A stretch of 50,552 nucleotides of DNA from a virus: the IMG/VR virus record IMGVR_UViG_3300042567_001324, positions 1 through 50,552 of that record, one strand, 5' to 3'. The notes beneath the pieces are model-generated. The model searched no databases. It was not told the DNA's origin and worked only from the letters and a program-made list of their open reading frames with translations. The translations under genes were made by a program, and so were the position numbers. Numbering within the stretch: position 1 is the stretch's first letter; each line of letters begins with the position of its first letter. Below are positions 1 through 50,552 of this stretch, one piece after another.

Positions 1-707
1 CAGGTGCTAGAGGTCCAACCGGACTCACTGGTCCTCCTGGGTCACCTGGTGCTACTGGGCCGCAAGGCCCGGCAGGTGCAAGTGGTTTGGTTGGTGGATC
101 TGATGGCCAGGTGTTGTATAATAATTCTGGCGTCGCTAGTGGTAGTACCAACCTAAGTTTTGATGGCACTACACTTCGTCCAGCTGGTATACTAACAGCA
201 AACTACAATTTTGCTACGTACACCTCTTGGGCTTATCGAGCCTCAGATACCACAGTGAGTCTTTTGGTTGGGACTGCAATTAACCCGCCAGAACGATTCT
301 ACGTGAATCCGCTAGGTGCAGGATTTAACTTGTCATCAGTAAGTAAAATTGGTGGCGGAACATTTGGGTCTTACTCTGATGCCAGATACAAACAAGATAT
401 TACCAATTACACAGCTGGCCTAGCTGAAATAAATCAACTGGTTCCAAAAAACTACAGATACACTGCCGAATTCATGCAGGCAGACAACCCGTCGCAAGAA
501 TTTGTTGGACTGATTGCACAAGAGCTAGAAACTACTGATTTTGCAAACTCAGTGACTGAGGATGCCATGGGGTATAAAATGGTTGATACCAATCAGATTA
601 TATACGCACTGATAAACTCAGTTAAAGAACTTAGTACCAAAGTTGATGAGATGACAGAAGAAATAGCAGTGCTAAAAGCCAAGGTCTTCTTTGGGTTGAA
701 CATTTAA
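1..707 (+). CDS. Tail fibre protein, C-terminal part, collagen-like repeat and S74-type chaperone domain (5' partial)
   Basis: The reading frame is open from the left edge, so the N-terminus lies outside the window. The first ~30 codons encode about ten Gly-X-Y triplets (for example GPTGLTGPPG), a collagen-like triple-helix segment typical of phage fibres. A beta-rich stretch follows. The last ~110 residues match the intramolecular chaperone/peptidase S74 family found at phage tail-spike C-termini: SDARYKQDI, then a Tyr-rich segment, VGLIAQELE, and a final coiled coil (LINSVKELSTKVDEM). In that family the domain drives trimerisation and then often cleaves itself off. An internal ATG at 87 gives only a 206-residue product; the collagen frame upstream argues against it as the real start. 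Confidence 0.85.
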   Translation, partial: GARGPTGLTGPPGSPGATGPQGPAGASGLVGGSDGQVLYNNSGVASGSTNLSFDGTTLRPAGILTANYNFATYTSWAYRASDTTVSLLVGTAINPPERFYVNPLGAGFNLSSVSKIGGGTFGSYSDARYKQDITNYTAGLAEINQLVPKNYRYTAEFMQADNPSQEFVGLIAQELETTDFANSVTEDAMGYKMVDTNQIIYALINSVKELSTKVDEMTEEIAVLKAKVFFGLNI

Positions 708-759
708 CAGTGGTTGGGATTTGCACATTGTTGCATAATGAAAACATAAAAAAACACAG

Positions 760-767
760 CATAAATA
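760..767 (+). promoter_or_regulatory. Candidate T4-type late promoter (CATAAATA)
   Basis: CATAAATA differs by one base from the T4 late promoter consensus TATAAATA. It sits 22 bases before the tail-fibre ATG at 790, after a gap between two structural genes. The same octamer lies 21 bases before the ATG at 36820. The assignment rests on the octamer and its position only. Confidence 0.3.
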
Positions 768-789
768 ATGCAGTTGGAGAACATAAAAA

Positions 790-2277
790 ATGGCTTATAA
801 TATAAATTTATCAAACGGTACCGCACTTATCACTGGTGGTTTGACTGATGGTACAATTGATACAACAAATTCAAGTTTGACTCTGGTAGGTAAAAATTAC
901 CCCGGATACGGTGTATTTTTAAATCAAAACATGGTACAGTTGATGGAAAACTTTGCCAAGTCATCAGCACCAACTGCCCCTTTACCAGGCCAGTTATGGT
1001 GGGATACTGGGGGAAAATACATAAAAGTTAACACCGCCACAGCCAAAGGAACAGCATCTGCTGCCTGGAAAACTATAATCACAATGACGCCAAGCAGTAG
1101 TGCTCCTAGCAGTCCGGTAACCGGCGAGCAATGGTGGGATACAGTCAATTTACAACTAAAAGTTTGGAATGGCACATCTTGGGCAATTATTGGTCCAGCA
1201 GGTACTAGTACCACTGGTAACACTGGTGCAGTGCCTGATACCATTGTTTCAGCAAGCCCTGCAGCCACGTATGTTGTGTTAAAATTCTATATTGATAACA
1301 CTTTGGTTGGTATTTGGAGCAAAGAGGCCAGCTTTACTACAGCGACCGCTGGCTTTGCAGTTATTAATCGCGGCTTAAATTTAAGCACCGCACTAAATCA
1401 GGCTTTTTACGGCAATGCAGATGTAGCAAACAGTTTAAATGTGTCCGGAGTTGGCATTCCAGCAGCAAGTTTCTTGCGTAACGACCAGTCCGGAGTAGTG
1501 AATGGATCAGTTACCTTTACAAACGACACTGGTATTAAATTTGGAGCAGACAGCGATTTTGAGGGCTTTGTCAGCAGCAGTGATGTAACACTACGAAATG
1601 TAACCAATAATGGTAATTTAATTTTAAGCGTTAAATCAGCAACAGTTAACACTCCGTTCCTTAAAGGTAACGCAACGTCGGGTCTAGCAGAAGCATATGC
1701 TAATCCTACAGGAGCATCTAGTGGATACAGCTTTGCCACCAAAGACTATGTGGATACTGTACTAGGTGGTGGAACAGGAACTAGTACATTTGCTGCCAAC
1801 ATTGTACCTAGTGCAAACTTGTCGTATAACCTAGGATCAAGTGTCAGCTGGTGGAACAATATATACGGTGTTTCAATTCAAGCCAAATACGCTGACTTGG
1901 CCGAAAGATTTGAAGCAGATCAACCATATACCCCAGGCACCATTGTTGGTCTTGGCGGTGTCAAAGAAATCACCGTGGTAAACGAAGAATTAAGCGAAGA
2001 TGTGTTTGGCGTCATAAGTACACGAGCAGCATATCTAATGAATTCCGCAGCAGGATCAGATTTAACTCACCCACCAGTTGCAGTCCAAGGTCGCGTACCA
2101 GTTAAAGTAATAGGTAAAATTCGTAAAGGTGATCGATTGGTTGCTGCAGGCAACGGTCTAGCTAGAGCCGCTGCCAAAACTGAATTGACCCCATGGAATG
2201 TGATTGGTAGAGCACTAGAGAACAAAACTGACCCAGGCGAAGGCACCATCGAAGCCATTGTGAAATTAAATAGTTAA
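790..2277 (+). CDS. Tail fibre/adhesin-type structural protein
   Basis: This 495-residue protein has two repeats of a G-x-x-WWDT...W-N/K motif in the first ~130 residues (GQLWWDTGGKYIKV and GEQWWDTVNLQLKVWNGTSW), a beta-rich Ser/Thr/Gly-rich middle, and a C-terminal domain beginning YADLAERFEADQPYTPGTIV and running through GVISTRAAYLMNS. That last block recurs at the ends of marine phage fibre proteins. The ATG at 790 is preceded by GGAGA at a 9-base spacing. It follows the S74 fibre gene after a 79-base gap that holds a CATAAATA octamer. It is probably part of the host-recognition apparatus; which fibre it forms cannot be told from sequence. Confidence 0.75.
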   Translation: MAYNINLSNGTALITGGLTDGTIDTTNSSLTLVGKNYPGYGVFLNQNMVQLMENFAKSSAPTAPLPGQLWWDTGGKYIKVNTATAKGTASAAWKTIITMTPSSSAPSSPVTGEQWWDTVNLQLKVWNGTSWAIIGPAGTSTTGNTGAVPDTIVSASPAATYVVLKFYIDNTLVGIWSKEASFTTATAGFAVINRGLNLSTALNQAFYGNADVANSLNVSGVGIPAASFLRNDQSGVVNGSVTFTNDTGIKFGADSDFEGFVSSSDVTLRNVTNNGNLILSVKSATVNTPFLKGNATSGLAEAYANPTGASSGYSFATKDYVDTVLGGGTGTSTFAANIVPSANLSYNLGSSVSWWNNIYGVSIQAKYADLAERFEADQPYTPGTIVGLGGVKEITVVNEELSEDVFGVISTRAAYLMNSAAGSDLTHPPVAVQGRVPVKVIGKIRKGDRLVAAGNGLARAAAKTELTPWNVIGRALENKTDPGEGTIEAIVKLNS

Positions 2278-2291
2278 TAAGGATACTGAGT

Positions 2292-3242
2292 ATGTCATAT
2301 GCACAAGGTGGTTTGATTGAAGCCACAGATTATAACAACATTTTAGGAACAAACACAAGTACCAATACCAGCACAGTACATGCTGTATGGGCTTGGGGTG
2401 CAAACAGCAGAGGCTGGGGACAAACTGCACTTTCTAATGTATCTGTATCTTCTACCGTGACAGCCACTCAGTGGGCCAGCTTGGTAAACACAATCAACAG
2501 TGCAAATACTCACATTAATGGAACAGGATCTGGACTTACTGCAAACACAGCTGGACAAATAATTGGATTCTCTGGAGGACTACAATCAAAAGTCAATGGG
2601 TTAAACACTGACAGAATGACATTTGCATCCAACTCTGCCACTATTACCAACCACAACGCACTGACTGCGTATGCAGCTTGGACTAGTACAACAACTACCA
2701 GCACATTGACAAGATCATTTGGAGCCAACGTTGCATTTACTGGCGCAGACGCTGCTAGATTTTTCTTCAATGCAGGCGGCCGCTTAAAATTCAATATCAG
2801 TGCCACAGCAGGCGCATCAGCAAGGTCTACTGCCGCTCTTAATATGGTAAACTATTTAGGTGGTATAGCACTATTTGCAGCAAATACTAATGGAAGTCGT
2901 ACTGGTACTGGTGGTACTTTAGGCACCAATCTTACCGGCCTTGGATATTACTCTTTGACCATAGCCAATACCACGGCAATTTCAGTTACTGGTGTCACTG
3001 CTAGTTATACCACTGATACTGGGTCAATTGCTGTAAGAACAAACGGAACAAGAGGCAGCTTCAATGACAACGGCGATATCGTCAGTTTCTGGGCCACGAT
3101 CAACTCAACATCTGGTGCCAACGCAGGCGGCAGCTTTGATGATGATCTGAGTTTGACTCCGACTGTCACAGTAGATGTGTCATATCCTGAAGTTACTAAC
3201 CTAGGCAACACCTGGGGTGCTGTTACAGTAACACGAGTATAA
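2292..3242 (+). CDS. Putative virion structural protein, Thr/Ser/Asn/Gly-rich
   Basis: A 316-residue protein rich in Thr, Ser, Asn, Ala and Gly with almost no Cys or Lys, the composition of an extracellular beta-structured phage protein. The N-terminus (GGLIEATDYNNI, then AWGANSRGWGQ) looks like the start of neck, fibre or baseplate-associated proteins found near fibre genes in T4-like marine phages. I do not recognise a catalytic motif. It lies 14 bases after the fibre gene and is the last gene before a promoter-bearing intergenic region, so the structural operon probably ends here. Confidence 0.6.
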   Translation: MSYAQGGLIEATDYNNILGTNTSTNTSTVHAVWAWGANSRGWGQTALSNVSVSSTVTATQWASLVNTINSANTHINGTGSGLTANTAGQIIGFSGGLQSKVNGLNTDRMTFASNSATITNHNALTAYAAWTSTTTTSTLTRSFGANVAFTGADAARFFFNAGGRLKFNISATAGASARSTAALNMVNYLGGIALFAANTNGSRTGTGGTLGTNLTGLGYYSLTIANTTAISVTGVTASYTTDTGSIAVRTNGTRGSFNDNGDIVSFWATINSTSGANAGGSFDDDLSLTPTVTVDVSYPEVTNLGNTWGAVTVTRV

Positions 3243-3253
3243 TACCTAAAGTC

Positions 3254-3282
3254 TTTACAATTTATTCTGGTTAGCGTATAAT
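3254..3282 (+). promoter_or_regulatory. Sigma70-like promoter of the glycan/radical SAM cassette
   Basis: TTTACA at 3254-3259, a 17-base spacer, and TATAAT at 3277-3282. The match is 5/6 and 6/6 with ideal spacing. It lies in the only sizeable gap between the fibre genes and the downstream cassette, whose first gene starts at 3314. Confidence 0.6.
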
Positions 3283-3298
3283 AATACTCTAACCAGAA
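3265..3298 (+). repeat. 10-bp perfect inverted repeat around the -10 box
   Basis: TTCTGGTTAG at 3265-3274 and CTAACCAGAA at 3289-3298 are exact reverse complements separated by 14 bases. The -10 box lies in the loop. As RNA this is a stem-loop after the structural operon, but no U-tract follows, so a simple Rho-independent terminator is not obvious. It could be an operator, or a processing or attenuation structure. Confidence 0.6.
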
Positions 3299-3313
3299 CC
3301 TACATTTAATTCA

Positions 3314-3628
3314 ATGAGCAATATTAATCTTTTAGTTGATGAAATCCGGCTGGCAACGGATTATCAAATTAATAAACGAATCCTACGCGAAAAGATTCAG
3401 ACTGACTTGCATTTAACTCACAACGGTGGGCTATTTAAAATAACACCGGAGCTACTTGGTTTTGTAAAAACATGGCCCGTGGATGAGATCTATCTGGAAG
3501 ATGTTTACCAAAATCCTGTGCAAATTGACAAGCAAATTTTTCTTGTTACCGCACAACAACACTATCAACAAGTGATGAATCGTTGGCACAACGAACATGA
3601 AGAACTTAAAAAGATCAGAAAAATCTAA
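3314..3628 (+). CDS. Conserved phage protein of unknown function
   Basis: A 104-residue, mostly helical protein with a central block (LREKIQTDLHLTHNGGLFKI) and a C-terminal helix rich in Trp, His, Glu and Lys (VMNRWHNEHEELKKI). I recall similar small proteins near glycosyltransferase-like genes of T4-like marine phages, but no function. It is the first gene after the promoter at 3254-3282, and its end overlaps the next gene by 32 bases. There is no membrane segment or catalytic signature. Confidence 0.6.
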   Translation: MSNINLLVDEIRLATDYQINKRILREKIQTDLHLTHNGGLFKITPELLGFVKTWPVDEIYLEDVYQNPVQIDKQIFLVTAQQHYQQVMNRWHNEHEELKKIRKI

Positions 3629-4382
3629 AGGTATTGTGGCATTTGCTAACAATACAGCTGAGGTAAACTATAAAAAAATTGCTCAACAAACATTGAGCGT
3701 AGCCAGTCATGTGTTAAAATTGCCGTATACTGTAATATCATCTGATGATTCTGCGTTTGAAAATACAAGGTATGACATAGATACAGAACAGTTTACACAG
3801 TGGCGCAACAATGATAGATATCGTGCTTATGAACTGAGTCCTTATGATGAGACCCTGGTAATTGATGCGGACTATTTGGTACTGGATCGTAATTTGCTAT
3901 CAATATTTGACCAACCCTGGGATTATTTGTTACAAAGGCACAGTCATTCATTGGTGCAGCCAATGCCGGCAGATATGGGTCCTAACAGTTTACCGTATGT
4001 ATGGGCAACAGTTTTTGCATTTAGGAAAACGCCACGAGCACGATTGTTCTTTGAGTTGGTTGGACGAGTACAAAACAATTATGGATACTACCAAGCTTTG
4101 TTTAACATGCAAGAAAGAAACTATCGCAATGATTATGCATTTGCAGTAGCAGATACTATCCTGAACGGATACGCCATTGGTACAAACAGTATTCCTGGCA
4201 TCATGCTCAACGTAGACCAAGTGATTGAGTCTATTACTGTCAATCAACATCAAGTAATTGTTAAAGATGCCAACAAAGCATACGTTGCGCCACGGACCAA
4301 TCTGCATTTAATGGGCAAAGCCTATCTACAAAGTAGTAAGTTTCAACAACTGGTGGAACAGTTAGTCAATGAGCCAACATAA
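3597..4382 (+). CDS. Glycosyltransferase-like protein (GT-A-like, DADYL motif)
   Basis: A 261-residue protein. After a beta-strand start (GIVAFANNTAEVNY) and a helix, the segment YDETLVIDADYLVLD carries a DxD-type acidic motif that in GT-A glycosyltransferases binds a metal-nucleotide-sugar. Later segments (PYVWATVFAFRKTPRARLFFELV; NDYAFAVADTILNG) fit the acceptor half of such enzymes. It is paralogous to the next gene: compare GIVAFANNTAEVNY with GFVTIAANTAKTDY. The ATG overlaps the preceding gene, and the end overlaps the next by 14 bases. Substrate and acceptor are unknown. Confidence 0.6.
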   Translation: MKNLKRSEKSKGIVAFANNTAEVNYKKIAQQTLSVASHVLKLPYTVISSDDSAFENTRYDIDTEQFTQWRNNDRYRAYELSPYDETLVIDADYLVLDRNLLSIFDQPWDYLLQRHSHSLVQPMPADMGPNSLPYVWATVFAFRKTPRARLFFELVGRVQNNYGYYQALFNMQERNYRNDYAFAVADTILNGYAIGTNSIPGIMLNVDQVIESITVNQHQVIVKDANKAYVAPRTNLHLMGKAYLQSSKFQQLVEQLVNEPT

Positions 4383-5211
4383 AGAACAACAAGGATTTGT
4401 TACTATTGCAGCCAACACTGCCAAGACTGATTATCTCCGACTTGCCTACTTGCAGGCATTGAATGTCAAAGCGACTCAAAAGATCAATAAGTTTGCAGTC
4501 ATTGTTGATGCTGCTACTGCAACTCAAGTGCAGGACTATCATCGCACAGTGTTCGATTATGTAATTGAAGTACCCAGCAGTGTCACTGGTCCGTTTGGAT
4601 TAGAGCCACTGGCATTTTGGTCAACACCCTTTAAAGAAACTATCAAATTAGAAAGCGATTTACTGTTCACTAGAAGTGTGGACCATTGGTGGACAACTTT
4701 TAGATTGCGTGACATTGTCATGAGTACTGGATGTCAGACTTACCAACAGCAGCCGGCTGGTAGCCGGCGTTATAGAAAATTGTTTGACGACAATCACTTA
4801 CCAGATGTGTATACTGGACTGATGTATTTTAGGTTTAGTCAAACTGCTGCTAATTTTTTTAGAACAGCAAAACAGGTATTTGAACAATGGCCCACAGTGA
4901 GAAACTTGTTGCTAGGTTGCAACGATCAATATGCTACCACTGATGTTGCATATGCCATTACTGCCAATATAATAGGCCCAGAATTGTGCACCGTGCCCAG
5001 TGCAGATTTTGTAAATTTTGTACACATGAAACCCAGCATAAACGGATACGACGAAACAGCGTCGTTCCAAGATGTTTATGTGACTGAATTTGATCAGGGC
5101 ATGATCAGAATTAACAATATCAACCAATACCATCCTGTACACTACCATGATAAGAATTTTGCAACGGAGGCGCTGATTGACCACTTTAGATCCTTGGCAA
5201 GAGTTCGTTAA
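4369..5211 (+). CDS. Glycosyltransferase-like protein, paralogue of the preceding gene
   Basis: A 280-residue protein starting GFVTIAANTAKTDYLRLAY, which aligns with the preceding product. An acidic segment, FKETIKLESDLLFTRS, takes the place of the DADYL motif, with E-S-D instead of D-A-D. Further shared features are GLMYFRFSQTAANFF and DVAYAITANI. The change in the acidic motif may mean a different metal use or loss of activity. The C-terminus overlaps the next gene by 35 bases. Confidence 0.55.
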   Translation: MSQHKEQQGFVTIAANTAKTDYLRLAYLQALNVKATQKINKFAVIVDAATATQVQDYHRTVFDYVIEVPSSVTGPFGLEPLAFWSTPFKETIKLESDLLFTRSVDHWWTTFRLRDIVMSTGCQTYQQQPAGSRRYRKLFDDNHLPDVYTGLMYFRFSQTAANFFRTAKQVFEQWPTVRNLLLGCNDQYATTDVAYAITANIIGPELCTVPSADFVNFVHMKPSINGYDETASFQDVYVTEFDQGMIRINNINQYHPVHYHDKNFATEALIDHFRSLARVR

Positions 5212-5560
5212 AGCATTTGAGTTAGTTGCTGAGTACGACCGGCAACGTCCTGTTATTGTAAAAGAATACAGATTATACTATAACAATGATGGGTCTGTTA
5301 TTGGTCTTTGGGAAAGCCATCATCCCGAAGGCAGCAATTATATTGTGTTAACAGACCCAGATATATTTCACAGAACACCAACCAATCTGATACAAGTGGT
5401 TAACAACGAATTAAAAGTACTTGACCCACAACCGGTTCATCGTGTAAAATTAACAAAAGCCAATGCCGGCCAACGTGTGGTAAAAGGTCATGCAGCACTG
5501 GCACTAACAATCAAAGAAGAATACTCACAGACAGAATATTATGGCCGAACGAATACTTGA
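5177..5560 (+). CDS. Conserved phage protein of unknown function, TTG start
   Basis: A 127-residue protein with no catalytic motif that I recognise. The EYRLYYNNDGSVIGLWES stretch and YIVLTDPDIF recall small proteins beside glycosyltransferase-like genes in marine T4-like phages. The start is TTG at 5177, supported by GGAGG at 5166-5170 at a 6-base spacing; no in-frame ATG exists near the start. It overlaps both neighbours (35 bases upstream, 20 downstream), as expected for coupled translation. Confidence 0.6.
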   Translation: MTTLDPWQEFVKAFELVAEYDRQRPVIVKEYRLYYNNDGSVIGLWESHHPEGSNYIVLTDPDIFHRTPTNLIQVVNNELKVLDPQPVHRVKLTKANAGQRVVKGHAALALTIKEEYSQTEYYGRTNT

Positions 5561-6470
5561 TGTAGCAGATTTAGATTGTATCTTCCTTACCTACGACGAA
5601 CCCAAAAAAGAAGAGTTTTGGATCAAGATACAAAACATGACGCCTTGGGCAAAACGTGTCGATGGAGTCAAAGGCAGCGATGCCGCGCACAAAGCTGCGG
5701 CAGCAGCCAGCGATACAGAATGGTTTGTGTTAATTGACGGGGATAATCTGCCTGATGCTGCCTTCTTTAATCTACAATTAAAGATTAAACCAGAACAAGA
5801 AGGTGGCGCATTCAGATGGAAGGCACGCAATATTATCAATGGCCTGCGCTATGGTAACGGTGGACTAAGTTGTTGGAGTCGCGAATTTGTAAACAACATG
5901 CGCACACACGAGGCCAGCAATGGCAGTGACGAAACTGCTGTGGAGTTTTGTTTTGACCCAAAGTACTTTGCCATGCACAACTGTTACAGTACAACATACC
6001 CCAATGGCAGTGCCAAACAGGCCTGGCGAGCAGGATTTAGAGAAGGGGTCAAGATGTGTCTGGATCGTGGCTCCAGAATCACCCTAGAAGAATTTAAAGA
6101 TAGGGTCAATGGTCGTAATTACGACCACTTGTGTATTTGGCAAAGTGTGGGTGCTGATGTGGAAAATGGTCATTGGGCCATGTATGGTGCTAGACTGGGT
6201 GCATTCATGATCATGTTAGAAGGATGGGACCACAAGTACGTACAAGATTTTGACATGCTGGAACAGTTGTGGGATATGTTCAGCAAAGAGGATCCCAAAG
6301 AAGGGTGTAAGCAGATTGAAGAGTCATTAACCAAGCGACTTGGTTTACCCATTGTTATATATACGTCAGAACAGAGTCGTTTCTTCAAACACCATTACAG
6401 TACTGGTCAACGTAACAGTGAGATTATGATGACAGAAATTGACGTTATTAGAAAGATCGAAGGATGGTAG
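5541..6470 (+). CDS. Glycosyltransferase-like protein (GT-A-like, DGDN motif)
   Basis: A 309-residue protein. LDCIFLTYDEPKKEEFW forms the first strand and loop. VDGVKGSDAAHKAAAAASDTEW precedes WFVLIDGDNLPD, whose D-G-D is a DxD-like metal/nucleotide-sugar motif. AFRWKARNIINGLRYGNGGL, SREFV and a second half follow. The same layout (GEP/DEP, GVNGRTAAYQAAARAS, W, NPVNGLEYGHQG) is found in the last third of the 1005-residue protein at 21905, so the two are homologous. This copy keeps the acidic motif and is the better candidate for an active enzyme. Sugar and acceptor are unknown. Confidence 0.6.
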   Translation: MAERILDVADLDCIFLTYDEPKKEEFWIKIQNMTPWAKRVDGVKGSDAAHKAAAAASDTEWFVLIDGDNLPDAAFFNLQLKIKPEQEGGAFRWKARNIINGLRYGNGGLSCWSREFVNNMRTHEASNGSDETAVEFCFDPKYFAMHNCYSTTYPNGSAKQAWRAGFREGVKMCLDRGSRITLEEFKDRVNGRNYDHLCIWQSVGADVENGHWAMYGARLGAFMIMLEGWDHKYVQDFDMLEQLWDMFSKEDPKEGCKQIEESLTKRLGLPIVIYTSEQSRFFKHHYSTGQRNSEIMMTEIDVIRKIEGW

Positions 6471-6494
6471 TGTTAACTAATAGTGAGTAAATAA

Positions 6495-7448
6495 ATGAAT
6501 ACATTTGTTTTAATTACAACAAACGATAAGATTTGGAACATTAAAGAATTTTATTCTTTTCTATTAGATAATCAGAATAAATCAATAAAAATTATTCTTA
6601 ACCCAGAAGCTGCATGCTTAGAATATTTGCAAGTATATGATATTTTAGACAAATTTTCTTTTCAATCAGTAACAATTAACACCTCAAATCTATTAGAACG
6701 TCATAATTTTTATAAAATTGCAATCAATAAACCATATTATTATGCAGAGGAGATTCCACGTCATGTAGAAAATTTATTTCATTCTTGGAATGGTAAAAAA
6801 ATTTTTTTGTGTCTTTACGGAAGGCCCTCGGCCAATAGACTAGGTTTTATTTCTTATTTAAATAGGCATCATCAAAATCTGGCTCATTTATCCTGTCACG
6901 GCAATTCTTTTAACGATGTGGATCGTACTTTTTTTGAACTAGAAAAACTATATCGATACCGTGCAGAATCATTGGTTGATTTTGGGGAAATTGCAACTAA
7001 TTTTCCGTTATTACTCAACAAAGCGTCTAAGTATTCTAATATTGTATATGATTATGCTGATACCATAATAACATTTTACAAGGATATTTTTGTTGATTTA
7101 GTTAGCGAAACTTTCTTAGAAGGAAATGTTTTTTTTCCTACTGAAAAAACATTTAGGCCCATGCTACTAAAAAAACCTTTTATAATTATGGGACCAAAAA
7201 ATTATATGATATATTTGCGACAAATGGGCTTTCAAACTTTTTATGAATATTGGGACGAAGATTACGACGGGTATAGTCCTAGTATTAAATTTAAAAAAAT
7301 TCTAGATGTAATTAATAATCTGTCAGGCAAGTCCGTAGATGAACTAGTTAATATGTACGAGTCAATGCAAAATATACTTGACCATAATTATAATTTAATA
7401 ACATCTAATAGCTTTCAGCGCAAAATAAGGTTAGTTAATGACAAGTAA
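6495..7448 (+). CDS. Putative glycosyltransferase, TEK/GFxTF family, copy 1
   Basis: A 317-residue, AT-rich gene. Its C-terminal half contains ETFLEG, PTEKTFRPMLLKKPFIIMG and LRQMGFQTF, a block shared with the products at 8824-9858 and 20710-21906. A Glu followed by TEK, a Pro-Phe and a Gly resembles the donor-binding half of GT-B enzymes such as the fucosyltransferase and exostosin groups; this is inference from motif shape. Both flanks are tightly packed; it overlaps the next gene by 11 bases. Runs of A and T are much commoner than in the genes around it, suggesting separate acquisition. Confidence 0.5.
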   Translation: MNTFVLITTNDKIWNIKEFYSFLLDNQNKSIKIILNPEAACLEYLQVYDILDKFSFQSVTINTSNLLERHNFYKIAINKPYYYAEEIPRHVENLFHSWNGKKIFLCLYGRPSANRLGFISYLNRHHQNLAHLSCHGNSFNDVDRTFFELEKLYRYRAESLVDFGEIATNFPLLLNKASKYSNIVYDYADTIITFYKDIFVDLVSETFLEGNVFFPTEKTFRPMLLKKPFIIMGPKNYMIYLRQMGFQTFYEYWDEDYDGYSPSIKFKKILDVINNLSGKSVDELVNMYESMQNILDHNYNLITSNSFQRKIRLVNDK

Positions 7449-8823
7449 AAGTGACTTTATGTCTGCAGCAGAGCAGATGAAGCAAAAACTAGGCAAAGGC
7501 ACCTGCTTGGCCAAATGGCAGCAAGTGAGTTTGCACCTGACAACCGGTCTTAATAACAGTTGTTACCATCCACCGTTGCACGAAATAGATGCTGCGCTAT
7601 TAAAAGATAATCCTGGTGCGTTACACAACACCGCGCATAAAAAAGAGCAGCGTAAAATTATGTTACGCAATGAGCGTCCACAAGAATGCAGTTATTGTTG
7701 GAACATGGAAGATCTAGGCCAGTTAAGCGATAGGCATTATCGTAGTGGCGAGCCCTGGGCAGCTGAACACTTTGATGCAATCACAAACTCAACAGGAGAT
7801 GAAGATGCTGTTCCTTCCTATGTGGAAGTTAATTTTAATCATGCTTGCAACCTTCGCTGTAGTTACTGCAGTCCGCAGTTTAGTTCATCGTGGGAAGACG
7901 AAATCCAGCGATGGGGAGCCTACCCTACTAGCGAACCTCATAATGACCCGAGCCATTTTAATGGTCGTCGCAAGCCTATACCTGTTCGTGCTGACAACCC
8001 CTATGTAGATGCATTTTGGGAATGGTGGCCCACTCTCTATCCAAAACTAAAACATTTTAGGATGACTGGTGGCGAGCCATTAATGGATCGTAATACCTTC
8101 AAAGTATTTGATTATGTGTTGGCTTTTCCTAATCCTGAACTGCACATTGATGTTACCAGTAACTTTAGTGTAGACGAAAAGTTATGGCAAAAATATTTTG
8201 AGTACGTGTCCAAGTTATGCAATACACAAATTGAACACTTCATGCAGTATGTTAGTTTGGATTCTGGCATCAGGCAGCATGCCGAGTATATTCGACATGG
8301 TATGGACTTTAATCGGGTACTAGCAAGAGTTGAATTTTTCTTAAGGCACATTCCGCACTGTAATAGTTTGACATTTATTATTACCATGAATAATCTAAGT
8401 GTGTTGGGATTAAAACAACAACTAGAAATTATTCTGGCTTTGCGGAGATATCACAGTACAACATACCAACGTGTATGGTTTGATACTCCGCTGTTACGTA
8501 CTCCGTCATGGCAGAGTCTACAGATACTTCCACCGGTGTATGCACAAAGATTAACCGACGTAGCAGACTGGATGGAAGCTAATTTAGAAACAGCAGATCG
8601 CCCATTCCAAGGATTTAAGGATTACGAAGTGCAACGCATGCGCCGCACTATAGATTGGATGCAAGAAGGTAGCAATTTGGATCCTGACTATGTTACACTA
8701 CAACGTGCTGATTTTTATAGATTCTTCAACGAACACGACAAACGTAGGAACACCAACTTTACAGAAACATTTCCAGAAATGCGAGAGTTCTGGAACGAAT
8801 GTCGATACCATGCACAAAATTAA
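7438..8823 (+). CDS. Radical SAM protein with N-terminal twitch/SPASM-like Cys cluster, copy 1
   Basis: A 461-residue protein. Cys137, Cys141 and Cys144 form the CX3CX2C motif (CNLRCSYC) that holds the SAM-bound [4Fe-4S] cluster, followed by the shared SSxW signature and by TGGEPL, which contacts SAM. Four N-terminal cysteines (C23, C42, C84, C87, the last pair in ECSYCW) look like ligands of an auxiliary cluster. Auxiliary twitch/SPASM domains are usually C-terminal; here the domain precedes the barrel. The closest paralogue is 10548-11900 (shared NPGALHNT/NPSALHNT and D-R-R-N near the end). It should cleave SAM to the 5'-deoxyadenosyl radical; the substrate is unknown. Confidence 0.85.
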   Translation: MTSKSDFMSAAEQMKQKLGKGTCLAKWQQVSLHLTTGLNNSCYHPPLHEIDAALLKDNPGALHNTAHKKEQRKIMLRNERPQECSYCWNMEDLGQLSDRHYRSGEPWAAEHFDAITNSTGDEDAVPSYVEVNFNHACNLRCSYCSPQFSSSWEDEIQRWGAYPTSEPHNDPSHFNGRRKPIPVRADNPYVDAFWEWWPTLYPKLKHFRMTGGEPLMDRNTFKVFDYVLAFPNPELHIDVTSNFSVDEKLWQKYFEYVSKLCNTQIEHFMQYVSLDSGIRQHAEYIRHGMDFNRVLARVEFFLRHIPHCNSLTFIITMNNLSVLGLKQQLEIILALRRYHSTTYQRVWFDTPLLRTPSWQSLQILPPVYAQRLTDVADWMEANLETADRPFQGFKDYEVQRMRRTIDWMQEGSNLDPDYVTLQRADFYRFFNEHDKRRNTNFTETFPEMREFWNECRYHAQN

Positions 8824-9858
8824 ATGACAACATATTTTATTGGAACAACATTTGGGACTAATAGCCAATGGCACACCAACGAAGTGCTGGCTATTGATCA
8901 CTTAAAGGCACAGATTAATAAAAAATTTCCTACAGCAGAGAATTTAATAATTAATACAACTTGGTTTGGTCCGCAATTTGACAACGGGCAATATAAAAAA
9001 TTAAACAAATTTGAGCATATTGATAATTTGTTTTTTATTACATTAGTTGATGAAATAATGTTAACTCATGATCAAATTGAGAACATTAGAAAAAAATTTA
9101 ATGCCTCTCTTTTTTTAATAGGAAATTATGATTCTCCGTATGAAGTTAGTTTTATTTCAACAGTAATACCGGACTATTTTAAAGATTATAATGACGCAGA
9201 TTTATTAATAAAAGACATAAAGTACTTGTACCTTTGTTATAATCGTAAGCCAAGGGAACACCGAGTTAAGCTAGTGAAACAGTTGATTGACTATGACTTG
9301 GTCAGACACGGTCTTGTTACATTAGGTAAAAACGATAAATTGTATAGCAAAGTTGAATATGCACCAAGTTTTCTATTGGGTGAACAGCCGGATGATTTTG
9401 CCAATGAGGGAAACTGGGGGATGGCAATGTCGTACGGAATACCCCACGACATACACAGTCTTGGGAACATGGACATATGGCAAAATCACTTTTTAAATAT
9501 AATCAGCGAAACTACATTTAATCCCTGGGATCATACGTTTGTGACAGAAAAAACATGGAAGCCCATAATTGGATTGAGACCGTTTATCATTAATGGATCA
9601 TCCAAGTTATACTTGTGGCTAAGAAATCGGGGATTTAGAACTTTTGAGAAATACTTTAACAATATTCTAATAGAAGATATCCCCGAATATGAAGTTCATA
9701 ATTCAATTATAAAAGTTGTACAACACCTTGCTAGTCTTGATAAACACAAATTGATGAATATGTACAATGACATGTTGCCAGATCTAATGTATAATAGAAC
9801 TCGTTTTTTAGAATTTTCTAAAGAGCAAAAGATTAAACTAACAAATTTATTTACATGA
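8824..9858 (+). CDS. Putative glycosyltransferase, TEK/GFxTF family, copy 2
   Basis: A 344-residue protein. The C-terminal block has SETTFNPW, VTEKTWKPIIGLRPFIING and LRNRGFRTFEKYF, the same series as in copies 1 and 3. A mid-protein segment, YLYLCYNRKPREHRVKLVKQL, fits the Arg/Lys-rich linker before the donor domain of GT-B-like enzymes. It starts directly after the stop of the radical SAM gene with no recognisable Shine-Dalgarno sequence, and its end overlaps the next gene by 4 bases. The sugar donor cannot be predicted. Confidence 0.5.
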   Translation: MTTYFIGTTFGTNSQWHTNEVLAIDHLKAQINKKFPTAENLIINTTWFGPQFDNGQYKKLNKFEHIDNLFFITLVDEIMLTHDQIENIRKKFNASLFLIGNYDSPYEVSFISTVIPDYFKDYNDADLLIKDIKYLYLCYNRKPREHRVKLVKQLIDYDLVRHGLVTLGKNDKLYSKVEYAPSFLLGEQPDDFANEGNWGMAMSYGIPHDIHSLGNMDIWQNHFLNIISETTFNPWDHTFVTEKTWKPIIGLRPFIINGSSKLYLWLRNRGFRTFEKYFNNILIEDIPEYEVHNSIIKVVQHLASLDKHKLMNMYNDMLPDLMYNRTRFLEFSKEQKIKLTNLFT

Positions 9859-10511
9859 ACAAGTACATGGTATATTGTTGTGCAGGCACAGGCGGATTAT
9901 TTTTGACTTCGGTGATAGCTAATTTTTTAGGAATGACAGTAAAACCAAATTTTTCTAGCACCGGACATAGTCATGACCAAGGCTACGGTAACTGGAAAGG
10001 TGCCAACCGTGTTGTTAATTTTATTGGTGATTATTGGAGCAATCTTCGGCGCGGCTACCCAATTTTTAATGCACATTACGGACCTATTAGAGATTTTAAG
10101 AAGTCGCAAAAAAATTTAAAAGTCATTAGTATCAAGATGTATCCCGATGATTATTATGATGTAACTAAACTCTTTGTTTGCAAAGCTTGGCCCGACATAT
10201 TAACAGAGCAAGAATATGCAAATCAAAAAGGTGTTGATTGGCCGGACTATAGCACTAATATAATTGCTGAATCAGAAATAGTAAGGACAGACCTAATCAA
10301 TCACTTATTATTAAAGATTACGGACTGGGACAAAAATTATGACAGAGAAGTAGTTGATTACAATATTAATTTTAAAACAGTGATGGGATTAGATAATGCA
10401 TCACTGGCAGATACAGTTTCTGATATTTTACAAAAACCTGTAACAGATGAGATACAAAAATTAATTAATGAGTATCAGCAGTTGAATAAAAGATTGTACT
10501 TTAATAGTTAA
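9855..10511 (+). CDS. P-loop-like/sulfotransferase-like protein, copy 1
   Basis: A 218-residue protein with a glycine-rich N-terminal loop, CAGTGGLFLTSVIANFLG, that resembles the 5'-PSB loop of sulfotransferases (G-x-G-G/S-x-F-L) more than a Walker A motif, because no GK[ST] is present. The minus-strand product at 26020-26682 has a matching loop (APGARGDFLSSVL). A role in sulfating or otherwise modifying a glycan is a guess from loop and context. The start overlaps the previous gene by 4 bases (ATGA). Confidence 0.35.
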   Translation: MNKYMVYCCAGTGGLFLTSVIANFLGMTVKPNFSSTGHSHDQGYGNWKGANRVVNFIGDYWSNLRRGYPIFNAHYGPIRDFKKSQKNLKVISIKMYPDDYYDVTKLFVCKAWPDILTEQEYANQKGVDWPDYSTNIIAESEIVRTDLINHLLLKITDWDKNYDREVVDYNINFKTVMGLDNASLADTVSDILQKPVTDEIQKLINEYQQLNKRLYFNS

Positions 10512-10547
10512 CCACTTGTTTTATATTCTAACATAAAAAATTTTAAA

Positions 10548-11900
10548 ATGTCAAGACTTAATAACGAAACATATCTAGAGTATAAGCACAGAATAATTGA
10601 CATCAAGTCAGACAGTTTCTGTGGAGCAAAATGGTATAACGCTACTATATGGTTAGGCAGCGGCATGACCACAAGTTGCCATCATCCATTGCCACATGCA
10701 ATTGATATTGAGAAAATAAAAACAAACCCCAGTGCATTACACAATACTGATCAAAAGAAATCAGAACGTGCTCAGATGCAAAAAGGACACAGACCTTCTG
10801 GCTGCGAATACTGCTGGAAAATAGAAGACATTGGGCGCGACAACATCAGTGATCGGGTGTACAAAACAATAATTTATTCTGATCAGGATCTAGATCGTGC
10901 ATACAACACTAACCCAATCAACGATGTTAATCTTCGCACTCTTGAAATCAGTTTTGATCGTACTTGTCAGTTCGCTTGCAGTTATTGCAATCCTGCATTC
11001 AGTAGTACTTGGGTTCGAGATATCAACACCAACGGACCCTACATTAACTTGATTTCAGACGGCAGGAATCATTTTACTCACACTCATGACAGTGCTCAAC
11101 TGTATAAATTTGGTGAAACTAACCCATATGTGGAGGCATTCTTTGCGTGGTGGGAAAGCGACCTCCATAACACACTAGACGAACTACGCATCACTGGCGG
11201 TGAGCCTTTGCTGTCAGGATACACCTGGCAACTGTTAGATTGGTTCAAGAACAACAAAGGCAAAAGTAAAACTCGTCTGGCCATCAACAGCAACCTTGGT
11301 ACACAGGTAGATGTGGTCCGATTGTTTGACAGCGTAGACCAACCCATTGACATATATACCAGTAACGAAGCAACAGGATTACAAGCTGAATATGTACGAG
11401 ATGGCTTGGTATGGGACGACTGGGCAAACAAAGTAGAACTGATTTTAAATAACCACCAGTCCAAGTTGCGCGGCTTGCACGTCATGTGTACTATCAATGC
11501 ATTATGCCTGGACAGTTTGGTAGACTTTCTTGAGTGTGTAGTAAATTGGAAACTAGAATACGGACGAGATGCTGTTAATATCTCACTAAATATATTACGC
11601 TTTCCAAGTTTTCAATCTGCATTAGTATTGCCTGACCAGTTACGGACCCGATACAAAGATCAACTGTCACAGTTTATGGCCATGCATGAAGGTCACAGCT
11701 ACCTTCATGAACATGAGTGGAACCAATTGCAGCGTTTAGTTGATTATTTAGATGTGGTTAAAACTCCGCACAGCGAAGCATTTGATTTACCCAAGTTACG
11801 CAATGACTTCAAACAGTTCTATCAACAATACGATCAACGTCGTAATAAAAATTTCATACAAACATTTCCTGCATTAGCAAATTGGTACAATACATTATGA
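10548..11900 (+). CDS. Radical SAM protein with N-terminal twitch/SPASM-like Cys cluster, copy 2
   Basis: A 450-residue protein with the core motif C140, C144, C147 (CQFACSYC), the SSTW signature and ITGGEPL. Auxiliary-cluster cysteines are C25, C44, C86 and C89 (GCEYCW), in nearly the same spacing as in copy 1. Its C-terminus (YDQRRNKNFIQTFPAL) matches that of copy 1, so these two form one subfamily. A 36-base gap precedes it. The stop overlaps the ATG of the next radical SAM gene (ATGA), which suggests coupled synthesis. Confidence 0.85.
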   Translation: MSRLNNETYLEYKHRIIDIKSDSFCGAKWYNATIWLGSGMTTSCHHPLPHAIDIEKIKTNPSALHNTDQKKSERAQMQKGHRPSGCEYCWKIEDIGRDNISDRVYKTIIYSDQDLDRAYNTNPINDVNLRTLEISFDRTCQFACSYCNPAFSSTWVRDINTNGPYINLISDGRNHFTHTHDSAQLYKFGETNPYVEAFFAWWESDLHNTLDELRITGGEPLLSGYTWQLLDWFKNNKGKSKTRLAINSNLGTQVDVVRLFDSVDQPIDIYTSNEATGLQAEYVRDGLVWDDWANKVELILNNHQSKLRGLHVMCTINALCLDSLVDFLECVVNWKLEYGRDAVNISLNILRFPSFQSALVLPDQLRTRYKDQLSQFMAMHEGHSYLHEHEWNQLQRLVDYLDVVKTPHSEAFDLPKLRNDFKQFYQQYDQRRNKNFIQTFPALANWYNTL

Positions 11901-13240
11901 GTGATGACAAAGTAGTTGGATTTTACAAAAAAGGATATGATTATAGTGCCAGCGCCCCGTATTTTGCTGGCCGCGAAGATTTTACAGACAAGCAATGGCA
12001 GCGGTTGACAGAAAGTGACAACTTTTGTATGTTACCATGGATGCACATGCATGCGTTTCCGGATGGTCGAGTATATCCTTGTTGTCTAGCAGAGTACTGG
12101 CATCCAATTGGGGACTTGCGTAAAAACACCATGGAGGAGGTATGGAATCAAGATGCCTACAAGGAACTACGTGTAAACATGCTGCAGGATCAGCCTAGCA
12201 AGCAATGTACTAAATGCTACGAGTTAGAAAAGAACGGCGCATTTAGCATGCGTAATGACAGCAATAGGAATTACGGACATTTAATACATGAAGTAGAACA
12301 TACACATGACGATGGCACTAATCCAGATTTTAAAATTAGATATTGGGATGTAAGATTTTCCAACCTATGTAATTTTAGCTGCCGTACTTGCGGTCCTATC
12401 TTCAGTAGTAATTGGTTTAACGATCATGTAAAGTTATACAATCGCGTCCCCGATGTCCTTGGGCGCGATATGGCCAGGGTCGAATACACTGCTGGCAGCG
12501 AAGATTCCATGATTGAACAAATGTTACCACACATACCTTATCTTGAACAGGTATACTTTGCCGGCGGCGAACCTCTTATCATGAAAGAGCATTACTTTCT
12601 ATTAGAAAAGCTAATTGAGGCAGGCAAAACTGATGTTCGTATTCAGTATAACACAAATTTTAGCGAACTGGCATACAAGGACAAACATGTGTTTGAATAT
12701 TGGAAACACTTTAAGAATGTCAGCGTAGGCGCCAGCCTAGATGGTATGAGTCAGCAAGCTGAACTGATACGCAAAGGAACCAATTGGACGCAGACTGTTA
12801 ATAATAGAGAACAAATGATCACAGAAGTACCACATGTTGATTTCTATGTTAGTAGCACTGTTAGTGCATTAAACGTGTTGCATGTGTTAGATTTTCATAA
12901 AGAATGGACACGCCTGGGATTGATCAATGCCAAAGATTGGAACGTTAATGTCTGTCAGAGTCCCGAATGGTATCGAACTGATATATTTCCTGAAAAATTC
13001 AAACAAGAGGTAATATTCCCGGCATATGACGAACATATTGCCTGGATAGATCCACAGGACACATTGCGTAGGGCAACCAATGGATTTCAGAGTTTAAAAA
13101 ACATGATGATGAGTAGCACTCAGGACAAATACTGGCCTCGCTTTGTAGAAGAATGCAATAAACTAGATAAAGTCAGAAACGAAGATGTGTGGGCTACATT
13201 TCCCGAACTTGCAGAACTAAGATACTATGACCCTACCTAA
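11897..13240 (+). CDS. Radical SAM protein with N-terminal SPASM/twitch domain, copy 3
   Basis: A 447-residue protein. The ATG at 11897 overlaps the upstream stop as ATGA and is preferred over the TTG at 11882. The N-terminal domain reads C44-M-L-P-W, then a PDGRVYPCC segment (C62/C63), GDL, MEEVWN and C104-x-x-C107. This order is that of a SPASM domain, but it lies before the barrel. The radical SAM motif is C158, C162, C165 (CNFSCRTC), followed by SSNW and FAGGEPL. It is more like copies 4 and 5 than copies 1 and 2. Confidence 0.85.
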   Translation: MSDDKVVGFYKKGYDYSASAPYFAGREDFTDKQWQRLTESDNFCMLPWMHMHAFPDGRVYPCCLAEYWHPIGDLRKNTMEEVWNQDAYKELRVNMLQDQPSKQCTKCYELEKNGAFSMRNDSNRNYGHLIHEVEHTHDDGTNPDFKIRYWDVRFSNLCNFSCRTCGPIFSSNWFNDHVKLYNRVPDVLGRDMARVEYTAGSEDSMIEQMLPHIPYLEQVYFAGGEPLIMKEHYFLLEKLIEAGKTDVRIQYNTNFSELAYKDKHVFEYWKHFKNVSVGASLDGMSQQAELIRKGTNWTQTVNNREQMITEVPHVDFYVSSTVSALNVLHVLDFHKEWTRLGLINAKDWNVNVCQSPEWYRTDIFPEKFKQEVIFPAYDEHIAWIDPQDTLRRATNGFQSLKNMMMSSTQDKYWPRFVEECNKLDKVRNEDVWATFPELAELRYYDPT

Positions 13241-14444
13241 CACAATTTGTATGTTGCCTTGGATCAGTATAGAAACCAGTCCAATTGGAACTACTAGGCC
13301 ATGCTGCATGGCGCATGATGAGATTACAGATACTGATGGGGTCAAGTATGATTTGAATACAGCCGACCTAACAACAATATATCGCAGCGAATATATGCAG
13401 AAACTTCGACGACAGTTTCGTGCTGGAGAAAAGCCTGCAACATGTAGTCGTTGTTGGGACGAGGAAGTCGCTGGCAGGTCAAGCAAGCGCATACATAGTC
13501 AGGTTAGATTAAAAGAACTATATGCACAGGTAGACTGGGCAAATGATACTCCTGATCAACTGTGGTTTATTGATTTAAAATTGGGTAATATCTGTAACTT
13601 AAAATGTCGTATATGCGGATCCTGGTCTAGTAGCAAATGGGCAGAAGAAGAACTAAACTATATGTCTAAAGGATCTGATAAAAAATCTCATATTGCATAT
13701 CAGTGGTTAAAACAGGGCGCCTGGCCACGAAACAAGGATACAACTTTTTGGAGCAACTTAAAGCAAATACTGCCCAACATAAAGTACTTTGAGTTCACCG
13801 GTGGTGAGCCTTGGTTGATTGAGGAGCACTTTGAGTTATTGAATTTTGCAGCCAGTGAAGGCTACAGCAAAAATATAGACATACACTACAATACCAATGC
13901 TACACAATCTATCTTGCCGCATTTGGACTTGTTTAGTAAATTTGGACGAGTAGATATTGCATTCAGTATTGACAACGTAGGACCTAGATTTGAGTACGAG
14001 CGATACGGAGCCAACTGGATGGAAGCAAACAGTATTATAGATGCTACTCATGCAGCCAAACAACAGCGGATGCCAAACATTACTACACAACTTTGTTTTA
14101 CAATTAATATTCAGAATGTTTATTATTTAGATGAACTATTGGCCTGGGCAGATACTAAAAAATTTGGTAGTGTATATTTTAACATGATGCATAGCCCGGG
14201 CCATATGAGTATACAAAAAATGACCCCGGACGCTCAAGCATTGGTATTAAATAAACTGGAAACCACCGCATGGACCAATCGACATTATCAATACGAAATT
14301 AGCAACATAATTAAATTTATCCAGAACGGAAATGGCAGTGACGGCAAAGAATTCTTGACCAAAATGCAACGCACCGACGAGTATAGGCAGCAGAGTTTTA
14401 AAGACACACACTTTGAAATAGCCAAGGCAATGGGCTATGAGTAA
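13227..14444 (+). CDS. Radical SAM protein with N-terminal SPASM/twitch domain, copy 4
   Basis: A 405-residue protein, the shortest of the five. C8-M-L-P-W, C26/C27 and C73-x-x-C76 (CSRCW) form the N-terminal auxiliary-cluster site. C123, C127 and C130 (CNLKCRIC) form the radical SAM motif, followed by SSKW and FTGGEPW, where Trp replaces the usual Leu after GGEP. The start overlaps the end of copy 3 by 14 bases and the end overlaps copy 5 by 8 bases. Substrate unknown. Confidence 0.85.
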   Translation: MTLPNTICMLPWISIETSPIGTTRPCCMAHDEITDTDGVKYDLNTADLTTIYRSEYMQKLRRQFRAGEKPATCSRCWDEEVAGRSSKRIHSQVRLKELYAQVDWANDTPDQLWFIDLKLGNICNLKCRICGSWSSSKWAEEELNYMSKGSDKKSHIAYQWLKQGAWPRNKDTTFWSNLKQILPNIKYFEFTGGEPWLIEEHFELLNFAASEGYSKNIDIHYNTNATQSILPHLDLFSKFGRVDIAFSIDNVGPRFEYERYGANWMEANSIIDATHAAKQQRMPNITTQLCFTINIQNVYYLDELLAWADTKKFGSVYFNMMHSPGHMSIQKMTPDAQALVLNKLETTAWTNRHYQYEISNIIKFIQNGNGSDGKEFLTKMQRTDEYRQQSFKDTHFEIAKAMGYE

Positions 14445-15735
14445 GCCTGATACCTTGTGCCTGGCACCGTGGGTACACACCTACCTTAGTCCACAAACTG
14501 AACGGCGGTTGTGTTGTGCCAGCCGAGAACCAGCACAAAATTTTCGCCAGTATATTGATACCAGTGCCGGTACCGGGCAGTATATTCCCGTTACCTTAGA
14601 AGACCACTGGAACAATGATCATATGCGCAGTGTGCGACGTCGCATGATGGCCGGAGAAACACTACCCGAGTGTGAAGTATGTAACGACAAGCTATTAAAC
14701 ACTGACGTTTACCGTAGTTATTTCAATCAATTGTTCGGACATAAGTACAAACAAGTAGTAGAACAAACTGACGCAACTGGGTATACCACATTAAAACCAG
14801 TATCGTGGGATTACAGATTTAGCAATCATTGTAATTTCAAATGTCGCATGTGTGGAGACATGTTAAGCAGTGCTTGGGAAAGCGAGCAACGCCAACACAA
14901 CATGATCAACTGGCAGGATCCAAAGAACAATTGGATGAAACCTGAGATCAAAGATCAGATTGAACAATTTCAAACAACTCAAATTGAAGCCGAGTTCGCA
15001 GCAGCAGTCGAAGACCACCGTATCGAAGAGGTGTACTGGGTGGGGGGAGAGCCGTTAATGTACGAACAACATTGGCGGTACATGCAGCGTATTATAGAAC
15101 TAGGAGATGGTCCAAATGTCTACGCAAGATATAACACAAACCTTAGTCGTGTCCGGTACCGGGGTATTGATCTGTACAGTGATATTTTATGCCGGTTACG
15201 TGATTGGCAAGTATGTGCGAGTATTGATGGAACGGGAAGAATTGGAGAATATATCCGAACAGGTCTTGATTATACAGAATGGCTTGAAAACTTTAAGAGA
15301 GGAGTTGCAGTTGCTACAAACAGGCGTCAAATGAGATTGGACTTCACTCTTACCCTCCCGGGTATGTTTGAAGTAGAAAATATACAGCAGTTAGCTGACG
15401 ATTTGGGCGTTGACATCCTGGCCAAGGTTGTCTTTGGTTTTAGTCCGGACATAGTTATGTCACCTTTAGCCCTACCCAGAAGTCTATTAGAAGCATGGGT
15501 AGATGAAATTTTGGATGGCCCAACCACACCCCTCGGCCCGTTAAAGGATATACTAGTTCAACTTAAAACACGCCCTACATTTCAAGAACAGTTTGGCGTA
15601 GACGCTTATCTCAAAGGTGTTGCAAAGGGTAAGGCTCGTGTGTTACAATTAGAATCTATCCGTAGTCAATCAATAACCATGGACGAAATACTATCAAAGA
15701 GAGCAGATGTATATGAGTGGTGGCAATCAATCTGA
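14437..15735 (+). CDS. Radical SAM protein with N-terminal SPASM/twitch domain, copy 5
   Basis: A 432-residue protein. C8-L-A-P-W, C26/C27 and C79-x-x-C82 (CEVC) form the auxiliary site. C132, C136 and C139 (CNFKCRMC) form the radical SAM motif, followed by SSAW and WVGGEPL. Compared with copy 4 there is an insertion between the first Cys groups (about residues 35-55) and a different C-terminus. It ends the run of radical SAM genes and overlaps the next gene by 29 bases. Confidence 0.85.
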   Translation: MSKPDTLCLAPWVHTYLSPQTERRLCCASREPAQNFRQYIDTSAGTGQYIPVTLEDHWNNDHMRSVRRRMMAGETLPECEVCNDKLLNTDVYRSYFNQLFGHKYKQVVEQTDATGYTTLKPVSWDYRFSNHCNFKCRMCGDMLSSAWESEQRQHNMINWQDPKNNWMKPEIKDQIEQFQTTQIEAEFAAAVEDHRIEEVYWVGGEPLMYEQHWRYMQRIIELGDGPNVYARYNTNLSRVRYRGIDLYSDILCRLRDWQVCASIDGTGRIGEYIRTGLDYTEWLENFKRGVAVATNRRQMRLDFTLTLPGMFEVENIQQLADDLGVDILAKVVFGFSPDIVMSPLALPRSLLEAWVDEILDGPTTPLGPLKDILVQLKTRPTFQEQFGVDAYLKGVAKGKARVLQLESIRSQSITMDEILSKRADVYEWWQSI

Positions 15736-16903
15736 AATAAAAGTTACGTTACGAAATCCATTGGATTATAGTGACACATTGGATTATTATATCCGGACAT
15801 ACGATAATCCAATGTCACATGATTGGATTGATGCACTCAAAAAATTATTGCAGTCTAATTCTCTCTTAGAGAAAAATTTCTGCTTTATGGGTTTTCCTAA
15901 TACAGCAAGAACATTAGACTATTTGTGTAAAGAGCTTAATAAAGCAGTGTTACAGATTAACAAGTTTAACAGTACTCTTGCATGGATACACGGCGATCTG
16001 GATTCGTACTTCATCGAAGAATACTTTACACCAGATACAGTTAGATACGGAATAGAATATCCGATACCAAAAAGATTACATAAAGAAGGAACCAGTGACT
16101 ATTATCTAACACAGTTCATAGGGTTGTCTGAGAAAAAAAGCATACTCAATAAGTTACATAATCACTTTGAAATTCTTCAAGGTACAGTGAACAATTCTAG
16201 TCCGTATTATGTATTAGCTGATTACGAAACAAAATATGCTATTAGGCAACTAAACATACTCTGCCACGAAATGGAAAATTTAATTCTGAGTCAGCAAAAA
16301 CAAGTTTATTTGCCTGAATGGATCAGACCAAGCCAAATTACAACATGGTTACATGCTCCTCGACACACATTGCGTGCCGAACATAGAAAACTGTTTTTAG
16401 AAAATGGGTACGATCGTAGATTTGGTCATGTATACATGCACTGGGCGCAAATAGGTAAAACATTGTTTGAAGTGTTTAGGGACGAAGGTGCACCTGATCT
16501 TACTGACGCAGTGTGTGAGGCAATTACACATCTTGAATATTACAGCGGTGAGTTTGATATTGATTGGGGGCTAGATGTAGTATCGGGTCATGACTCAAGA
16601 CATTTTTGGCACATCAAAGAACAACAATTGTTTCGTGAGTGGCTGGTAAAGAATAAATTGGACCCTTTGGATGAAAACTTGAGTTTAGGTTATCTACCTA
16701 TTGGTGAGGTTGATCTACTAAAAAGTTTTGGTACAACCGATCATTTTAAAATATGGAACATGTTAGGAAGCTACTCGGACATATATTCTGTGCAAATTGA
16801 AAATGTTATTGGTACATATCCTTACTGTTGGTCTGATTCAGATTATAAACAAATGCAAATTGATATGATGAAACCAGGATATGATTATAGTAGCCGGCGG
16901 TGA
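15707..16903 (+). CDS. Protein of unknown function in the radical SAM cassette
   Basis: A 398-residue protein that I do not recognise. It is soluble in appearance, rich in Tyr, Asp, His and Trp, with no signal peptide and no obvious nucleotide-binding motif. The His/Trp-rich middle (TTWLHAPRHTLRAEHRKLF; RFGHVYMHWAQIGKTLFEVF) and DVVSGHDSRHFWHI could hold metal ligands. It overlaps the radical SAM gene before it by 29 bases and the SGNH gene after it by 23 bases. A second ATG, two codons on at 15713, is an equally good start. Confidence 0.55.
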   Translation: MYMSGGNQSEIKVTLRNPLDYSDTLDYYIRTYDNPMSHDWIDALKKLLQSNSLLEKNFCFMGFPNTARTLDYLCKELNKAVLQINKFNSTLAWIHGDLDSYFIEEYFTPDTVRYGIEYPIPKRLHKEGTSDYYLTQFIGLSEKKSILNKLHNHFEILQGTVNNSSPYYVLADYETKYAIRQLNILCHEMENLILSQQKQVYLPEWIRPSQITTWLHAPRHTLRAEHRKLFLENGYDRRFGHVYMHWAQIGKTLFEVFRDEGAPDLTDAVCEAITHLEYYSGEFDIDWGLDVVSGHDSRHFWHIKEQQLFREWLVKNKLDPLDENLSLGYLPIGEVDLLKSFGTTDHFKIWNMLGSYSDIYSVQIENVIGTYPYCWSDSDYKQMQIDMMKPGYDYSSRR

Positions 16904-17675
16904 TAGTTTTGTTTACGGTAGCGAACTCCAGTCGCCAAATAATACCTTTACGGCATTGTTAAGTCGGGAATACGAATATAATTGTGTAGCATGGCCAGGT
17001 ATTGGTAATGATGGTATAGCTCGACGAGTTATTTCTGAGATTCAAAGACAATTGCCTAAAAAACTTTTTGTTATAGTTAATTGGACTTTTCCTGGAAGAT
17101 ATGAATTTAAATTTACATATGATACCGGGCAACGTACCAAAGAATGGTATTCGATCACTGCATGGACTATTAAAGAGATAGATGAAATAGAACAAGAGTT
17201 TATTTCAAAGGATACACAAATTTTAGGTGAACATAGTAAAACTATAACTCGTGCCAAATCAACCGGAGTACACAATTTTGCAAAGGCTTTTTATCAACAT
17301 GTGGGCAGCGGGGAATATTGGGAAGTATATTCTACGTTAAAAGAAATAGTTTATTTACAGAATTACTTAAAAGCAAACAATGTTCGCTATTTGTTTACCT
17401 GTGCTGATAACAGTATCTGGTATAATTATACTACTCAACACGCTGATGTAACCATACACAGTTTAACAGAACAAATATTCAATGATCAAGAATCTTGGTT
17501 TTGGTTTCCAGCCGGAACATTAGAAAATGAAACAAAAGAACCTAGAGGTTTTTACCAATGGGCAATTGAAAATAAATACCCAGTAGGAACTACACATCCA
17601 CTTGAAGAAGCTCACGCAGCAGCAGCAGAATTAATTAAGGAAAAATTCAATGAACTGGTTACAAAACATCTATAA
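16881..17675 (+). CDS. SGNH/GDSL-like hydrolase, copy 1
   Basis: A 264-residue protein. GGDSFVYGSE near the N-terminus carries the Gly-Asp-Ser block with the nucleophile Ser. GIGNDGIARRVI supplies the GxN segment, and HPLEEAHAAAAELI near the end supplies the His-Pro block. The Asp normally three residues before the catalytic His is not visible (GTTHP), so the active site may be a dyad or altered. Such enzymes remove or transfer O-acyl groups, often on sugars. It overlaps both neighbours. Confidence 0.65.
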   Translation: MIIVAGGDSFVYGSELQSPNNTFTALLSREYEYNCVAWPGIGNDGIARRVISEIQRQLPKKLFVIVNWTFPGRYEFKFTYDTGQRTKEWYSITAWTIKEIDEIEQEFISKDTQILGEHSKTITRAKSTGVHNFAKAFYQHVGSGEYWEVYSTLKEIVYLQNYLKANNVRYLFTCADNSIWYNYTTQHADVTIHSLTEQIFNDQESWFWFPAGTLENETKEPRGFYQWAIENKYPVGTTHPLEEAHAAAAELIKEKFNELVTKHL

Positions 17676-17751
17676 TAGAATTAAACTAGAAATTAAATAT
17701 CGGCGTAAGCTACGTGAGCTACGCAAACGAGATCCATTTATTTACAAATGA
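17650..17751 (+). CDS. 33-residue basic small protein
   Basis: This short gene bridges the two SGNH genes. It starts 26 bases inside the end of the first and its TGA overlaps the ATG of the second (ATGA). The product is highly basic and amphipathic, beginning MNWLQNIYNRIKLEIKYRRK and ending RKRDPFIYK. The exact junction, the lack of a gap otherwise and the coding-like composition support a real gene. It may bind nucleic acid or membrane, or mainly serve translational coupling. Confidence 0.5.
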   Translation: MNWLQNIYNRIKLEIKYRRKLRELRKRDPFIYK

Positions 17752-18320
17752 TATTAGTAAACGGGTGTAGCTTCACCAGCGGCGAAGAAAGCTCCATCGC
17801 CTGGCCAAGCTTGGTACATGATTCTGTTAACATTGCAGTCGCAGGAGCCAGTAACGATTATATTGTACGTAGCACAGTTAACTACATCAACACCACCGAA
17901 GAATATCCTGTCAAGGTTATTATTGCGTGGACATCACCGGACAGAATAGAAATATCTAACAATCATTTAACTGCTAACAGCATTAAGAAATACGGGCAAG
18001 TGATAAATGAAGTATTTAGAGGATGGGATCAGGACTGGGCCAGAGATAAGTTTTTAACTCAAGTTGAGTTACTACATGCTTTTTTATCCTATAAATTGAT
18101 TCCGCACTTTTTTGTTAGTGCGTTTGATATACAAACGTGGGCCAGTGGCGCAAAGACTTATCCGTGGTTGGGATGGCCTGATCAGGGCCTAGTTGAATGG
18201 ATGAGCGATTGTCCTAAAGGACCAGAAGGCCATCCATTGGAACTTGGACATCAACGAATAGCAGATAAAATAAATGAACATATTGGGAATCTCGGCTGGT
18301 TTTCACGACGCAGCGACTAG
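17748..18320 (+). CDS. SGNH/GDSL-like hydrolase, copy 2
   Basis: A 190-residue protein. NGCSFTSGEE replaces the usual GDS with G-C-S; AGASNDYIVRSTVNYI holds the G-x-S-N segment and IIAWTSPDRIE a further strand. GHPLELGHQRIADKI is the C-terminal His block, again without the canonical Asp three residues before the His. It is shorter than copy 1 but shares both ends. It overlaps the carbamoyltransferase gene by 47 bases. Confidence 0.6.
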   Translation: MILVNGCSFTSGEESSIAWPSLVHDSVNIAVAGASNDYIVRSTVNYINTTEEYPVKVIIAWTSPDRIEISNNHLTANSIKKYGQVINEVFRGWDQDWARDKFLTQVELLHAFLSYKLIPHFFVSAFDIQTWASGAKTYPWLGWPDQGLVEWMSDCPKGPEGHPLELGHQRIADKINEHIGNLGWFSRRSD

Positions 18321-19755
18321 TGTAATTGACCATCACGGCAATATACTGTTTGCTGCTCATAGTGAACGCTACAGCAAAATAAAGAACGATCCAAATCTCT
18401 GTTACGAATTGTTACGTGATGTGATGTCTCATGGCCCAGTCAATCATGTGGCCTACTACGAACAACCATTGCAAAAGCAATTGCGTAGGTTGCGCAGTGG
18501 CGAGGGTATAGAGTGGAACAGATTATCTACCAAGAAAATCCTCACTGAGCAATTTGGCGGATATGCACATATTCCAAGTTACAGCAGTCACAGCCATCAT
18601 CTCAGTCATGCTGCAGCAGGATTCCAAACCAGTCCATTTGATCGTGCCACTGTGGTAGTAATAGATGCCATTGGAGAATCAGATACCATCAGCATTTACG
18701 GTGCAGAGTACGACAGCCATGGACAGGCACACTATAAACGACTATGGGGACAACGTTACCCACACAGTATAGGATTGTTCTACAGTGCAATGACGCAACG
18801 TGTGGGACTTAAACCCAATGAAGAAGAATATATCATGATGGGCATGAGTGCATACGGTGATCCTGGTCATGCTGATACAATAAGCACACAATATGTTGCA
18901 GATGAGTATCGTGCCACATTTAAAGAAAACTTACACATAGGCATTGATCAAACAGCATTGGCTGATTTGAGCAACACTGATATTGCAGCATCAGCACAAG
19001 CATTGACAGAACGAATGATTTATAATGTGATGTGCAATGCTAGAGATTTTAGATGGAGCCATAATCTTGTATACATGGGCGGAGTTGCACTCAACTGTCT
19101 AGCCAATAGAAACCTAGGAGAATACTTTGAAAATATATGGATTATGCCTAATCCTGGCGATGCTGGTAGCAGCCTTGGTGCTGCCGCACTTCAATATGGG
19201 CGTCGCCTTAATTGGGTCAATGCTTATCTTGGTCACAATATTCCGGGAGCATATCCGGTTAGACCCGTACTTGATAGTTTATTGGTTGACGGTATTGTTG
19301 GTGTTGCATCTGGTCGTGCTGAGTTTGGTCCACGTGCTTTAGGTAATAGAAGTTTGTTGGCGGATCCTAGAGGTCCAGATATCAAGGATAGAGTAAATGA
19401 AATTAAACGCAGACAAAAATTCAGACCCTTCGCCCCTGTTGTATTGGCTGAGATGGCTGACCAGTACTTTGATCTCAGCCCTGGCTGGCTTGACAGCAAT
19501 TATATGCAGTCAGTCGCTCGTTGCAGGTTTCCTGACCGTTTTCCTGCTATCTGCCATCATGATGGGACCAGTCGAGTACAAACGGTATCGTCGGATGGTT
19601 CAGGAATCCGAGCATTGTTAGAGGCCTGGTATGAACGAACTGGCTGCCCTATGCTGCTTAATACCAGCTTGAATATAAGAGGAGAGCCCATGGTCAATGA
19701 TAGAGCTGATGCAGATAGATTTGAACAACAATACGGAGTCAAGGTTTATTCATGA
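18274..19755 (+). CDS. Carbamoyltransferase, NodU/CmcH type
   Basis: A 493-residue protein. The N-terminal ASKHA-like domain starts NILGISAGFHDAATSVI and contains the His-rich HSHHLSHAAAGF block followed by FDRATVVVIDAIGESD and MGGVALNCLANRNL. The C-terminal part has EFGPRALGNRSLLADP and FRPFAPVVL, the YrdC-like domain that makes carbamoyl-AMP from carbamoyl phosphate. The family O-carbamoylates sugars and antibiotics. It is somewhat shorter than NodU-type enzymes, which are usually near 570 residues, with the end clipped after NTSLNIRGEPMV. The neighbouring sugar-type genes fit carbamoylation of a glycan hydroxyl. Confidence 0.85.
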   Translation: MNILGISAGFHDAATSVIDHHGNILFAAHSERYSKIKNDPNLCYELLRDVMSHGPVNHVAYYEQPLQKQLRRLRSGEGIEWNRLSTKKILTEQFGGYAHIPSYSSHSHHLSHAAAGFQTSPFDRATVVVIDAIGESDTISIYGAEYDSHGQAHYKRLWGQRYPHSIGLFYSAMTQRVGLKPNEEEYIMMGMSAYGDPGHADTISTQYVADEYRATFKENLHIGIDQTALADLSNTDIAASAQALTERMIYNVMCNARDFRWSHNLVYMGGVALNCLANRNLGEYFENIWIMPNPGDAGSSLGAAALQYGRRLNWVNAYLGHNIPGAYPVRPVLDSLLVDGIVGVASGRAEFGPRALGNRSLLADPRGPDIKDRVNEIKRRQKFRPFAPVVLAEMADQYFDLSPGWLDSNYMQSVARCRFPDRFPAICHHDGTSRVQTVSSDGSGIRALLEAWYERTGCPMLLNTSLNIRGEPMVNDRADADRFEQQYGVKVYS

Positions 19756-20165
19756 GAATACTAATTATGGGGCTTCCGGGCTCGGGTAAAACTACACTAG
19801 CATTAAACTTGTTTGCAATGCTATCACCAGACGTGCTATGGCTTAATGCAGATGAGATTAGACAAAAATTTAATGACTGGGATTTTAGTGAAGAAGGACG
19901 TTTAAGACAAAGTCGGCGCATGAGAGAAATAGCAGATGTCTCTAATAGGGATTACATAATCGCAGACTTTGTTTGTCCATTACCTGCAATGCGTGATATC
20001 TATGCCGCAGACTTTACAGTTTGGATAGACACGATTACAGAAGGTAGATACCAAGATACTAATCGTTTATTTGAACCACCAGAAAAATATGATGTAAGAG
20101 TAACAGAGCAAGATGCAAATAAATGGACAAAAATTATATATGAACAAATATCACATAAGATTTAA
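19752..20165 (+). CDS. P-loop kinase, adenylylsulfate-kinase-like
   Basis: A 137-residue protein with a Walker A motif at residues 7-15 (GLPGSGKTT). VLWLNADEIRQKFNDWDFS follows, recalling the acceptor-binding block of adenylylsulfate kinases. DYIIADFVCPLP and WIDTITEGRYQDTN complete the fold. It is shorter than typical CysC (about 200 residues). It might make PAPS for the sulfotransferase-like proteins in this window, but phosphorylation of another small molecule or nucleotide fits equally. The start overlaps the carbamoyltransferase stop by 4 bases (ATGA). Confidence 0.6.
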   Translation: MRILIMGLPGSGKTTLALNLFAMLSPDVLWLNADEIRQKFNDWDFSEEGRLRQSRRMREIADVSNRDYIIADFVCPLPAMRDIYAADFTVWIDTITEGRYQDTNRLFEPPEKYDVRVTEQDANKWTKIIYEQISHKI

Positions 20166-20352
20166 TCACCAGCATAATGGAAGTGGTAAAATCTGGCGAG
20201 TATTTGAAAACGGCATAGAACATTTAGTGGAGCATTTAGACATTCAAGTTCCTATACGTGATGATGTTACAGTTGAGAACAATATAGAAAAATGGAATGT
20301 TTTTTGCGAGGGAACAATGTTAATTAAAAATGGAATAGCATATATAAAATGA
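20140..20352 (+). CDS. Small protein of unknown function
   Basis: A 70-residue protein starting at the ATG at 20140, chosen over the earlier in-frame ATG at 20113 because it gives the smaller overlap with the kinase gene (26 bases). The sequence (YHIRFNHQHNGSGKIWRVFENG) is beta-like, with a His-rich N-terminus. It ends in the ATGA that starts the deaminase gene. No family is recognised. Confidence 0.5.
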   Translation: MNKYHIRFNHQHNGSGKIWRVFENGIEHLVEHLDIQVPIRDDVTVENNIEKWNVFCEGTMLIKNGIAYIK

Positions 20353-20810
20353 AAGATAAATTTAAACGTGCCTACATGCAGACTGCACAAACATTTGCTG
20401 GGTTAAGCAGTGCCCGTAGGTTGCAGGTGGGTGCTATTGTGGTCAAGGATGATAGAATTATCTCTATTGGATACAATGGTATGCCAGCAGGCTGGGACAA
20501 CAACTGTGAAGATGAAACAACGGACACTTACTCAGAATTTGAAGGTGCTATACATAGGGTTAAATTAAAAACCAAATCTGAAGTTCTTCATGCTGAAACC
20601 AATGCCATTGCCAAGTTGGCAAAATCAAACGAAAGCGGTAACAACGCTGCCTTGTTTGTTACTCATGCACCTTGCCTGCAGTGTGCCAAATTGATATACC
20701 AATCAGGTATTAGTCATGTATACTATGGTGCAAATTATCGTGATGATTCAGGACTAGTGTTTCTGAAGAAGTCTGGGGTAACACTTGAGCAGTTGCCAGC
20801 TGAAGATTAA
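20349..20810 (+). CDS. Deoxycytidylate (dCMP) deaminase
   Basis: A 153-residue zinc enzyme converting dCMP to dUMP, the substrate of thymidylate synthase. The Zn-binding and proton-shuttle motifs are HAETNAI (His and catalytic Glu) and PCLQC (two Cys). SARRLQVGAIVVKDD and GYNGMPAGWDNNCED match T4 Cd and related phage deaminases. It is the last gene of the plus-strand cassette. ThyA and DHFR lie about 7 kb away on the other strand, so dTMP synthesis is covered. The 3' end overlaps the convergent gene at 20710 by 101 bases. Confidence 0.9.
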   Translation: MKDKFKRAYMQTAQTFAGLSSARRLQVGAIVVKDDRIISIGYNGMPAGWDNNCEDETTDTYSEFEGAIHRVKLKTKSEVLHAETNAIAKLAKSNESGNNAALFVTHAPCLQCAKLIYQSGISHVYYGANYRDDSGLVFLKKSGVTLEQLPAED

Positions 20811-21906
20811 CGACTAGTTCGTCCCAGCATTGATCTAAGAATTGTTTATTATAGAACCAGTTATAATTGTAATCTAATACTTCTTGCATTTCCGTTAGGA
20901 TTTCTTCAAGACGCTCGTTACTCATTGCACAAATGTCGTTGATAATTTTAACAACTGCTTGTAATCGTTGTATGGGGTCTTGTATGGTGTCGTAACTTTC
21001 ATCCCACCAGGCCCTGAATGTTTTAAATCCATAGCTGCGTAGATATTCAAGATTATGAGCACATGCCAGTAACAAAAATGGTTGCTTGGTAATAATAGGT
21101 TTAAATATTTTTTCTGTCAGGTGTTTTTTGGTATCCCAATAACACGTTTCTGTTACTACATACAAGAAACTTTCCATGCATTCTTCAATAGCATTGATAC
21201 GCATACTGTCGTTTTCAATAAACTGATTATGTTTTTGATCAATACGCAATGGAAAGTCAATTTGGTCTAATTGGTGTCTAGCGTTTAATACATATTCAGC
21301 TGATACATTGTGTGTAGTTATCGAAGCAAGTATATTTTCCTCGTAATATCCATGTTCGGGACAAACATCGCTGTAACTAACATGTCCGTGTTCGAGCAGT
21401 TTATTTTTTTGAAGTTCGGCAACAAAAAAACTACGATATACTCTAGCATTACCAGTTAGGCGGTTGAACGTAATATATTTTTTTGTAATAGTTCTATCTT
21501 TTGGGTTTGTGATTGCCAAATTATACTGATACCCTCGAAACCAATCATGCGCTGCAAACACATGATGAAAATAATACACAATTGGCCAACCATATTTTTC
21601 TTGGATTTCTGTCAGAGTTGGATTATCTTTTTCAGTCGTTACTAATATATGTGGTGGTTGAAAATTATTTTTTATGTGATCAAACAATGTATAATTATAA
21701 TTGCCGTATATGGGTTCTTGGTCGTAGAATACAAACATAGGTCCGTCTTTAATAAAGCCACTGAATTTTGAAATATTATCGGCTGAGCGTTCAATATTTT
21801 CTGGTTGAGTTGAGCCGTATGGGTATAGGTAAATTAACCTACGATGTGTTACAATATCCTTTAATGCATAGAATAAAGTTTCGTAATGACTGTGAATATT
21901 ATACAT
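20710..21906 (-). CDS. Putative glycosyltransferase, TEK/GFxTF family, copy 3
   Basis: A 398-residue protein. Its C-terminal half carries VTETCYWDTKKHLTEKIFKP, then KQPFLLLACAHNLEYLR and SYGFKTFRAWWDESYD, the block seen in copies 1 and 2. The N-terminal half (HRRLIYLYPYG, FVFYDQEPIYG, PHILVTTEKDN) fits the acceptor domain of GT-B-like enzymes. It is the only minus-strand gene inside the plus-strand block. It converges with the deaminase gene and its start codon overlaps that of the 1005-residue gene. The last ~40 residues lie antisense to the deaminase. Confidence 0.55.
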   Translation of the reverse strand: MYNIHSHYETLFYALKDIVTHRRLIYLYPYGSTQPENIERSADNISKFSGFIKDGPMFVFYDQEPIYGNYNYTLFDHIKNNFQPPHILVTTEKDNPTLTEIQEKYGWPIVYYFHHVFAAHDWFRGYQYNLAITNPKDRTITKKYITFNRLTGNARVYRSFFVAELQKNKLLEHGHVSYSDVCPEHGYYEENILASITTHNVSAEYVLNARHQLDQIDFPLRIDQKHNQFIENDSMRINAIEECMESFLYVVTETCYWDTKKHLTEKIFKPIITKQPFLLLACAHNLEYLRSYGFKTFRAWWDESYDTIQDPIQRLQAVVKIINDICAMSNERLEEILTEMQEVLDYNYNWFYNKQFLDQCWDELVVNLQLATAQVLPQTSSETLVLNHHDNLHHSIHD

Positions 21907-24900
21907 GTTTGATGTTTTTTATTTTGGGCCTAAGCCTGGTAGATTTGCGCACGAACAACCTGCTACAAGTTTAGAGGATGCTGCTGACAAGAGCCGCACT
22001 GGACTCTACTGGTATATTTATGGAGGCAACGATTACTCAAATTTTGATTTTAATTTTGTGCCAGCGCCCTGGGAAGCAAACCAAACACATGTATGGGCCA
22101 ATCAATGGCAACCCAATGGCGAAGTGTATTTGGCCAATAAACACAATACACAATTGGTTTACAATTACAGAACAGAATACCCAGTACATCGACTGCCAAT
22201 AATAGACTGTTATTCTATCCCTGAACATGTTGATAGAAACAGTATTGACTGGCGCTGGTGCCCAGATCCAGCATCGCCCCCATACATTTATGTATTTGGT
22301 AATCAATGGAATTTAGCGGTGCGTGAGCCAACTGTAACATACACAGTGCCTGGCGCTACACAATATAAATTTGTAGAAGATAGGCCTGTACAAGTGTTGC
22401 CAGTAATGGATCAGTGGAACATATTAGATGATATAGAATATTTTGATTTTTCCTGGCGTCCCAATCCTACAGATCCTCCTTATCGCTATGTGTTTGGCAA
22501 TCAATGGTTGGCACCAGAATTGAGACCTGCACTGGAGTACGTGGTTGGTAACGCCACAGAAACAAAGTACATGGACTACCCCAAGGCTACTAGAATCAGT
22601 CAGCCTAACAAGTTTACAATTGTGCATGCAGCCAGCTTTGACTTTAGCTGGGAACCAGATCCTGGTGATCCACCTTACGTCTATGTGTTTGGTAATCAGT
22701 GGTATCCTGCAGAGGTTATGCCTACAGTAGAATATGCAGTTGCAGGCGCAACTGAACGCAAGTTCCTGGATTATCCCAGAGCACAATTGCCAGAACGACA
22801 TAATAACCATTGGCACACATTGATAGACTGTGAATGGGATTACAGTTGGGTTCCAGATCCTGGTGATCCACCTTACATCTATGTGTTTGGTAATCAGTGG
22901 CACGCTGCAGAAATCATGCCCACAGTAGAATACCATGTGCTGGGTGCAGTTGAACGCAAGTACCTGGAATATCCCAAGGCTGCATTGTTGTCAATGCCGG
23001 AACGGTGGTGTGTGCCTGAAGAAATTAATGTAGACAACATTGACTTTACCTGGCATCCGCATCCAGCTGATTGTTTTGTACATCACTTTGGCAGTCAATA
23101 TCAAAAGAGCACTGGACTAACATATACCACTCCTGGTGCAACAGAAATTAAACTGGAATACGAATTACCAATCAAGCAGAAAGGCCAAAGTACAATTGTC
23201 GTGCTAGATATCTTTTTTGTTGATAAGGGTAACTCATTATCTGCAGTACGGTTTGAACAACTACAACAACGTTTTCCTGCTGCACAAAAGATCAGATACG
23301 CCAACAGCATGTTAGAAACTGTGCGTCGTTGTGTTACTAGAACCAGCACAAACAAATTCTGGGTTATTAGCAGCGAAAATGTTTACAGTGAGTTTGATTT
23401 TGCATGGCATGCCGAGCCGTGGCAAAGCTACATGACGCACATATTTGGCAGCCAATGGCAAAAATGGTCTGACACATATCTTGTCAACAAATGGGAGTTT
23501 GAAAGACATGCTAAATGGGCTACGTCTCTAGAACAGTTTCCTAGTTTGAACTTTGTTAACAATCAAACTGTACACAGACCCGATGATCTACATGACATCT
23601 ACTATGTTGATCATAACAATGCCAACCATCAATTGGCCTGGATGCAGCAACGGCATCCTGATATTAAAGTTACTCGCTTTGTTGATAATTATTTAGACAC
23701 GTTCAAACGTGTAATGACGACGGCTACAACTGAATACGTTTGGATTACCAGCAGCATTTGCAATTACACCAAATTTGATTTTTCCTGGCAACCCGAACCG
23801 TGGCAAAAGGAAATGATTCACGTGTTTGGCAGCAGCAGCCAACGTCGCGGAGATACTTTTTATATACATGTGGAATCGTTTAAGACACAGATGTATGAAT
23901 TAGAAATGCTGGATTGGTTTAATGTGATCAACTATTGCCAAGAACAATTGGTAGATCGACTGCCTGCTCCTGTGGTACAATTTGCCCAAGACAGCATTGT
24001 GCCTGCAGTACAAGCATATCAGTTTGATTTTCCATACGCAGTGTTTACCAATCAAAGCACAGCACCGTCAAACGCCCAGGATCTTTGTTTGTGGCATGCA
24101 AAAGACCGTGTAGCTGAGGCAATTACACGCAACGGGGCTACTACGATAGTGCCTAGAGAAATCAAGGCACATTTGCGTACACAATTATATGATTACCCTT
24201 ATGTAAACCGCAAAAATCCTCATTATGTGACTGAAAATCCCCTGGATACTATCTTCATTAGTAATGGTGAGCCCAATGAAGAACTAATGTTCCATCACAC
24301 CAAATACATGGCCAATAGTAATGTAAAATGGATACGTGGAGTCAATGGTCGTACGGCAGCGTATCAAGCGGCAGCTCGTGCAAGTACCACGCCCTGGTTT
24401 TTTGCTGTATTTGCCAAACTAGAAGTAATGGGAGGAAGTTTCCCTTGGTATACATGGCAACCAGATTATTGGCAAGAGCCCAAACATTATATCTTTAATG
24501 CACAGAATCCTGTTAACGGATTAGAGTACGGACACCAAGGCATGATTGCGTATAACAAGAATCTAGTATTAGCAAATAACAATCCTGGTATTGATTTTAC
24601 TCTAAGTCAGCCACACGAAAGTGTGCCTGTACTAAGTGGTATAGCACGATTCAATCAAGACCCTTGGATGACCTGGCGTACAGCATTCCGTGAAGTTGTT
24701 AAACTAAAACACTTTATGGCCACGCAACCTACGTTAGAAACTGAACATAGATTAACCACTTGGTTAACTGTGGCACATGGTGATCATGCGGAATGGTGTT
24801 TGCGTGGTGCAGCTGACGCTGTTGCTTACTATGAGGAGGTGGGTGGTGATTACAATCTGCTGATGCTGAGTTTTGATTGGGCTTGGTTACAAATCAAATT

Positions 24901-24922
24901 TATTCAGTATAGTAATTCTTGA
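21905..24922 (+). CDS. Large modular glycosyltransferase-related protein with tandem FGNQW repeats
   Basis: A 1005-residue protein with three zones. Residues ~1-420 hold repeats of about 66 residues with the core F-D-F-S-W-x-P-D-P-x-D-P-P-Y-x-Y-V-F-G-N-Q-W. Residues ~420-690 hold two longer modules, each with a D-(I/V)-x-(Y/F)-V-D start, P-x-x-K-x-x-R, a WV-SS segment and FDFSWxPEPWQ-HxFGS. Residues ~770-1005 resemble the GT-A-like protein at 5541 (GEPNEELMF, GVNGRTAAYQAAARAS, NPVNGLEYGHQG). No clear DxD motif is seen in the repeats, so most modules may be binding or scaffold units. The start has no ribosome binding site. Confidence 0.6.
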   Translation: MFDVFYFGPKPGRFAHEQPATSLEDAADKSRTGLYWYIYGGNDYSNFDFNFVPAPWEANQTHVWANQWQPNGEVYLANKHNTQLVYNYRTEYPVHRLPIIDCYSIPEHVDRNSIDWRWCPDPASPPYIYVFGNQWNLAVREPTVTYTVPGATQYKFVEDRPVQVLPVMDQWNILDDIEYFDFSWRPNPTDPPYRYVFGNQWLAPELRPALEYVVGNATETKYMDYPKATRISQPNKFTIVHAASFDFSWEPDPGDPPYVYVFGNQWYPAEVMPTVEYAVAGATERKFLDYPRAQLPERHNNHWHTLIDCEWDYSWVPDPGDPPYIYVFGNQWHAAEIMPTVEYHVLGAVERKYLEYPKAALLSMPERWCVPEEINVDNIDFTWHPHPADCFVHHFGSQYQKSTGLTYTTPGATEIKLEYELPIKQKGQSTIVVLDIFFVDKGNSLSAVRFEQLQQRFPAAQKIRYANSMLETVRRCVTRTSTNKFWVISSENVYSEFDFAWHAEPWQSYMTHIFGSQWQKWSDTYLVNKWEFERHAKWATSLEQFPSLNFVNNQTVHRPDDLHDIYYVDHNNANHQLAWMQQRHPDIKVTRFVDNYLDTFKRVMTTATTEYVWITSSICNYTKFDFSWQPEPWQKEMIHVFGSSSQRRGDTFYIHVESFKTQMYELEMLDWFNVINYCQEQLVDRLPAPVVQFAQDSIVPAVQAYQFDFPYAVFTNQSTAPSNAQDLCLWHAKDRVAEAITRNGATTIVPREIKAHLRTQLYDYPYVNRKNPHYVTENPLDTIFISNGEPNEELMFHHTKYMANSNVKWIRGVNGRTAAYQAAARASTTPWFFAVFAKLEVMGGSFPWYTWQPDYWQEPKHYIFNAQNPVNGLEYGHQGMIAYNKNLVLANNNPGIDFTLSQPHESVPVLSGIARFNQDPWMTWRTAFREVVKLKHFMATQPTLETEHRLTTWLTVAHGDHAEWCLRGAADAVAYYEEVGGDYNLLMLSFDWAWLQIKFIQYSNS
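22247..22905 (+). repeat. Four tandem ~198-bp coding repeats
   Basis: Units begin near 22247, 22444, 22640 and 22837, each coding for D-x-x-W-x-P-(D/N)-P...Y-V-F-G-N-Q-W and spaced 195-198 bases. The third and fourth units share long near-identical DNA stretches, including GTGTTTGGTAATCAGTGG, suggesting recent duplication or gene conversion. The first two units differ more at the DNA level while keeping the protein motif. Confidence 0.8.
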
Positions 24923-26018
24923 TGACTGCAACTACAGTTTCTACTTCAGCATCAGACAGTTCAGGATAGATAGGCAAACTCAGGCACTCTTTGGTAAACG
25001 AGTTGGTTTCTGTGTACACATCCTTGGTGTAGTCAATATAACTGGCTCCAACTCCTAGATCGTACAACGCATAATCATAGTGTATTTTACTTTCAATGCC
25101 ATGCCAACTTAATTTTGCTTGTAAGGCTGTTCGATCATGTGTGCGAATTACAAATTTATGCCAGGCATGAACCACATCCTTGTTTGGGGTTAATGTATCC
25201 ACGTACTGATACAACTCTTGCATGTAGTATTCGGCGATCTTGGTTCTGCGCCGCTGCCACGAATCAAAGTGATTGAGTTTGACCAACATCTGAGCTGAAT
25301 CAGACTCACTCATTTTGCTGTTGGTTCCTGGGGTGTCGTTGTGATAAAGATAGGTTACAGGTCTACCGTTGTCGCGCAGACCTTTTACTGTGTTGACAAT
25401 GTGCAGATCATCTGTCAAAATCATTCCTCCTGACCCATAGTTGCCCAAGTTCTTGGTTGGATCAAAACTCAACACGCTGATGTCACCCATCTTGCCACTG
25501 GGTATGCCTCGGTAACTGGCACCAAAACTTTGTGCTGCGTCTTCGATGATCACAAGATCATCATTAAAGAATCTAGTTTGTATTTGGAACCGATCCCAAT
25601 CTACACAGTTTCCAAACAAGTTCACGTACATAACAGCACCAACAGTGCGATCAAGCTTGTGTTGGCATGAATCTAAATCCATCAGACCATTGTGATCTAC
25701 GTCACAGAACACAGGAGTAAATTTGTTCATGAGTACACTGTTGATAGTGGCTACAAAACTCACTGTGGGTATTAGTACAGAATATGGAGGTCTGGCCAGA
25801 CTGGCCAATTGTGCAAAGATTAATGCTTGGGTACCCGAGTTGACTGCAACAGCAAAAGCTCTATTACATCTGGCAGCAATTGCCTGTTCAAAATGTTTGG
25901 TATACTCTCCATCTAGTACTCGACCTGTGCTGTACACTCGATCTGACGCATCAAGTATTTCGTCTCTTAGGTTTGCATATTGCCGGTCAAGTCCAAAAAA
26001 AGAGATTACAGAGTTCAT
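24900..26018 (-). CDS. DegT/DnrJ/EryC1/StrS-family aminotransferase
   Basis: A 372-residue PLP enzyme that transfers an amino group to a keto-sugar nucleotide. Motifs include SGTQALIFAQLA, PTVSFVATIN, EDAAQSFGASY and SFDPTKNLGNYGSGGMI, where the Lys binds PLP. The ATG at 26018 gives a usual start (SVISFFGLDRQYANL) two bases after the upstream stop and is preferred over 26051. It lies beside an NAD-dependent epimerase (26682-27650), a pairing typical of 4-amino-sugar synthesis. The 3' end overlaps the convergent gene by 23 bases. Confidence 0.85.
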   Translation of the reverse strand: MNSVISFFGLDRQYANLRDEILDASDRVYSTGRVLDGEYTKHFEQAIAARCNRAFAVAVNSGTQALIFAQLASLARPPYSVLIPTVSFVATINSVLMNKFTPVFCDVDHNGLMDLDSCQHKLDRTVGAVMYVNLFGNCVDWDRFQIQTRFFNDDLVIIEDAAQSFGASYRGIPSGKMGDISVLSFDPTKNLGNYGSGGMILTDDLHIVNTVKGLRDNGRPVTYLYHNDTPGTNSKMSESDSAQMLVKLNHFDSWQRRRTKIAEYYMQELYQYVDTLTPNKDVVHAWHKFVIRTHDRTALQAKLSWHGIESKIHYDYALYDLGVGASYIDYTKDVYTETNSFTKECLSLPIYPELSDAEVETVVAVIKNYYTE

Positions 26019-26019
26019 T

Positions 26020-26682
26020 TTATTCAATTTCGTTCTTGGCAGATGACTCACTCCAATAATTCTGATACTGTATAAATTTATCAGGTTGGCTACTATTTAA
26101 ATAGTCATCAAGAGAAAAACTTCTCTTCCAATTAAATAATCTATTCCTATATTCAAAATCTACTAATTTAGAAAGTTTTAATAAATCCGTCTCGCTTGTC
26201 CATAACTTTTGCGATATAATATTATCATTAATTAGGAATAGGAATTCTTGGTCAATTGGTATGTTATGTATCCTTAGATAAAATTCCTCAATAAATTTAA
26301 GATCCGACAATAAAGAGAAATCTATGCAATAATTGTAGCTAGTAGTGTCTATTTCTGCAGATTGGTCAGACATGATAAAATTTTTTATAAACAAAAAGAA
26401 CTGATCTAAAAAAGAAGTTTCTAAGACTATAGTATTTTTTAAATAATGATTATATGCAATTTGCATTATATTATTAATATTATAATTACAATTAATTCTA
26501 ATTCGTATATAATTACTGTAATTGTTGTTAATTACAGATTGATCATTGATATGGTGTATTTTAACATAATTTGGAGGATTAAGTGCTCCAAATTCTCTTG
26601 GTCGCCAATTATCTTTTAATACCGAAGACAAAAAATCGCCGCGAGCACCTGGTGCAAAATGTATTAGAAGCTTAACATCCAT
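26020..26682 (-). CDS. P-loop-like/sulfotransferase-like protein, copy 2
   Basis: A 220-residue, strongly AT-rich gene rich in Asn and Ile codons. The N-terminal loop HFAPGARGDFLSSVL matches the CAGTGGLFLTSV loop of the product at 9855-10511, and both are followed by a short His-containing segment (KIHHIND; NAHYGP). No Walker A lysine is present. Translation is coupled to the epimerase gene (TAATG junction). Function unknown; a transferase using a nucleotide donor is possible. Confidence 0.4.
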   Translation of the reverse strand: MDVKLLIHFAPGARGDFLSSVLKDNWRPREFGALNPPNYVKIHHINDQSVINNNYSNYIRIRINCNYNINNIMQIAYNHYLKNTIVLETSFLDQFFLFIKNFIMSDQSAEIDTTSYNYCIDFSLLSDLKFIEEFYLRIHNIPIDQEFLFLINDNIISQKLWTSETDLLKLSKLVDFEYRNRLFNWKRSFSLDDYLNSSQPDKFIQYQNYWSESSAKNEIE

Positions 26683-27650
26683 TATAATTTATTTTGCCAA
26701 TAAGACGATGATTTAAACCATTCGTAATAACGCCGAAAGCCTTCCTCAACATCAACTGTAGGAGCATAACCGAAGTCTTCTACAGCACTAGAAATATTTA
26801 ATCGACCACGTTTGGGAAATGCAAGGTCTCTATCCTGCACTTCAATACTGCCTCGACCGGCAATCTTGATAGCAAGTTCAGCAGCATCTTTTAATGTATA
26901 TTGTTGTTTGGCACTGCGTGTGATGTTGTAGATTTTATTATTTGCTTTTTTACTCAAGGTAGCTTGAGCGATTCCCATTGCAGCATCTTCTACATAAGTG
27001 AAGTCTAGTACTTCACTGGCACCTTTAACTCTGAGTGTTTCTCCACGCATGGCACCAAGCATGAACTTGCTTACCACACGATCCTCAACGTCGTATTCAC
27101 CATACACAGCACTGGGACGAATAATTATATATTCGAATCCATGTTGCCGAGCATAATCTTCCACCAGCTTCTCGCCCATGTATTTCATTATGCCGTACTG
27201 TCCAACTGGATTACATACAGCATCTTCGGTTACGTCAGAATCAAAGTTGCCGTACACCATGCTGCTGCTGATATACACAAACTTTTTTACTTTGTGTATT
27301 ACCGCTGCTTCGAGCAAGTTGATCAGACCAGTTACCATGGTCTGACTGGCAGTAACAGGGTCCTGTTGCACAACCTTTTGTCTCGGAAAACTGGCAAGAT
27401 GCACAATGGTTTTAATATTGAAAGTACCAACGAAAGAATTAATTTGTTGGGTGTTTCGGATATCAGTCACATGTGGAATAATATTCATACGCTTGCTGCG
27501 CTCATTGAACAAATATTCTTGTTCGGCTTGCGGTACAAACCCGTAATTGGTTCTACTGTCAATACCAAAGCATTCATGACCTGCTTGTTCAAGAAAACGG
27601 ACAACATTGTGCCCAATAAAACCAGCAGCCCCGGTTACAAGTATTTTCAT
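26682..27650 (-). CDS. NAD-dependent epimerase/dehydratase (extended SDR)
   Basis: A 322-residue nucleotide-sugar enzyme. GAAGFIGHN near the start is the GxxGxxG dinucleotide-binding motif. YGIMK supplies the catalytic Tyr and Lys (YxxxK) after the ISSSMVYG segment. RPSAVYGEYDVEDRV and VLDFTYVEDAAMGI are typical of UDP-sugar epimerases. It is the first gene of a coupled set with the P-loop-like protein and the DegT aminotransferase. The exact sugar cannot be deduced. Confidence 0.85.
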   Translation of the reverse strand: MKILVTGAAGFIGHNVVRFLEQAGHECFGIDSRTNYGFVPQAEQEYLFNERSKRMNIIPHVTDIRNTQQINSFVGTFNIKTIVHLASFPRQKVVQQDPVTASQTMVTGLINLLEAAVIHKVKKFVYISSSMVYGNFDSDVTEDAVCNPVGQYGIMKYMGEKLVEDYARQHGFEYIIIRPSAVYGEYDVEDRVVSKFMLGAMRGETLRVKGASEVLDFTYVEDAAMGIAQATLSKKANNKIYNITRSAKQQYTLKDAAELAIKIAGRGSIEVQDRDLAFPKRGRLNISSAVEDFGYAPTVDVEEGFRRYYEWFKSSSYWQNKL

Positions 27651-27681
27651 TTATAGTCTTCTTAGTCTGAAGTAATTGGTA

Positions 27682-28596
27682 TTACACAGCCATCTTGGCC
27701 AGGATTGGTGGATGACTTTCGTACCCGTCTAATCTAATATCTGCCATGGTAAATTTGGTAATATCTTTTACATCGGGGTTAAGCCATAGTCGTGCAAGCG
27801 GGTAAGGGTCACGCTTCAATTGTTCTTTTACCTGCTCGACATGGTCCAAATATATATGTGCATCGCCGAGTACGTGAACAAACTCGCCTACCTGAAGGTC
27901 ACACACATGAGCAATCATGTGTGTTAACAAACTATAGCTTGCTATGTTAAAGGGTACACCCAAGAACATATCGCAAGAACGTTGATACATTTGGCACGAC
28001 AACTTTCCATCTGCTACATAAAACTGTGCAAAGCAATGACATGGTGGTAGAGCCATTTGATTTAGCTCGCCAGGATTCCACGCAGTTAAAATATGGCGGC
28101 GACCGTTGGGGTCTGTGCGGATACCTTCAATCAACTTGGTCAGCTGATCAACTTCCTGTACTTGAATGTGATTATCAACTCTTCTATAGGTACTACCAAA
28201 GCTGTCTTTGAATGTACCATCAGGCTCGCGTTCCTTGATACTTCGCCAGTGACGCCATTGCACTCCATACACACGGCCCAAGTCACCGTTGTACTTGGCT
28301 TTGGGCTTCCAGTAACTGGATAAAGCATTTGGAGTCCAGATAGTCACAGTACCATCTTTGGTCCCATGCGTGATTTCTGCCAGTCTACGTTCATCACCTG
28401 ACCCTTCAATCATCCAAAGTAGTTCGCCTACTACAGCACGCCAGGCCAGTTTCTTGGTAGTAACTGCGGGGAAGCCTCGGGATAAGTCGTACCTTTGTTG
28501 CATGCCAAATACACCAATGGTACCCACACCCGTGCGATCATCCCTACGAGTTCCTGTTTCAAGCACTTCGTTGAGAGCATTAAGATATGTTTTCAT
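27682..28596 (-). CDS. thyA: Thymidylate synthase
   Basis: A 304-residue protein that methylates dUMP to dTMP with methylenetetrahydrofolate. LPPCHCFAQFYV holds the catalytic Cys. YQRSCDMFLGVPFNIASYSL binds dUMP, and FVHVLGDAHIYLDH lies in the C-terminal active-site region. The family is usually ~264-290 residues, so this is normal with a small insertion. Its ATG overlaps the DHFR stop (TAATG), so the two are made together, which fits because the synthase releases dihydrofolate. Confidence 0.95.
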   Translation of the reverse strand: MKTYLNALNEVLETGTRRDDRTGVGTIGVFGMQQRYDLSRGFPAVTTKKLAWRAVVGELLWMIEGSGDERRLAEITHGTKDGTVTIWTPNALSSYWKPKAKYNGDLGRVYGVQWRHWRSIKEREPDGTFKDSFGSTYRRVDNHIQVQEVDQLTKLIEGIRTDPNGRRHILTAWNPGELNQMALPPCHCFAQFYVADGKLSCQMYQRSCDMFLGVPFNIASYSLLTHMIAHVCDLQVGEFVHVLGDAHIYLDHVEQVKEQLKRDPYPLARLWLNPDVKDITKFTMADIRLDGYESHPPILAKMAV

Positions 28597-29105
28597 TACA
28601 GAGGTCTGAATATGTCTATATTTTTGTATATACTAAAGTTTAACATTTTATCTGTACTAGGTCTACTACTTGTTATCCGCATGCCGGTCATAAAGGCACG
28701 CAGGTCTATACGGACTTCTGAGTATGCAGCACCTTTACGATGTGTGACATACGCATAGTCAATCAAATCTTTGCAGTCCATGATAAGATCTGGACCGCCC
28801 AGTATAAAGATATTCCGGTCCGGAAACAGAACTTGTAGTTCTTTTATTTTTGCTTTGTAATCACCTGATAGCCTACGTACACTGGGGTATCCTGTAACAG
28901 GCTTGCTGCTAACTACACAGTTGATCCGATTAGGCAATGGTTTTTTCATTTTGGGATCATCCCAAGTCTTGCGGCCCATGACTACAATTTGGTTTGCGGT
29001 ATGTTCCTTGAACCATGCCATGTCTTCAGCATCCATGGGCCAGGGCAGTGTTCCACGATTACCAAATGTTCCCATTTGGTCTGTGGCAAATATAGTACAA
29101 ATCAT
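28596..29105 (-). CDS. folA: Dihydrofolate reductase
   Basis: A 169-residue protein reducing dihydrofolate to tetrahydrofolate with NADPH. Family marks: NRGTLPWPMDAEDMAWFKEH (substrate site), VVMGRKTWDDP, NIFILGGPDLIM with the Gly-Gly motif. The active-site acid aligns with the PMDAEDM segment. It sits directly before thyA with a TAATG junction. T4-like phages carry the same pair (frd and td). Confidence 0.9.
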   Translation of the reverse strand: MICTIFATDQMGTFGNRGTLPWPMDAEDMAWFKEHTANQIVVMGRKTWDDPKMKKPLPNRINCVVSSKPVTGYPSVRRLSGDYKAKIKELQVLFPDRNIFILGGPDLIMDCKDLIDYAYVTHRKGAAYSEVRIDLRAFMTGMRITSSRPSTDKMLNFSIYKNIDIFRPL

Positions 29106-29110
29106 TTTTG

Positions 29111-29455
29111 TTATAGGTTTTTTAGTAGTTCGTCTGTGGCAGGTTGCACCACCCGGGCAACAGCTTTGACACTTATAAAAAAATCAATGTCATTGATGAT
29201 GTTGTCTAGAGCTTGTAGTTTTGCTTTGATATCGTATTCTAGATCATCGGGATCCATGCCTTCATCTAGTAGATCTCGTATATTAATTTTTACAATAGTT
29301 CCGTCGGTGAGATTCACGTTGATACTTTCTAGCATTGTGATGGGAATTTCTTTCTTTTCTACACTCTTTAAGATAGTTTCCCATTTGGCTTTGCTAGTTA
29401 AATTAAGCCGCTTGCTTTTTGGTTGTTGCGGTTTTTTTGGTTTTTGTTCCGACAT
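29111..29455 (-). CDS. Conserved-looking phage protein of unknown function
   Basis: A 114-residue protein. A Lys/Pro/Gln-rich N-terminus (EQKPKKPQQPKSKRL) precedes an alpha/beta body (ESINVNLTDGTIVKINIRDLL) and a helical end. There is no catalytic motif. The start lies inside the end of the preceding gene (53-base overlap) and AAGG precedes the ATG. A 5-base gap separates it from the DHFR gene. Confidence 0.55.
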   Translation of the reverse strand: MSEQKPKKPQQPKSKRLNLTSKAKWETILKSVEKKEIPITMLESINVNLTDGTIVKINIRDLLDEGMDPDDLEYDIKAKLQALDNIINDIDFFISVKAVARVVQPATDELLKNL

Positions 29456-30104
29456 TTTTTGCCTTTGGATCTAGATTTAATGCTTCTGATTTTAAACGAG
29501 CAGCTTCAGCCAGCATCTGCTGCGCACTGGCTTCCATCTTCTCAGCCTGTTCCATCCGTTGTGTAGCTAGATCAGTATCACTTAACATACCAGTTAGCAT
29601 GTCGGCTGCACTGGTATTTCCTTGAGCTTCGCGCATTTTTCTTTCGCCAAGTTCTTTAATTTCTGCACGTCGTGGTTGATTCTTGTCGGTGTTGTTTTTC
29701 TTACCGACCATGCCTCTGTTACTGTCTAGATTTTGCAGTCGATCCATGGCCTCTTGTCCCTTGGCCATTTCGTCAAGAATGTCATTGAGTTCATCCAGGC
29801 GAACTGAACTGTTTGAAGTAGGAGTAACCAACACTTGATTGGTAGGAACCTTTTTCATTAATCCGTTACGGTGCAGACTTTCCAAACAATTGTTACCGTC
29901 GGCCATGATGGTTCTAAACAGTACTTCACTTACATCAATTGCAGCTTGTCCTTGCGGGCTCTCTACTGCTCGCATGACTTCGTCGTGTACCATTCTGGGC
30001 AATAGGTCACTGTAAATTACTAGTGCCATATGGGTAAGCTCAGGTATTTTTCTAAATACAATAACGCATCTCTTGTCGTTGTGTTTGCCAACATGTTTGA
30101 TCAT
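29403..30104 (-). CDS. Conserved-looking phage protein with coiled-coil C-terminus
   Basis: A 233-residue protein. Residues 1-95 form an ordered domain (CVIVFRKIPELTHMALVIYS; SPQGQAAIDVSEVLFRTIMA; LMKKVPTNQVLVTP). The rest is Glu/Ala/Lys/Met-rich, likely coiled coil, ending in a basic tail (KTKKTATTKKQAA). I recall similar N-terminal domains in marine T4-like phages without a known role. It may bind nucleic acid or act as a scaffold; nothing in the sequence decides. Confidence 0.55.
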   Translation of the reverse strand: MIKHVGKHNDKRCVIVFRKIPELTHMALVIYSDLLPRMVHDEVMRAVESPQGQAAIDVSEVLFRTIMADGNNCLESLHRNGLMKKVPTNQVLVTPTSNSSVRLDELNDILDEMAKGQEAMDRLQNLDSNRGMVGKKNNTDKNQPRRAEIKELGERKMREAQGNTSAADMLTGMLSDTDLATQRMEQAEKMEASAQQMLAEAARLKSEALNLDPKAKNVGTKTKKTATTKKQAA

Positions 30105-30118
30105 ATTAATCTCCTTGA

Positions 30119-30352
30119 TTATTCGGTTGTGTGTGGGGTGTCTGATTCGGGCTGCGGCGGTGGATTAAGGGCTCCGCTTGCTTGAAGAAACTTGGTTAGT
30201 TTCTCGTACACGTTGCCTACCGCAGACATTTCTTCTGCCTTGATAGCTCCACGCTCTGCAGTAACTCGAATAAGGTTAAGCAAAAGCACCAGGTCTGTTA
30301 GTGCCAGGCTTGGAGGAGGGGCTTCTTCGGTAATTTGGGTTGATTGTTCCAT
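30119..30352 (-). CDS. Small protein of unknown function
   Basis: A 77-residue acidic protein with a helical middle (LALTDLVLLLNLIRVTAERG) and a Pro/Glu-rich tail. GGAGA precedes the ATG at a 5-base spacing. A 22-bp perfect palindrome lies just upstream. The composition and the neat ribosome binding site support a real gene. Confidence 0.5.
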   Translation of the reverse strand: MEQSTQITEEAPPPSLALTDLVLLLNLIRVTAERGAIKAEEMSAVGNVYEKLTKFLQASGALNPPPQPESDTPHTTE

Positions 30353-30362
30353 GTGTTCTCCA

Positions 30363-30384
30363 TTAAATAACTATAGTTATTTAA
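30363..30384. repeat. 22-bp perfect palindrome before the 77-codon gene
   Basis: TTAAATAACTATAGTTATTTAA is its own reverse complement. It lies 11-32 bases before the ATG at 30352, next to its GGAGA site. It could be a dimeric repressor operator or an RNA hairpin. TATAGT in its centre resembles a -10 box, but no -35 box is seen at the right distance. Confidence 0.45.
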
Positions 30385-30408
30385 CTAAGAACAAAACTGT
30401 GGAAATTT

Positions 30409-30693
30409 TTATCTGTGAGGTTGAATCTGGTCCAGGCACAAACTAAACATGCTGGCTTCGCCTGGAATTTCAAAGGCAGCACATGAATCCATAACCAACG
30501 TGCCAGATTCTGATATATAGAACCAGTCACCAAACCAAAATCGTCCTTCTAAATTTTCCCAAATCCAGTCAGTAACCATCTTGTTCTGACCACGCAAGTC
30601 AAACTGCACCTTGACAAAATGGGGCGGACATCGCGCTAATTCACGTAGTCCGTGTACAGTTAACGGATTGGCCTCTCCGTTACGTAGCGTCAA
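30409..30693 (-). CDS. Conserved-looking phage protein of unknown function, TTG start
   Basis: A 94-residue protein. The frame is open further upstream, but that part lies inside the preceding gene. A TTG at 30693 preceded by GAGG with a 6-base spacing is the best start (TLRNGEANPLTVHGLREL). WIWENLEGRFWFGDWFYI is a Trp/Phe-rich beta segment. No family is recognised. It overlaps the preceding gene by 14 bases. Confidence 0.5.
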   Translation of the reverse strand: MTLRNGEANPLTVHGLRELARCPPHFVKVQFDLRGQNKMVTDWIWENLEGRFWFGDWFYISESGTLVMDSCAAFEIPGEASMFSLCLDQIQPHR

Positions 30694-30967
30694 TTTTTTC
30701 CTCTTTGTTGTCTTCAACAATGACCATCTTATAAAGATCTGCTGTAATACTGGTATCGGGACGTTGCACACGATCAACCAACACCAATGTGGCCTGCTCT
30801 ACAAAGGTACTCATCATTTCTAATTGCCCGGTGATGCTGGCAATCTCTGCTGCTCGGGCAAGGTCCTCAAGCGCATCTTCGGTCCGCAGCAGACGAGTCT
30901 GCAGATCGTTGATCAATTGTTTTATTTTTTTACTGGTCTTAATATTGTTAAAGTCAACAGGTTCCAT
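30680..30967 (-). CDS. Small helical protein of unknown function
   Basis: A 95-residue protein from the ATG at 30967, which overlaps the upstream stop as TAATG and is preferred over 30985. Helix-rich with heptad-like spacing (LINDLQTRLLRTEDALEDLARAAEIASI), so a coiled coil is likely. The end is acidic-basic (VEDNKEEKIDAT). Function unknown. Confidence 0.5.
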   Translation of the reverse strand: MEPVDFNNIKTSKKIKQLINDLQTRLLRTEDALEDLARAAEIASITGQLEMMSTFVEQATLVLVDRVQRPDTSITADLYKMVIVEDNKEEKIDAT

Positions 30968-31185
30968 TATACGTGTTCCTTCCATTCAAATCCAACATAG
31001 TATTCCATTAATACCTCCATTGCATTTTTATAACGGTAATTATGTTCAAGATCCTCTTGTTTATACTTAGGCAATTCCTCGGCTGATTCTAAGTTTTCAA
31101 TGTCTAAACAAAGTGCTTTATAATCTTGAATCAAGATACTTTTCATGAGGCCATCTACCGCTTCGCTATTTAAATCAACTATCAT
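30967..31185 (-). CDS. Small acidic protein of unknown function
   Basis: A 72-residue protein from the ATG at 31185, two bases after the stop of the VWA gene. The upstream part of the open frame falls inside that gene and is not counted. The helical sequence (DGLMKSILIQDYKALCLDIE; YKNAMEVLMEYYVGFEWKEH) has no recognised motif. Coupled to the next gene by TAATG. Confidence 0.5.
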   Translation of the reverse strand: MIVDLNSEAVDGLMKSILIQDYKALCLDIENLESAEELPKYKQEDLEHNYRYKNAMEVLMEYYVGFEWKEHV

Positions 31186-31187
31186 GA

Positions 31188-32456
31188 TTATTTGCCTTTC
31201 GCTGCATCTTCGTAATGCGCCCAAATACCCCATGGTGGTTCACAACCAGGATTGCCTTTGATGATCCATACTGTTTCACAGTAACTTTCCTCGCCCCACT
31301 CACCAAATGGCATGCCGTCTGTGAACATGATAAACTTCTTGGGTTCAATTGCGTTGTCTTTCATAAACTCCCAATTGGCCATGAAGTCTGTGCCACCACC
31401 TCCGGCAGGTTCGTACTCCATAATGTCGTCAATGTTGTCTGACGTATATGTCTGCACGTTATAGATTTCAGTATCAAAGCACCACAGCGTGATCTTGTAC
31501 TCGTCAAAGGCTTCCATAATACCTTTGATCTCACCCAAGAACGCTTTGCTATCTTCCTCACTGATACTACCTGATTGGTCCATAGCAATACATACATCAA
31601 TCATCTCACCTGGCTTGAGCCCTGGCATGATGGCATCCATGTGCCATCCTTTGCGACTTGGTCTAGCCCATGTATAATCGTTCTTGATTGTGCTTTGAAT
31701 CTGTTGTTGCAGTAGCTCTTTCCAACCAATGACTGGTTCTGTTAAGTCTCTTAACAAACGTTTGACACCGCTGGGTAAATTGCCTGCGCCTGCACTTTGT
31801 GCAGCAGCAATCACAGCACCTTTAATTTCGTCCTTGATAGCATCACGTTCTTCTTTGCTCAACCGAGGCCGCTTTCCACCCTGCTCATCCCCGTCGTCAC
31901 CTGATCCGCCGTTACCATCTTCATCTTCTTCTAAATGATCATCAAGAATCATTTGTTCAAGTTGATCAATATTGATCTTTTTTGCATTCTGATAAAGATA
32001 GTCATATACTTCTTCGTAACTCATATCCTTGAACTTGTTGTCAAACAAGATTGGGCATACACTGATCTTCTCACCAATGCGCTGTTCTATCAAGTCTTGA
32101 TTGACGCAGTAGTCTGCAGCAATATTGCTTAGTCTTGGTTGACGATCACCGCGCCGACCCATGTGATCATAAACCGCATGCAGAATCTCATGCCCAACCA
32201 AAAACTCAAGTTGTTTCAGCGGCATCTTGTCAACAAACTCGCTGTTGTAATAAAATTTACGTCCGTCTGTAGCAGCAGTGCCGCACCAGGCATCAGCATT
32301 GGTCAAGGTCATTCTGGTTGCCAGCTGCCCAAAGAACGGAGCCTTTAACAACAAGCCAATACGGGCAGTAGTAAGTTTCTCTCTAGCAACGGCATCTGTT
32401 TTTGGATTCGTTACTGTGACTACGTTGGACTTGTCAATTGCTGTACTTTCAGCCAT
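31188..32456 (-). CDS. VWA/metallopeptidase-like protein (DUF2201 type)
   Basis: A 422-residue protein. HEILH at residues 89-93, with a further His at 97, forms an HExxH zinc-protease-like motif in the N-terminal domain. A low-complexity acidic linker (about 170-200) follows. The C-terminal VWA-like domain has a MIDAS-type metal site (AMDQSGSISEED), a Thr in GGGGTDFM and an Asp in FTDGMPFG. The two-domain order matches the DUF2201 family. Next to a MoxR ATPase, it probably acts with it as a chaperone-like or metal-insertion pair, as described for bacterial MoxR/VWA systems. It has its own near-perfect promoter. Confidence 0.8.
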   Translation of the reverse strand: MAESTAIDKSNVVTVTNPKTDAVAREKLTTARIGLLLKAPFFGQLATRMTLTNADAWCGTAATDGRKFYYNSEFVDKMPLKQLEFLVGHEILHAVYDHMGRRGDRQPRLSNIAADYCVNQDLIEQRIGEKISVCPILFDNKFKDMSYEEVYDYLYQNAKKINIDQLEQMILDDHLEEDEDGNGGSGDDGDEQGGKRPRLSKEERDAIKDEIKGAVIAAAQSAGAGNLPSGVKRLLRDLTEPVIGWKELLQQQIQSTIKNDYTWARPSRKGWHMDAIMPGLKPGEMIDVCIAMDQSGSISEEDSKAFLGEIKGIMEAFDEYKITLWCFDTEIYNVQTYTSDNIDDIMEYEPAGGGGTDFMANWEFMKDNAIEPKKFIMFTDGMPFGEWGEESYCETVWIIKGNPGCEPPWGIWAHYEDAAKGK

Positions 32457-32480
32457 GTTGTCTCCTTAATGTATAACTGT

Positions 32481-32509
32481 ATTATATGACATTTACAAAT
32501 TACTGTCAA
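32481..32509 (-). promoter_or_regulatory. Perfect-consensus sigma70 promoter for the VWA gene
   Basis: On the minus strand: TTGACA (plus 32504-32509), a 17-base spacer, then TATAAT (plus 32481-32486). Both hexamers and the spacing match consensus exactly. The ATG at 32456 follows after an AAGGAG site. A host-type holoenzyme would be expected to use it early in infection. Confidence 0.8.
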
Positions 32510-32517
32510 TTGTGCAT

Positions 32518-32547
32518 ACAAAATGGGGGCCTAAGCCCCCATTTTGT
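32518..32547 (-). terminator. Stem-loop terminator after the MoxR gene
   Basis: A perfect 13-bp stem (arms 32518-32530 and 32535-32547) with a 4-base loop, beginning right after the MoxR stop codon. The stem holds a GC core of six pairs (GGGGGC) flanked by A/T, so the U-rich part is inside the stem. It could work in both directions. It separates the MoxR gene from the promoter of the VWA gene. Confidence 0.7.
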
Positions 32548-33654
32548 TTACTTGCTGGAACCTGCTGCTGCTAACACATACTTGCCGTATTTGGCATGGA
32601 ACTCATCAAAGCTAGGCATCTTGCCAGGCACCAACGGTAAGTCGTATGTGGTGAGCGCAACCCTGGCACCCATGACAGTGACTTCGGTACTAAAGTTATC
32701 CATCATGAATCGCAAGAAGTTGTCGGCCATGCTATGAAAATCAGTGATTTTGTCTTTGCCGTTTTTCTTATAGTAGTCCTGGAGCTCGTAGCACATGGAT
32801 GTGGTCAAAGAATACATAGCCGAAACTTCTTTGGTCTTGAGTTCTTTGACTTTGCCTGACAGAATGTCTTCAGGCTTGGGTAAGTTAGCCGCATGTTTGC
32901 GATGCGCCATGAATTTAACAGCGGCACCTTCGCCAACACAACCTGCAATCAAGTCAGTGAGTTCGCCATTGGGTGTACCAGTGTCGTAGCAGAATTCGCT
33001 TGCAAAGGTCCAGGTACGCGGTGTAGCAAAACTACGACTATTACTGCGCGGATCAAAATCAAACAGGTCTGCTTTGGCAAAACTCAAATAGCCAACAACA
33101 TCTGGATGGATTTTATTTTTAACCGCCCAGTTCTGCCAGCTTGCAAAGTCTGGACGAATCTCCAAATGCAAGAAACGATTTGCAAGTGGACTTGGCATAC
33201 GATATGTGACGCCTTTGTCGCTGTCACGATTGCCCGCGGCTACCATTACAACATTGTTTGGCAAACGATATTTGCCAATTCGGCGATTCAAAATCAATTG
33301 ATAGGCTGCGGCTTGCACTGCCGGCGCAGCTGAGTTCATCTCGTCCAGCAGCAGAACCACAATTGGATACTGTGCTGCTAGCTCTTCGTCAGGCAAGTCA
33401 ATTGGCGGCGCCCAATCCATCTTTTCATTGTTCTTATTAAAGAACGGGATACCGCGCAAGTCAGTGGGCTCCATTTGACTTAGACGCAAGTCAATCATGT
33501 GTCCGCCAAGTTCTTCAGTGATATCAGCTACAACTTCACTCTTGCCCACACCCGGTGGTCCCCAAAGAAAGATAGGACGTTGCAATTTAAAACAACGAAG
33601 AATGCGACTACGTGCTTCTTCGGGTGTAACTGTACGGCTTTCTGTGACTGCCAT
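32548..33654 (-). CDS. MoxR-type AAA+ ATPase
   Basis: A 368-residue protein. Walker A is at residues 32-39 (GPPGVGKS), Walker B is VVLLLDEMNSA, and AAGNRDSDKG supplies sensor 1. SPLANRFLHLEI matches the MoxR arginine-finger region. MoxR ATPases pair with VWA-domain proteins, and the VWA gene follows immediately, although each has its own promoter. It may assemble or activate a phage or host complex; the target is unknown. Confidence 0.85.
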   Translation of the reverse strand: MAVTESRTVTPEEARSRILRCFKLQRPIFLWGPPGVGKSEVVADITEELGGHMIDLRLSQMEPTDLRGIPFFNKNNEKMDWAPPIDLPDEELAAQYPIVVLLLDEMNSAAPAVQAAAYQLILNRRIGKYRLPNNVVMVAAGNRDSDKGVTYRMPSPLANRFLHLEIRPDFASWQNWAVKNKIHPDVVGYLSFAKADLFDFDPRSNSRSFATPRTWTFASEFCYDTGTPNGELTDLIAGCVGEGAAVKFMAHRKHAANLPKPEDILSGKVKELKTKEVSAMYSLTTSMCYELQDYYKKNGKDKITDFHSMADNFLRFMMDNFSTEVTVMGARVALTTYDLPLVPGKMPSFDEFHAKYGKYVLAAAGSSK

Positions 33655-33682
33655 TTTAAATTCCTCTCACTGTTAAAACATT

Positions 33683-33711
33683 ATTATATGACATAGTTAA
33701 ATTAATGTCTG
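33683..33711 (-). promoter_or_regulatory. Sigma70-like promoter for the MoxR gene
   Basis: On the minus strand: CAGACA (4/6), a 17-base spacer, then TATAAT. The bases TGTCATATAAT match exactly those at the VWA-gene promoter, so the two genes may share control. The ATG at 33654 follows a GAGAGGA site. Confidence 0.6.
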
Positions 33712-33737
33712 TGGCTGTTACCCCACAGACTATCAAA

Positions 33738-34124
33738 TTACAACGATCCTGCGGCACGTTTCTCTGCAACTTTGACTTCCTTTGACGCGAACCATTCAAT
33801 TGCAAACGCTTCTGGGGTTTGACCTTTGCGTGGCTTGTCACCAACACGCTTTGCTACTTTAGCAACAGTTGCAGTTTTAGCAACCTTTGCTACTTTAGCA
33901 ACTGTTGCAGATTTAGCAACACGAGGCGCCTTTGCAGCAGTCATGCCCACTTGTGCAAGATATGCAACAGCAGCTTCTTTATCCATTGCAGCAGGCAACT
34001 CAATCATGTTTACATTTGTGCAACCAAAACGCTCAAGTGCTTTGGCTCGTTTAGCGTCGTTAGCAAATTTGTAAACTGTTGCGCCATTTTCTGTACAAGT
34101 TCCTGCAAAAGTAAATGTTTTCAT
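33738..34124 (-). CDS. Small protein with Ala/Lys/Val repeat, possible nucleic-acid binding
   Basis: A 128-residue protein. The N-terminal ~60 residues form a small alpha/beta domain (TFTFAGTCTENGATVYKFAN). Then come repeats of V-A-K and A-T-V-A-K (SATVAKVAKVAKTATVAKVA), and a C-terminal part (GQTPEAFAIEWFASKEV). Histone H1-like basic repeats of this type bind DNA in other proteins; that role here is inference. It has its own promoter and an AAGGAG site. Confidence 0.55.
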   Translation of the reverse strand: MKTFTFAGTCTENGATVYKFANDAKRAKALERFGCTNVNMIELPAAMDKEAAVAYLAQVGMTAAKAPRVAKSATVAKVAKVAKTATVAKVAKRVGDKPRKGQTPEAFAIEWFASKEVKVAEKRAAGSL

Positions 34125-34155
34125 TTTTACGCTCCTTACTAGTTAGTGTACATAC

Positions 34156-34184
34156 ATTATAGCAAATGGGTGATTTTTGGTCTA
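34156..34184 (-). promoter_or_regulatory. Sigma70-like promoter with extended -10
   Basis: On the minus strand: TAGACC (4/6), a 17-base spacer, and TATAAT preceded by TGC (extended -10). It lies 31 bases before the ATG at 34124. The stretch TTTGCTATAATGTA is shared with the promoter at 34546-34574. Confidence 0.6.
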
Positions 34185-34517
34185 CCATTTATTGCGTTGT
34201 TTTTTTACAACAGTTTTTGGTGTTGCTTTTTCTGCAACTTTTGGTGCTGATTTTAATATGTGAAACAAATCTGTTGCTTTTTTAAAACTAAAATTTGGAT
34301 GCTTGTACATGTAATCAATTTTGCGTTCTAAAACTTGCAATATTTCTAACAAATCCATTTTTGTTGCAAAATTGCTATCCATTAGTATTTTGTTAATTTC
34401 ATGCTTGTCCAGCATGTACTCTACCCATTTTGTAGTAGCGGGTATTTTGTAATACTGTACTATTGCTTTTTTGTTATTGCGTGAACTGTATTTGCTAATA
34501 AAAGAATTTGCAGACAT
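34182..34517 (-). CDS. Small basic protein of unknown function
   Basis: A 111-residue protein rich in Lys and Asn. Mostly helical (FISKYSSRNNKKAIVQYYKI; MDLLEILQVLERKIDYMYKH) with a basic C-terminal tail (PKTVVKKQRNKW). No family is recognised. Its ribosome binding site AAAGGAG lies inside the downstream arm of an inverted repeat that surrounds its promoter. Confidence 0.5.
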   Translation of the reverse strand: MSANSFISKYSSRNNKKAIVQYYKIPATTKWVEYMLDKHEINKILMDSNFATKMDLLEILQVLERKIDYMYKHPNFSFKKATDLFHILKSAPKVAEKATPKTVVKKQRNKW

Positions 34518-34520
34518 AAC

Positions 34521-34574
34521 AGGCTCCTTTCGCTAGTAACAGTACATTATAGCAAAAGGAGCCTTTATGCGCAA
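34521..34574 (-). promoter_or_regulatory. Promoter nested in a hairpin that covers the ribosome binding site
   Basis: On the minus strand: TTGCGC (4/6, plus 34569-34574), a 17-base spacer, extended -10 TGCTATAAT (TATAAT at plus 34546-34551). A 14-base inverted repeat with one mismatch (plus 34521-34534 and 34551-34564) encloses the -10 box. The downstream arm contains AAAGGAG, the ribosome binding site of the gene starting at 34517. Confidence 0.6.
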
Positions 34575-34586
34575 TGGTTGTTAATT

Positions 34587-34958
34587 TTACACTATTACAT
34601 ATTTGCTAATGCTAGGATGTCCGCCAACTTCCCAATCTACCCAAGATTTAATTTGATCGTAATCAATTTCTTCGTTAATCCATTCGTATCTAAATCCTAA
34701 ATGCCCTATAACAGCATAATCGTAAAATTCTGCTTTTATATGATCCTCAAGATCTTTAATGGGACGTTTAGGACCAATCCACATATCTGCAAACTGAATT
34801 GATTTCCCGTTATGTCCTTCGTATCCATTGAGCCGACCGTTTGGTCCAAACGGATTGCCAGTAATTCCAAAACAGGTACGAGTGACTATAAGATCATCAT
34901 CTAGCACAATACGATTACGCCAAAGATAAAAGTAATAATCTAAATTAGATTCCACCAT
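34587..34958 (-). CDS. Conserved-looking phage protein of unknown function
   Basis: A 123-residue, Trp/Tyr/Asp-rich protein (YYFYLWRNRIVLDDDL; GPNGRLNGYEGHNGKSI; HLGFRYEWINEEIDY). No signature I recognise. It overlaps the end of the ParB-like gene by 14 bases and is probably translated with it. Confidence 0.5.
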   Translation of the reverse strand: MVESNLDYYFYLWRNRIVLDDDLIVTRTCFGITGNPFGPNGRLNGYEGHNGKSIQFADMWIGPKRPIKDLEDHIKAEFYDYAVIGHLGFRYEWINEEIDYDQIKSWVDWEVGGHPSISKYVIV

Positions 34959-36117
34959 ATGTTGCCATCCCTTTCACTTGAGGAACAGCACATTGTCCGC
35001 CCGCATTTAGATAATCAATAATTAATATTGGCGTAAGGCATGAGTCTGACCACGAATCCTTAAGATTATTGGCAATCTGGAATTTTTTAAGTCGAATCTT
35101 ACAGTCATCATGAAATCCTTTTGGACTTCCGTAAGTGGCACGAATATGATTATACAAATCAAGTTCGAGCTCAGGAGTAAGCTCGACATTATTTTCACCG
35201 GCCTCTGCACTCAATCTACCAAACGCAAGTATATAACCGCCGTTGACACCTTTTTCGTTAGGAAAATAAGTATTGTGCCAGTTCAGGGCCCACTGCAAAT
35301 CTTGCTTGCCTAGCTCGAATATTTGGTCGGTTTCTGCACCATGTCGGCCGATATTATTTACACCAATAATATAAGTAACCATGCCAGGTTGTGCTTGTTG
35401 ACCTTTTGCTTCTACTGCTGGTGCCGGATACATATTATTTTGTTCTAGAATCAATTGCAATTCATGACTTTGCACATCTTCAGTAAGTGTCGACTCGTAT
35501 AATCGCTTGCCGCTGACACGACTACGATGTACAAAATATGGATCAATCAATTTGCGACCACTACCACCCAAGCGTCTAAAGCCATAATTGCCAGTAGCTT
35601 CTCCTACATCTTTGCTGCCTGGGACGACCAAATTGTCACCTACTACCTTGCATTGAATTTTGGTACCAGCTGCAATTAATCCAAAATGTTTCATTAGATA
35701 AAATGCTGTGCCACTTTGTTGCCCCTCCCAAGAGGAATAACGACCGGTTTCTTTAATAAAAATCACATTAAGCGGTTGCATAATACGTGGATCAAACAAA
35801 GTGATAATATTGTCCGCGATATGTGTTTCTTCTAAGAAGCGTTGGATATCAACATTGATGTCGATCAAACTTTCGTCAACCTCCATAAGGTATCCAAAAT
35901 GTTCTTGCGTGTAAACTTCGCCATTCAATCGTTGTTTCAGTGTATCAATTGCTGCTTGAATTTTGGCACTGGTAATTAGCGGTTGTGCGCGATCCGGCAA
36001 TGCTTCGTATTTGCCACTTTTACTAGTCAATTGCTGATTTTTAATTTTTGCAATAGGAGCGAAAGGATTTGCTCCGCGCACTACTGTACGCAGCTGATTT
36101 ACATTATTCACGGACAT
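34945..36117 (-). CDS. ParB-like (ParB/sulfiredoxin-fold) protein
   Basis: A 390-residue protein starting at the ATG at 36117, preceded by GAAGGA; the open frame extends further up but without a ribosome binding site and beyond the promoter. Residues ~95-150 read INVDIQRFLEETHIADNI, then FDPRIMQPLNVIFI and GRYSSWEGQQSGTAFYL. The order (QR, a residue block, P-I/L-x-V, then D/E-G-Q-x within a helix) follows the ParB N-terminal domain, with E-G-Q-Q in place of D-G-x-H-R. The rest is unassigned. In phages such proteins are nucleases, CTP-switch proteins or host take-over factors; which applies is unclear. Confidence 0.5.
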   Translation of the reverse strand: MSVNNVNQLRTVVRGANPFAPIAKIKNQQLTSKSGKYEALPDRAQPLITSAKIQAAIDTLKQRLNGEVYTQEHFGYLMEVDESLIDINVDIQRFLEETHIADNIITLFDPRIMQPLNVIFIKETGRYSSWEGQQSGTAFYLMKHFGLIAAGTKIQCKVVGDNLVVPGSKDVGEATGNYGFRRLGGSGRKLIDPYFVHRSRVSGKRLYESTLTEDVQSHELQLILEQNNMYPAPAVEAKGQQAQPGMVTYIIGVNNIGRHGAETDQIFELGKQDLQWALNWHNTYFPNEKGVNGGYILAFGRLSAEAGENNVELTPELELDLYNHIRATYGSPKGFHDDCKIRLKKFQIANNLKDSWSDSCLTPILIIDYLNAGGQCAVPQVKGMATYGGI

Positions 36118-36151
36118 TGTTGATCCTTCAATAAAGTTATAAAAGAACTGT

Positions 36152-36180
36152 AGTATATAAAAAAAGAAAATTGTTGTCAA
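36152..36180 (-). promoter_or_regulatory. Strong sigma70-like promoter for the ParB-like gene
   Basis: On the minus strand: TTGACA (plus 36175-36180), a 17-base spacer containing an A/T tract, then TATACT (5/6). It lies just after the end of the gene at 36187 and 34 bases before the ATG at 36117. Confidence 0.7.
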
Positions 36181-36186
36181 CCGTTG

Positions 36187-36555
36187 CTAAAGTTGCAAGT
36201 TGTCCAAATACTTCTGTAGATTATCGCCATGCAATTTTAGCAACACTGTTTCTTGTTCGCCCAATAGTAGCAATTGATCAATTTTCGCAATGTAGTACGG
36301 ACAGGCCAATAATCTGCTCATTTGGATCATGGTACGATTTCGCATTGGCTCAGGCAACACACAGTCGTAAACAGGAATCTTGGTGAATTTTTTTATAAAC
36401 TCAATGCCAGACTTGGTTAATCTTAGATTGTTTGGTTTGGTATGGATCCACCACCAAGACTTGATGAATTGAGGATATGTAGTCGTATCAGCGCCTGCGG
36501 CCTGCAAAATGCTTTCGGTATACCAACGCTGATTACGGGTAGATTTGGTCACCAT
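36187..36555 (-). CDS. Conserved-looking phage protein of unknown function
   Basis: A 122-residue protein. WWWIHTKPNNLRLTKSGIEF recalls a helix-turn-helix-like start, and CPYYIAKIDQLLLLGEQETV and KLHGDNLQKYLDNL form a second half. I recall this pattern in T4-like phage proteins without known function. It overlaps the preceding gene by 23 bases. Confidence 0.5.
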   Translation of the reverse strand: MVTKSTRNQRWYTESILQAAGADTTTYPQFIKSWWWIHTKPNNLRLTKSGIEFIKKFTKIPVYDCVLPEPMRNRTMIQMSRLLACPYYIAKIDQLLLLGEQETVLLKLHGDNLQKYLDNLQL

Positions 36556-36820
36556 GTTTCATCAACACAACAGTAAATTTGTCAGTTTTGAACAGGGTAT
36601 TGAGTTTTTTTGCCAAGTTGATAGCATGTCCGCTGTTTGAAAAACTAACCTTCTTGTACTTGGGACCAGGGTACGCAACCAGCATGTTTTGGCTTTTTAG
36701 ATTGATGGGTTGTTGGTCGTAGAAAACCGCCCATATACCTTCACTTGACAGCACTTGGTCGCTTTTGTAATTTAGTTTGTTTACATGCTCTAACAACACA
36801 TTTGGTTTAGGTCTTGACAT
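36533..36820 (-). CDS. Small protein of unknown function
   Basis: A 95-residue protein (GIWAVFYDQQPINL; YPGPKYKKVSFSNSGHAINL; KFTVVLMKHGDQIYP) with an alpha/beta look and no catalytic signature. The ATG follows AAGGAAG. A CATAAATA octamer lies 21 bases upstream of the ATG. Confidence 0.5.
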   Translation of the reverse strand: MSRPKPNVLLEHVNKLNYKSDQVLSSEGIWAVFYDQQPINLKSQNMLVAYPGPKYKKVSFSNSGHAINLAKKLNTLFKTDKFTVVLMKHGDQIYP

Positions 36821-36841
36821 TGGAATCTTCCTTGAACTAGG

Positions 36842-36849
36842 TATTTATG
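36842..36849 (-). promoter_or_regulatory. Candidate T4-type late promoter (CATAAATA)
   Basis: One base off the T4 late consensus TATAAATA. The 21-base distance to the ATG at 36820 is close to the 22 bases found for the fibre gene at 790. Confidence 0.3.
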
Positions 36850-36865
36850 ACAATAACGGCGTAGT

Positions 36866-37075
36866 TTATTTAAACCCGCCGCCGTCCATGAATACACTGT
36901 TAACAGGTTCGGGATCTGATCTATTTTGCAATTCTGCTATCATTGACAACAAAGAAAAAATATCTGCATGTATGCTCCGTGCTTCCTCAGAACTCAGCAT
37001 CAGCTGTTTGCTGTTTGTTTGATTCATCTGCCGGACTCTGTTGTTAAAATTTTGTATTGATAAACTATGCTGCAT
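36866..37075 (-). CDS. Small protein of unknown function
   Basis: A 69-residue protein from the ATG at 37075, preferred over 37117 because AGGAAG precedes it at a 6-base spacing and the overlap with the upstream gene falls to 11 bases. The helical body (SSEEARSIHADIFSLLSMIA) is followed by the C-terminus VNSVFMDGGGFK. No family recognised. Confidence 0.5.
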   Translation of the reverse strand: MQHSLSIQNFNNRVRQMNQTNSKQLMLSSEEARSIHADIFSLLSMIAELQNRSDPEPVNSVFMDGGGFK

Positions 37076-37523
37076 TGTTTGCTTCCTGTTCTGTATAAAA
37101 TGGTCCTTGGAACTCATATCGATTCAAGGTAATGTTTTTGGGGCAAAACTGCAAACACCATGTGTGGTTGATTTTGATCAAGTAGTAACCAGCACAGTAT
37201 AAACTTTTACTTTTTAAAGACCTGGAATAAATTGGCAGCTTGCGTTTGATATCGTACACCTGATTGTAGGCTTTGCCAACAATGGGATAACTGTATACAT
37301 TATTTTCTTTTTCAGGTCGCTTGTTTGATATTGCTCGCTGAAATTTGATATGATAAGTTTGCTTTAAAATTTGCACAGAAGGAAAATATTCGCGGGTCTC
37401 TTGATATACATAAACAAAGCCTCCATCTTCTCGAGCTTGGATAGTGGCAATCCTTGTACCCCTATCTTCAACCACCCAGAACTTGTTTTTTACTACAGGT
37501 TTTGCAATTCGTTCTGTGATCAT
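37065..37523 (-). CDS. Conserved phage protein of unknown function
   Basis: A 152-residue protein. The layout (RIAKPVVKNKFWVVEDRGTR, then PIVGKAYNQVYDIKRKLPIY, then CPKNITLNRYEFQGPFYTEQ) matches what I recall of a conserved protein in T4-like cyanophages, where no function is known. Beta-rich with a central basic helix. Its ATG overlaps the preceding stop (ATGA). Confidence 0.6.
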   Translation of the reverse strand: MITERIAKPVVKNKFWVVEDRGTRIATIQAREDGGFVYVYQETREYFPSVQILKQTYHIKFQRAISNKRPEKENNVYSYPIVGKAYNQVYDIKRKLPIYSRSLKSKSLYCAGYYLIKINHTWCLQFCPKNITLNRYEFQGPFYTEQEANNAA

Positions 37524-37867
37524 GATTTTAATGTGTGGTGAGTGATAATTTTGCCCAGCTCGCGATCAAAATCTGTGGTGTCACTGATGACGTAAATGTC
37601 ACGGTCTGCACCATAGGTATCTTTGTCAATCTCAACCACGTAACCACCGTGTGCTTCGTAAATGTTCAATGACATTTTTTTATTTGGGAATCTATGTCTT
37701 GATCCACCAACACTGCCTGTAATATCGTCAATTCTGATTGCTCCAGGCAGCGCAGCACCTAACGTGTATGTAGTTCCTGTATTCATAGAGTCTCCTAAGT
37801 CAATGGTAATATCGTGTGAATCTAAATCTAAAAAATTGGTATCTATAGTAACAGTGTTTGAGGTCAT
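37520..37867 (-). CDS. Small protein, paralogue of the adjacent 120-residue protein
   Basis: A 115-residue protein. Its second half (SLNIYEAHGGYVVEIDKDTY, then RDIYVISDTTDFDRELGKII) aligns with the upstream neighbour (FKLYTCVGGHILETHVYDKH, then HTLYMIKEEEDFAKQVSQSI). The N-terminal half differs. Unknown function. Joined to that neighbour by ATGA. Confidence 0.5.
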   Translation of the reverse strand: MTSNTVTIDTNFLDLDSHDITIDLGDSMNTGTTYTLGAALPGAIRIDDITGSVGGSRHRFPNKKMSLNIYEAHGGYVVEIDKDTYGADRDIYVISDTTDFDRELGKIITHHTLKS

Positions 37868-38226
37868 TGTTTTATCATTTCCATCATGATAGACTGTGAT
37901 ACCTGCTTGGCAAAGTCTTCTTCCTCTTTGATCATGTAAAGAGTGTGTTTGGTTTCGTCGTCATGTTTGTCGTACACATGGGTTTCAAGAATATGTCCAC
38001 CTACACATGTGTACAATTTAAAAGTCATACTATCGGCCTGAATACAGGGATTACCGGTACCCTCATCATCTGTCCAAAAGTTATTCTTAGGTGGAACATT
38101 TATGCGGGCTCGTCGTGTCCGTTGAACTTGGCCAATTTCGTCTGCACGTTGTTGTGCTGTGAATTCAGCATCGTCCTCCCAGGCACGTTTGCATACCCTC
38201 CAGACAATTTTTCTAAACCATTTCAT
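37864..38226 (-). CDS. Small protein, paralogue of the adjacent 115-residue protein
   Basis: A 120-residue protein. A basic amphipathic N-terminus (MKWFRKIVWRVCKRAWEDDA) precedes a beta domain shared with the product at 37520-37867 (Y-x-x-x-G-G-x-x-x-E...Y-x-I...D-F). The pair arose by duplication. Function unknown. Confidence 0.5.
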   Translation of the reverse strand: MKWFRKIVWRVCKRAWEDDAEFTAQQRADEIGQVQRTRRARINVPPKNNFWTDDEGTGNPCIQADSMTFKLYTCVGGHILETHVYDKHDDETKHTLYMIKEEEDFAKQVSQSIMMEMIKQ

Positions 38227-38242
38227 TTGCGATCTCCATAAT

Positions 38243-38617
38243 TTATACCCATTCTCCTAACAGTATTGAAATTGTAAATGCAATACTCAAATATGTAAAA
38301 GAGTGTAGCAATTGATCCATGCCCATCCAAACCCAATACGCTCGGTCCTCGGTGGTCAATCTTACAACAACCCTGACTCCAACCCAGTCTATAACATAGT
38401 GTAACGCAGCATCAAGTGCAGCCAACATGACACAAGCTTGTATGCCCACAAAATGCATGAGTACCACATAGGTCAATGCACCGTGCAGTCCAGCATGTTG
38501 TAGCCCTCCGGTGCGCCCAAGATGGCCTTTGTCTTTGAACATTCTATCAGTTTGCCAACAAAAGTCGGCTAGAAAATGCTTGACAAACAGTAATGTCAAT
38601 ATTAACCAGATAGTCAT
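38243..38617 (-). CDS. DUF3307-type membrane protein
   Basis: A 124-residue integral membrane protein with about four hydrophobic segments. KHFLADFCWQTDRMFKDKG near the start and HAGLHGALTYVVLMHF next match the DUF3307 family, which has a conserved H-x-x-x-D-F and a later H-x-x-x-H. ALHYVIDWVGVR and LLHSFTYLSIAF follow. The role of the family is unknown. It lies one base after the stop of a small exported-looking protein gene. Confidence 0.7.
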   Translation of the reverse strand: MTIWLILTLLFVKHFLADFCWQTDRMFKDKGHLGRTGGLQHAGLHGALTYVVLMHFVGIQACVMLAALDAALHYVIDWVGVRVVVRLTTEDRAYWVWMGMDQLLHSFTYLSIAFTISILLGEWV

Positions 38618-38618
38618 A

Positions 38619-38840
38619 TTAATAACGAACTACCGGACCAGGAGGCAGCGGTGGGGTTGGCAATCCAGCAGGTTGACATACAAATCTTCCGTAGATGCTG
38701 TAGTCGCGTTGGCCTAGTTCCCTGAACGCTTCATAACATGCAGCTTTATCATGATAGGTTCCCAGGTATCGCCAGTTACCGTGTTCTGTTCCGGTAACAG
38801 TGGAAATGGCCATGGTCCAAAGTAATAGTATATGTGGCAT
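38619..38840 (-). CDS. Small exported or membrane-anchored protein
   Basis: A 73-residue protein whose first ~16 residues are hydrophobic (PHILLLWTMAISTVTG) and could be a signal peptide. The mature part has two Cys (AACYEAF and FVCQPAG), which could form a disulfide, and a Pro-rich end. The adjacent membrane-protein gene suggests an envelope function. Confidence 0.5.
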   Translation of the reverse strand: MPHILLLWTMAISTVTGTEHGNWRYLGTYHDKAACYEAFRELGQRDYSIYGRFVCQPAGLPTPPLPPGPVVRY

Positions 38841-38861
38841 TGTTTGCTCTTTCTGTTTGAT

Positions 38862-39854
38862 TTAACGCTGGGGATATTCTGCACTTAACACTTCGCTATA
38901 TTGTGCAGCAAATTCGCTAAGTTTGGCCAAATCGTACTTGCCGCAAAATTTCAAGAATTGTGCTCCTACCATGGGCCTAGTTTGTTTTACAGCACCTTGT
39001 GCAATGGTGGTAGCAATTTTACCTTTGATATCGTCAGGTTGTGCAGTAAGATCAACTAGAGTAACATTTCTATTGTAGTCATCCAGCACACGATGTTCAA
39101 TACCGTTGTGATCGGTCCACCGCTGTAGCATGAGATTGTTCCAGTTAAAACCTTTTTTATCTCTGTCCTCATATGCTTCTTGCAGGCCAACCTTGTTCTT
39201 GGAACCTTTGGTCCTAACACCTGGGTATGCACTGAACACATTGTCCGATGCATCGCCGCGCATGCATTTTTCAAACAAGATCCATGCGGGATCTGGAATC
39301 TTTTTTGGTTCTTTAGTTTTCTTGTCAACCACCAGTTTACCTCTCTTGTCCAGAATACCTTCTAGTGTATGCAGCTCGTCTGCAATACCGTTGTATTGAT
39401 TCACGTTTGATGCTAGCAATTGATAAAAGTCTGTGTCGCTGCTGACAATGGTATGATGATCATTCGGATGACTTTGTATAAAGCCGGCGATAAGATCATC
39501 CGCTTCCAGTTCAGAATGTTGTAACACAGTGCAATTGGTCTTTTCAGTCAAGAATGTTTTAAGATCATCAAACGCTTCCCAAAACAGTCGGTCTTCTTCG
39601 GCTTCTGTTTCGGTTAAGGCAGCTCGAGCCACAGCACGATTCTTTTTATATGGTTCATAAAAATCTTTGCGCCATGAACGGCCTTCTAAGCAGAAGACCA
39701 CATGATCGGCTTTTTGCTCGCGCCAGGCTTTGTTGACTGAACCCAATGTTACATGAATAGCAAAACCCAGTTTGTCCCATGTATCGCTTTGGCGATGGGC
39801 ACTGTGTCGGGCACGAAAGAACGTGTTAGCTGTGTCTACAATTAGATATCTCAT
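38862..39854 (-). CDS. rnh: T4 RNase H-type 5'-3' exonuclease
   Basis: A 330-residue FEN/PIN-fold nuclease that removes RNA primers in T4-like phages. YLIVDTANTFFRARH and DHVVFCLEGRSWRKDFYEPY carry the first metal-binding acids and basic arch residues. HSELEADDLIAGFI and TIVSSDTDFYQLL carry the E-A-D-D and D-x-D clusters. MRGDASDNVFSAYPGV is the helix-hairpin-type DNA contact with another Asp pair. No Shine-Dalgarno precedes the ATG. Confidence 0.85.
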   Translation of the reverse strand: MRYLIVDTANTFFRARHSAHRQSDTWDKLGFAIHVTLGSVNKAWREQKADHVVFCLEGRSWRKDFYEPYKKNRAVARAALTETEAEEDRLFWEAFDDLKTFLTEKTNCTVLQHSELEADDLIAGFIQSHPNDHHTIVSSDTDFYQLLASNVNQYNGIADELHTLEGILDKRGKLVVDKKTKEPKKIPDPAWILFEKCMRGDASDNVFSAYPGVRTKGSKNKVGLQEAYEDRDKKGFNWNNLMLQRWTDHNGIEHRVLDDYNRNVTLVDLTAQPDDIKGKIATTIAQGAVKQTRPMVGAQFLKFCGKYDLAKLSEFAAQYSEVLSAEYPQR

Positions 39855-39860
39855 GTAGTA

Positions 39861-39889
39861 ATATTAGCATATTATAACAATTGTGTCAA
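39861..39889 (-). promoter_or_regulatory. Candidate promoter for rnh, possibly leaderless
   Basis: On the minus strand: TTGACA (plus 39884-39889), a 17-base spacer, TAATAT (4/6) preceded by TGC. The expected start of transcription falls on or next to the ATG at 39854. The -35 box overlaps the end of the SGNH gene. Confidence 0.35.
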
Positions 39890-40555
39890 GTGCGGTAAAA
39901 GAAATTCTGCCCATTTTCTATGAGCATCCGCATCAAAATGGTAACTTGGTTTGGATTGAAATCCCGAATTGGTTAACCATTTGTAATAGGTCAAGTCAGG
40001 ATCGTATGGGCCAAGATAGTTATTAAACCAGTCAGCTGGCGACTGCCGAAAGTAATTGTAAGTATTAAAAAACAAATGTGGGATTTTAAGATCCAATAAT
40101 TCGGTATGTAGCTCGTATATATCTTTATGAGCCTGTTGTTCGGCCAACTCCCAATCTAAATTAACTATATATTCTTTGTATCGCTCTTTTACAGGATCTG
40201 GCCAATCATGTCCAACTCCACCGGCATTGACTTGCCAATACACATTCTCGTGCAACCATTCTTCACGTTCCCAAGTACTCCACCCAATAATAACAGCATC
40301 TGGTGTGCCTTCGTTACGAATATATTCGCGTGTGGTTCTTATTATCCTATTGTTTGAACTGGCTGATTCTGCATCGCAATGCAAAACAGCAGATAACTCA
40401 TTGGCAATATTGCAGCCATAACTGACTTTTAGATTGTCTGGGTGCGACTGCCTGCCAAGCCCGTGATATAACCTGTCGTCTTTGGCAAAGCAGTAATCAT
40501 TGACAGCTTCTGCGCCTGCGCTATGGCTATCACCGTTTACATATAGTATTGTCAC
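39872..40555 (-). CDS. SGNH/GDSL-like hydrolase, copy 3
   Basis: A 227-residue protein. NGDSHSAGAE holds the G-D-S block; ASSNNRIIRTTREYI holds the S-N segment; VIIGWSTWEREEW resembles the strand IIAWTSPDRIE of copy 2. HFDADAHRKWAEFLLPHL is the C-terminal His block. Asp residues lie close to the second His, but not three residues before the first. It is more GC-rich than copies 1 and 2 and lies in the phage-core region rather than the cassette. It starts with a 4-base overlap with the gene before it. Confidence 0.6.
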   Translation of the reverse strand: MTILYVNGDSHSAGAEAVNDYCFAKDDRLYHGLGRQSHPDNLKVSYGCNIANELSAVLHCDAESASSNNRIIRTTREYIRNEGTPDAVIIGWSTWEREEWLHENVYWQVNAGGVGHDWPDPVKERYKEYIVNLDWELAEQQAHKDIYELHTELLDLKIPHLFFNTYNYFRQSPADWFNNYLGPYDPDLTYYKWLTNSGFQSKPSYHFDADAHRKWAEFLLPHLTQLL

Positions 40556-40947
40556 GATACTTCGGTCCTTCCGCCGCCTAGATCCCGGCGATCCACCATT
40601 CTGGGTCTTGACTCAACTGGTTGATTGGCTTCCCATTGTTCATAATTTTCTGCAATGATGTTTTTACACACAGTTTGAAACCAACGATCCACAATATCTG
40701 CATCGGTATCATCTTTTTTCATTTGGAATCCGGCCTTGACCAATCTGGCAACAAACACATCGTTCCAGTCCAACTCAAACGCACCGTTGCCCACATCATC
40801 GGGGTCTAACTCCACACTAATCACATTCACATATGGTTCCTTGGCTTCAGTGGCCAGTTCCTTGGCTGTCTTTGCCTTGGGCTTGACTATTTTTGGTTTT
40901 TCTTCCAAAGGTTGTTTTGTAAACTTGCGCTTTAAATAATCAAACAT
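40552..40947 (-). CDS. Conserved phage protein of unknown function
   Basis: A 131-residue protein from the ATG at 40947, eleven bases after the metK stop. It begins MFDYLKRKFTKQPLEEKPK and has a basic linker, followed by FELDWNDVFVARLVKAGFQM, then DADIVDRWFQTVCKNII. I recall this architecture in T4-like marine phages. The helical C-terminal half may bind a partner. Function unknown. Confidence 0.55.
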   Translation of the reverse strand: MFDYLKRKFTKQPLEEKPKIVKPKAKTAKELATEAKEPYVNVISVELDPDDVGNGAFELDWNDVFVARLVKAGFQMKKDDTDADIVDRWFQTVCKNIIAENYEQWEANQPVESRPRMVDRRDLGGGRTEVS

Positions 40948-40958
40948 TGTGTTGCCCT

Positions 40959-42053
40959 TTAAAATAGGTCTACCGCTTCCCACGGAAGGTCTGCCTTGCC
41001 AAAATGTCCGTAGTTGGTGGTACTGCTGTAAATTGGTCTAAATAGATCAAACCGATTGATAATGCCACGTGGTGTTAGATCCACGTTGTCTTGGATCCAG
41101 GTGGTCAATGCCGCACTATCACCATCACTTTCTACATAAAAGCTCATGGGCTTCTCAATGCCAATGGCATAACTGATTTGCACAGTGGCCCATGTTGCTT
41201 GTCCACTGGCCACAATGTTCTTGGCAAGATACCGCATCATGTAAGCTGCACTACGATCTACTTTGGTAGGATCCTTGCCAGAGAAGGCGCCACCGCCGTG
41301 TGGTGCATATCCGCCATACGTGTCAACAATGATCTTGCGCCCAGTTAGTCCGGTATCACCATCCGGACCTCCAATCACAAAACGTCCAGTTGGATTGATA
41401 TAAAATTCCGTATTGGCATCAATGTATTTTTCTGGTAGCAGACTGCGGATTATAAGTTCAATGGTACTGCGTACAGTATCAATGCCAACTGATTCGCTGT
41501 GTTGAGTACTGCATACTACCTTGGTAATACGTACCGGTTTGTTGTTAGCATCGTACTCAAATGTAACTTGGCTCTTGGCATCTGGGCCAAGCCAGGCCAC
41601 TAAAAGATTCTTACGTATACTAGTCAATGCTTCCACAATTCTGTGACTCCAATAAATTGCACTGGGCATGTAATTATCAGTTTCGTTGCAAGCATATCCA
41701 AACATAAGACCTTGATCTCCTGCACCAAACGTGTCTGTACCTAGTGCAATATCTGCACTTTGTGCATGCAACAGATTGGTAATCTCAACGGTCCGCCAAT
41801 CAAAACCTGATTGTTCGTACCCAATGTCTTTGATAACTCGACGAACAGCACTTTCGACTTCTTCCTTGTGTAAAACACCCTTGAATTCACCTGCCACAAC
41901 AACTCTGTTGGTAGTAACCAGCGTTTCGCATGCACATCTCAGTGCAGGGTTTTGTTCGCGCATTACAAGATCCAGTACTGCATCTGAGATAGCATCTGCT
42001 ACCTTGTCTGGATGTCCTTCTGATACTGATTCACTGGTAAAAAGATATGTCAT
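40959..42053 (-). CDS. metK: S-adenosylmethionine synthetase
   Basis: A 364-residue enzyme making SAM from methionine and [21 protein letters not shown] is the N-terminal active-site helix. [16 protein letters not shown] is the family signature. [20 protein letters not shown] is the C-terminal signature. All main active-site blocks are present; the protein is only slightly shorter than bacterial MetK (about 384). A phage-borne copy next to queE and with many radical SAM genes in the window suggests that SAM supply limits infection. Confidence 0.95.
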
Positions 42054-42069
42054 TTGCTTCCTTGAAAAA

Positions 42070-42273
42070 TTATTCTTTGCCCCATTTGATCTTGAGCCAA
42101 ATTCGTTCGTGTATGTAATAGTCTACGCTTAACAACAGATGTAACACCGTGGCAAATCCTGCTGCAGATCCGAAGTCTCCAGTGAACAGGTATGTCCAGA
42201 AGATAGTAAACAGCCAGGCAGTTAGCCTGTAAGTAAGCATTCGTACTACGGTTCTTTTTCGTGTTTCTGTCAT
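42070..42273 (-). CDS. DUF2061-type membrane protein
   Basis: A 67-residue protein with two hydrophobic segments ([14 protein letters not shown] and [14 protein letters not shown]). [19 protein letters not shown] and the end [14 protein letters not shown] match the DUF2061 pattern (R-x-x-x-K/R at the start, Y-x-x-H-E-R-x-W at the end). The ATG at 42273 overlaps the queE stop (TAATG). The role of the family is unknown. Confidence 0.75.
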
Positions 42274-43124
42274 TAGGTCCCCCATTCATTTTTAAATAGT
42301 GGTACTTGCAATCTATCACTATATCTTAGGCCATGTTGCATGGCCAATTCTGCCACTCTGCGATTGTTTAGACTGTACACACTCTCAACACCACCAACAG
42401 GCATTAGATACACAGGACCTGTGAATCCCGCTTGTCTATAGGCCTGCACAGTCCATACAGCTTCTTCAACATCGGCCTCTGTGGCTACTACCAATTTGAG
42501 ATAGGTATGTCCGTATTTTTCATAATTGCACACAATATCAGGCCGAATAGCTTCGTCTCTACTTTCTCCCGAGCAACTTAGCTTGGTACTGACACTAAAA
42601 GTCACTTCACGTTTGACGCCACTGGCAAATTCCCACTTGGTCAAATACTGTGCAAACTCAGTTGACAGTTCTTGAGTACCATTTGTTTCAAATGTAATCT
42701 CTTTGAGCGTGGCCATTTCTGGTTGTTCTAGCAAGTCGGGATATGCACGTTGCCACCCCAGCAGCGGTTCACCACCTGTGATCACAAGATGTTCGTCTCT
42801 CCACTCTTTGAATGGCAAGGTCTCTACAATAGACTTGGCAATCACATCAGTATCGTATGTGGCGGAAAGATCTTTGAATCTTGGATCCCAAGACGCATAA
42901 CTGTCACATCCTGTACTCACTAACGGTAGTTCGTGATAGAATTTAAAGTCTGCAACACGATCAGCAATGGCCTCTACTTCAGTGCTGGCCTGACCAGCAG
43001 GCATACCAAAGCCGGCGCATTTGAAGTTGCATCCAAATGTTCTCAAGAACACACTAGGCACACCCATATAACGGCCTTCACCTTGGATACTGTAAAACAA
43101 TTCTGCTATCTTGAGTTTACTCAT
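42273..43124 (-). CDS. queE: 7-carboxy-7-deazaguanine synthase-like radical SAM enzyme
   Basis: A 283-residue protein from the ATG at 43124 (ATGA with queD). SIQGEGRYMGVPSVFLRTFG is the family start. The cluster cysteines are C32 and C36 (CNFKC), but a Phe stands where the third is normally found. A third Cys, C73, occurs in GCDSYASWDP, which resembles the C-D-T-x-Y of classic QueE, so an insertion of ~34 residues seems to split the motif. LVITGGEPLLGW and TFETNGTQ follow. It converts 6-carboxytetrahydropterin to the 7-deazaguanine precursor. Confidence 0.85.
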   Translation of the reverse strand: MSKLKIAELFYSIQGEGRYMGVPSVFLRTFGCNFKCAGFGMPAGQASTEVEAIADRVADFKFYHELPLVSTGCDSYASWDPRFKDLSATYDTDVIAKSIVETLPFKEWRDEHLVITGGEPLLGWQRAYPDLLEQPEMATLKEITFETNGTQELSTEFAQYLTKWEFASGVKREVTFSVSTKLSCSGESRDEAIRPDIVCNYEKYGHTYLKLVVATEADVEEAVWTVQAYRQAGFTGPVYLMPVGGVESVYSLNNRRVAELAMQHGLRYSDRLQVPLFKNEWGT

Positions 43125-43624
43125 ACAAACAAGTCCTCGTTCCATTCACGATGGCCTTCTCTAAAAGCCATGTTGCTTTGTGTTTCGCGCACTTCTACTC
43201 GGTAGCACCACAATCGTTCTGCTTCTGATTGCCCCCACATGTCAGGGATGTACACTCCATTAACATATTTGTAAAGTTGGTCAGCCAGGCCTTCGCAACC
43301 TAATCTAGGTAGTATGGTCAGCTTGGCTAGCTTGCGCCGTTCCATTTCTTTGTAGAACTCCAGCTCAGGATCATCCTCAGCTACCAGCAGGGTATGATCA
43401 AACTGGCTTTCGAGTACGCTTTTGAGTTCTTTAAGCCCACCATAATCAGCAGCCCAGTTGCGGGCATCAAGATTATTAGTACCAAAATAAAACTTCATGC
43501 TAAAACTATAACCGTGAATCAGGTTGCAATGGCTATCGGCTCGCCATTGACGGTATGCTACCGGAAAGGCATTGTGATACTCTTTGGTACTGGTAAATTT
43601 GTATTGTACTGGTTGTAGTGTCAT
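43121..43624 (-). CDS. queD: 6-carboxytetrahydropterin synthase-like protein
   Basis: A 167-residue member of the PTPS/QueD family. DSHCNLIHGYSFSMKFYFG aligns with the C-x-x-L-H-G-H motif of classic QueD, giving the catalytic Cys and one His but Tyr for the second. The upstream zinc His of A-A-H-R-L appears as VAYRQW. FDHTLLV supplies the D-H pair and GCEGLADQLYKYV the Glu block. Two zinc ligands therefore appear changed. It makes the QueE substrate from dihydroneopterin triphosphate. Translation is coupled to queE. Confidence 0.8.
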   Translation of the reverse strand: MTLQPVQYKFTSTKEYHNAFPVAYRQWRADSHCNLIHGYSFSMKFYFGTNNLDARNWAADYGGLKELKSVLESQFDHTLLVAEDDPELEFYKEMERRKLAKLTILPRLGCEGLADQLYKYVNGVYIPDMWGQSEAERLWCYRVEVRETQSNMAFREGHREWNEDLFV

Positions 43625-43633
43625 TGTATTGCT

Positions 43634-43672
43634 CCTATGTGTAATAATAACATAGGCTGTAGAATTTGTAAA
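43634..43672 (-). promoter_or_regulatory. queD promoter nested in a hairpin that overlaps the ribosome binding site
   Basis: On the minus strand: TTTACA (5/6, plus 43667-43672), a 17-base spacer, then TATTAT (5/6, plus 43644-43649). A 7-bp inverted repeat, CCTATGT and ACATAGG (plus 43634-43640 and 43650-43656), encloses the -10 box. The downstream arm continues into AGGAG, the queD ribosome binding site. Confidence 0.55.
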
Positions 43673-43711
43673 GCGGGATAAAGCCAGAAAGGCCGCTGTG
43701 TAGAATTATAT

Positions 43712-45199
43712 TTATGTTTGTTTTAGTAACATATATCTATTTTGTGGATTTTTAAAACTTACAAAACTCTGTTCAATTGAGGACAGTGAAAAACCAGCAT
43801 TCCATAATGGCCAGCTGTATTTAATACCTTCTTCCATAATTCTCAGATGGCGGCGGACTCGTTCTTTAAAGTCAAACTCTGGTCTTGCAGGATCTAACCA
43901 AAATTTTGTATTCATATGCCCGGTAGCTGCGTCTTGTTGAAAAACAAAATTTTTATTAATTGCAATTGACTCTAAATGTGTATCGGGCAACACACTTAAT
44001 AGATTTAAAGTTTCGACCCCAATAATAGTACCACTTGCAACATATTTTTGCCATCTAGAAAACATTTGTAATGTCTCATTATAATCTTCAATGGTTTCAG
44101 ATATGTATCCTGTAAAGAATAAAAAAAGAATCTCGATGCCATGTTTTTGAAAATTTTCTAAATAAAATTCAATGTCATCATTGGTAAATTTTTTACCAAT
44201 TTCAAATCTAATCCGATCACACCCAGATTCAATACCAGCATATAATCGTTTTCCTCCTCCTTCTTTGATCAAATCAAAATGATCTTTTGGAGTAGTTTCC
44301 TTGGATCGTATTATATATTGTCCGGACCACGATATTGGTGTGTGAAATCTATAATTAGCTAAAGTATTGCACATGTCGTTAAATGCCTTAAAACTGCCGT
44401 TTATTAGACTGTCTGCAAAGTAAAAATCAGTAACTCCGTATGTTTCGTAATGTTGTATAATTTCGCTAGCAATGTTCTGACCTGATCTAAATTGATATTT
44501 GGGAGTTGTTACTCTAACGTCACAGAACGTACAATCTCTAACACATCCTCTGCTGCCAATAATATTAAATTCTAATTTGTTTTCATCGTTACGATACGCT
44601 GTTAAGTCATAGTATGAATAATCCGGAAACGGATACTGATCCAAATTAGTTATCTGTACAAAGTCCAAATTTCCTATACCTGGACCTGAGCTATGCTTGA
44701 AATATTGTATTAGCGATTCTTCGGCCTCGCCTACAATATACTCATCAATTAGATTATTGTCTTTAAGAATAGTACCATAAGTTTTACTATTTCCAATTAC
44801 TCTTTTAATTCCTGCACCACCAATTATAATTTTAGCCTTGGATTTTTTCCTAATGCTTGGTAATAGAATATTAGTAAATGATTGTGCCAGATATGAAAAT
44901 AAACTAACTATAATGTAATCAAAACTACTAACTTGAATCTGATCTAGATAATTTAGTAACCATTGATTAATTATTTCTTTTTGGTCTGCGGAATAATCAG
45001 ACACCATCTCGTAAAAAACATCGTCAAAAAAAGAATCAGGTTTATTGATATTTCTTAAATATTCACGTAAGTGTATATTCATATCTTTGGCCGAGACATC
45101 GTGCCCAATACTAGCACAGAGACTCGCTAATATTGCGCCACTTAACGGAGGCCGTAGATGATCAAGAGGCGGCACATGTAATATTAACGTCTTAATCAT
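43712..45199 (-). CDS. B12-binding-type radical SAM protein
   Basis: A 495-residue protein. The N-terminal ~180 residues resemble a cobalamin-binding Rossmann domain (GAILASLCASIGHDVSAKDM; FDYIIVSLFSYLAQS; KIIIGGAGIK; VGEAEESL), but the D-x-H-x-x-G cobalt-ligand motif is not seen. GSRGCVRDCTFCDVR holds the CX3CX2C radical SAM motif, followed by FYFADSLINGS and GIESGCDRIRFEIGK. The family performs methylation or ring chemistry on lipids, sugars and tetrapyrroles. The gene is AT-rich. Confidence 0.8.
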   Translation of the reverse strand: MIKTLILHVPPLDHLRPPLSGAILASLCASIGHDVSAKDMNIHLREYLRNINKPDSFFDDVFYEMVSDYSADQKEIINQWLLNYLDQIQVSSFDYIIVSLFSYLAQSFTNILLPSIRKKSKAKIIIGGAGIKRVIGNSKTYGTILKDNNLIDEYIVGEAEESLIQYFKHSSGPGIGNLDFVQITNLDQYPFPDYSYYDLTAYRNDENKLEFNIIGSRGCVRDCTFCDVRVTTPKYQFRSGQNIASEIIQHYETYGVTDFYFADSLINGSFKAFNDMCNTLANYRFHTPISWSGQYIIRSKETTPKDHFDLIKEGGGKRLYAGIESGCDRIRFEIGKKFTNDDIEFYLENFQKHGIEILFLFFTGYISETIEDYNETLQMFSRWQKYVASGTIIGVETLNLLSVLPDTHLESIAINKNFVFQQDAATGHMNTKFWLDPARPEFDFKERVRRHLRIMEEGIKYSWPLWNAGFSLSSIEQSFVSFKNPQNRYMLLKQT

Positions 45200-45728
45200 C
45201 TAATGTTTTTTTTATTTGGGCAATCTTATTTGATATTGTTTGGTGATCAAATTTATCACGACCGCTATATGTCTGAGATGTCAACACATGATTTTTTATA
45301 AACTTCTCCTGTATGATCCAATTTAAAACTGGGTTAGTAACAGCAATTTTGATGGTACCATTTGTATAAAATCCCTTGGTGTTAAAAAGACCAACCTTGT
45401 GGTCAATCATAATTGGAAGATTTCTAATCCAGACTTCCTCCATTGATATGTCGTTTATTTTAAAATTGTTAAACACAACGGATTTATCAGCAAGAATGTT
45501 TCTATCCAAATCTAGCACAGTGTCCCAAACACCATCCTGACCAAATTTTTTGCCTATGCCAGAAATTTCAATTAAGTAGCTGTTTGATTCTGGTGCAACA
45601 ACGCTTAAAATTTGATTACCTTGAATTTCTCCGTTAAAATGTAGCATATTGTTTATTTTTATATTTAACGTAGGCCAAGATGCTCCCTGATTGCCGGTAA
45701 CATCAAGCAGTAGGGTTAATGCCACCAT
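45192..45728 (-). CDS. Protein of unknown function, possibly a beta-sandwich carbohydrate-binding module
   Basis: A 178-residue protein. LTLLLDVTGNQGASWPTLNI and SYLIEISGIGKKFGQDGVWD suggest alternating beta strands with exposed acidic loops, like small carbohydrate-binding modules; this is inference from pattern alone. FNNFKINDISMEEVWI adds another strand pair. It overlaps the phosphoribosyltransferase gene before it and the B12-type radical SAM gene after it. Confidence 0.4.
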   Translation of the reverse strand: MVALTLLLDVTGNQGASWPTLNIKINNMLHFNGEIQGNQILSVVAPESNSYLIEISGIGKKFGQDGVWDTVLDLDRNILADKSVVFNNFKINDISMEEVWIRNLPIMIDHKVGLFNTKGFYTNGTIKIAVTNPVLNWIIQEKFIKNHVLTSQTYSGRDKFDHQTISNKIAQIKKTLDD

Positions 45729-46267
45729 GACTCGTACGGGAACTCAATCCATACGTCCTGTTCGGATTTGTTGATCTCTTCGCCAACATAGCTGGTACTG
45801 ATGTTGGATTCGCTAGCAAGATTATCATACAGCACAGCAAATCGCACATTGTTGCCCCAAACATGTTCCCAGTCTGGATCAGCTGGCAAACAACTGCCTT
45901 GCCAATCTTGCATGATCCAGTTGATAGTAGCGCCGCTGTCATTGATATCATCAACAATTAATATTTTTTTAGCAAATGTAGGGTCGCTACGCTTGCTAAT
46001 ACCTTCACGGAACGGACCTTCGGGTATGTATCCAAATGCATCCTCGGCCATCCAGCAGTTGCTTTCGCACTGCCCGCCATCACGTAAACTGACCTTGAGC
46101 ATTTCGCAAGGGACGTCAAAGTAATGACTAATCATCACAGCAGGAACAGCGCCGCCACGAGTGATGCCCACAACATAATCGGGGCGCCAATCATCAACAG
46201 CAATGTCTCTACAAATTTTACCCACAAGCCCAGTTAACGCTTTATTAGTGACAATTAATTTATTCAT
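45716..46267 (-). CDS. Phosphoribosyltransferase
   Basis: A 183-residue type I phosphoribosyltransferase. ILIVDDINDSGATIN is the PRPP-binding motif; YVVGITRGGAVPAVMIS is the Arg/Gly loop of the xanthine-guanine group. EMLKVSLRD and the Trp/Glu-rich end complete the fold. It may salvage a purine or a modified base. It lies between FolE and QueD/QueE, so a link to 7-deazaguanine handling is possible but not shown. TAATG couples it to the upstream gene. Confidence 0.8.
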   Translation of the reverse strand: MNKLIVTNKALTGLVGKICRDIAVDDWRPDYVVGITRGGAVPAVMISHYFDVPCEMLKVSLRDGGQCESNCWMAEDAFGYIPEGPFREGISKRSDPTFAKKILIVDDINDSGATINWIMQDWQGSCLPADPDWEHVWGNNVRFAVLYDNLASESNISTSYVGEEINKSEQDVWIEFPYESWWH

Positions 46268-46455
46268 TAGTCACGTTCCATTTCAGCTGCTTCCTTGATG
46301 AGGGCTGTCAGTTCCGCAAAGTCCTTGCAAAGAACTTTGGCAGTAACCCATTCTTCGTTGCTGTTGCGTCCACCAACTTCAACCATGTAGCCATTGTCAT
46401 ACATGTAGACAGTGAAGTGGTCGTTACATTTTGTTAGTTTATTGTTGAGTTTCAT
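46267..46455 (-). CDS. Small protein of unknown function
   Basis: A 62-residue protein with a short beta-rich core (HFTVYMYDNGYMVEVGGRNS) and a helical end (FAELTALIKEAAEMERD). A small phage-type protein with no known function. Its stop overlaps the ATG of the phosphoribosyltransferase. Confidence 0.5.
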   Translation of the reverse strand: MKLNNKLTKCNDHFTVYMYDNGYMVEVGGRNSNEEWVTAKVLCKDFAELTALIKEAAEMERD

Positions 46456-46473
46456 TGCATCTCCGTGATTGAT

Positions 46474-46776
46474 TTATTTCTTCCAAAATTTGGCCTTGTC
46501 TAAAGCGGTTTTCTTTGGTTCTGATTTTTGCGGTGGCTCGGGTTCAGGTGGTGTTGTTCGAACAGGCAAATCTGATTTAAGCATGTTTTTGATCAACAGC
46601 ACTGTTCTTTCTAATTCCTTGTCGGCTATTACTTTGATAGCCAATAATTTACTATCGTAATTGTTTGCACCATCAAGCAAGCCGGCTGGTACTTTCATTG
46701 TTTTTTTTGGTTTAAGTGAGTCTAGTTGTTTCTTTAATGCTGCTGCGTCATTGTTATTATTATTTTCGTCGGACAC
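46474..46776 (-). CDS. Small charged protein of unknown function, GTG start
   Basis: A 100-residue protein. Start is GTG at 46776 with AGGA at a 7-base spacing. The Asn-rich N-terminus, the helix NYDSKLLAIKVIADKELERT and the Pro/Glu/Lys-rich tail suggest a flexible adaptor protein. Its ribosome binding site can pair with part of the hairpin at the end of folE. Confidence 0.5.
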   Translation of the reverse strand: MSDENNNNNDAAALKKQLDSLKPKKTMKVPAGLLDGANNYDSKLLAIKVIADKELERTVLLIKNMLKSDLPVRTTPPEPEPPQKSEPKKTALDKAKFWKK

Positions 46777-46783
46777 TTTATTT

Positions 46784-46819
46784 TCCTATCAAACTAGATA
46801 GGACAAATATCCTATCTAG
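46784..46819 (-). promoter_or_regulatory. Two alternative RNA hairpins between folE and the next gene
   Basis: In the minus-strand RNA, arm 1 (CUAGAUAGGA, plus 46810-46819) pairs with arm 2 (UCCUAUCUAG, plus 46794-46803). Arm 2 also pairs with arm 3 (GAUAGGA, plus 46784-46790), which contains the AGGA ribosome binding site of the GTG-started gene. The two hairpins exclude each other. The folE stop codon lies in arm 1. Confidence 0.5.
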
Positions 46820-47621
46820 GTGCAAACTCCTGTTGCAATTTAATGTTGTCGAAGAATTCCTTCTTAACACTGGAGTCGGTTTTAAACGCACCCTGAAGAA
46901 CTGTAGTTTGTGTCAAACTACTATGTGCCATAATGCCACGGTTTTCACAACACCCGTGCGTTGCTTGAATATAAACTGCAACATTCTCACTGCCTGTTGC
47001 TGACATAATTTCTCGAGCAATATCATTACATAGCTCTTCTTGCAACGTACCTCGCCTAGCACACCATTGTGCTATACGTGTATATTTACTCAAGCCAATT
47101 AATTTTTGGGCTGCAATGATACCAATATAGGCAACTCCAGCCACTGGCTGGTGATGGTGGCTGCACATGCTGCGTAACTCACTGCGTACAACCAGCATAC
47201 CGTCGTAACGATCTGCACTATCATTGGGAAAAGCCGTTGCTTCGGGTGCAGTTTCGTACCTGCCTGCCATTATTTCGTTAAAATACATCTTGGCAAGTCT
47301 ACGTGCGGTGCCTTGGCTGTTGGGATCTGTTTCGCGATCAATTAGTAATGCATCTAATACCCCCTCAAATGCTTCTGTGGCTTCATTGATCAAATGTTCG
47401 CGATCTGAATTGGCCACATAGTCGCTGATGTTGTCGCCTGCCCAGAAGCGTTTGTTGTCAGCTCGCATTCGTTCACGTAGGGCAGCACTCAGCAGTTTTT
47501 CTTTTTTAACACCAGGTTGGTCTACTGCACGAACGTACAATGGTGATGGTACTACTAAAGGTACAAACTCTGTTGGTGGTGGTTGATTTAATACTGGATC
47601 TGGGGTAAATTCTGTTGTCAA
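46812..47621 (-). CDS. folE: GTP cyclohydrolase I
   Basis: A 269-residue protein from TTG at 47621, where CGGAG lies at a 7-base spacing; an upstream TTG at 47654 would add 11 residues. MCSHHHQPVAGVAYIG and HGCCENRGIMAHSS give the zinc Cys/His and active-site blocks. SKYTRIAQWCARRGTLQEEL is typical. The N-terminus is ~60 residues longer than in bacterial FolE. It makes dihydroneopterin triphosphate, the start of both folate and 7-deazaguanine synthesis, so it feeds queD/queE nearby. Confidence 0.9.
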   Translation of the reverse strand: MTTEFTPDPVLNQPPPTEFVPLVVPSPLYVRAVDQPGVKKEKLLSAALRERMRADNKRFWAGDNISDYVANSDREHLINEATEAFEGVLDALLIDRETDPNSQGTARRLAKMYFNEIMAGRYETAPEATAFPNDSADRYDGMLVVRSELRSMCSHHHQPVAGVAYIGIIAAQKLIGLSKYTRIAQWCARRGTLQEELCNDIAREIMSATGSENVAVYIQATHGCCENRGIMAHSSLTQTTVLQGAFKTDSSVKKEFFDNIKLQQEFAPR

Positions 47622-47657
47622 TTGTGTTCTCCGAGTTAAGGACGTGGATGTCAAAGT

Positions 47658-47681
47658 ATTAATATCTCTTGAGATATTAAT
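47658..47681. repeat. Inverted repeat upstream of folE
   Basis: ATTAATATCTC and GAGATATTAAT are exact reverse complements separated by two bases (24 bp in total), 37-60 bases before the TTG at 47621. A repressor operator or a short RNA hairpin is possible. Confidence 0.5.
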
Positions 47682-47692
47682 TTAGATTTTAT

Positions 47693-47748
47693 CTTATTAG
47701 TAAATTCTGTATTGTTTATATTTTAGCAGTATTCACTAATAAGAGCAA
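47693..47748 (-). promoter_or_regulatory. Candidate folE promoter inside an inverted repeat
   Basis: On the minus strand: TTGCTC (4/6, plus 47743-47748), a 17-base spacer, TAAAAT (5/6, plus 47720-47725) preceded by TGC. The arms CTTATTAGT and ACTAATAAG (plus 47693-47701 and 47735-47743) enclose the -10 box. The ribosome binding site lies far outside the hairpin. Confidence 0.45.
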
Positions 47749-47751
47749 AAA

Positions 47752-48879
47752 TTATTCTTCCCAAACATATGGGCCAGATTTTTGTACAGCAAAAGTTAAA
47801 TACGATTCAATTTTTTCTAAATCTGCTGAAGTTTTTAAACTAGTAACTTCGTTAGCAAAGTGTAATTCAACTCCTAAGTCTAACGCCAAATTTAAAATTT
47901 CTTTGCGTCTTTCTGCATCGTCGGTTAACGAATATATACTACACATTACTATACCGTCTGGCTTTTGTTTGATGTAATGTTCTAGTGCTGGTTGCCAATC
48001 CATATGCTCGTTGTCTGTTAGATAATCATTATAACTAATTTTATTTTTTACACAATATTGTTCTATAATAGAACGTTGCATAGGTAATGTTTGCCATTTA
48101 CTAAAAGCACTACTCCATCCTGCATAAGTAACAAATTTTCTTCCGGTATTATCCGAAATCCTTGCACCTTCGTAGTCGCCTGGTAACCGCATAAATCCTC
48201 CTGGGTTTCTACGCAAATATTCTTCTCCTTCAACCAGGATACGCATATCCATACTGACTCTAGTATAATTTTCTTTATTGTCTACATTACCGTGCAAGTG
48301 TTCTTGTAAAAATAAGTGACTTTGGCCTGTATTCAAGGTTACTGGTTGTGCATAACGTAAACATTCTTTTTCAAATTTTTCTAAGCTCCATTTTTCACTT
48401 AACACTTGCTTAGTAAGTTGCCTACTAATAGCTAAATCTAATATCCACATAGTATTAGTTTTCTCTGCGCGAGTAAAAGGTGTCCAAATGGTTCTGCAAC
48501 CTCTACCATTGCCTACAAATATGCCCTGATGAAACCATAATCTGCGTCCTGCCTGTGCCTGATTAGGTATAACGACTCGTAGCGTACCTTGTCGTTGTAT
48601 TAAATACTTTTTATAATTAATTCGTTGTGGAATATATTCTTCTACAAATTTATCAAATTTCTCCATGAAATCTTTTCTGCTGCATGCATTTTGCACATGG
48701 GCCGCAACCTTGACTATTTCAGCAGGATTTAGAACTTCGTGTAAAGTTTCTAGTTCTTTTACGTGTGGCATTATTTCTTGTATAATAGACAATGCCCAAG
48801 CAGGCCAATTATACTTTCCTAAATTATAATTTAGAGTTTTGTTATTCCACTCTTTTTCGGTTATTTTTAGTTCTGTCAT
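47752..48879 (-). CDS. 2OG-Fe(II) oxygenase-like/LIC12192-like fusion of a sporadic carbohydrate cluster type
   Basis: A 375-residue protein. Residues ~105-235 hold RRLWFHQGIFVGNGRGCRTI, then EKTNTMWILD, FLQEHLHGNVDN and RVSMDMRI, an order consistent with a 2-oxoglutarate/Fe(II) oxygenase (His ligand, downstream His-Gly, Arg-x-Ser). Residues ~260-370 (KFVTYAGWSSAFSKWQTLPM; IEQYCVKNKISYNDYLTDNE; GIVMCSIYSL; ELHFANEVTSL) resemble the small LIC12192-type protein of sporadic carbohydrate clusters. I recall the two as separate genes; here they appear fused. It is coupled to the epimerase gene (ATGA). Confidence 0.55.
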   Translation of the reverse strand: MTELKITEKEWNNKTLNYNLGKYNWPAWALSIIQEIMPHVKELETLHEVLNPAEIVKVAAHVQNACSRKDFMEKFDKFVEEYIPQRINYKKYLIQRQGTLRVVIPNQAQAGRRLWFHQGIFVGNGRGCRTIWTPFTRAEKTNTMWILDLAISRQLTKQVLSEKWSLEKFEKECLRYAQPVTLNTGQSHLFLQEHLHGNVDNKENYTRVSMDMRILVEGEEYLRRNPGGFMRLPGDYEGARISDNTGRKFVTYAGWSSAFSKWQTLPMQRSIIEQYCVKNKISYNDYLTDNEHMDWQPALEHYIKQKPDGIVMCSIYSLTDDAERRKEILNLALDLGVELHFANEVTSLKTSADLEKIESYLTFAVQKSGPYVWEE

Positions 48880-49796
48880 TGATTTTTCCTTAAAAATTTT
48901 AATAAATCAATAGTGTCATTGATACCGTTACTAAGGCTAACTTTAGGTTTCCACCCTAAAGTTTGTGTGATTAAATTATGATCGCTGTTTAGGTAATAGA
49001 GTTCACCAGGCCTAATAGGTTTTGAATCCCAAATAATTTTTCCTTGCCAGTTCAATTTATTAGCAATTAATTGTGCATAATCCTTGATCTTAATAGGATT
49101 GTCTGGTCCTAATGTGAAAGTTTTGCCTTCGCACAAGGTAGGATTATTAATTACTTGCTCCCATGCGTCAACTAAATCATCAATGTAGATAAAGTTTCTA
49201 TAAGGTTCTGCGTATCCTAAAGAAATTTCGTTAGGATTACTTAACATTTGTGAAATAATTTGTTCAGTTACAAAAAAGTTATTATCTTTTCTGCCGTAGC
49301 TATTTGTTTGCCTAATTATTGTAAACGGTAAATTTAAACAACGTCTAGCATATTCTAAATATTTTTCAACGCCAAATTTAGCAATAGAATATGGAGCATT
49401 GGGACTGGGTATAGTGTGTTCGTTAAACGCTATAAATTTATCAGGAATCAAATTTAGTTTTACTTCGTCGCTAATTGGTTGCCACCCATATACCTCCATT
49501 GTGCTAGCAAAAACAAAGTTTTTTAAATTTTTAAGTTTACTAGCGGTTTCAATTAAGTTAACGCTACCTACATAATTAATTTGACTGAAAGTAATTTGTT
49601 CGTAAAAGCTTTGTTCAACTTCTGTTCTAGCAGCTAGATGAACTATTATTTCTGGATTGGACTCTATTACTTCTTTAGTTACTTCGGCAAAATTAAGTAA
49701 ATCATTTTTTAAAAAATGTAACTCATTATTATGCCCAAGTCTAGCAGATAGGTAGGATCCTATAAAACCGGAATGTCCGGTAATTAAAATTTTCAT
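48876..49796 (-). CDS. NAD-dependent epimerase/dehydratase (GDP-mannose dehydratase-like SDR)
   Basis: A 306-residue nucleotide-sugar enzyme. ITGHSGFIGSYL carries GxxGxxG. YSIAK in NAPYSIAKFGVEKYLE is the catalytic Tyr and Lys. RQTNSYGRKDNNFFVTEQII and YRNFIYIDDLVDAWEQVI are substrate-binding segments typical of NDP-sugar dehydratases. AT-rich. Part of a coupled three-gene set with its neighbours. Confidence 0.85.
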   Translation of the reverse strand: MKILITGHSGFIGSYLSARLGHNNELHFLKNDLLNFAEVTKEVIESNPEIIVHLAARTEVEQSFYEQITFSQINYVGSVNLIETASKLKNLKNFVFASTMEVYGWQPISDEVKLNLIPDKFIAFNEHTIPSPNAPYSIAKFGVEKYLEYARRCLNLPFTIIRQTNSYGRKDNNFFVTEQIISQMLSNPNEISLGYAEPYRNFIYIDDLVDAWEQVINNPTLCEGKTFTLGPDNPIKIKDYAQLIANKLNWQGKIIWDSKPIRPGELYYLNSDHNLITQTLGWKPKVSLSNGINDTIDLLKFLRKNQ

Positions 49797-50368
49797 ATAA
49801 TTGTAATTTGTCGCAAATCAGGATATTGATGATATTCAGGTAATTTGTTGATGGTAGTTAATTTTTCTAAACCAATTTTTGCGTCTTCGATAGTGGGTCT
49901 ATAGTGATACCCAATCTTGAACGTGCATTGTGATTCCCAAGGCGCAACAGATAATCTGCGTCCGTCGTATCGTTGTTCAATTATGGTACTGTATGCCTGT
50001 GCATCATCTAACAGTATAGCACCACCATGCCCTATATGTAAAGGTTTATTGTGCCCAAAACTCAGACACTGCATTTGTCCCGCACGATACATGTTTCTTT
50101 CCAATCTACGTGCGCTATCCCAGATGTTAGTGCCGTGAAACGGATATTCACCAACCCAGGTTTCTTCGGTGTACAAATATGCAATGCCCAACTTGTGCAT
50201 GGTCATTGGTATACTAAGATAGGTGAATGGAGTAAATGCTGTTTGAGTGACAGCATGGTATCGTAGACACATTTCAATCGCATGAGTACAACAGTCGGTC
50301 ATTATTGCATGCGGCGCCCCGGTATATTCAGCCAATGCCTGCTCAAATTTTAATATTTGATCAAACAT
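49793..50368 (-). CDS. Short DegT-like aminotransferase-related protein
   Basis: A 191-residue protein, about half the normal DegT length. DCCTHAIEMCLRYH matches the S-G-T-x-A-L cofactor block with Cys-Thr-His. YLSIPMTMHKLGI is the core of the large domain. SFGHNKPLHIGHGGAILL carries the Lys expected to bind PLP. QRYDGRR follows. The C-terminal small domain is missing or short. It may be a compact aminotransferase or a lone PLP domain that needs a partner. Coupled to the epimerase gene by ATGA. Confidence 0.6.
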   Translation of the reverse strand: MFDQILKFEQALAEYTGAPHAIMTDCCTHAIEMCLRYHAVTQTAFTPFTYLSIPMTMHKLGIAYLYTEETWVGEYPFHGTNIWDSARRLERNMYRAGQMQCLSFGHNKPLHIGHGGAILLDDAQAYSTIIEQRYDGRRLSVAPWESQCTFKIGYHYRPTIEDAKIGLEKLTTINKLPEYHQYPDLRQITII

Positions 50369-50552
50369 TTTTTATATTTTGAACAAGTTGTTGCATGTCG
50401 TTAGTATACCGTTTACCTAAATCAATGTTGTAAAACAATTCCATATTTTTTTTCCTCCTGTCATGTGTTTTGATAAAAATTTCATGTAGATTTTCTTTGA
50501 CTAAATTATCTAATATCTCATGAAGTTTAAACATTCTTTTAAATGGATCTGG
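50361..50552 (-). CDS. 3' end of a gene running beyond the window
   Basis: The last 63 codons of a minus-strand gene, open at the right edge of the window. The visible part is Lys/Asn/Asp-rich and helical (DPFKRMFKLHEILDNLVKEN; TNDMQQLVQNIKNV). It overlaps the next gene by 8 bases. AGGAGG followed by ATG occurs within it and would start a 27-codon frame, but the open frame continues upstream, so a partial gene is more likely. No function can be given. Confidence 0.5.
   Translation of the reverse strand, partial: PDPFKRMFKLHEILDNLVKENLHEIFIKTHDRRKKNMELFYNIDLGKRYTNDMQQLVQNIKNV

Follow-up and report, generated by a model that had tools for sequence, protein, structure and literature searches.

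Sugar genes at the right edge of the window

Three genes lie on the minus strand at positions 47752–50368 of the window, by which we mean the whole stretch of phage DNA analysed (positions 1–50,552 of IMG/VR record IMGVR_UViG_3300042567_001324). From upstream to downstream, they encode a compact DegT-like PLP aminotransferase of 191 aa (49793..50368), an extended SDR of 306 aa and of the nucleotide-sugar dehydratase/epimerase type (48876..49796), and a fused protein of 375 aa, which joins a PhyH-type Fe/2OG domain to a LIC12192 domain (47752..48879). Both junctions within the trio are 4-bp overlaps (ATGA), and the 191-aa gene overlaps by 8 bp with the next upstream gene, whose stop lies at 50361. 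An earlier note on this DNA had described the three genes as tightly coupled, which is borne out by the positions of the open reading frames, their common strand and the 4-bp overlaps. The upstream gene codes for a glycosyltransferase-like protein, whose C-terminus falls within the window (50361..50552, minus strand) and which is cut by the window edge. It is complete, with 345 aa, on contig L003 (3742–4776), which belongs to the same phage and extends to the right of the window. The 345-aa protein had no family match in profile scans, and it is termed glycosyltransferase-like solely from its likeness to neighbours in the window. It is joined on L003 by a GalE-type epimerase (278 bits against a curated cut-off of 262.3) and a 397-aa glycosyltransferase-like protein; the genome to the right of the window, where the earlier note had proposed to look for more members of the cluster, thus holds further sugar genes.

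The 306-aa protein, noted before as an SDR epimerase, is an extended SDR by its matches to PF01370 (121.5 bits; gathering score 20.9) and PF16363 (134.4 bits), and contains the NAD-binding motif GHSGFIG, the catalytic YxxxK as YSIAK, and STMEVYG. The models for 4,6-dehydratases and epimerases come closest to it, with all scores under the curated cut-offs. An SDR relative stands directly upstream of the fused gene in 53 of 120 close homologues.

The 191-aa protein matches the DegT family (PF01041) with 56.6 bits against a cut-off of 19.8, in a chain much shorter than the about 360–390 aa of full-length DegT proteins. Its family comprises 34 distinct viral sequences, every one of 189–204 aa, which retain the presumed PLP-binding lysine K108 (SFGHNKPLHIGHGG; 50045..50047, minus strand), invariant in the viral family (97% or more), and a D-x-A motif, and are without most of the normal C-terminal half. 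A truncated pseudogene was rejected in view of the constant short length across the family and the retention of the PLP lysine. The previous description as a half-length DegT-like protein was therefore right about the family and the short length, while "half" in the sense of a fragment does not hold for what is a conserved compact family. An isolate cyanophage, Synechococcus phage S-SCSM2R, carries a compact DegT that is 39% identical over the whole length (PQ898602.1, 231862–232443), so that this enzyme type could be tested in culture. A separate sugar locus at 24900–27650 of the window has its own SDR and a DegT aminotransferase of full length (383 aa); the same phage thus encodes DegT proteins of both the full-length and the compact kind.

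The fused protein in viruses and its split bacterial counterparts

The Fe/2OG-type domain of the 375-aa protein, a TIGR04324-like double-stranded beta-helix, covers residues 1–245 (48145..48879, minus strand), and the LIC12192-like domain (TIGR04323), with a resolvase-N-terminal-like fold, covers residues about 249–362 (47794..48135, minus strand). The whole protein matched TIGR04324 (2OG-Fe oxygenase) over residues 33–214 with E 1e-20 and 74.4 bits, half of the curated cut-off of 150 bits, and TIGR04323 (LIC12192) over residues 265–362 with E 1.8e-12 and 47.3 bits against a curated cut-off of 55 bits. With scores under both cut-offs, it is a divergent relative of the two families. The earlier note had named a fusion of a 2OG-Fe(II) oxygenase-like and a LIC12192-like part and had asked for a profile search of each half separately. 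When scanned alone against NCBIfam, residues 1–244 matched TIGR04324 solely (3.5e-21) and the C-terminal 119 aa matched TIGR04323 solely (4.1e-13, 49.4 bits); each half belongs with the family named, and neither falls in an unrelated one. Profile–profile comparison by hhalign gave 1.3e-16 for the viral family against bacterial TIGR04324 and 4.4e-15 against bacterial LIC12192, and one viral homologue (L223) reached 55.1 bits with TIGR04323. One distant viral member also matched PhyH itself in Pfam, at E 0.0012 and short of the gathering score. We know TIGR04324 and TIGR04323 solely as families and are aware of no substrate for either, and the literature searched yielded no paper on them.

The fold of the C-terminal domain raised the question of a serine recombinase. 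Searches of viral predicted structures (BFVD) returned serine recombinases among the matches, apparently from the C-terminal part, and the serine resolvase family PF00239 scored 15.3 bits with the domain (gathering score 23.3). Nevertheless, Pfam scans of the bacterial LIC12192 members gave no PF00239 match, the PDB profile search gave no support for this assignment, and the place of the presumed catalytic serine varies among S, N, A and T in the viral domains. The likeness in profile and fold is weak, and the LIC12192 domain was rejected as a serine recombinase.

The viral family comprises 187 proteins that cover the match, from roughly 150 IMG/VR contigs when duplicate contigs are allowed for. 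Almost all of them are 361–405 aa long with both domains present, and their identity to the window protein ranges from 35 to 100%. The first two IMG/VR scans confirmed 182 and 196 relatives and two further scans added more distant ones, and distant members still match both the TIGR04324 and TIGR04323 models. A 100% identical protein occurs on three further contigs. Chance or chimeric assembly is excluded as the source of the joined gene by its retention in about 150 contigs and by these three, and the fusion is a family rather than an accident. It was not found in isolate phages (tblastn, three queries) or in plasmids (tblastn, one query). A T4-type portal gene on two large contigs of the group (217 and 364 kb) indicates that at least part of the fusion-bearing phages are T4-like. 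The single match in a bacterial genome set (L083) turned out to be a contig of phage origin within a MAG of Pelagibacter and was set aside as evidence for a host copy. Two other genes recur next to the fusion: a B12-binding radical SAM protein in the distant fusion phages (595 aa; L203 4220–6004 and relatives) and an aspartyl/asparaginyl beta-hydroxylase (PF05118; L053 12800–13354 and relatives).

In bacteria, the same two families are encoded side by side. All 25 bacterial loci that exceed the TIGR04324 cut-off have a separate LIC12192 gene next, in the same order and at a distance of about 30 bases or less, so that the phage gene is best read as a fusion of such a bacterial-type pair. Besides the joining of two parts into one phage gene, a resemblance to the sporadic carbohydrate clusters of bacteria had been suggested before, and this also holds: beyond the invariant order of the pair, SDRs were present in 11/11 and DegT proteins in 4/11 of the wider bacterial clusters checked. 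By their sequences, the phage SDR and DegT are of the same classes as these cluster members and not their orthologues, with 20–30% identity to the cluster's own SDR and DegT. The TIGR04324 oxygenases share with the phage protein the spacing H..G..W.P, HGN..N and TR.S...R, whereas the phage protein has HxG instead of HxD and bears LIC12192, a separate gene in bacteria, as the C-terminal domain of one polypeptide. SAR11 genomes proper contain the split pair, and their oxygenase has HxD (HSD or HAD). TIGR04324 and TIGR04323 are otherwise known as a pair from their neighbouring genes; in the phages this pairing is fixed in a single gene, which gives direct evidence of their joint action. SAR11 genomes (L255, L256 and L257) show a LIC12192 fusion of another kind, in which the domain is joined to an apparent SAM-dependent methyltransferase in open frames of 356–394 aa.

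Active site of the fused protein: HxG in place of HxD/E

The main feature of the fused protein is that it lacks the acidic iron ligand, which the earlier reader did not notice. At the position of the HxD/E ligand pair, the window protein has H117-Q118-G119 (48523..48531, minus strand). In the alignment, position 119 is G in every viral row and D (28) or E (1) in the 29 non-viral rows, while both histidines and the 2-oxoglutarate arginine are common to all viral and non-viral rows. The distal histidine, H196 (48292..48294, minus strand), aligns to the histidine of bacterial HGN and is the predicted second iron ligand, and R207 (48259..48261, minus strand) aligns to the arginine of bacterial TRWS and presumably binds 2-oxoglutarate. 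H117, G119, H196 and R207 are each present in 187/187 viral sequences, the most distant of which are about 35% identical. Also invariant in the viral family are H-x-G-x3-G-N-G-x-G, W132, Q192, HG, TR, D211 and R213.

The bacterial motif H-A/S-D-x-W-x-G corresponds to viral F-H-Q-G-x-F/W-V-G-N-G, and profile–profile alignment places viral H-Q-G over bacterial H-A-D free of gaps. A weak profile match to PtlH (E 0.018) sets FHQDGFYIG against viral FHQ-GIFVG, by which the aspartate may count as deleted rather than replaced; under either alignment, the viral proteins have no carboxylate at the usual iron-ligand place. The viral HxG group forms one side of a branch with support 99/98 in the tree, where long outgroup branches leave the exact sister unsettled. 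The viral branch departs from the known families both in architecture, by the fusion, and in catalytic centre, by HxG.

It could be argued that the protein is still a normal oxygenase in which another residue has taken over as third ligand; the candidate to replace the aspartate is the virus-specific acid E193 (48301..48303, minus strand), three residues before H196. E193 is kept in 185/187 viral sequences, and bacterial TIGR04324 proteins mostly have T or N at this place. The other two viral sequences, however, have Q or D there, and a residue at i−3 from H196 in a strand usually faces away from the metal, so that we regard this alternative as very unlikely. D211 was also considered as a replacement ligand and was rejected, since an aspartate is also found there in many HxD relatives and in PtlH and is hence not specific.

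Loss of the standard iron ligand from every member might instead mean that the domain is catalytically dead and acts in sugar metabolism as a platform for binding or regulation. The resolvase-like LIC12192 half, which lacks conserved resolvase catalytic residues, would indicate that folds without catalytic function are tolerated in this protein. Active sites that have decayed usually drift, whereas both histidines, the 2-oxoglutarate arginine and many neighbouring residues are invariant here down to 35% identity. This strict conservation argues against a dead enzyme, which appears quite improbable.

A first structure model built from close homologues only was discarded (pLDDT 53.7), and an AlphaFold2 model built from 36 diverse viral sequences reached pLDDT 94.2 and pTM 0.90; as modelled, the fold is of the PhyH type. 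In Foldseek against the PDB, the best match was the CurA halogenase domain (3nnj, E 9.1e-9), with PtlH and SyrB2 also listed. VIA-align 2 placed PtlH (1-deoxypentalenic acid hydroxylase) first, with Z 14.4 and 208 residues superposed at rmsd 3.5, and further 2OG oxygenases, GriE among them, came next; no halogenase was among the 50 VIA-align matches listed, which excludes nothing. PtlH, the closest solved structure by VIA-align, retains the aspartate that the phage protein lacks.

Possible chemistry, substrate and neighbouring pathways

The best reading of these results is that the fused protein could be an active two-histidine Fe/2OG enzyme that tailors a phage-made sugar, plausibly by halogenation. 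A nucleotide-activated sugar would be the substrate of the SDR, which is of 4,6-dehydratase/epimerase type, and of the compact DegT aminotransferase, and the fused protein would functionalise a C–H bond of that sugar or of a derivative. Fe(II) would be bound by H117 and H196 only and 2-oxoglutarate through R207, and G119 would leave a coordination site open, at which a halide could bind and lead to Fe/2OG halogenation. The LIC12192 domain probably gives substrate binding or coupling, and the adjacent glycosyltransferases might attach the modified sugar to a phage or host glycan. We put this forward tentatively: it is possible rather than probable that the operon makes an unusual sugar and that the fused enzyme modifies it, and halogenation would then be the likeliest single chemistry.

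Mechanistically, Fe/2OG halogenases are marked by Gly or Ala in place of Asp or Glu, which leaves a site on the iron free to take up halide (PMC12346261). Halogenation is favoured here because HxG occurs with the two histidines and the 2-oxoglutarate arginine kept, and because the CurA halogenase domain came first in Foldseek. The Fe/2OG halogenases (CurA Hal domain, SyrB2, CytC3) resemble the phage protein in the HxG/A...H two-histidine centre without acidic ligand and, according to the phage model, in the double-stranded beta-helix of PhyH/halogenase type; they differ from it in having 12–16% identity and in that the phage gene lies in a sugar-cluster context.

HxG is, however, not proof of halogenation, since AspH (aspartate/asparagine beta-hydroxylase) is a hydroxylase with the same HXG...H iron centre and FIH keeps some activity with its Asp changed to Gly (PMC10947486). 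The phage protein might accordingly be an AspH-like two-histidine enzyme, in which H117 and H196 hold Fe(II), water fills the vacant site, and the sugar substrate is hydroxylated, desaturated or epimerised. The top VIA-align matches, PtlH and GriE, are hydroxylases, and the bacterial HxD homologues are presumably hydroxylases or oxidases. AspH itself hydroxylates protein domains and belongs to another branch (PF05118), whose profile gave no match to the 375-aa protein at E up to 1, and it was the CurA halogenase domain, not a hydroxylase, that headed the Foldseek matches. Taken together, we consider hydroxylation or its related outcomes somewhat unlikely, though they rank next after halogenation.

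The sugar link is contextual, because SDR and compact DegT genes do not always adjoin the fusion, especially in distant members. An active enzyme with a non-sugar substrate, such as a nucleotide, DNA base, lipid or peptide, and with sugar neighbours that are incidental, is thus a further reading, one about the substrate that partly coincides with the others. FolE and 7-deazaguanine-type genes adjoin the fusion in the window, FolE is a frequent neighbour in the homologues, the radical SAM and AspH-like genes mentioned above recur as well, and halogenases that act on nucleotides are known, for example AdaV (PMC11186838). Against this, the relatives in bacteria belong to sugar clusters and an SDR is the commonest neighbour of the fusion, and a non-sugar substrate seems to us unlikely.

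Returning to sugar halogenation, the most specific form of the proposal is that a widespread clade of uncultured aquatic phages possesses an Fe/2OG halogenase derived from the fused sugar-cluster pair of bacteria, in which Asp became Gly and which would halogenate a nucleotide sugar made by the phage's own SDR and compact aminotransferase. This is conceivable and somewhat doubtful; if true, a new class of viral enzyme would have been found, possibly with a halogenated phage sugar. We know of no earlier viral halogenase of Fe/2OG mechanism, and the phage enzyme would be the first. The viral halogenases known so far are of the flavin-dependent kind, from cyanophages (PMC10452541), with unrelated chemistry and fold. 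Irrespective of the outcome, the natural HxD and HxG groups within one family offer a test of shifts between Fe/2OG hydroxylation and halogenation.

Further genes were noted elsewhere in the window. Beside the trio, positions 42273–47654 encode FolE, QueD-like, QueE-like and phosphoribosyltransferase-like proteins and a B12-type radical SAM protein, which likely constitute a set for 7-deazaguanine nucleotide modification. A NodU-type carbamoyltransferase-like protein is found at 18274–19755, with E 1e-38 and well under the equivalog cut-off. Furthermore, a run of radical SAM-like proteins extends over 7438–15735, in a density unusual for a phage, and includes a twitch-domain radical SAM protein at 11882–13240 (NF033640, 393 bits).
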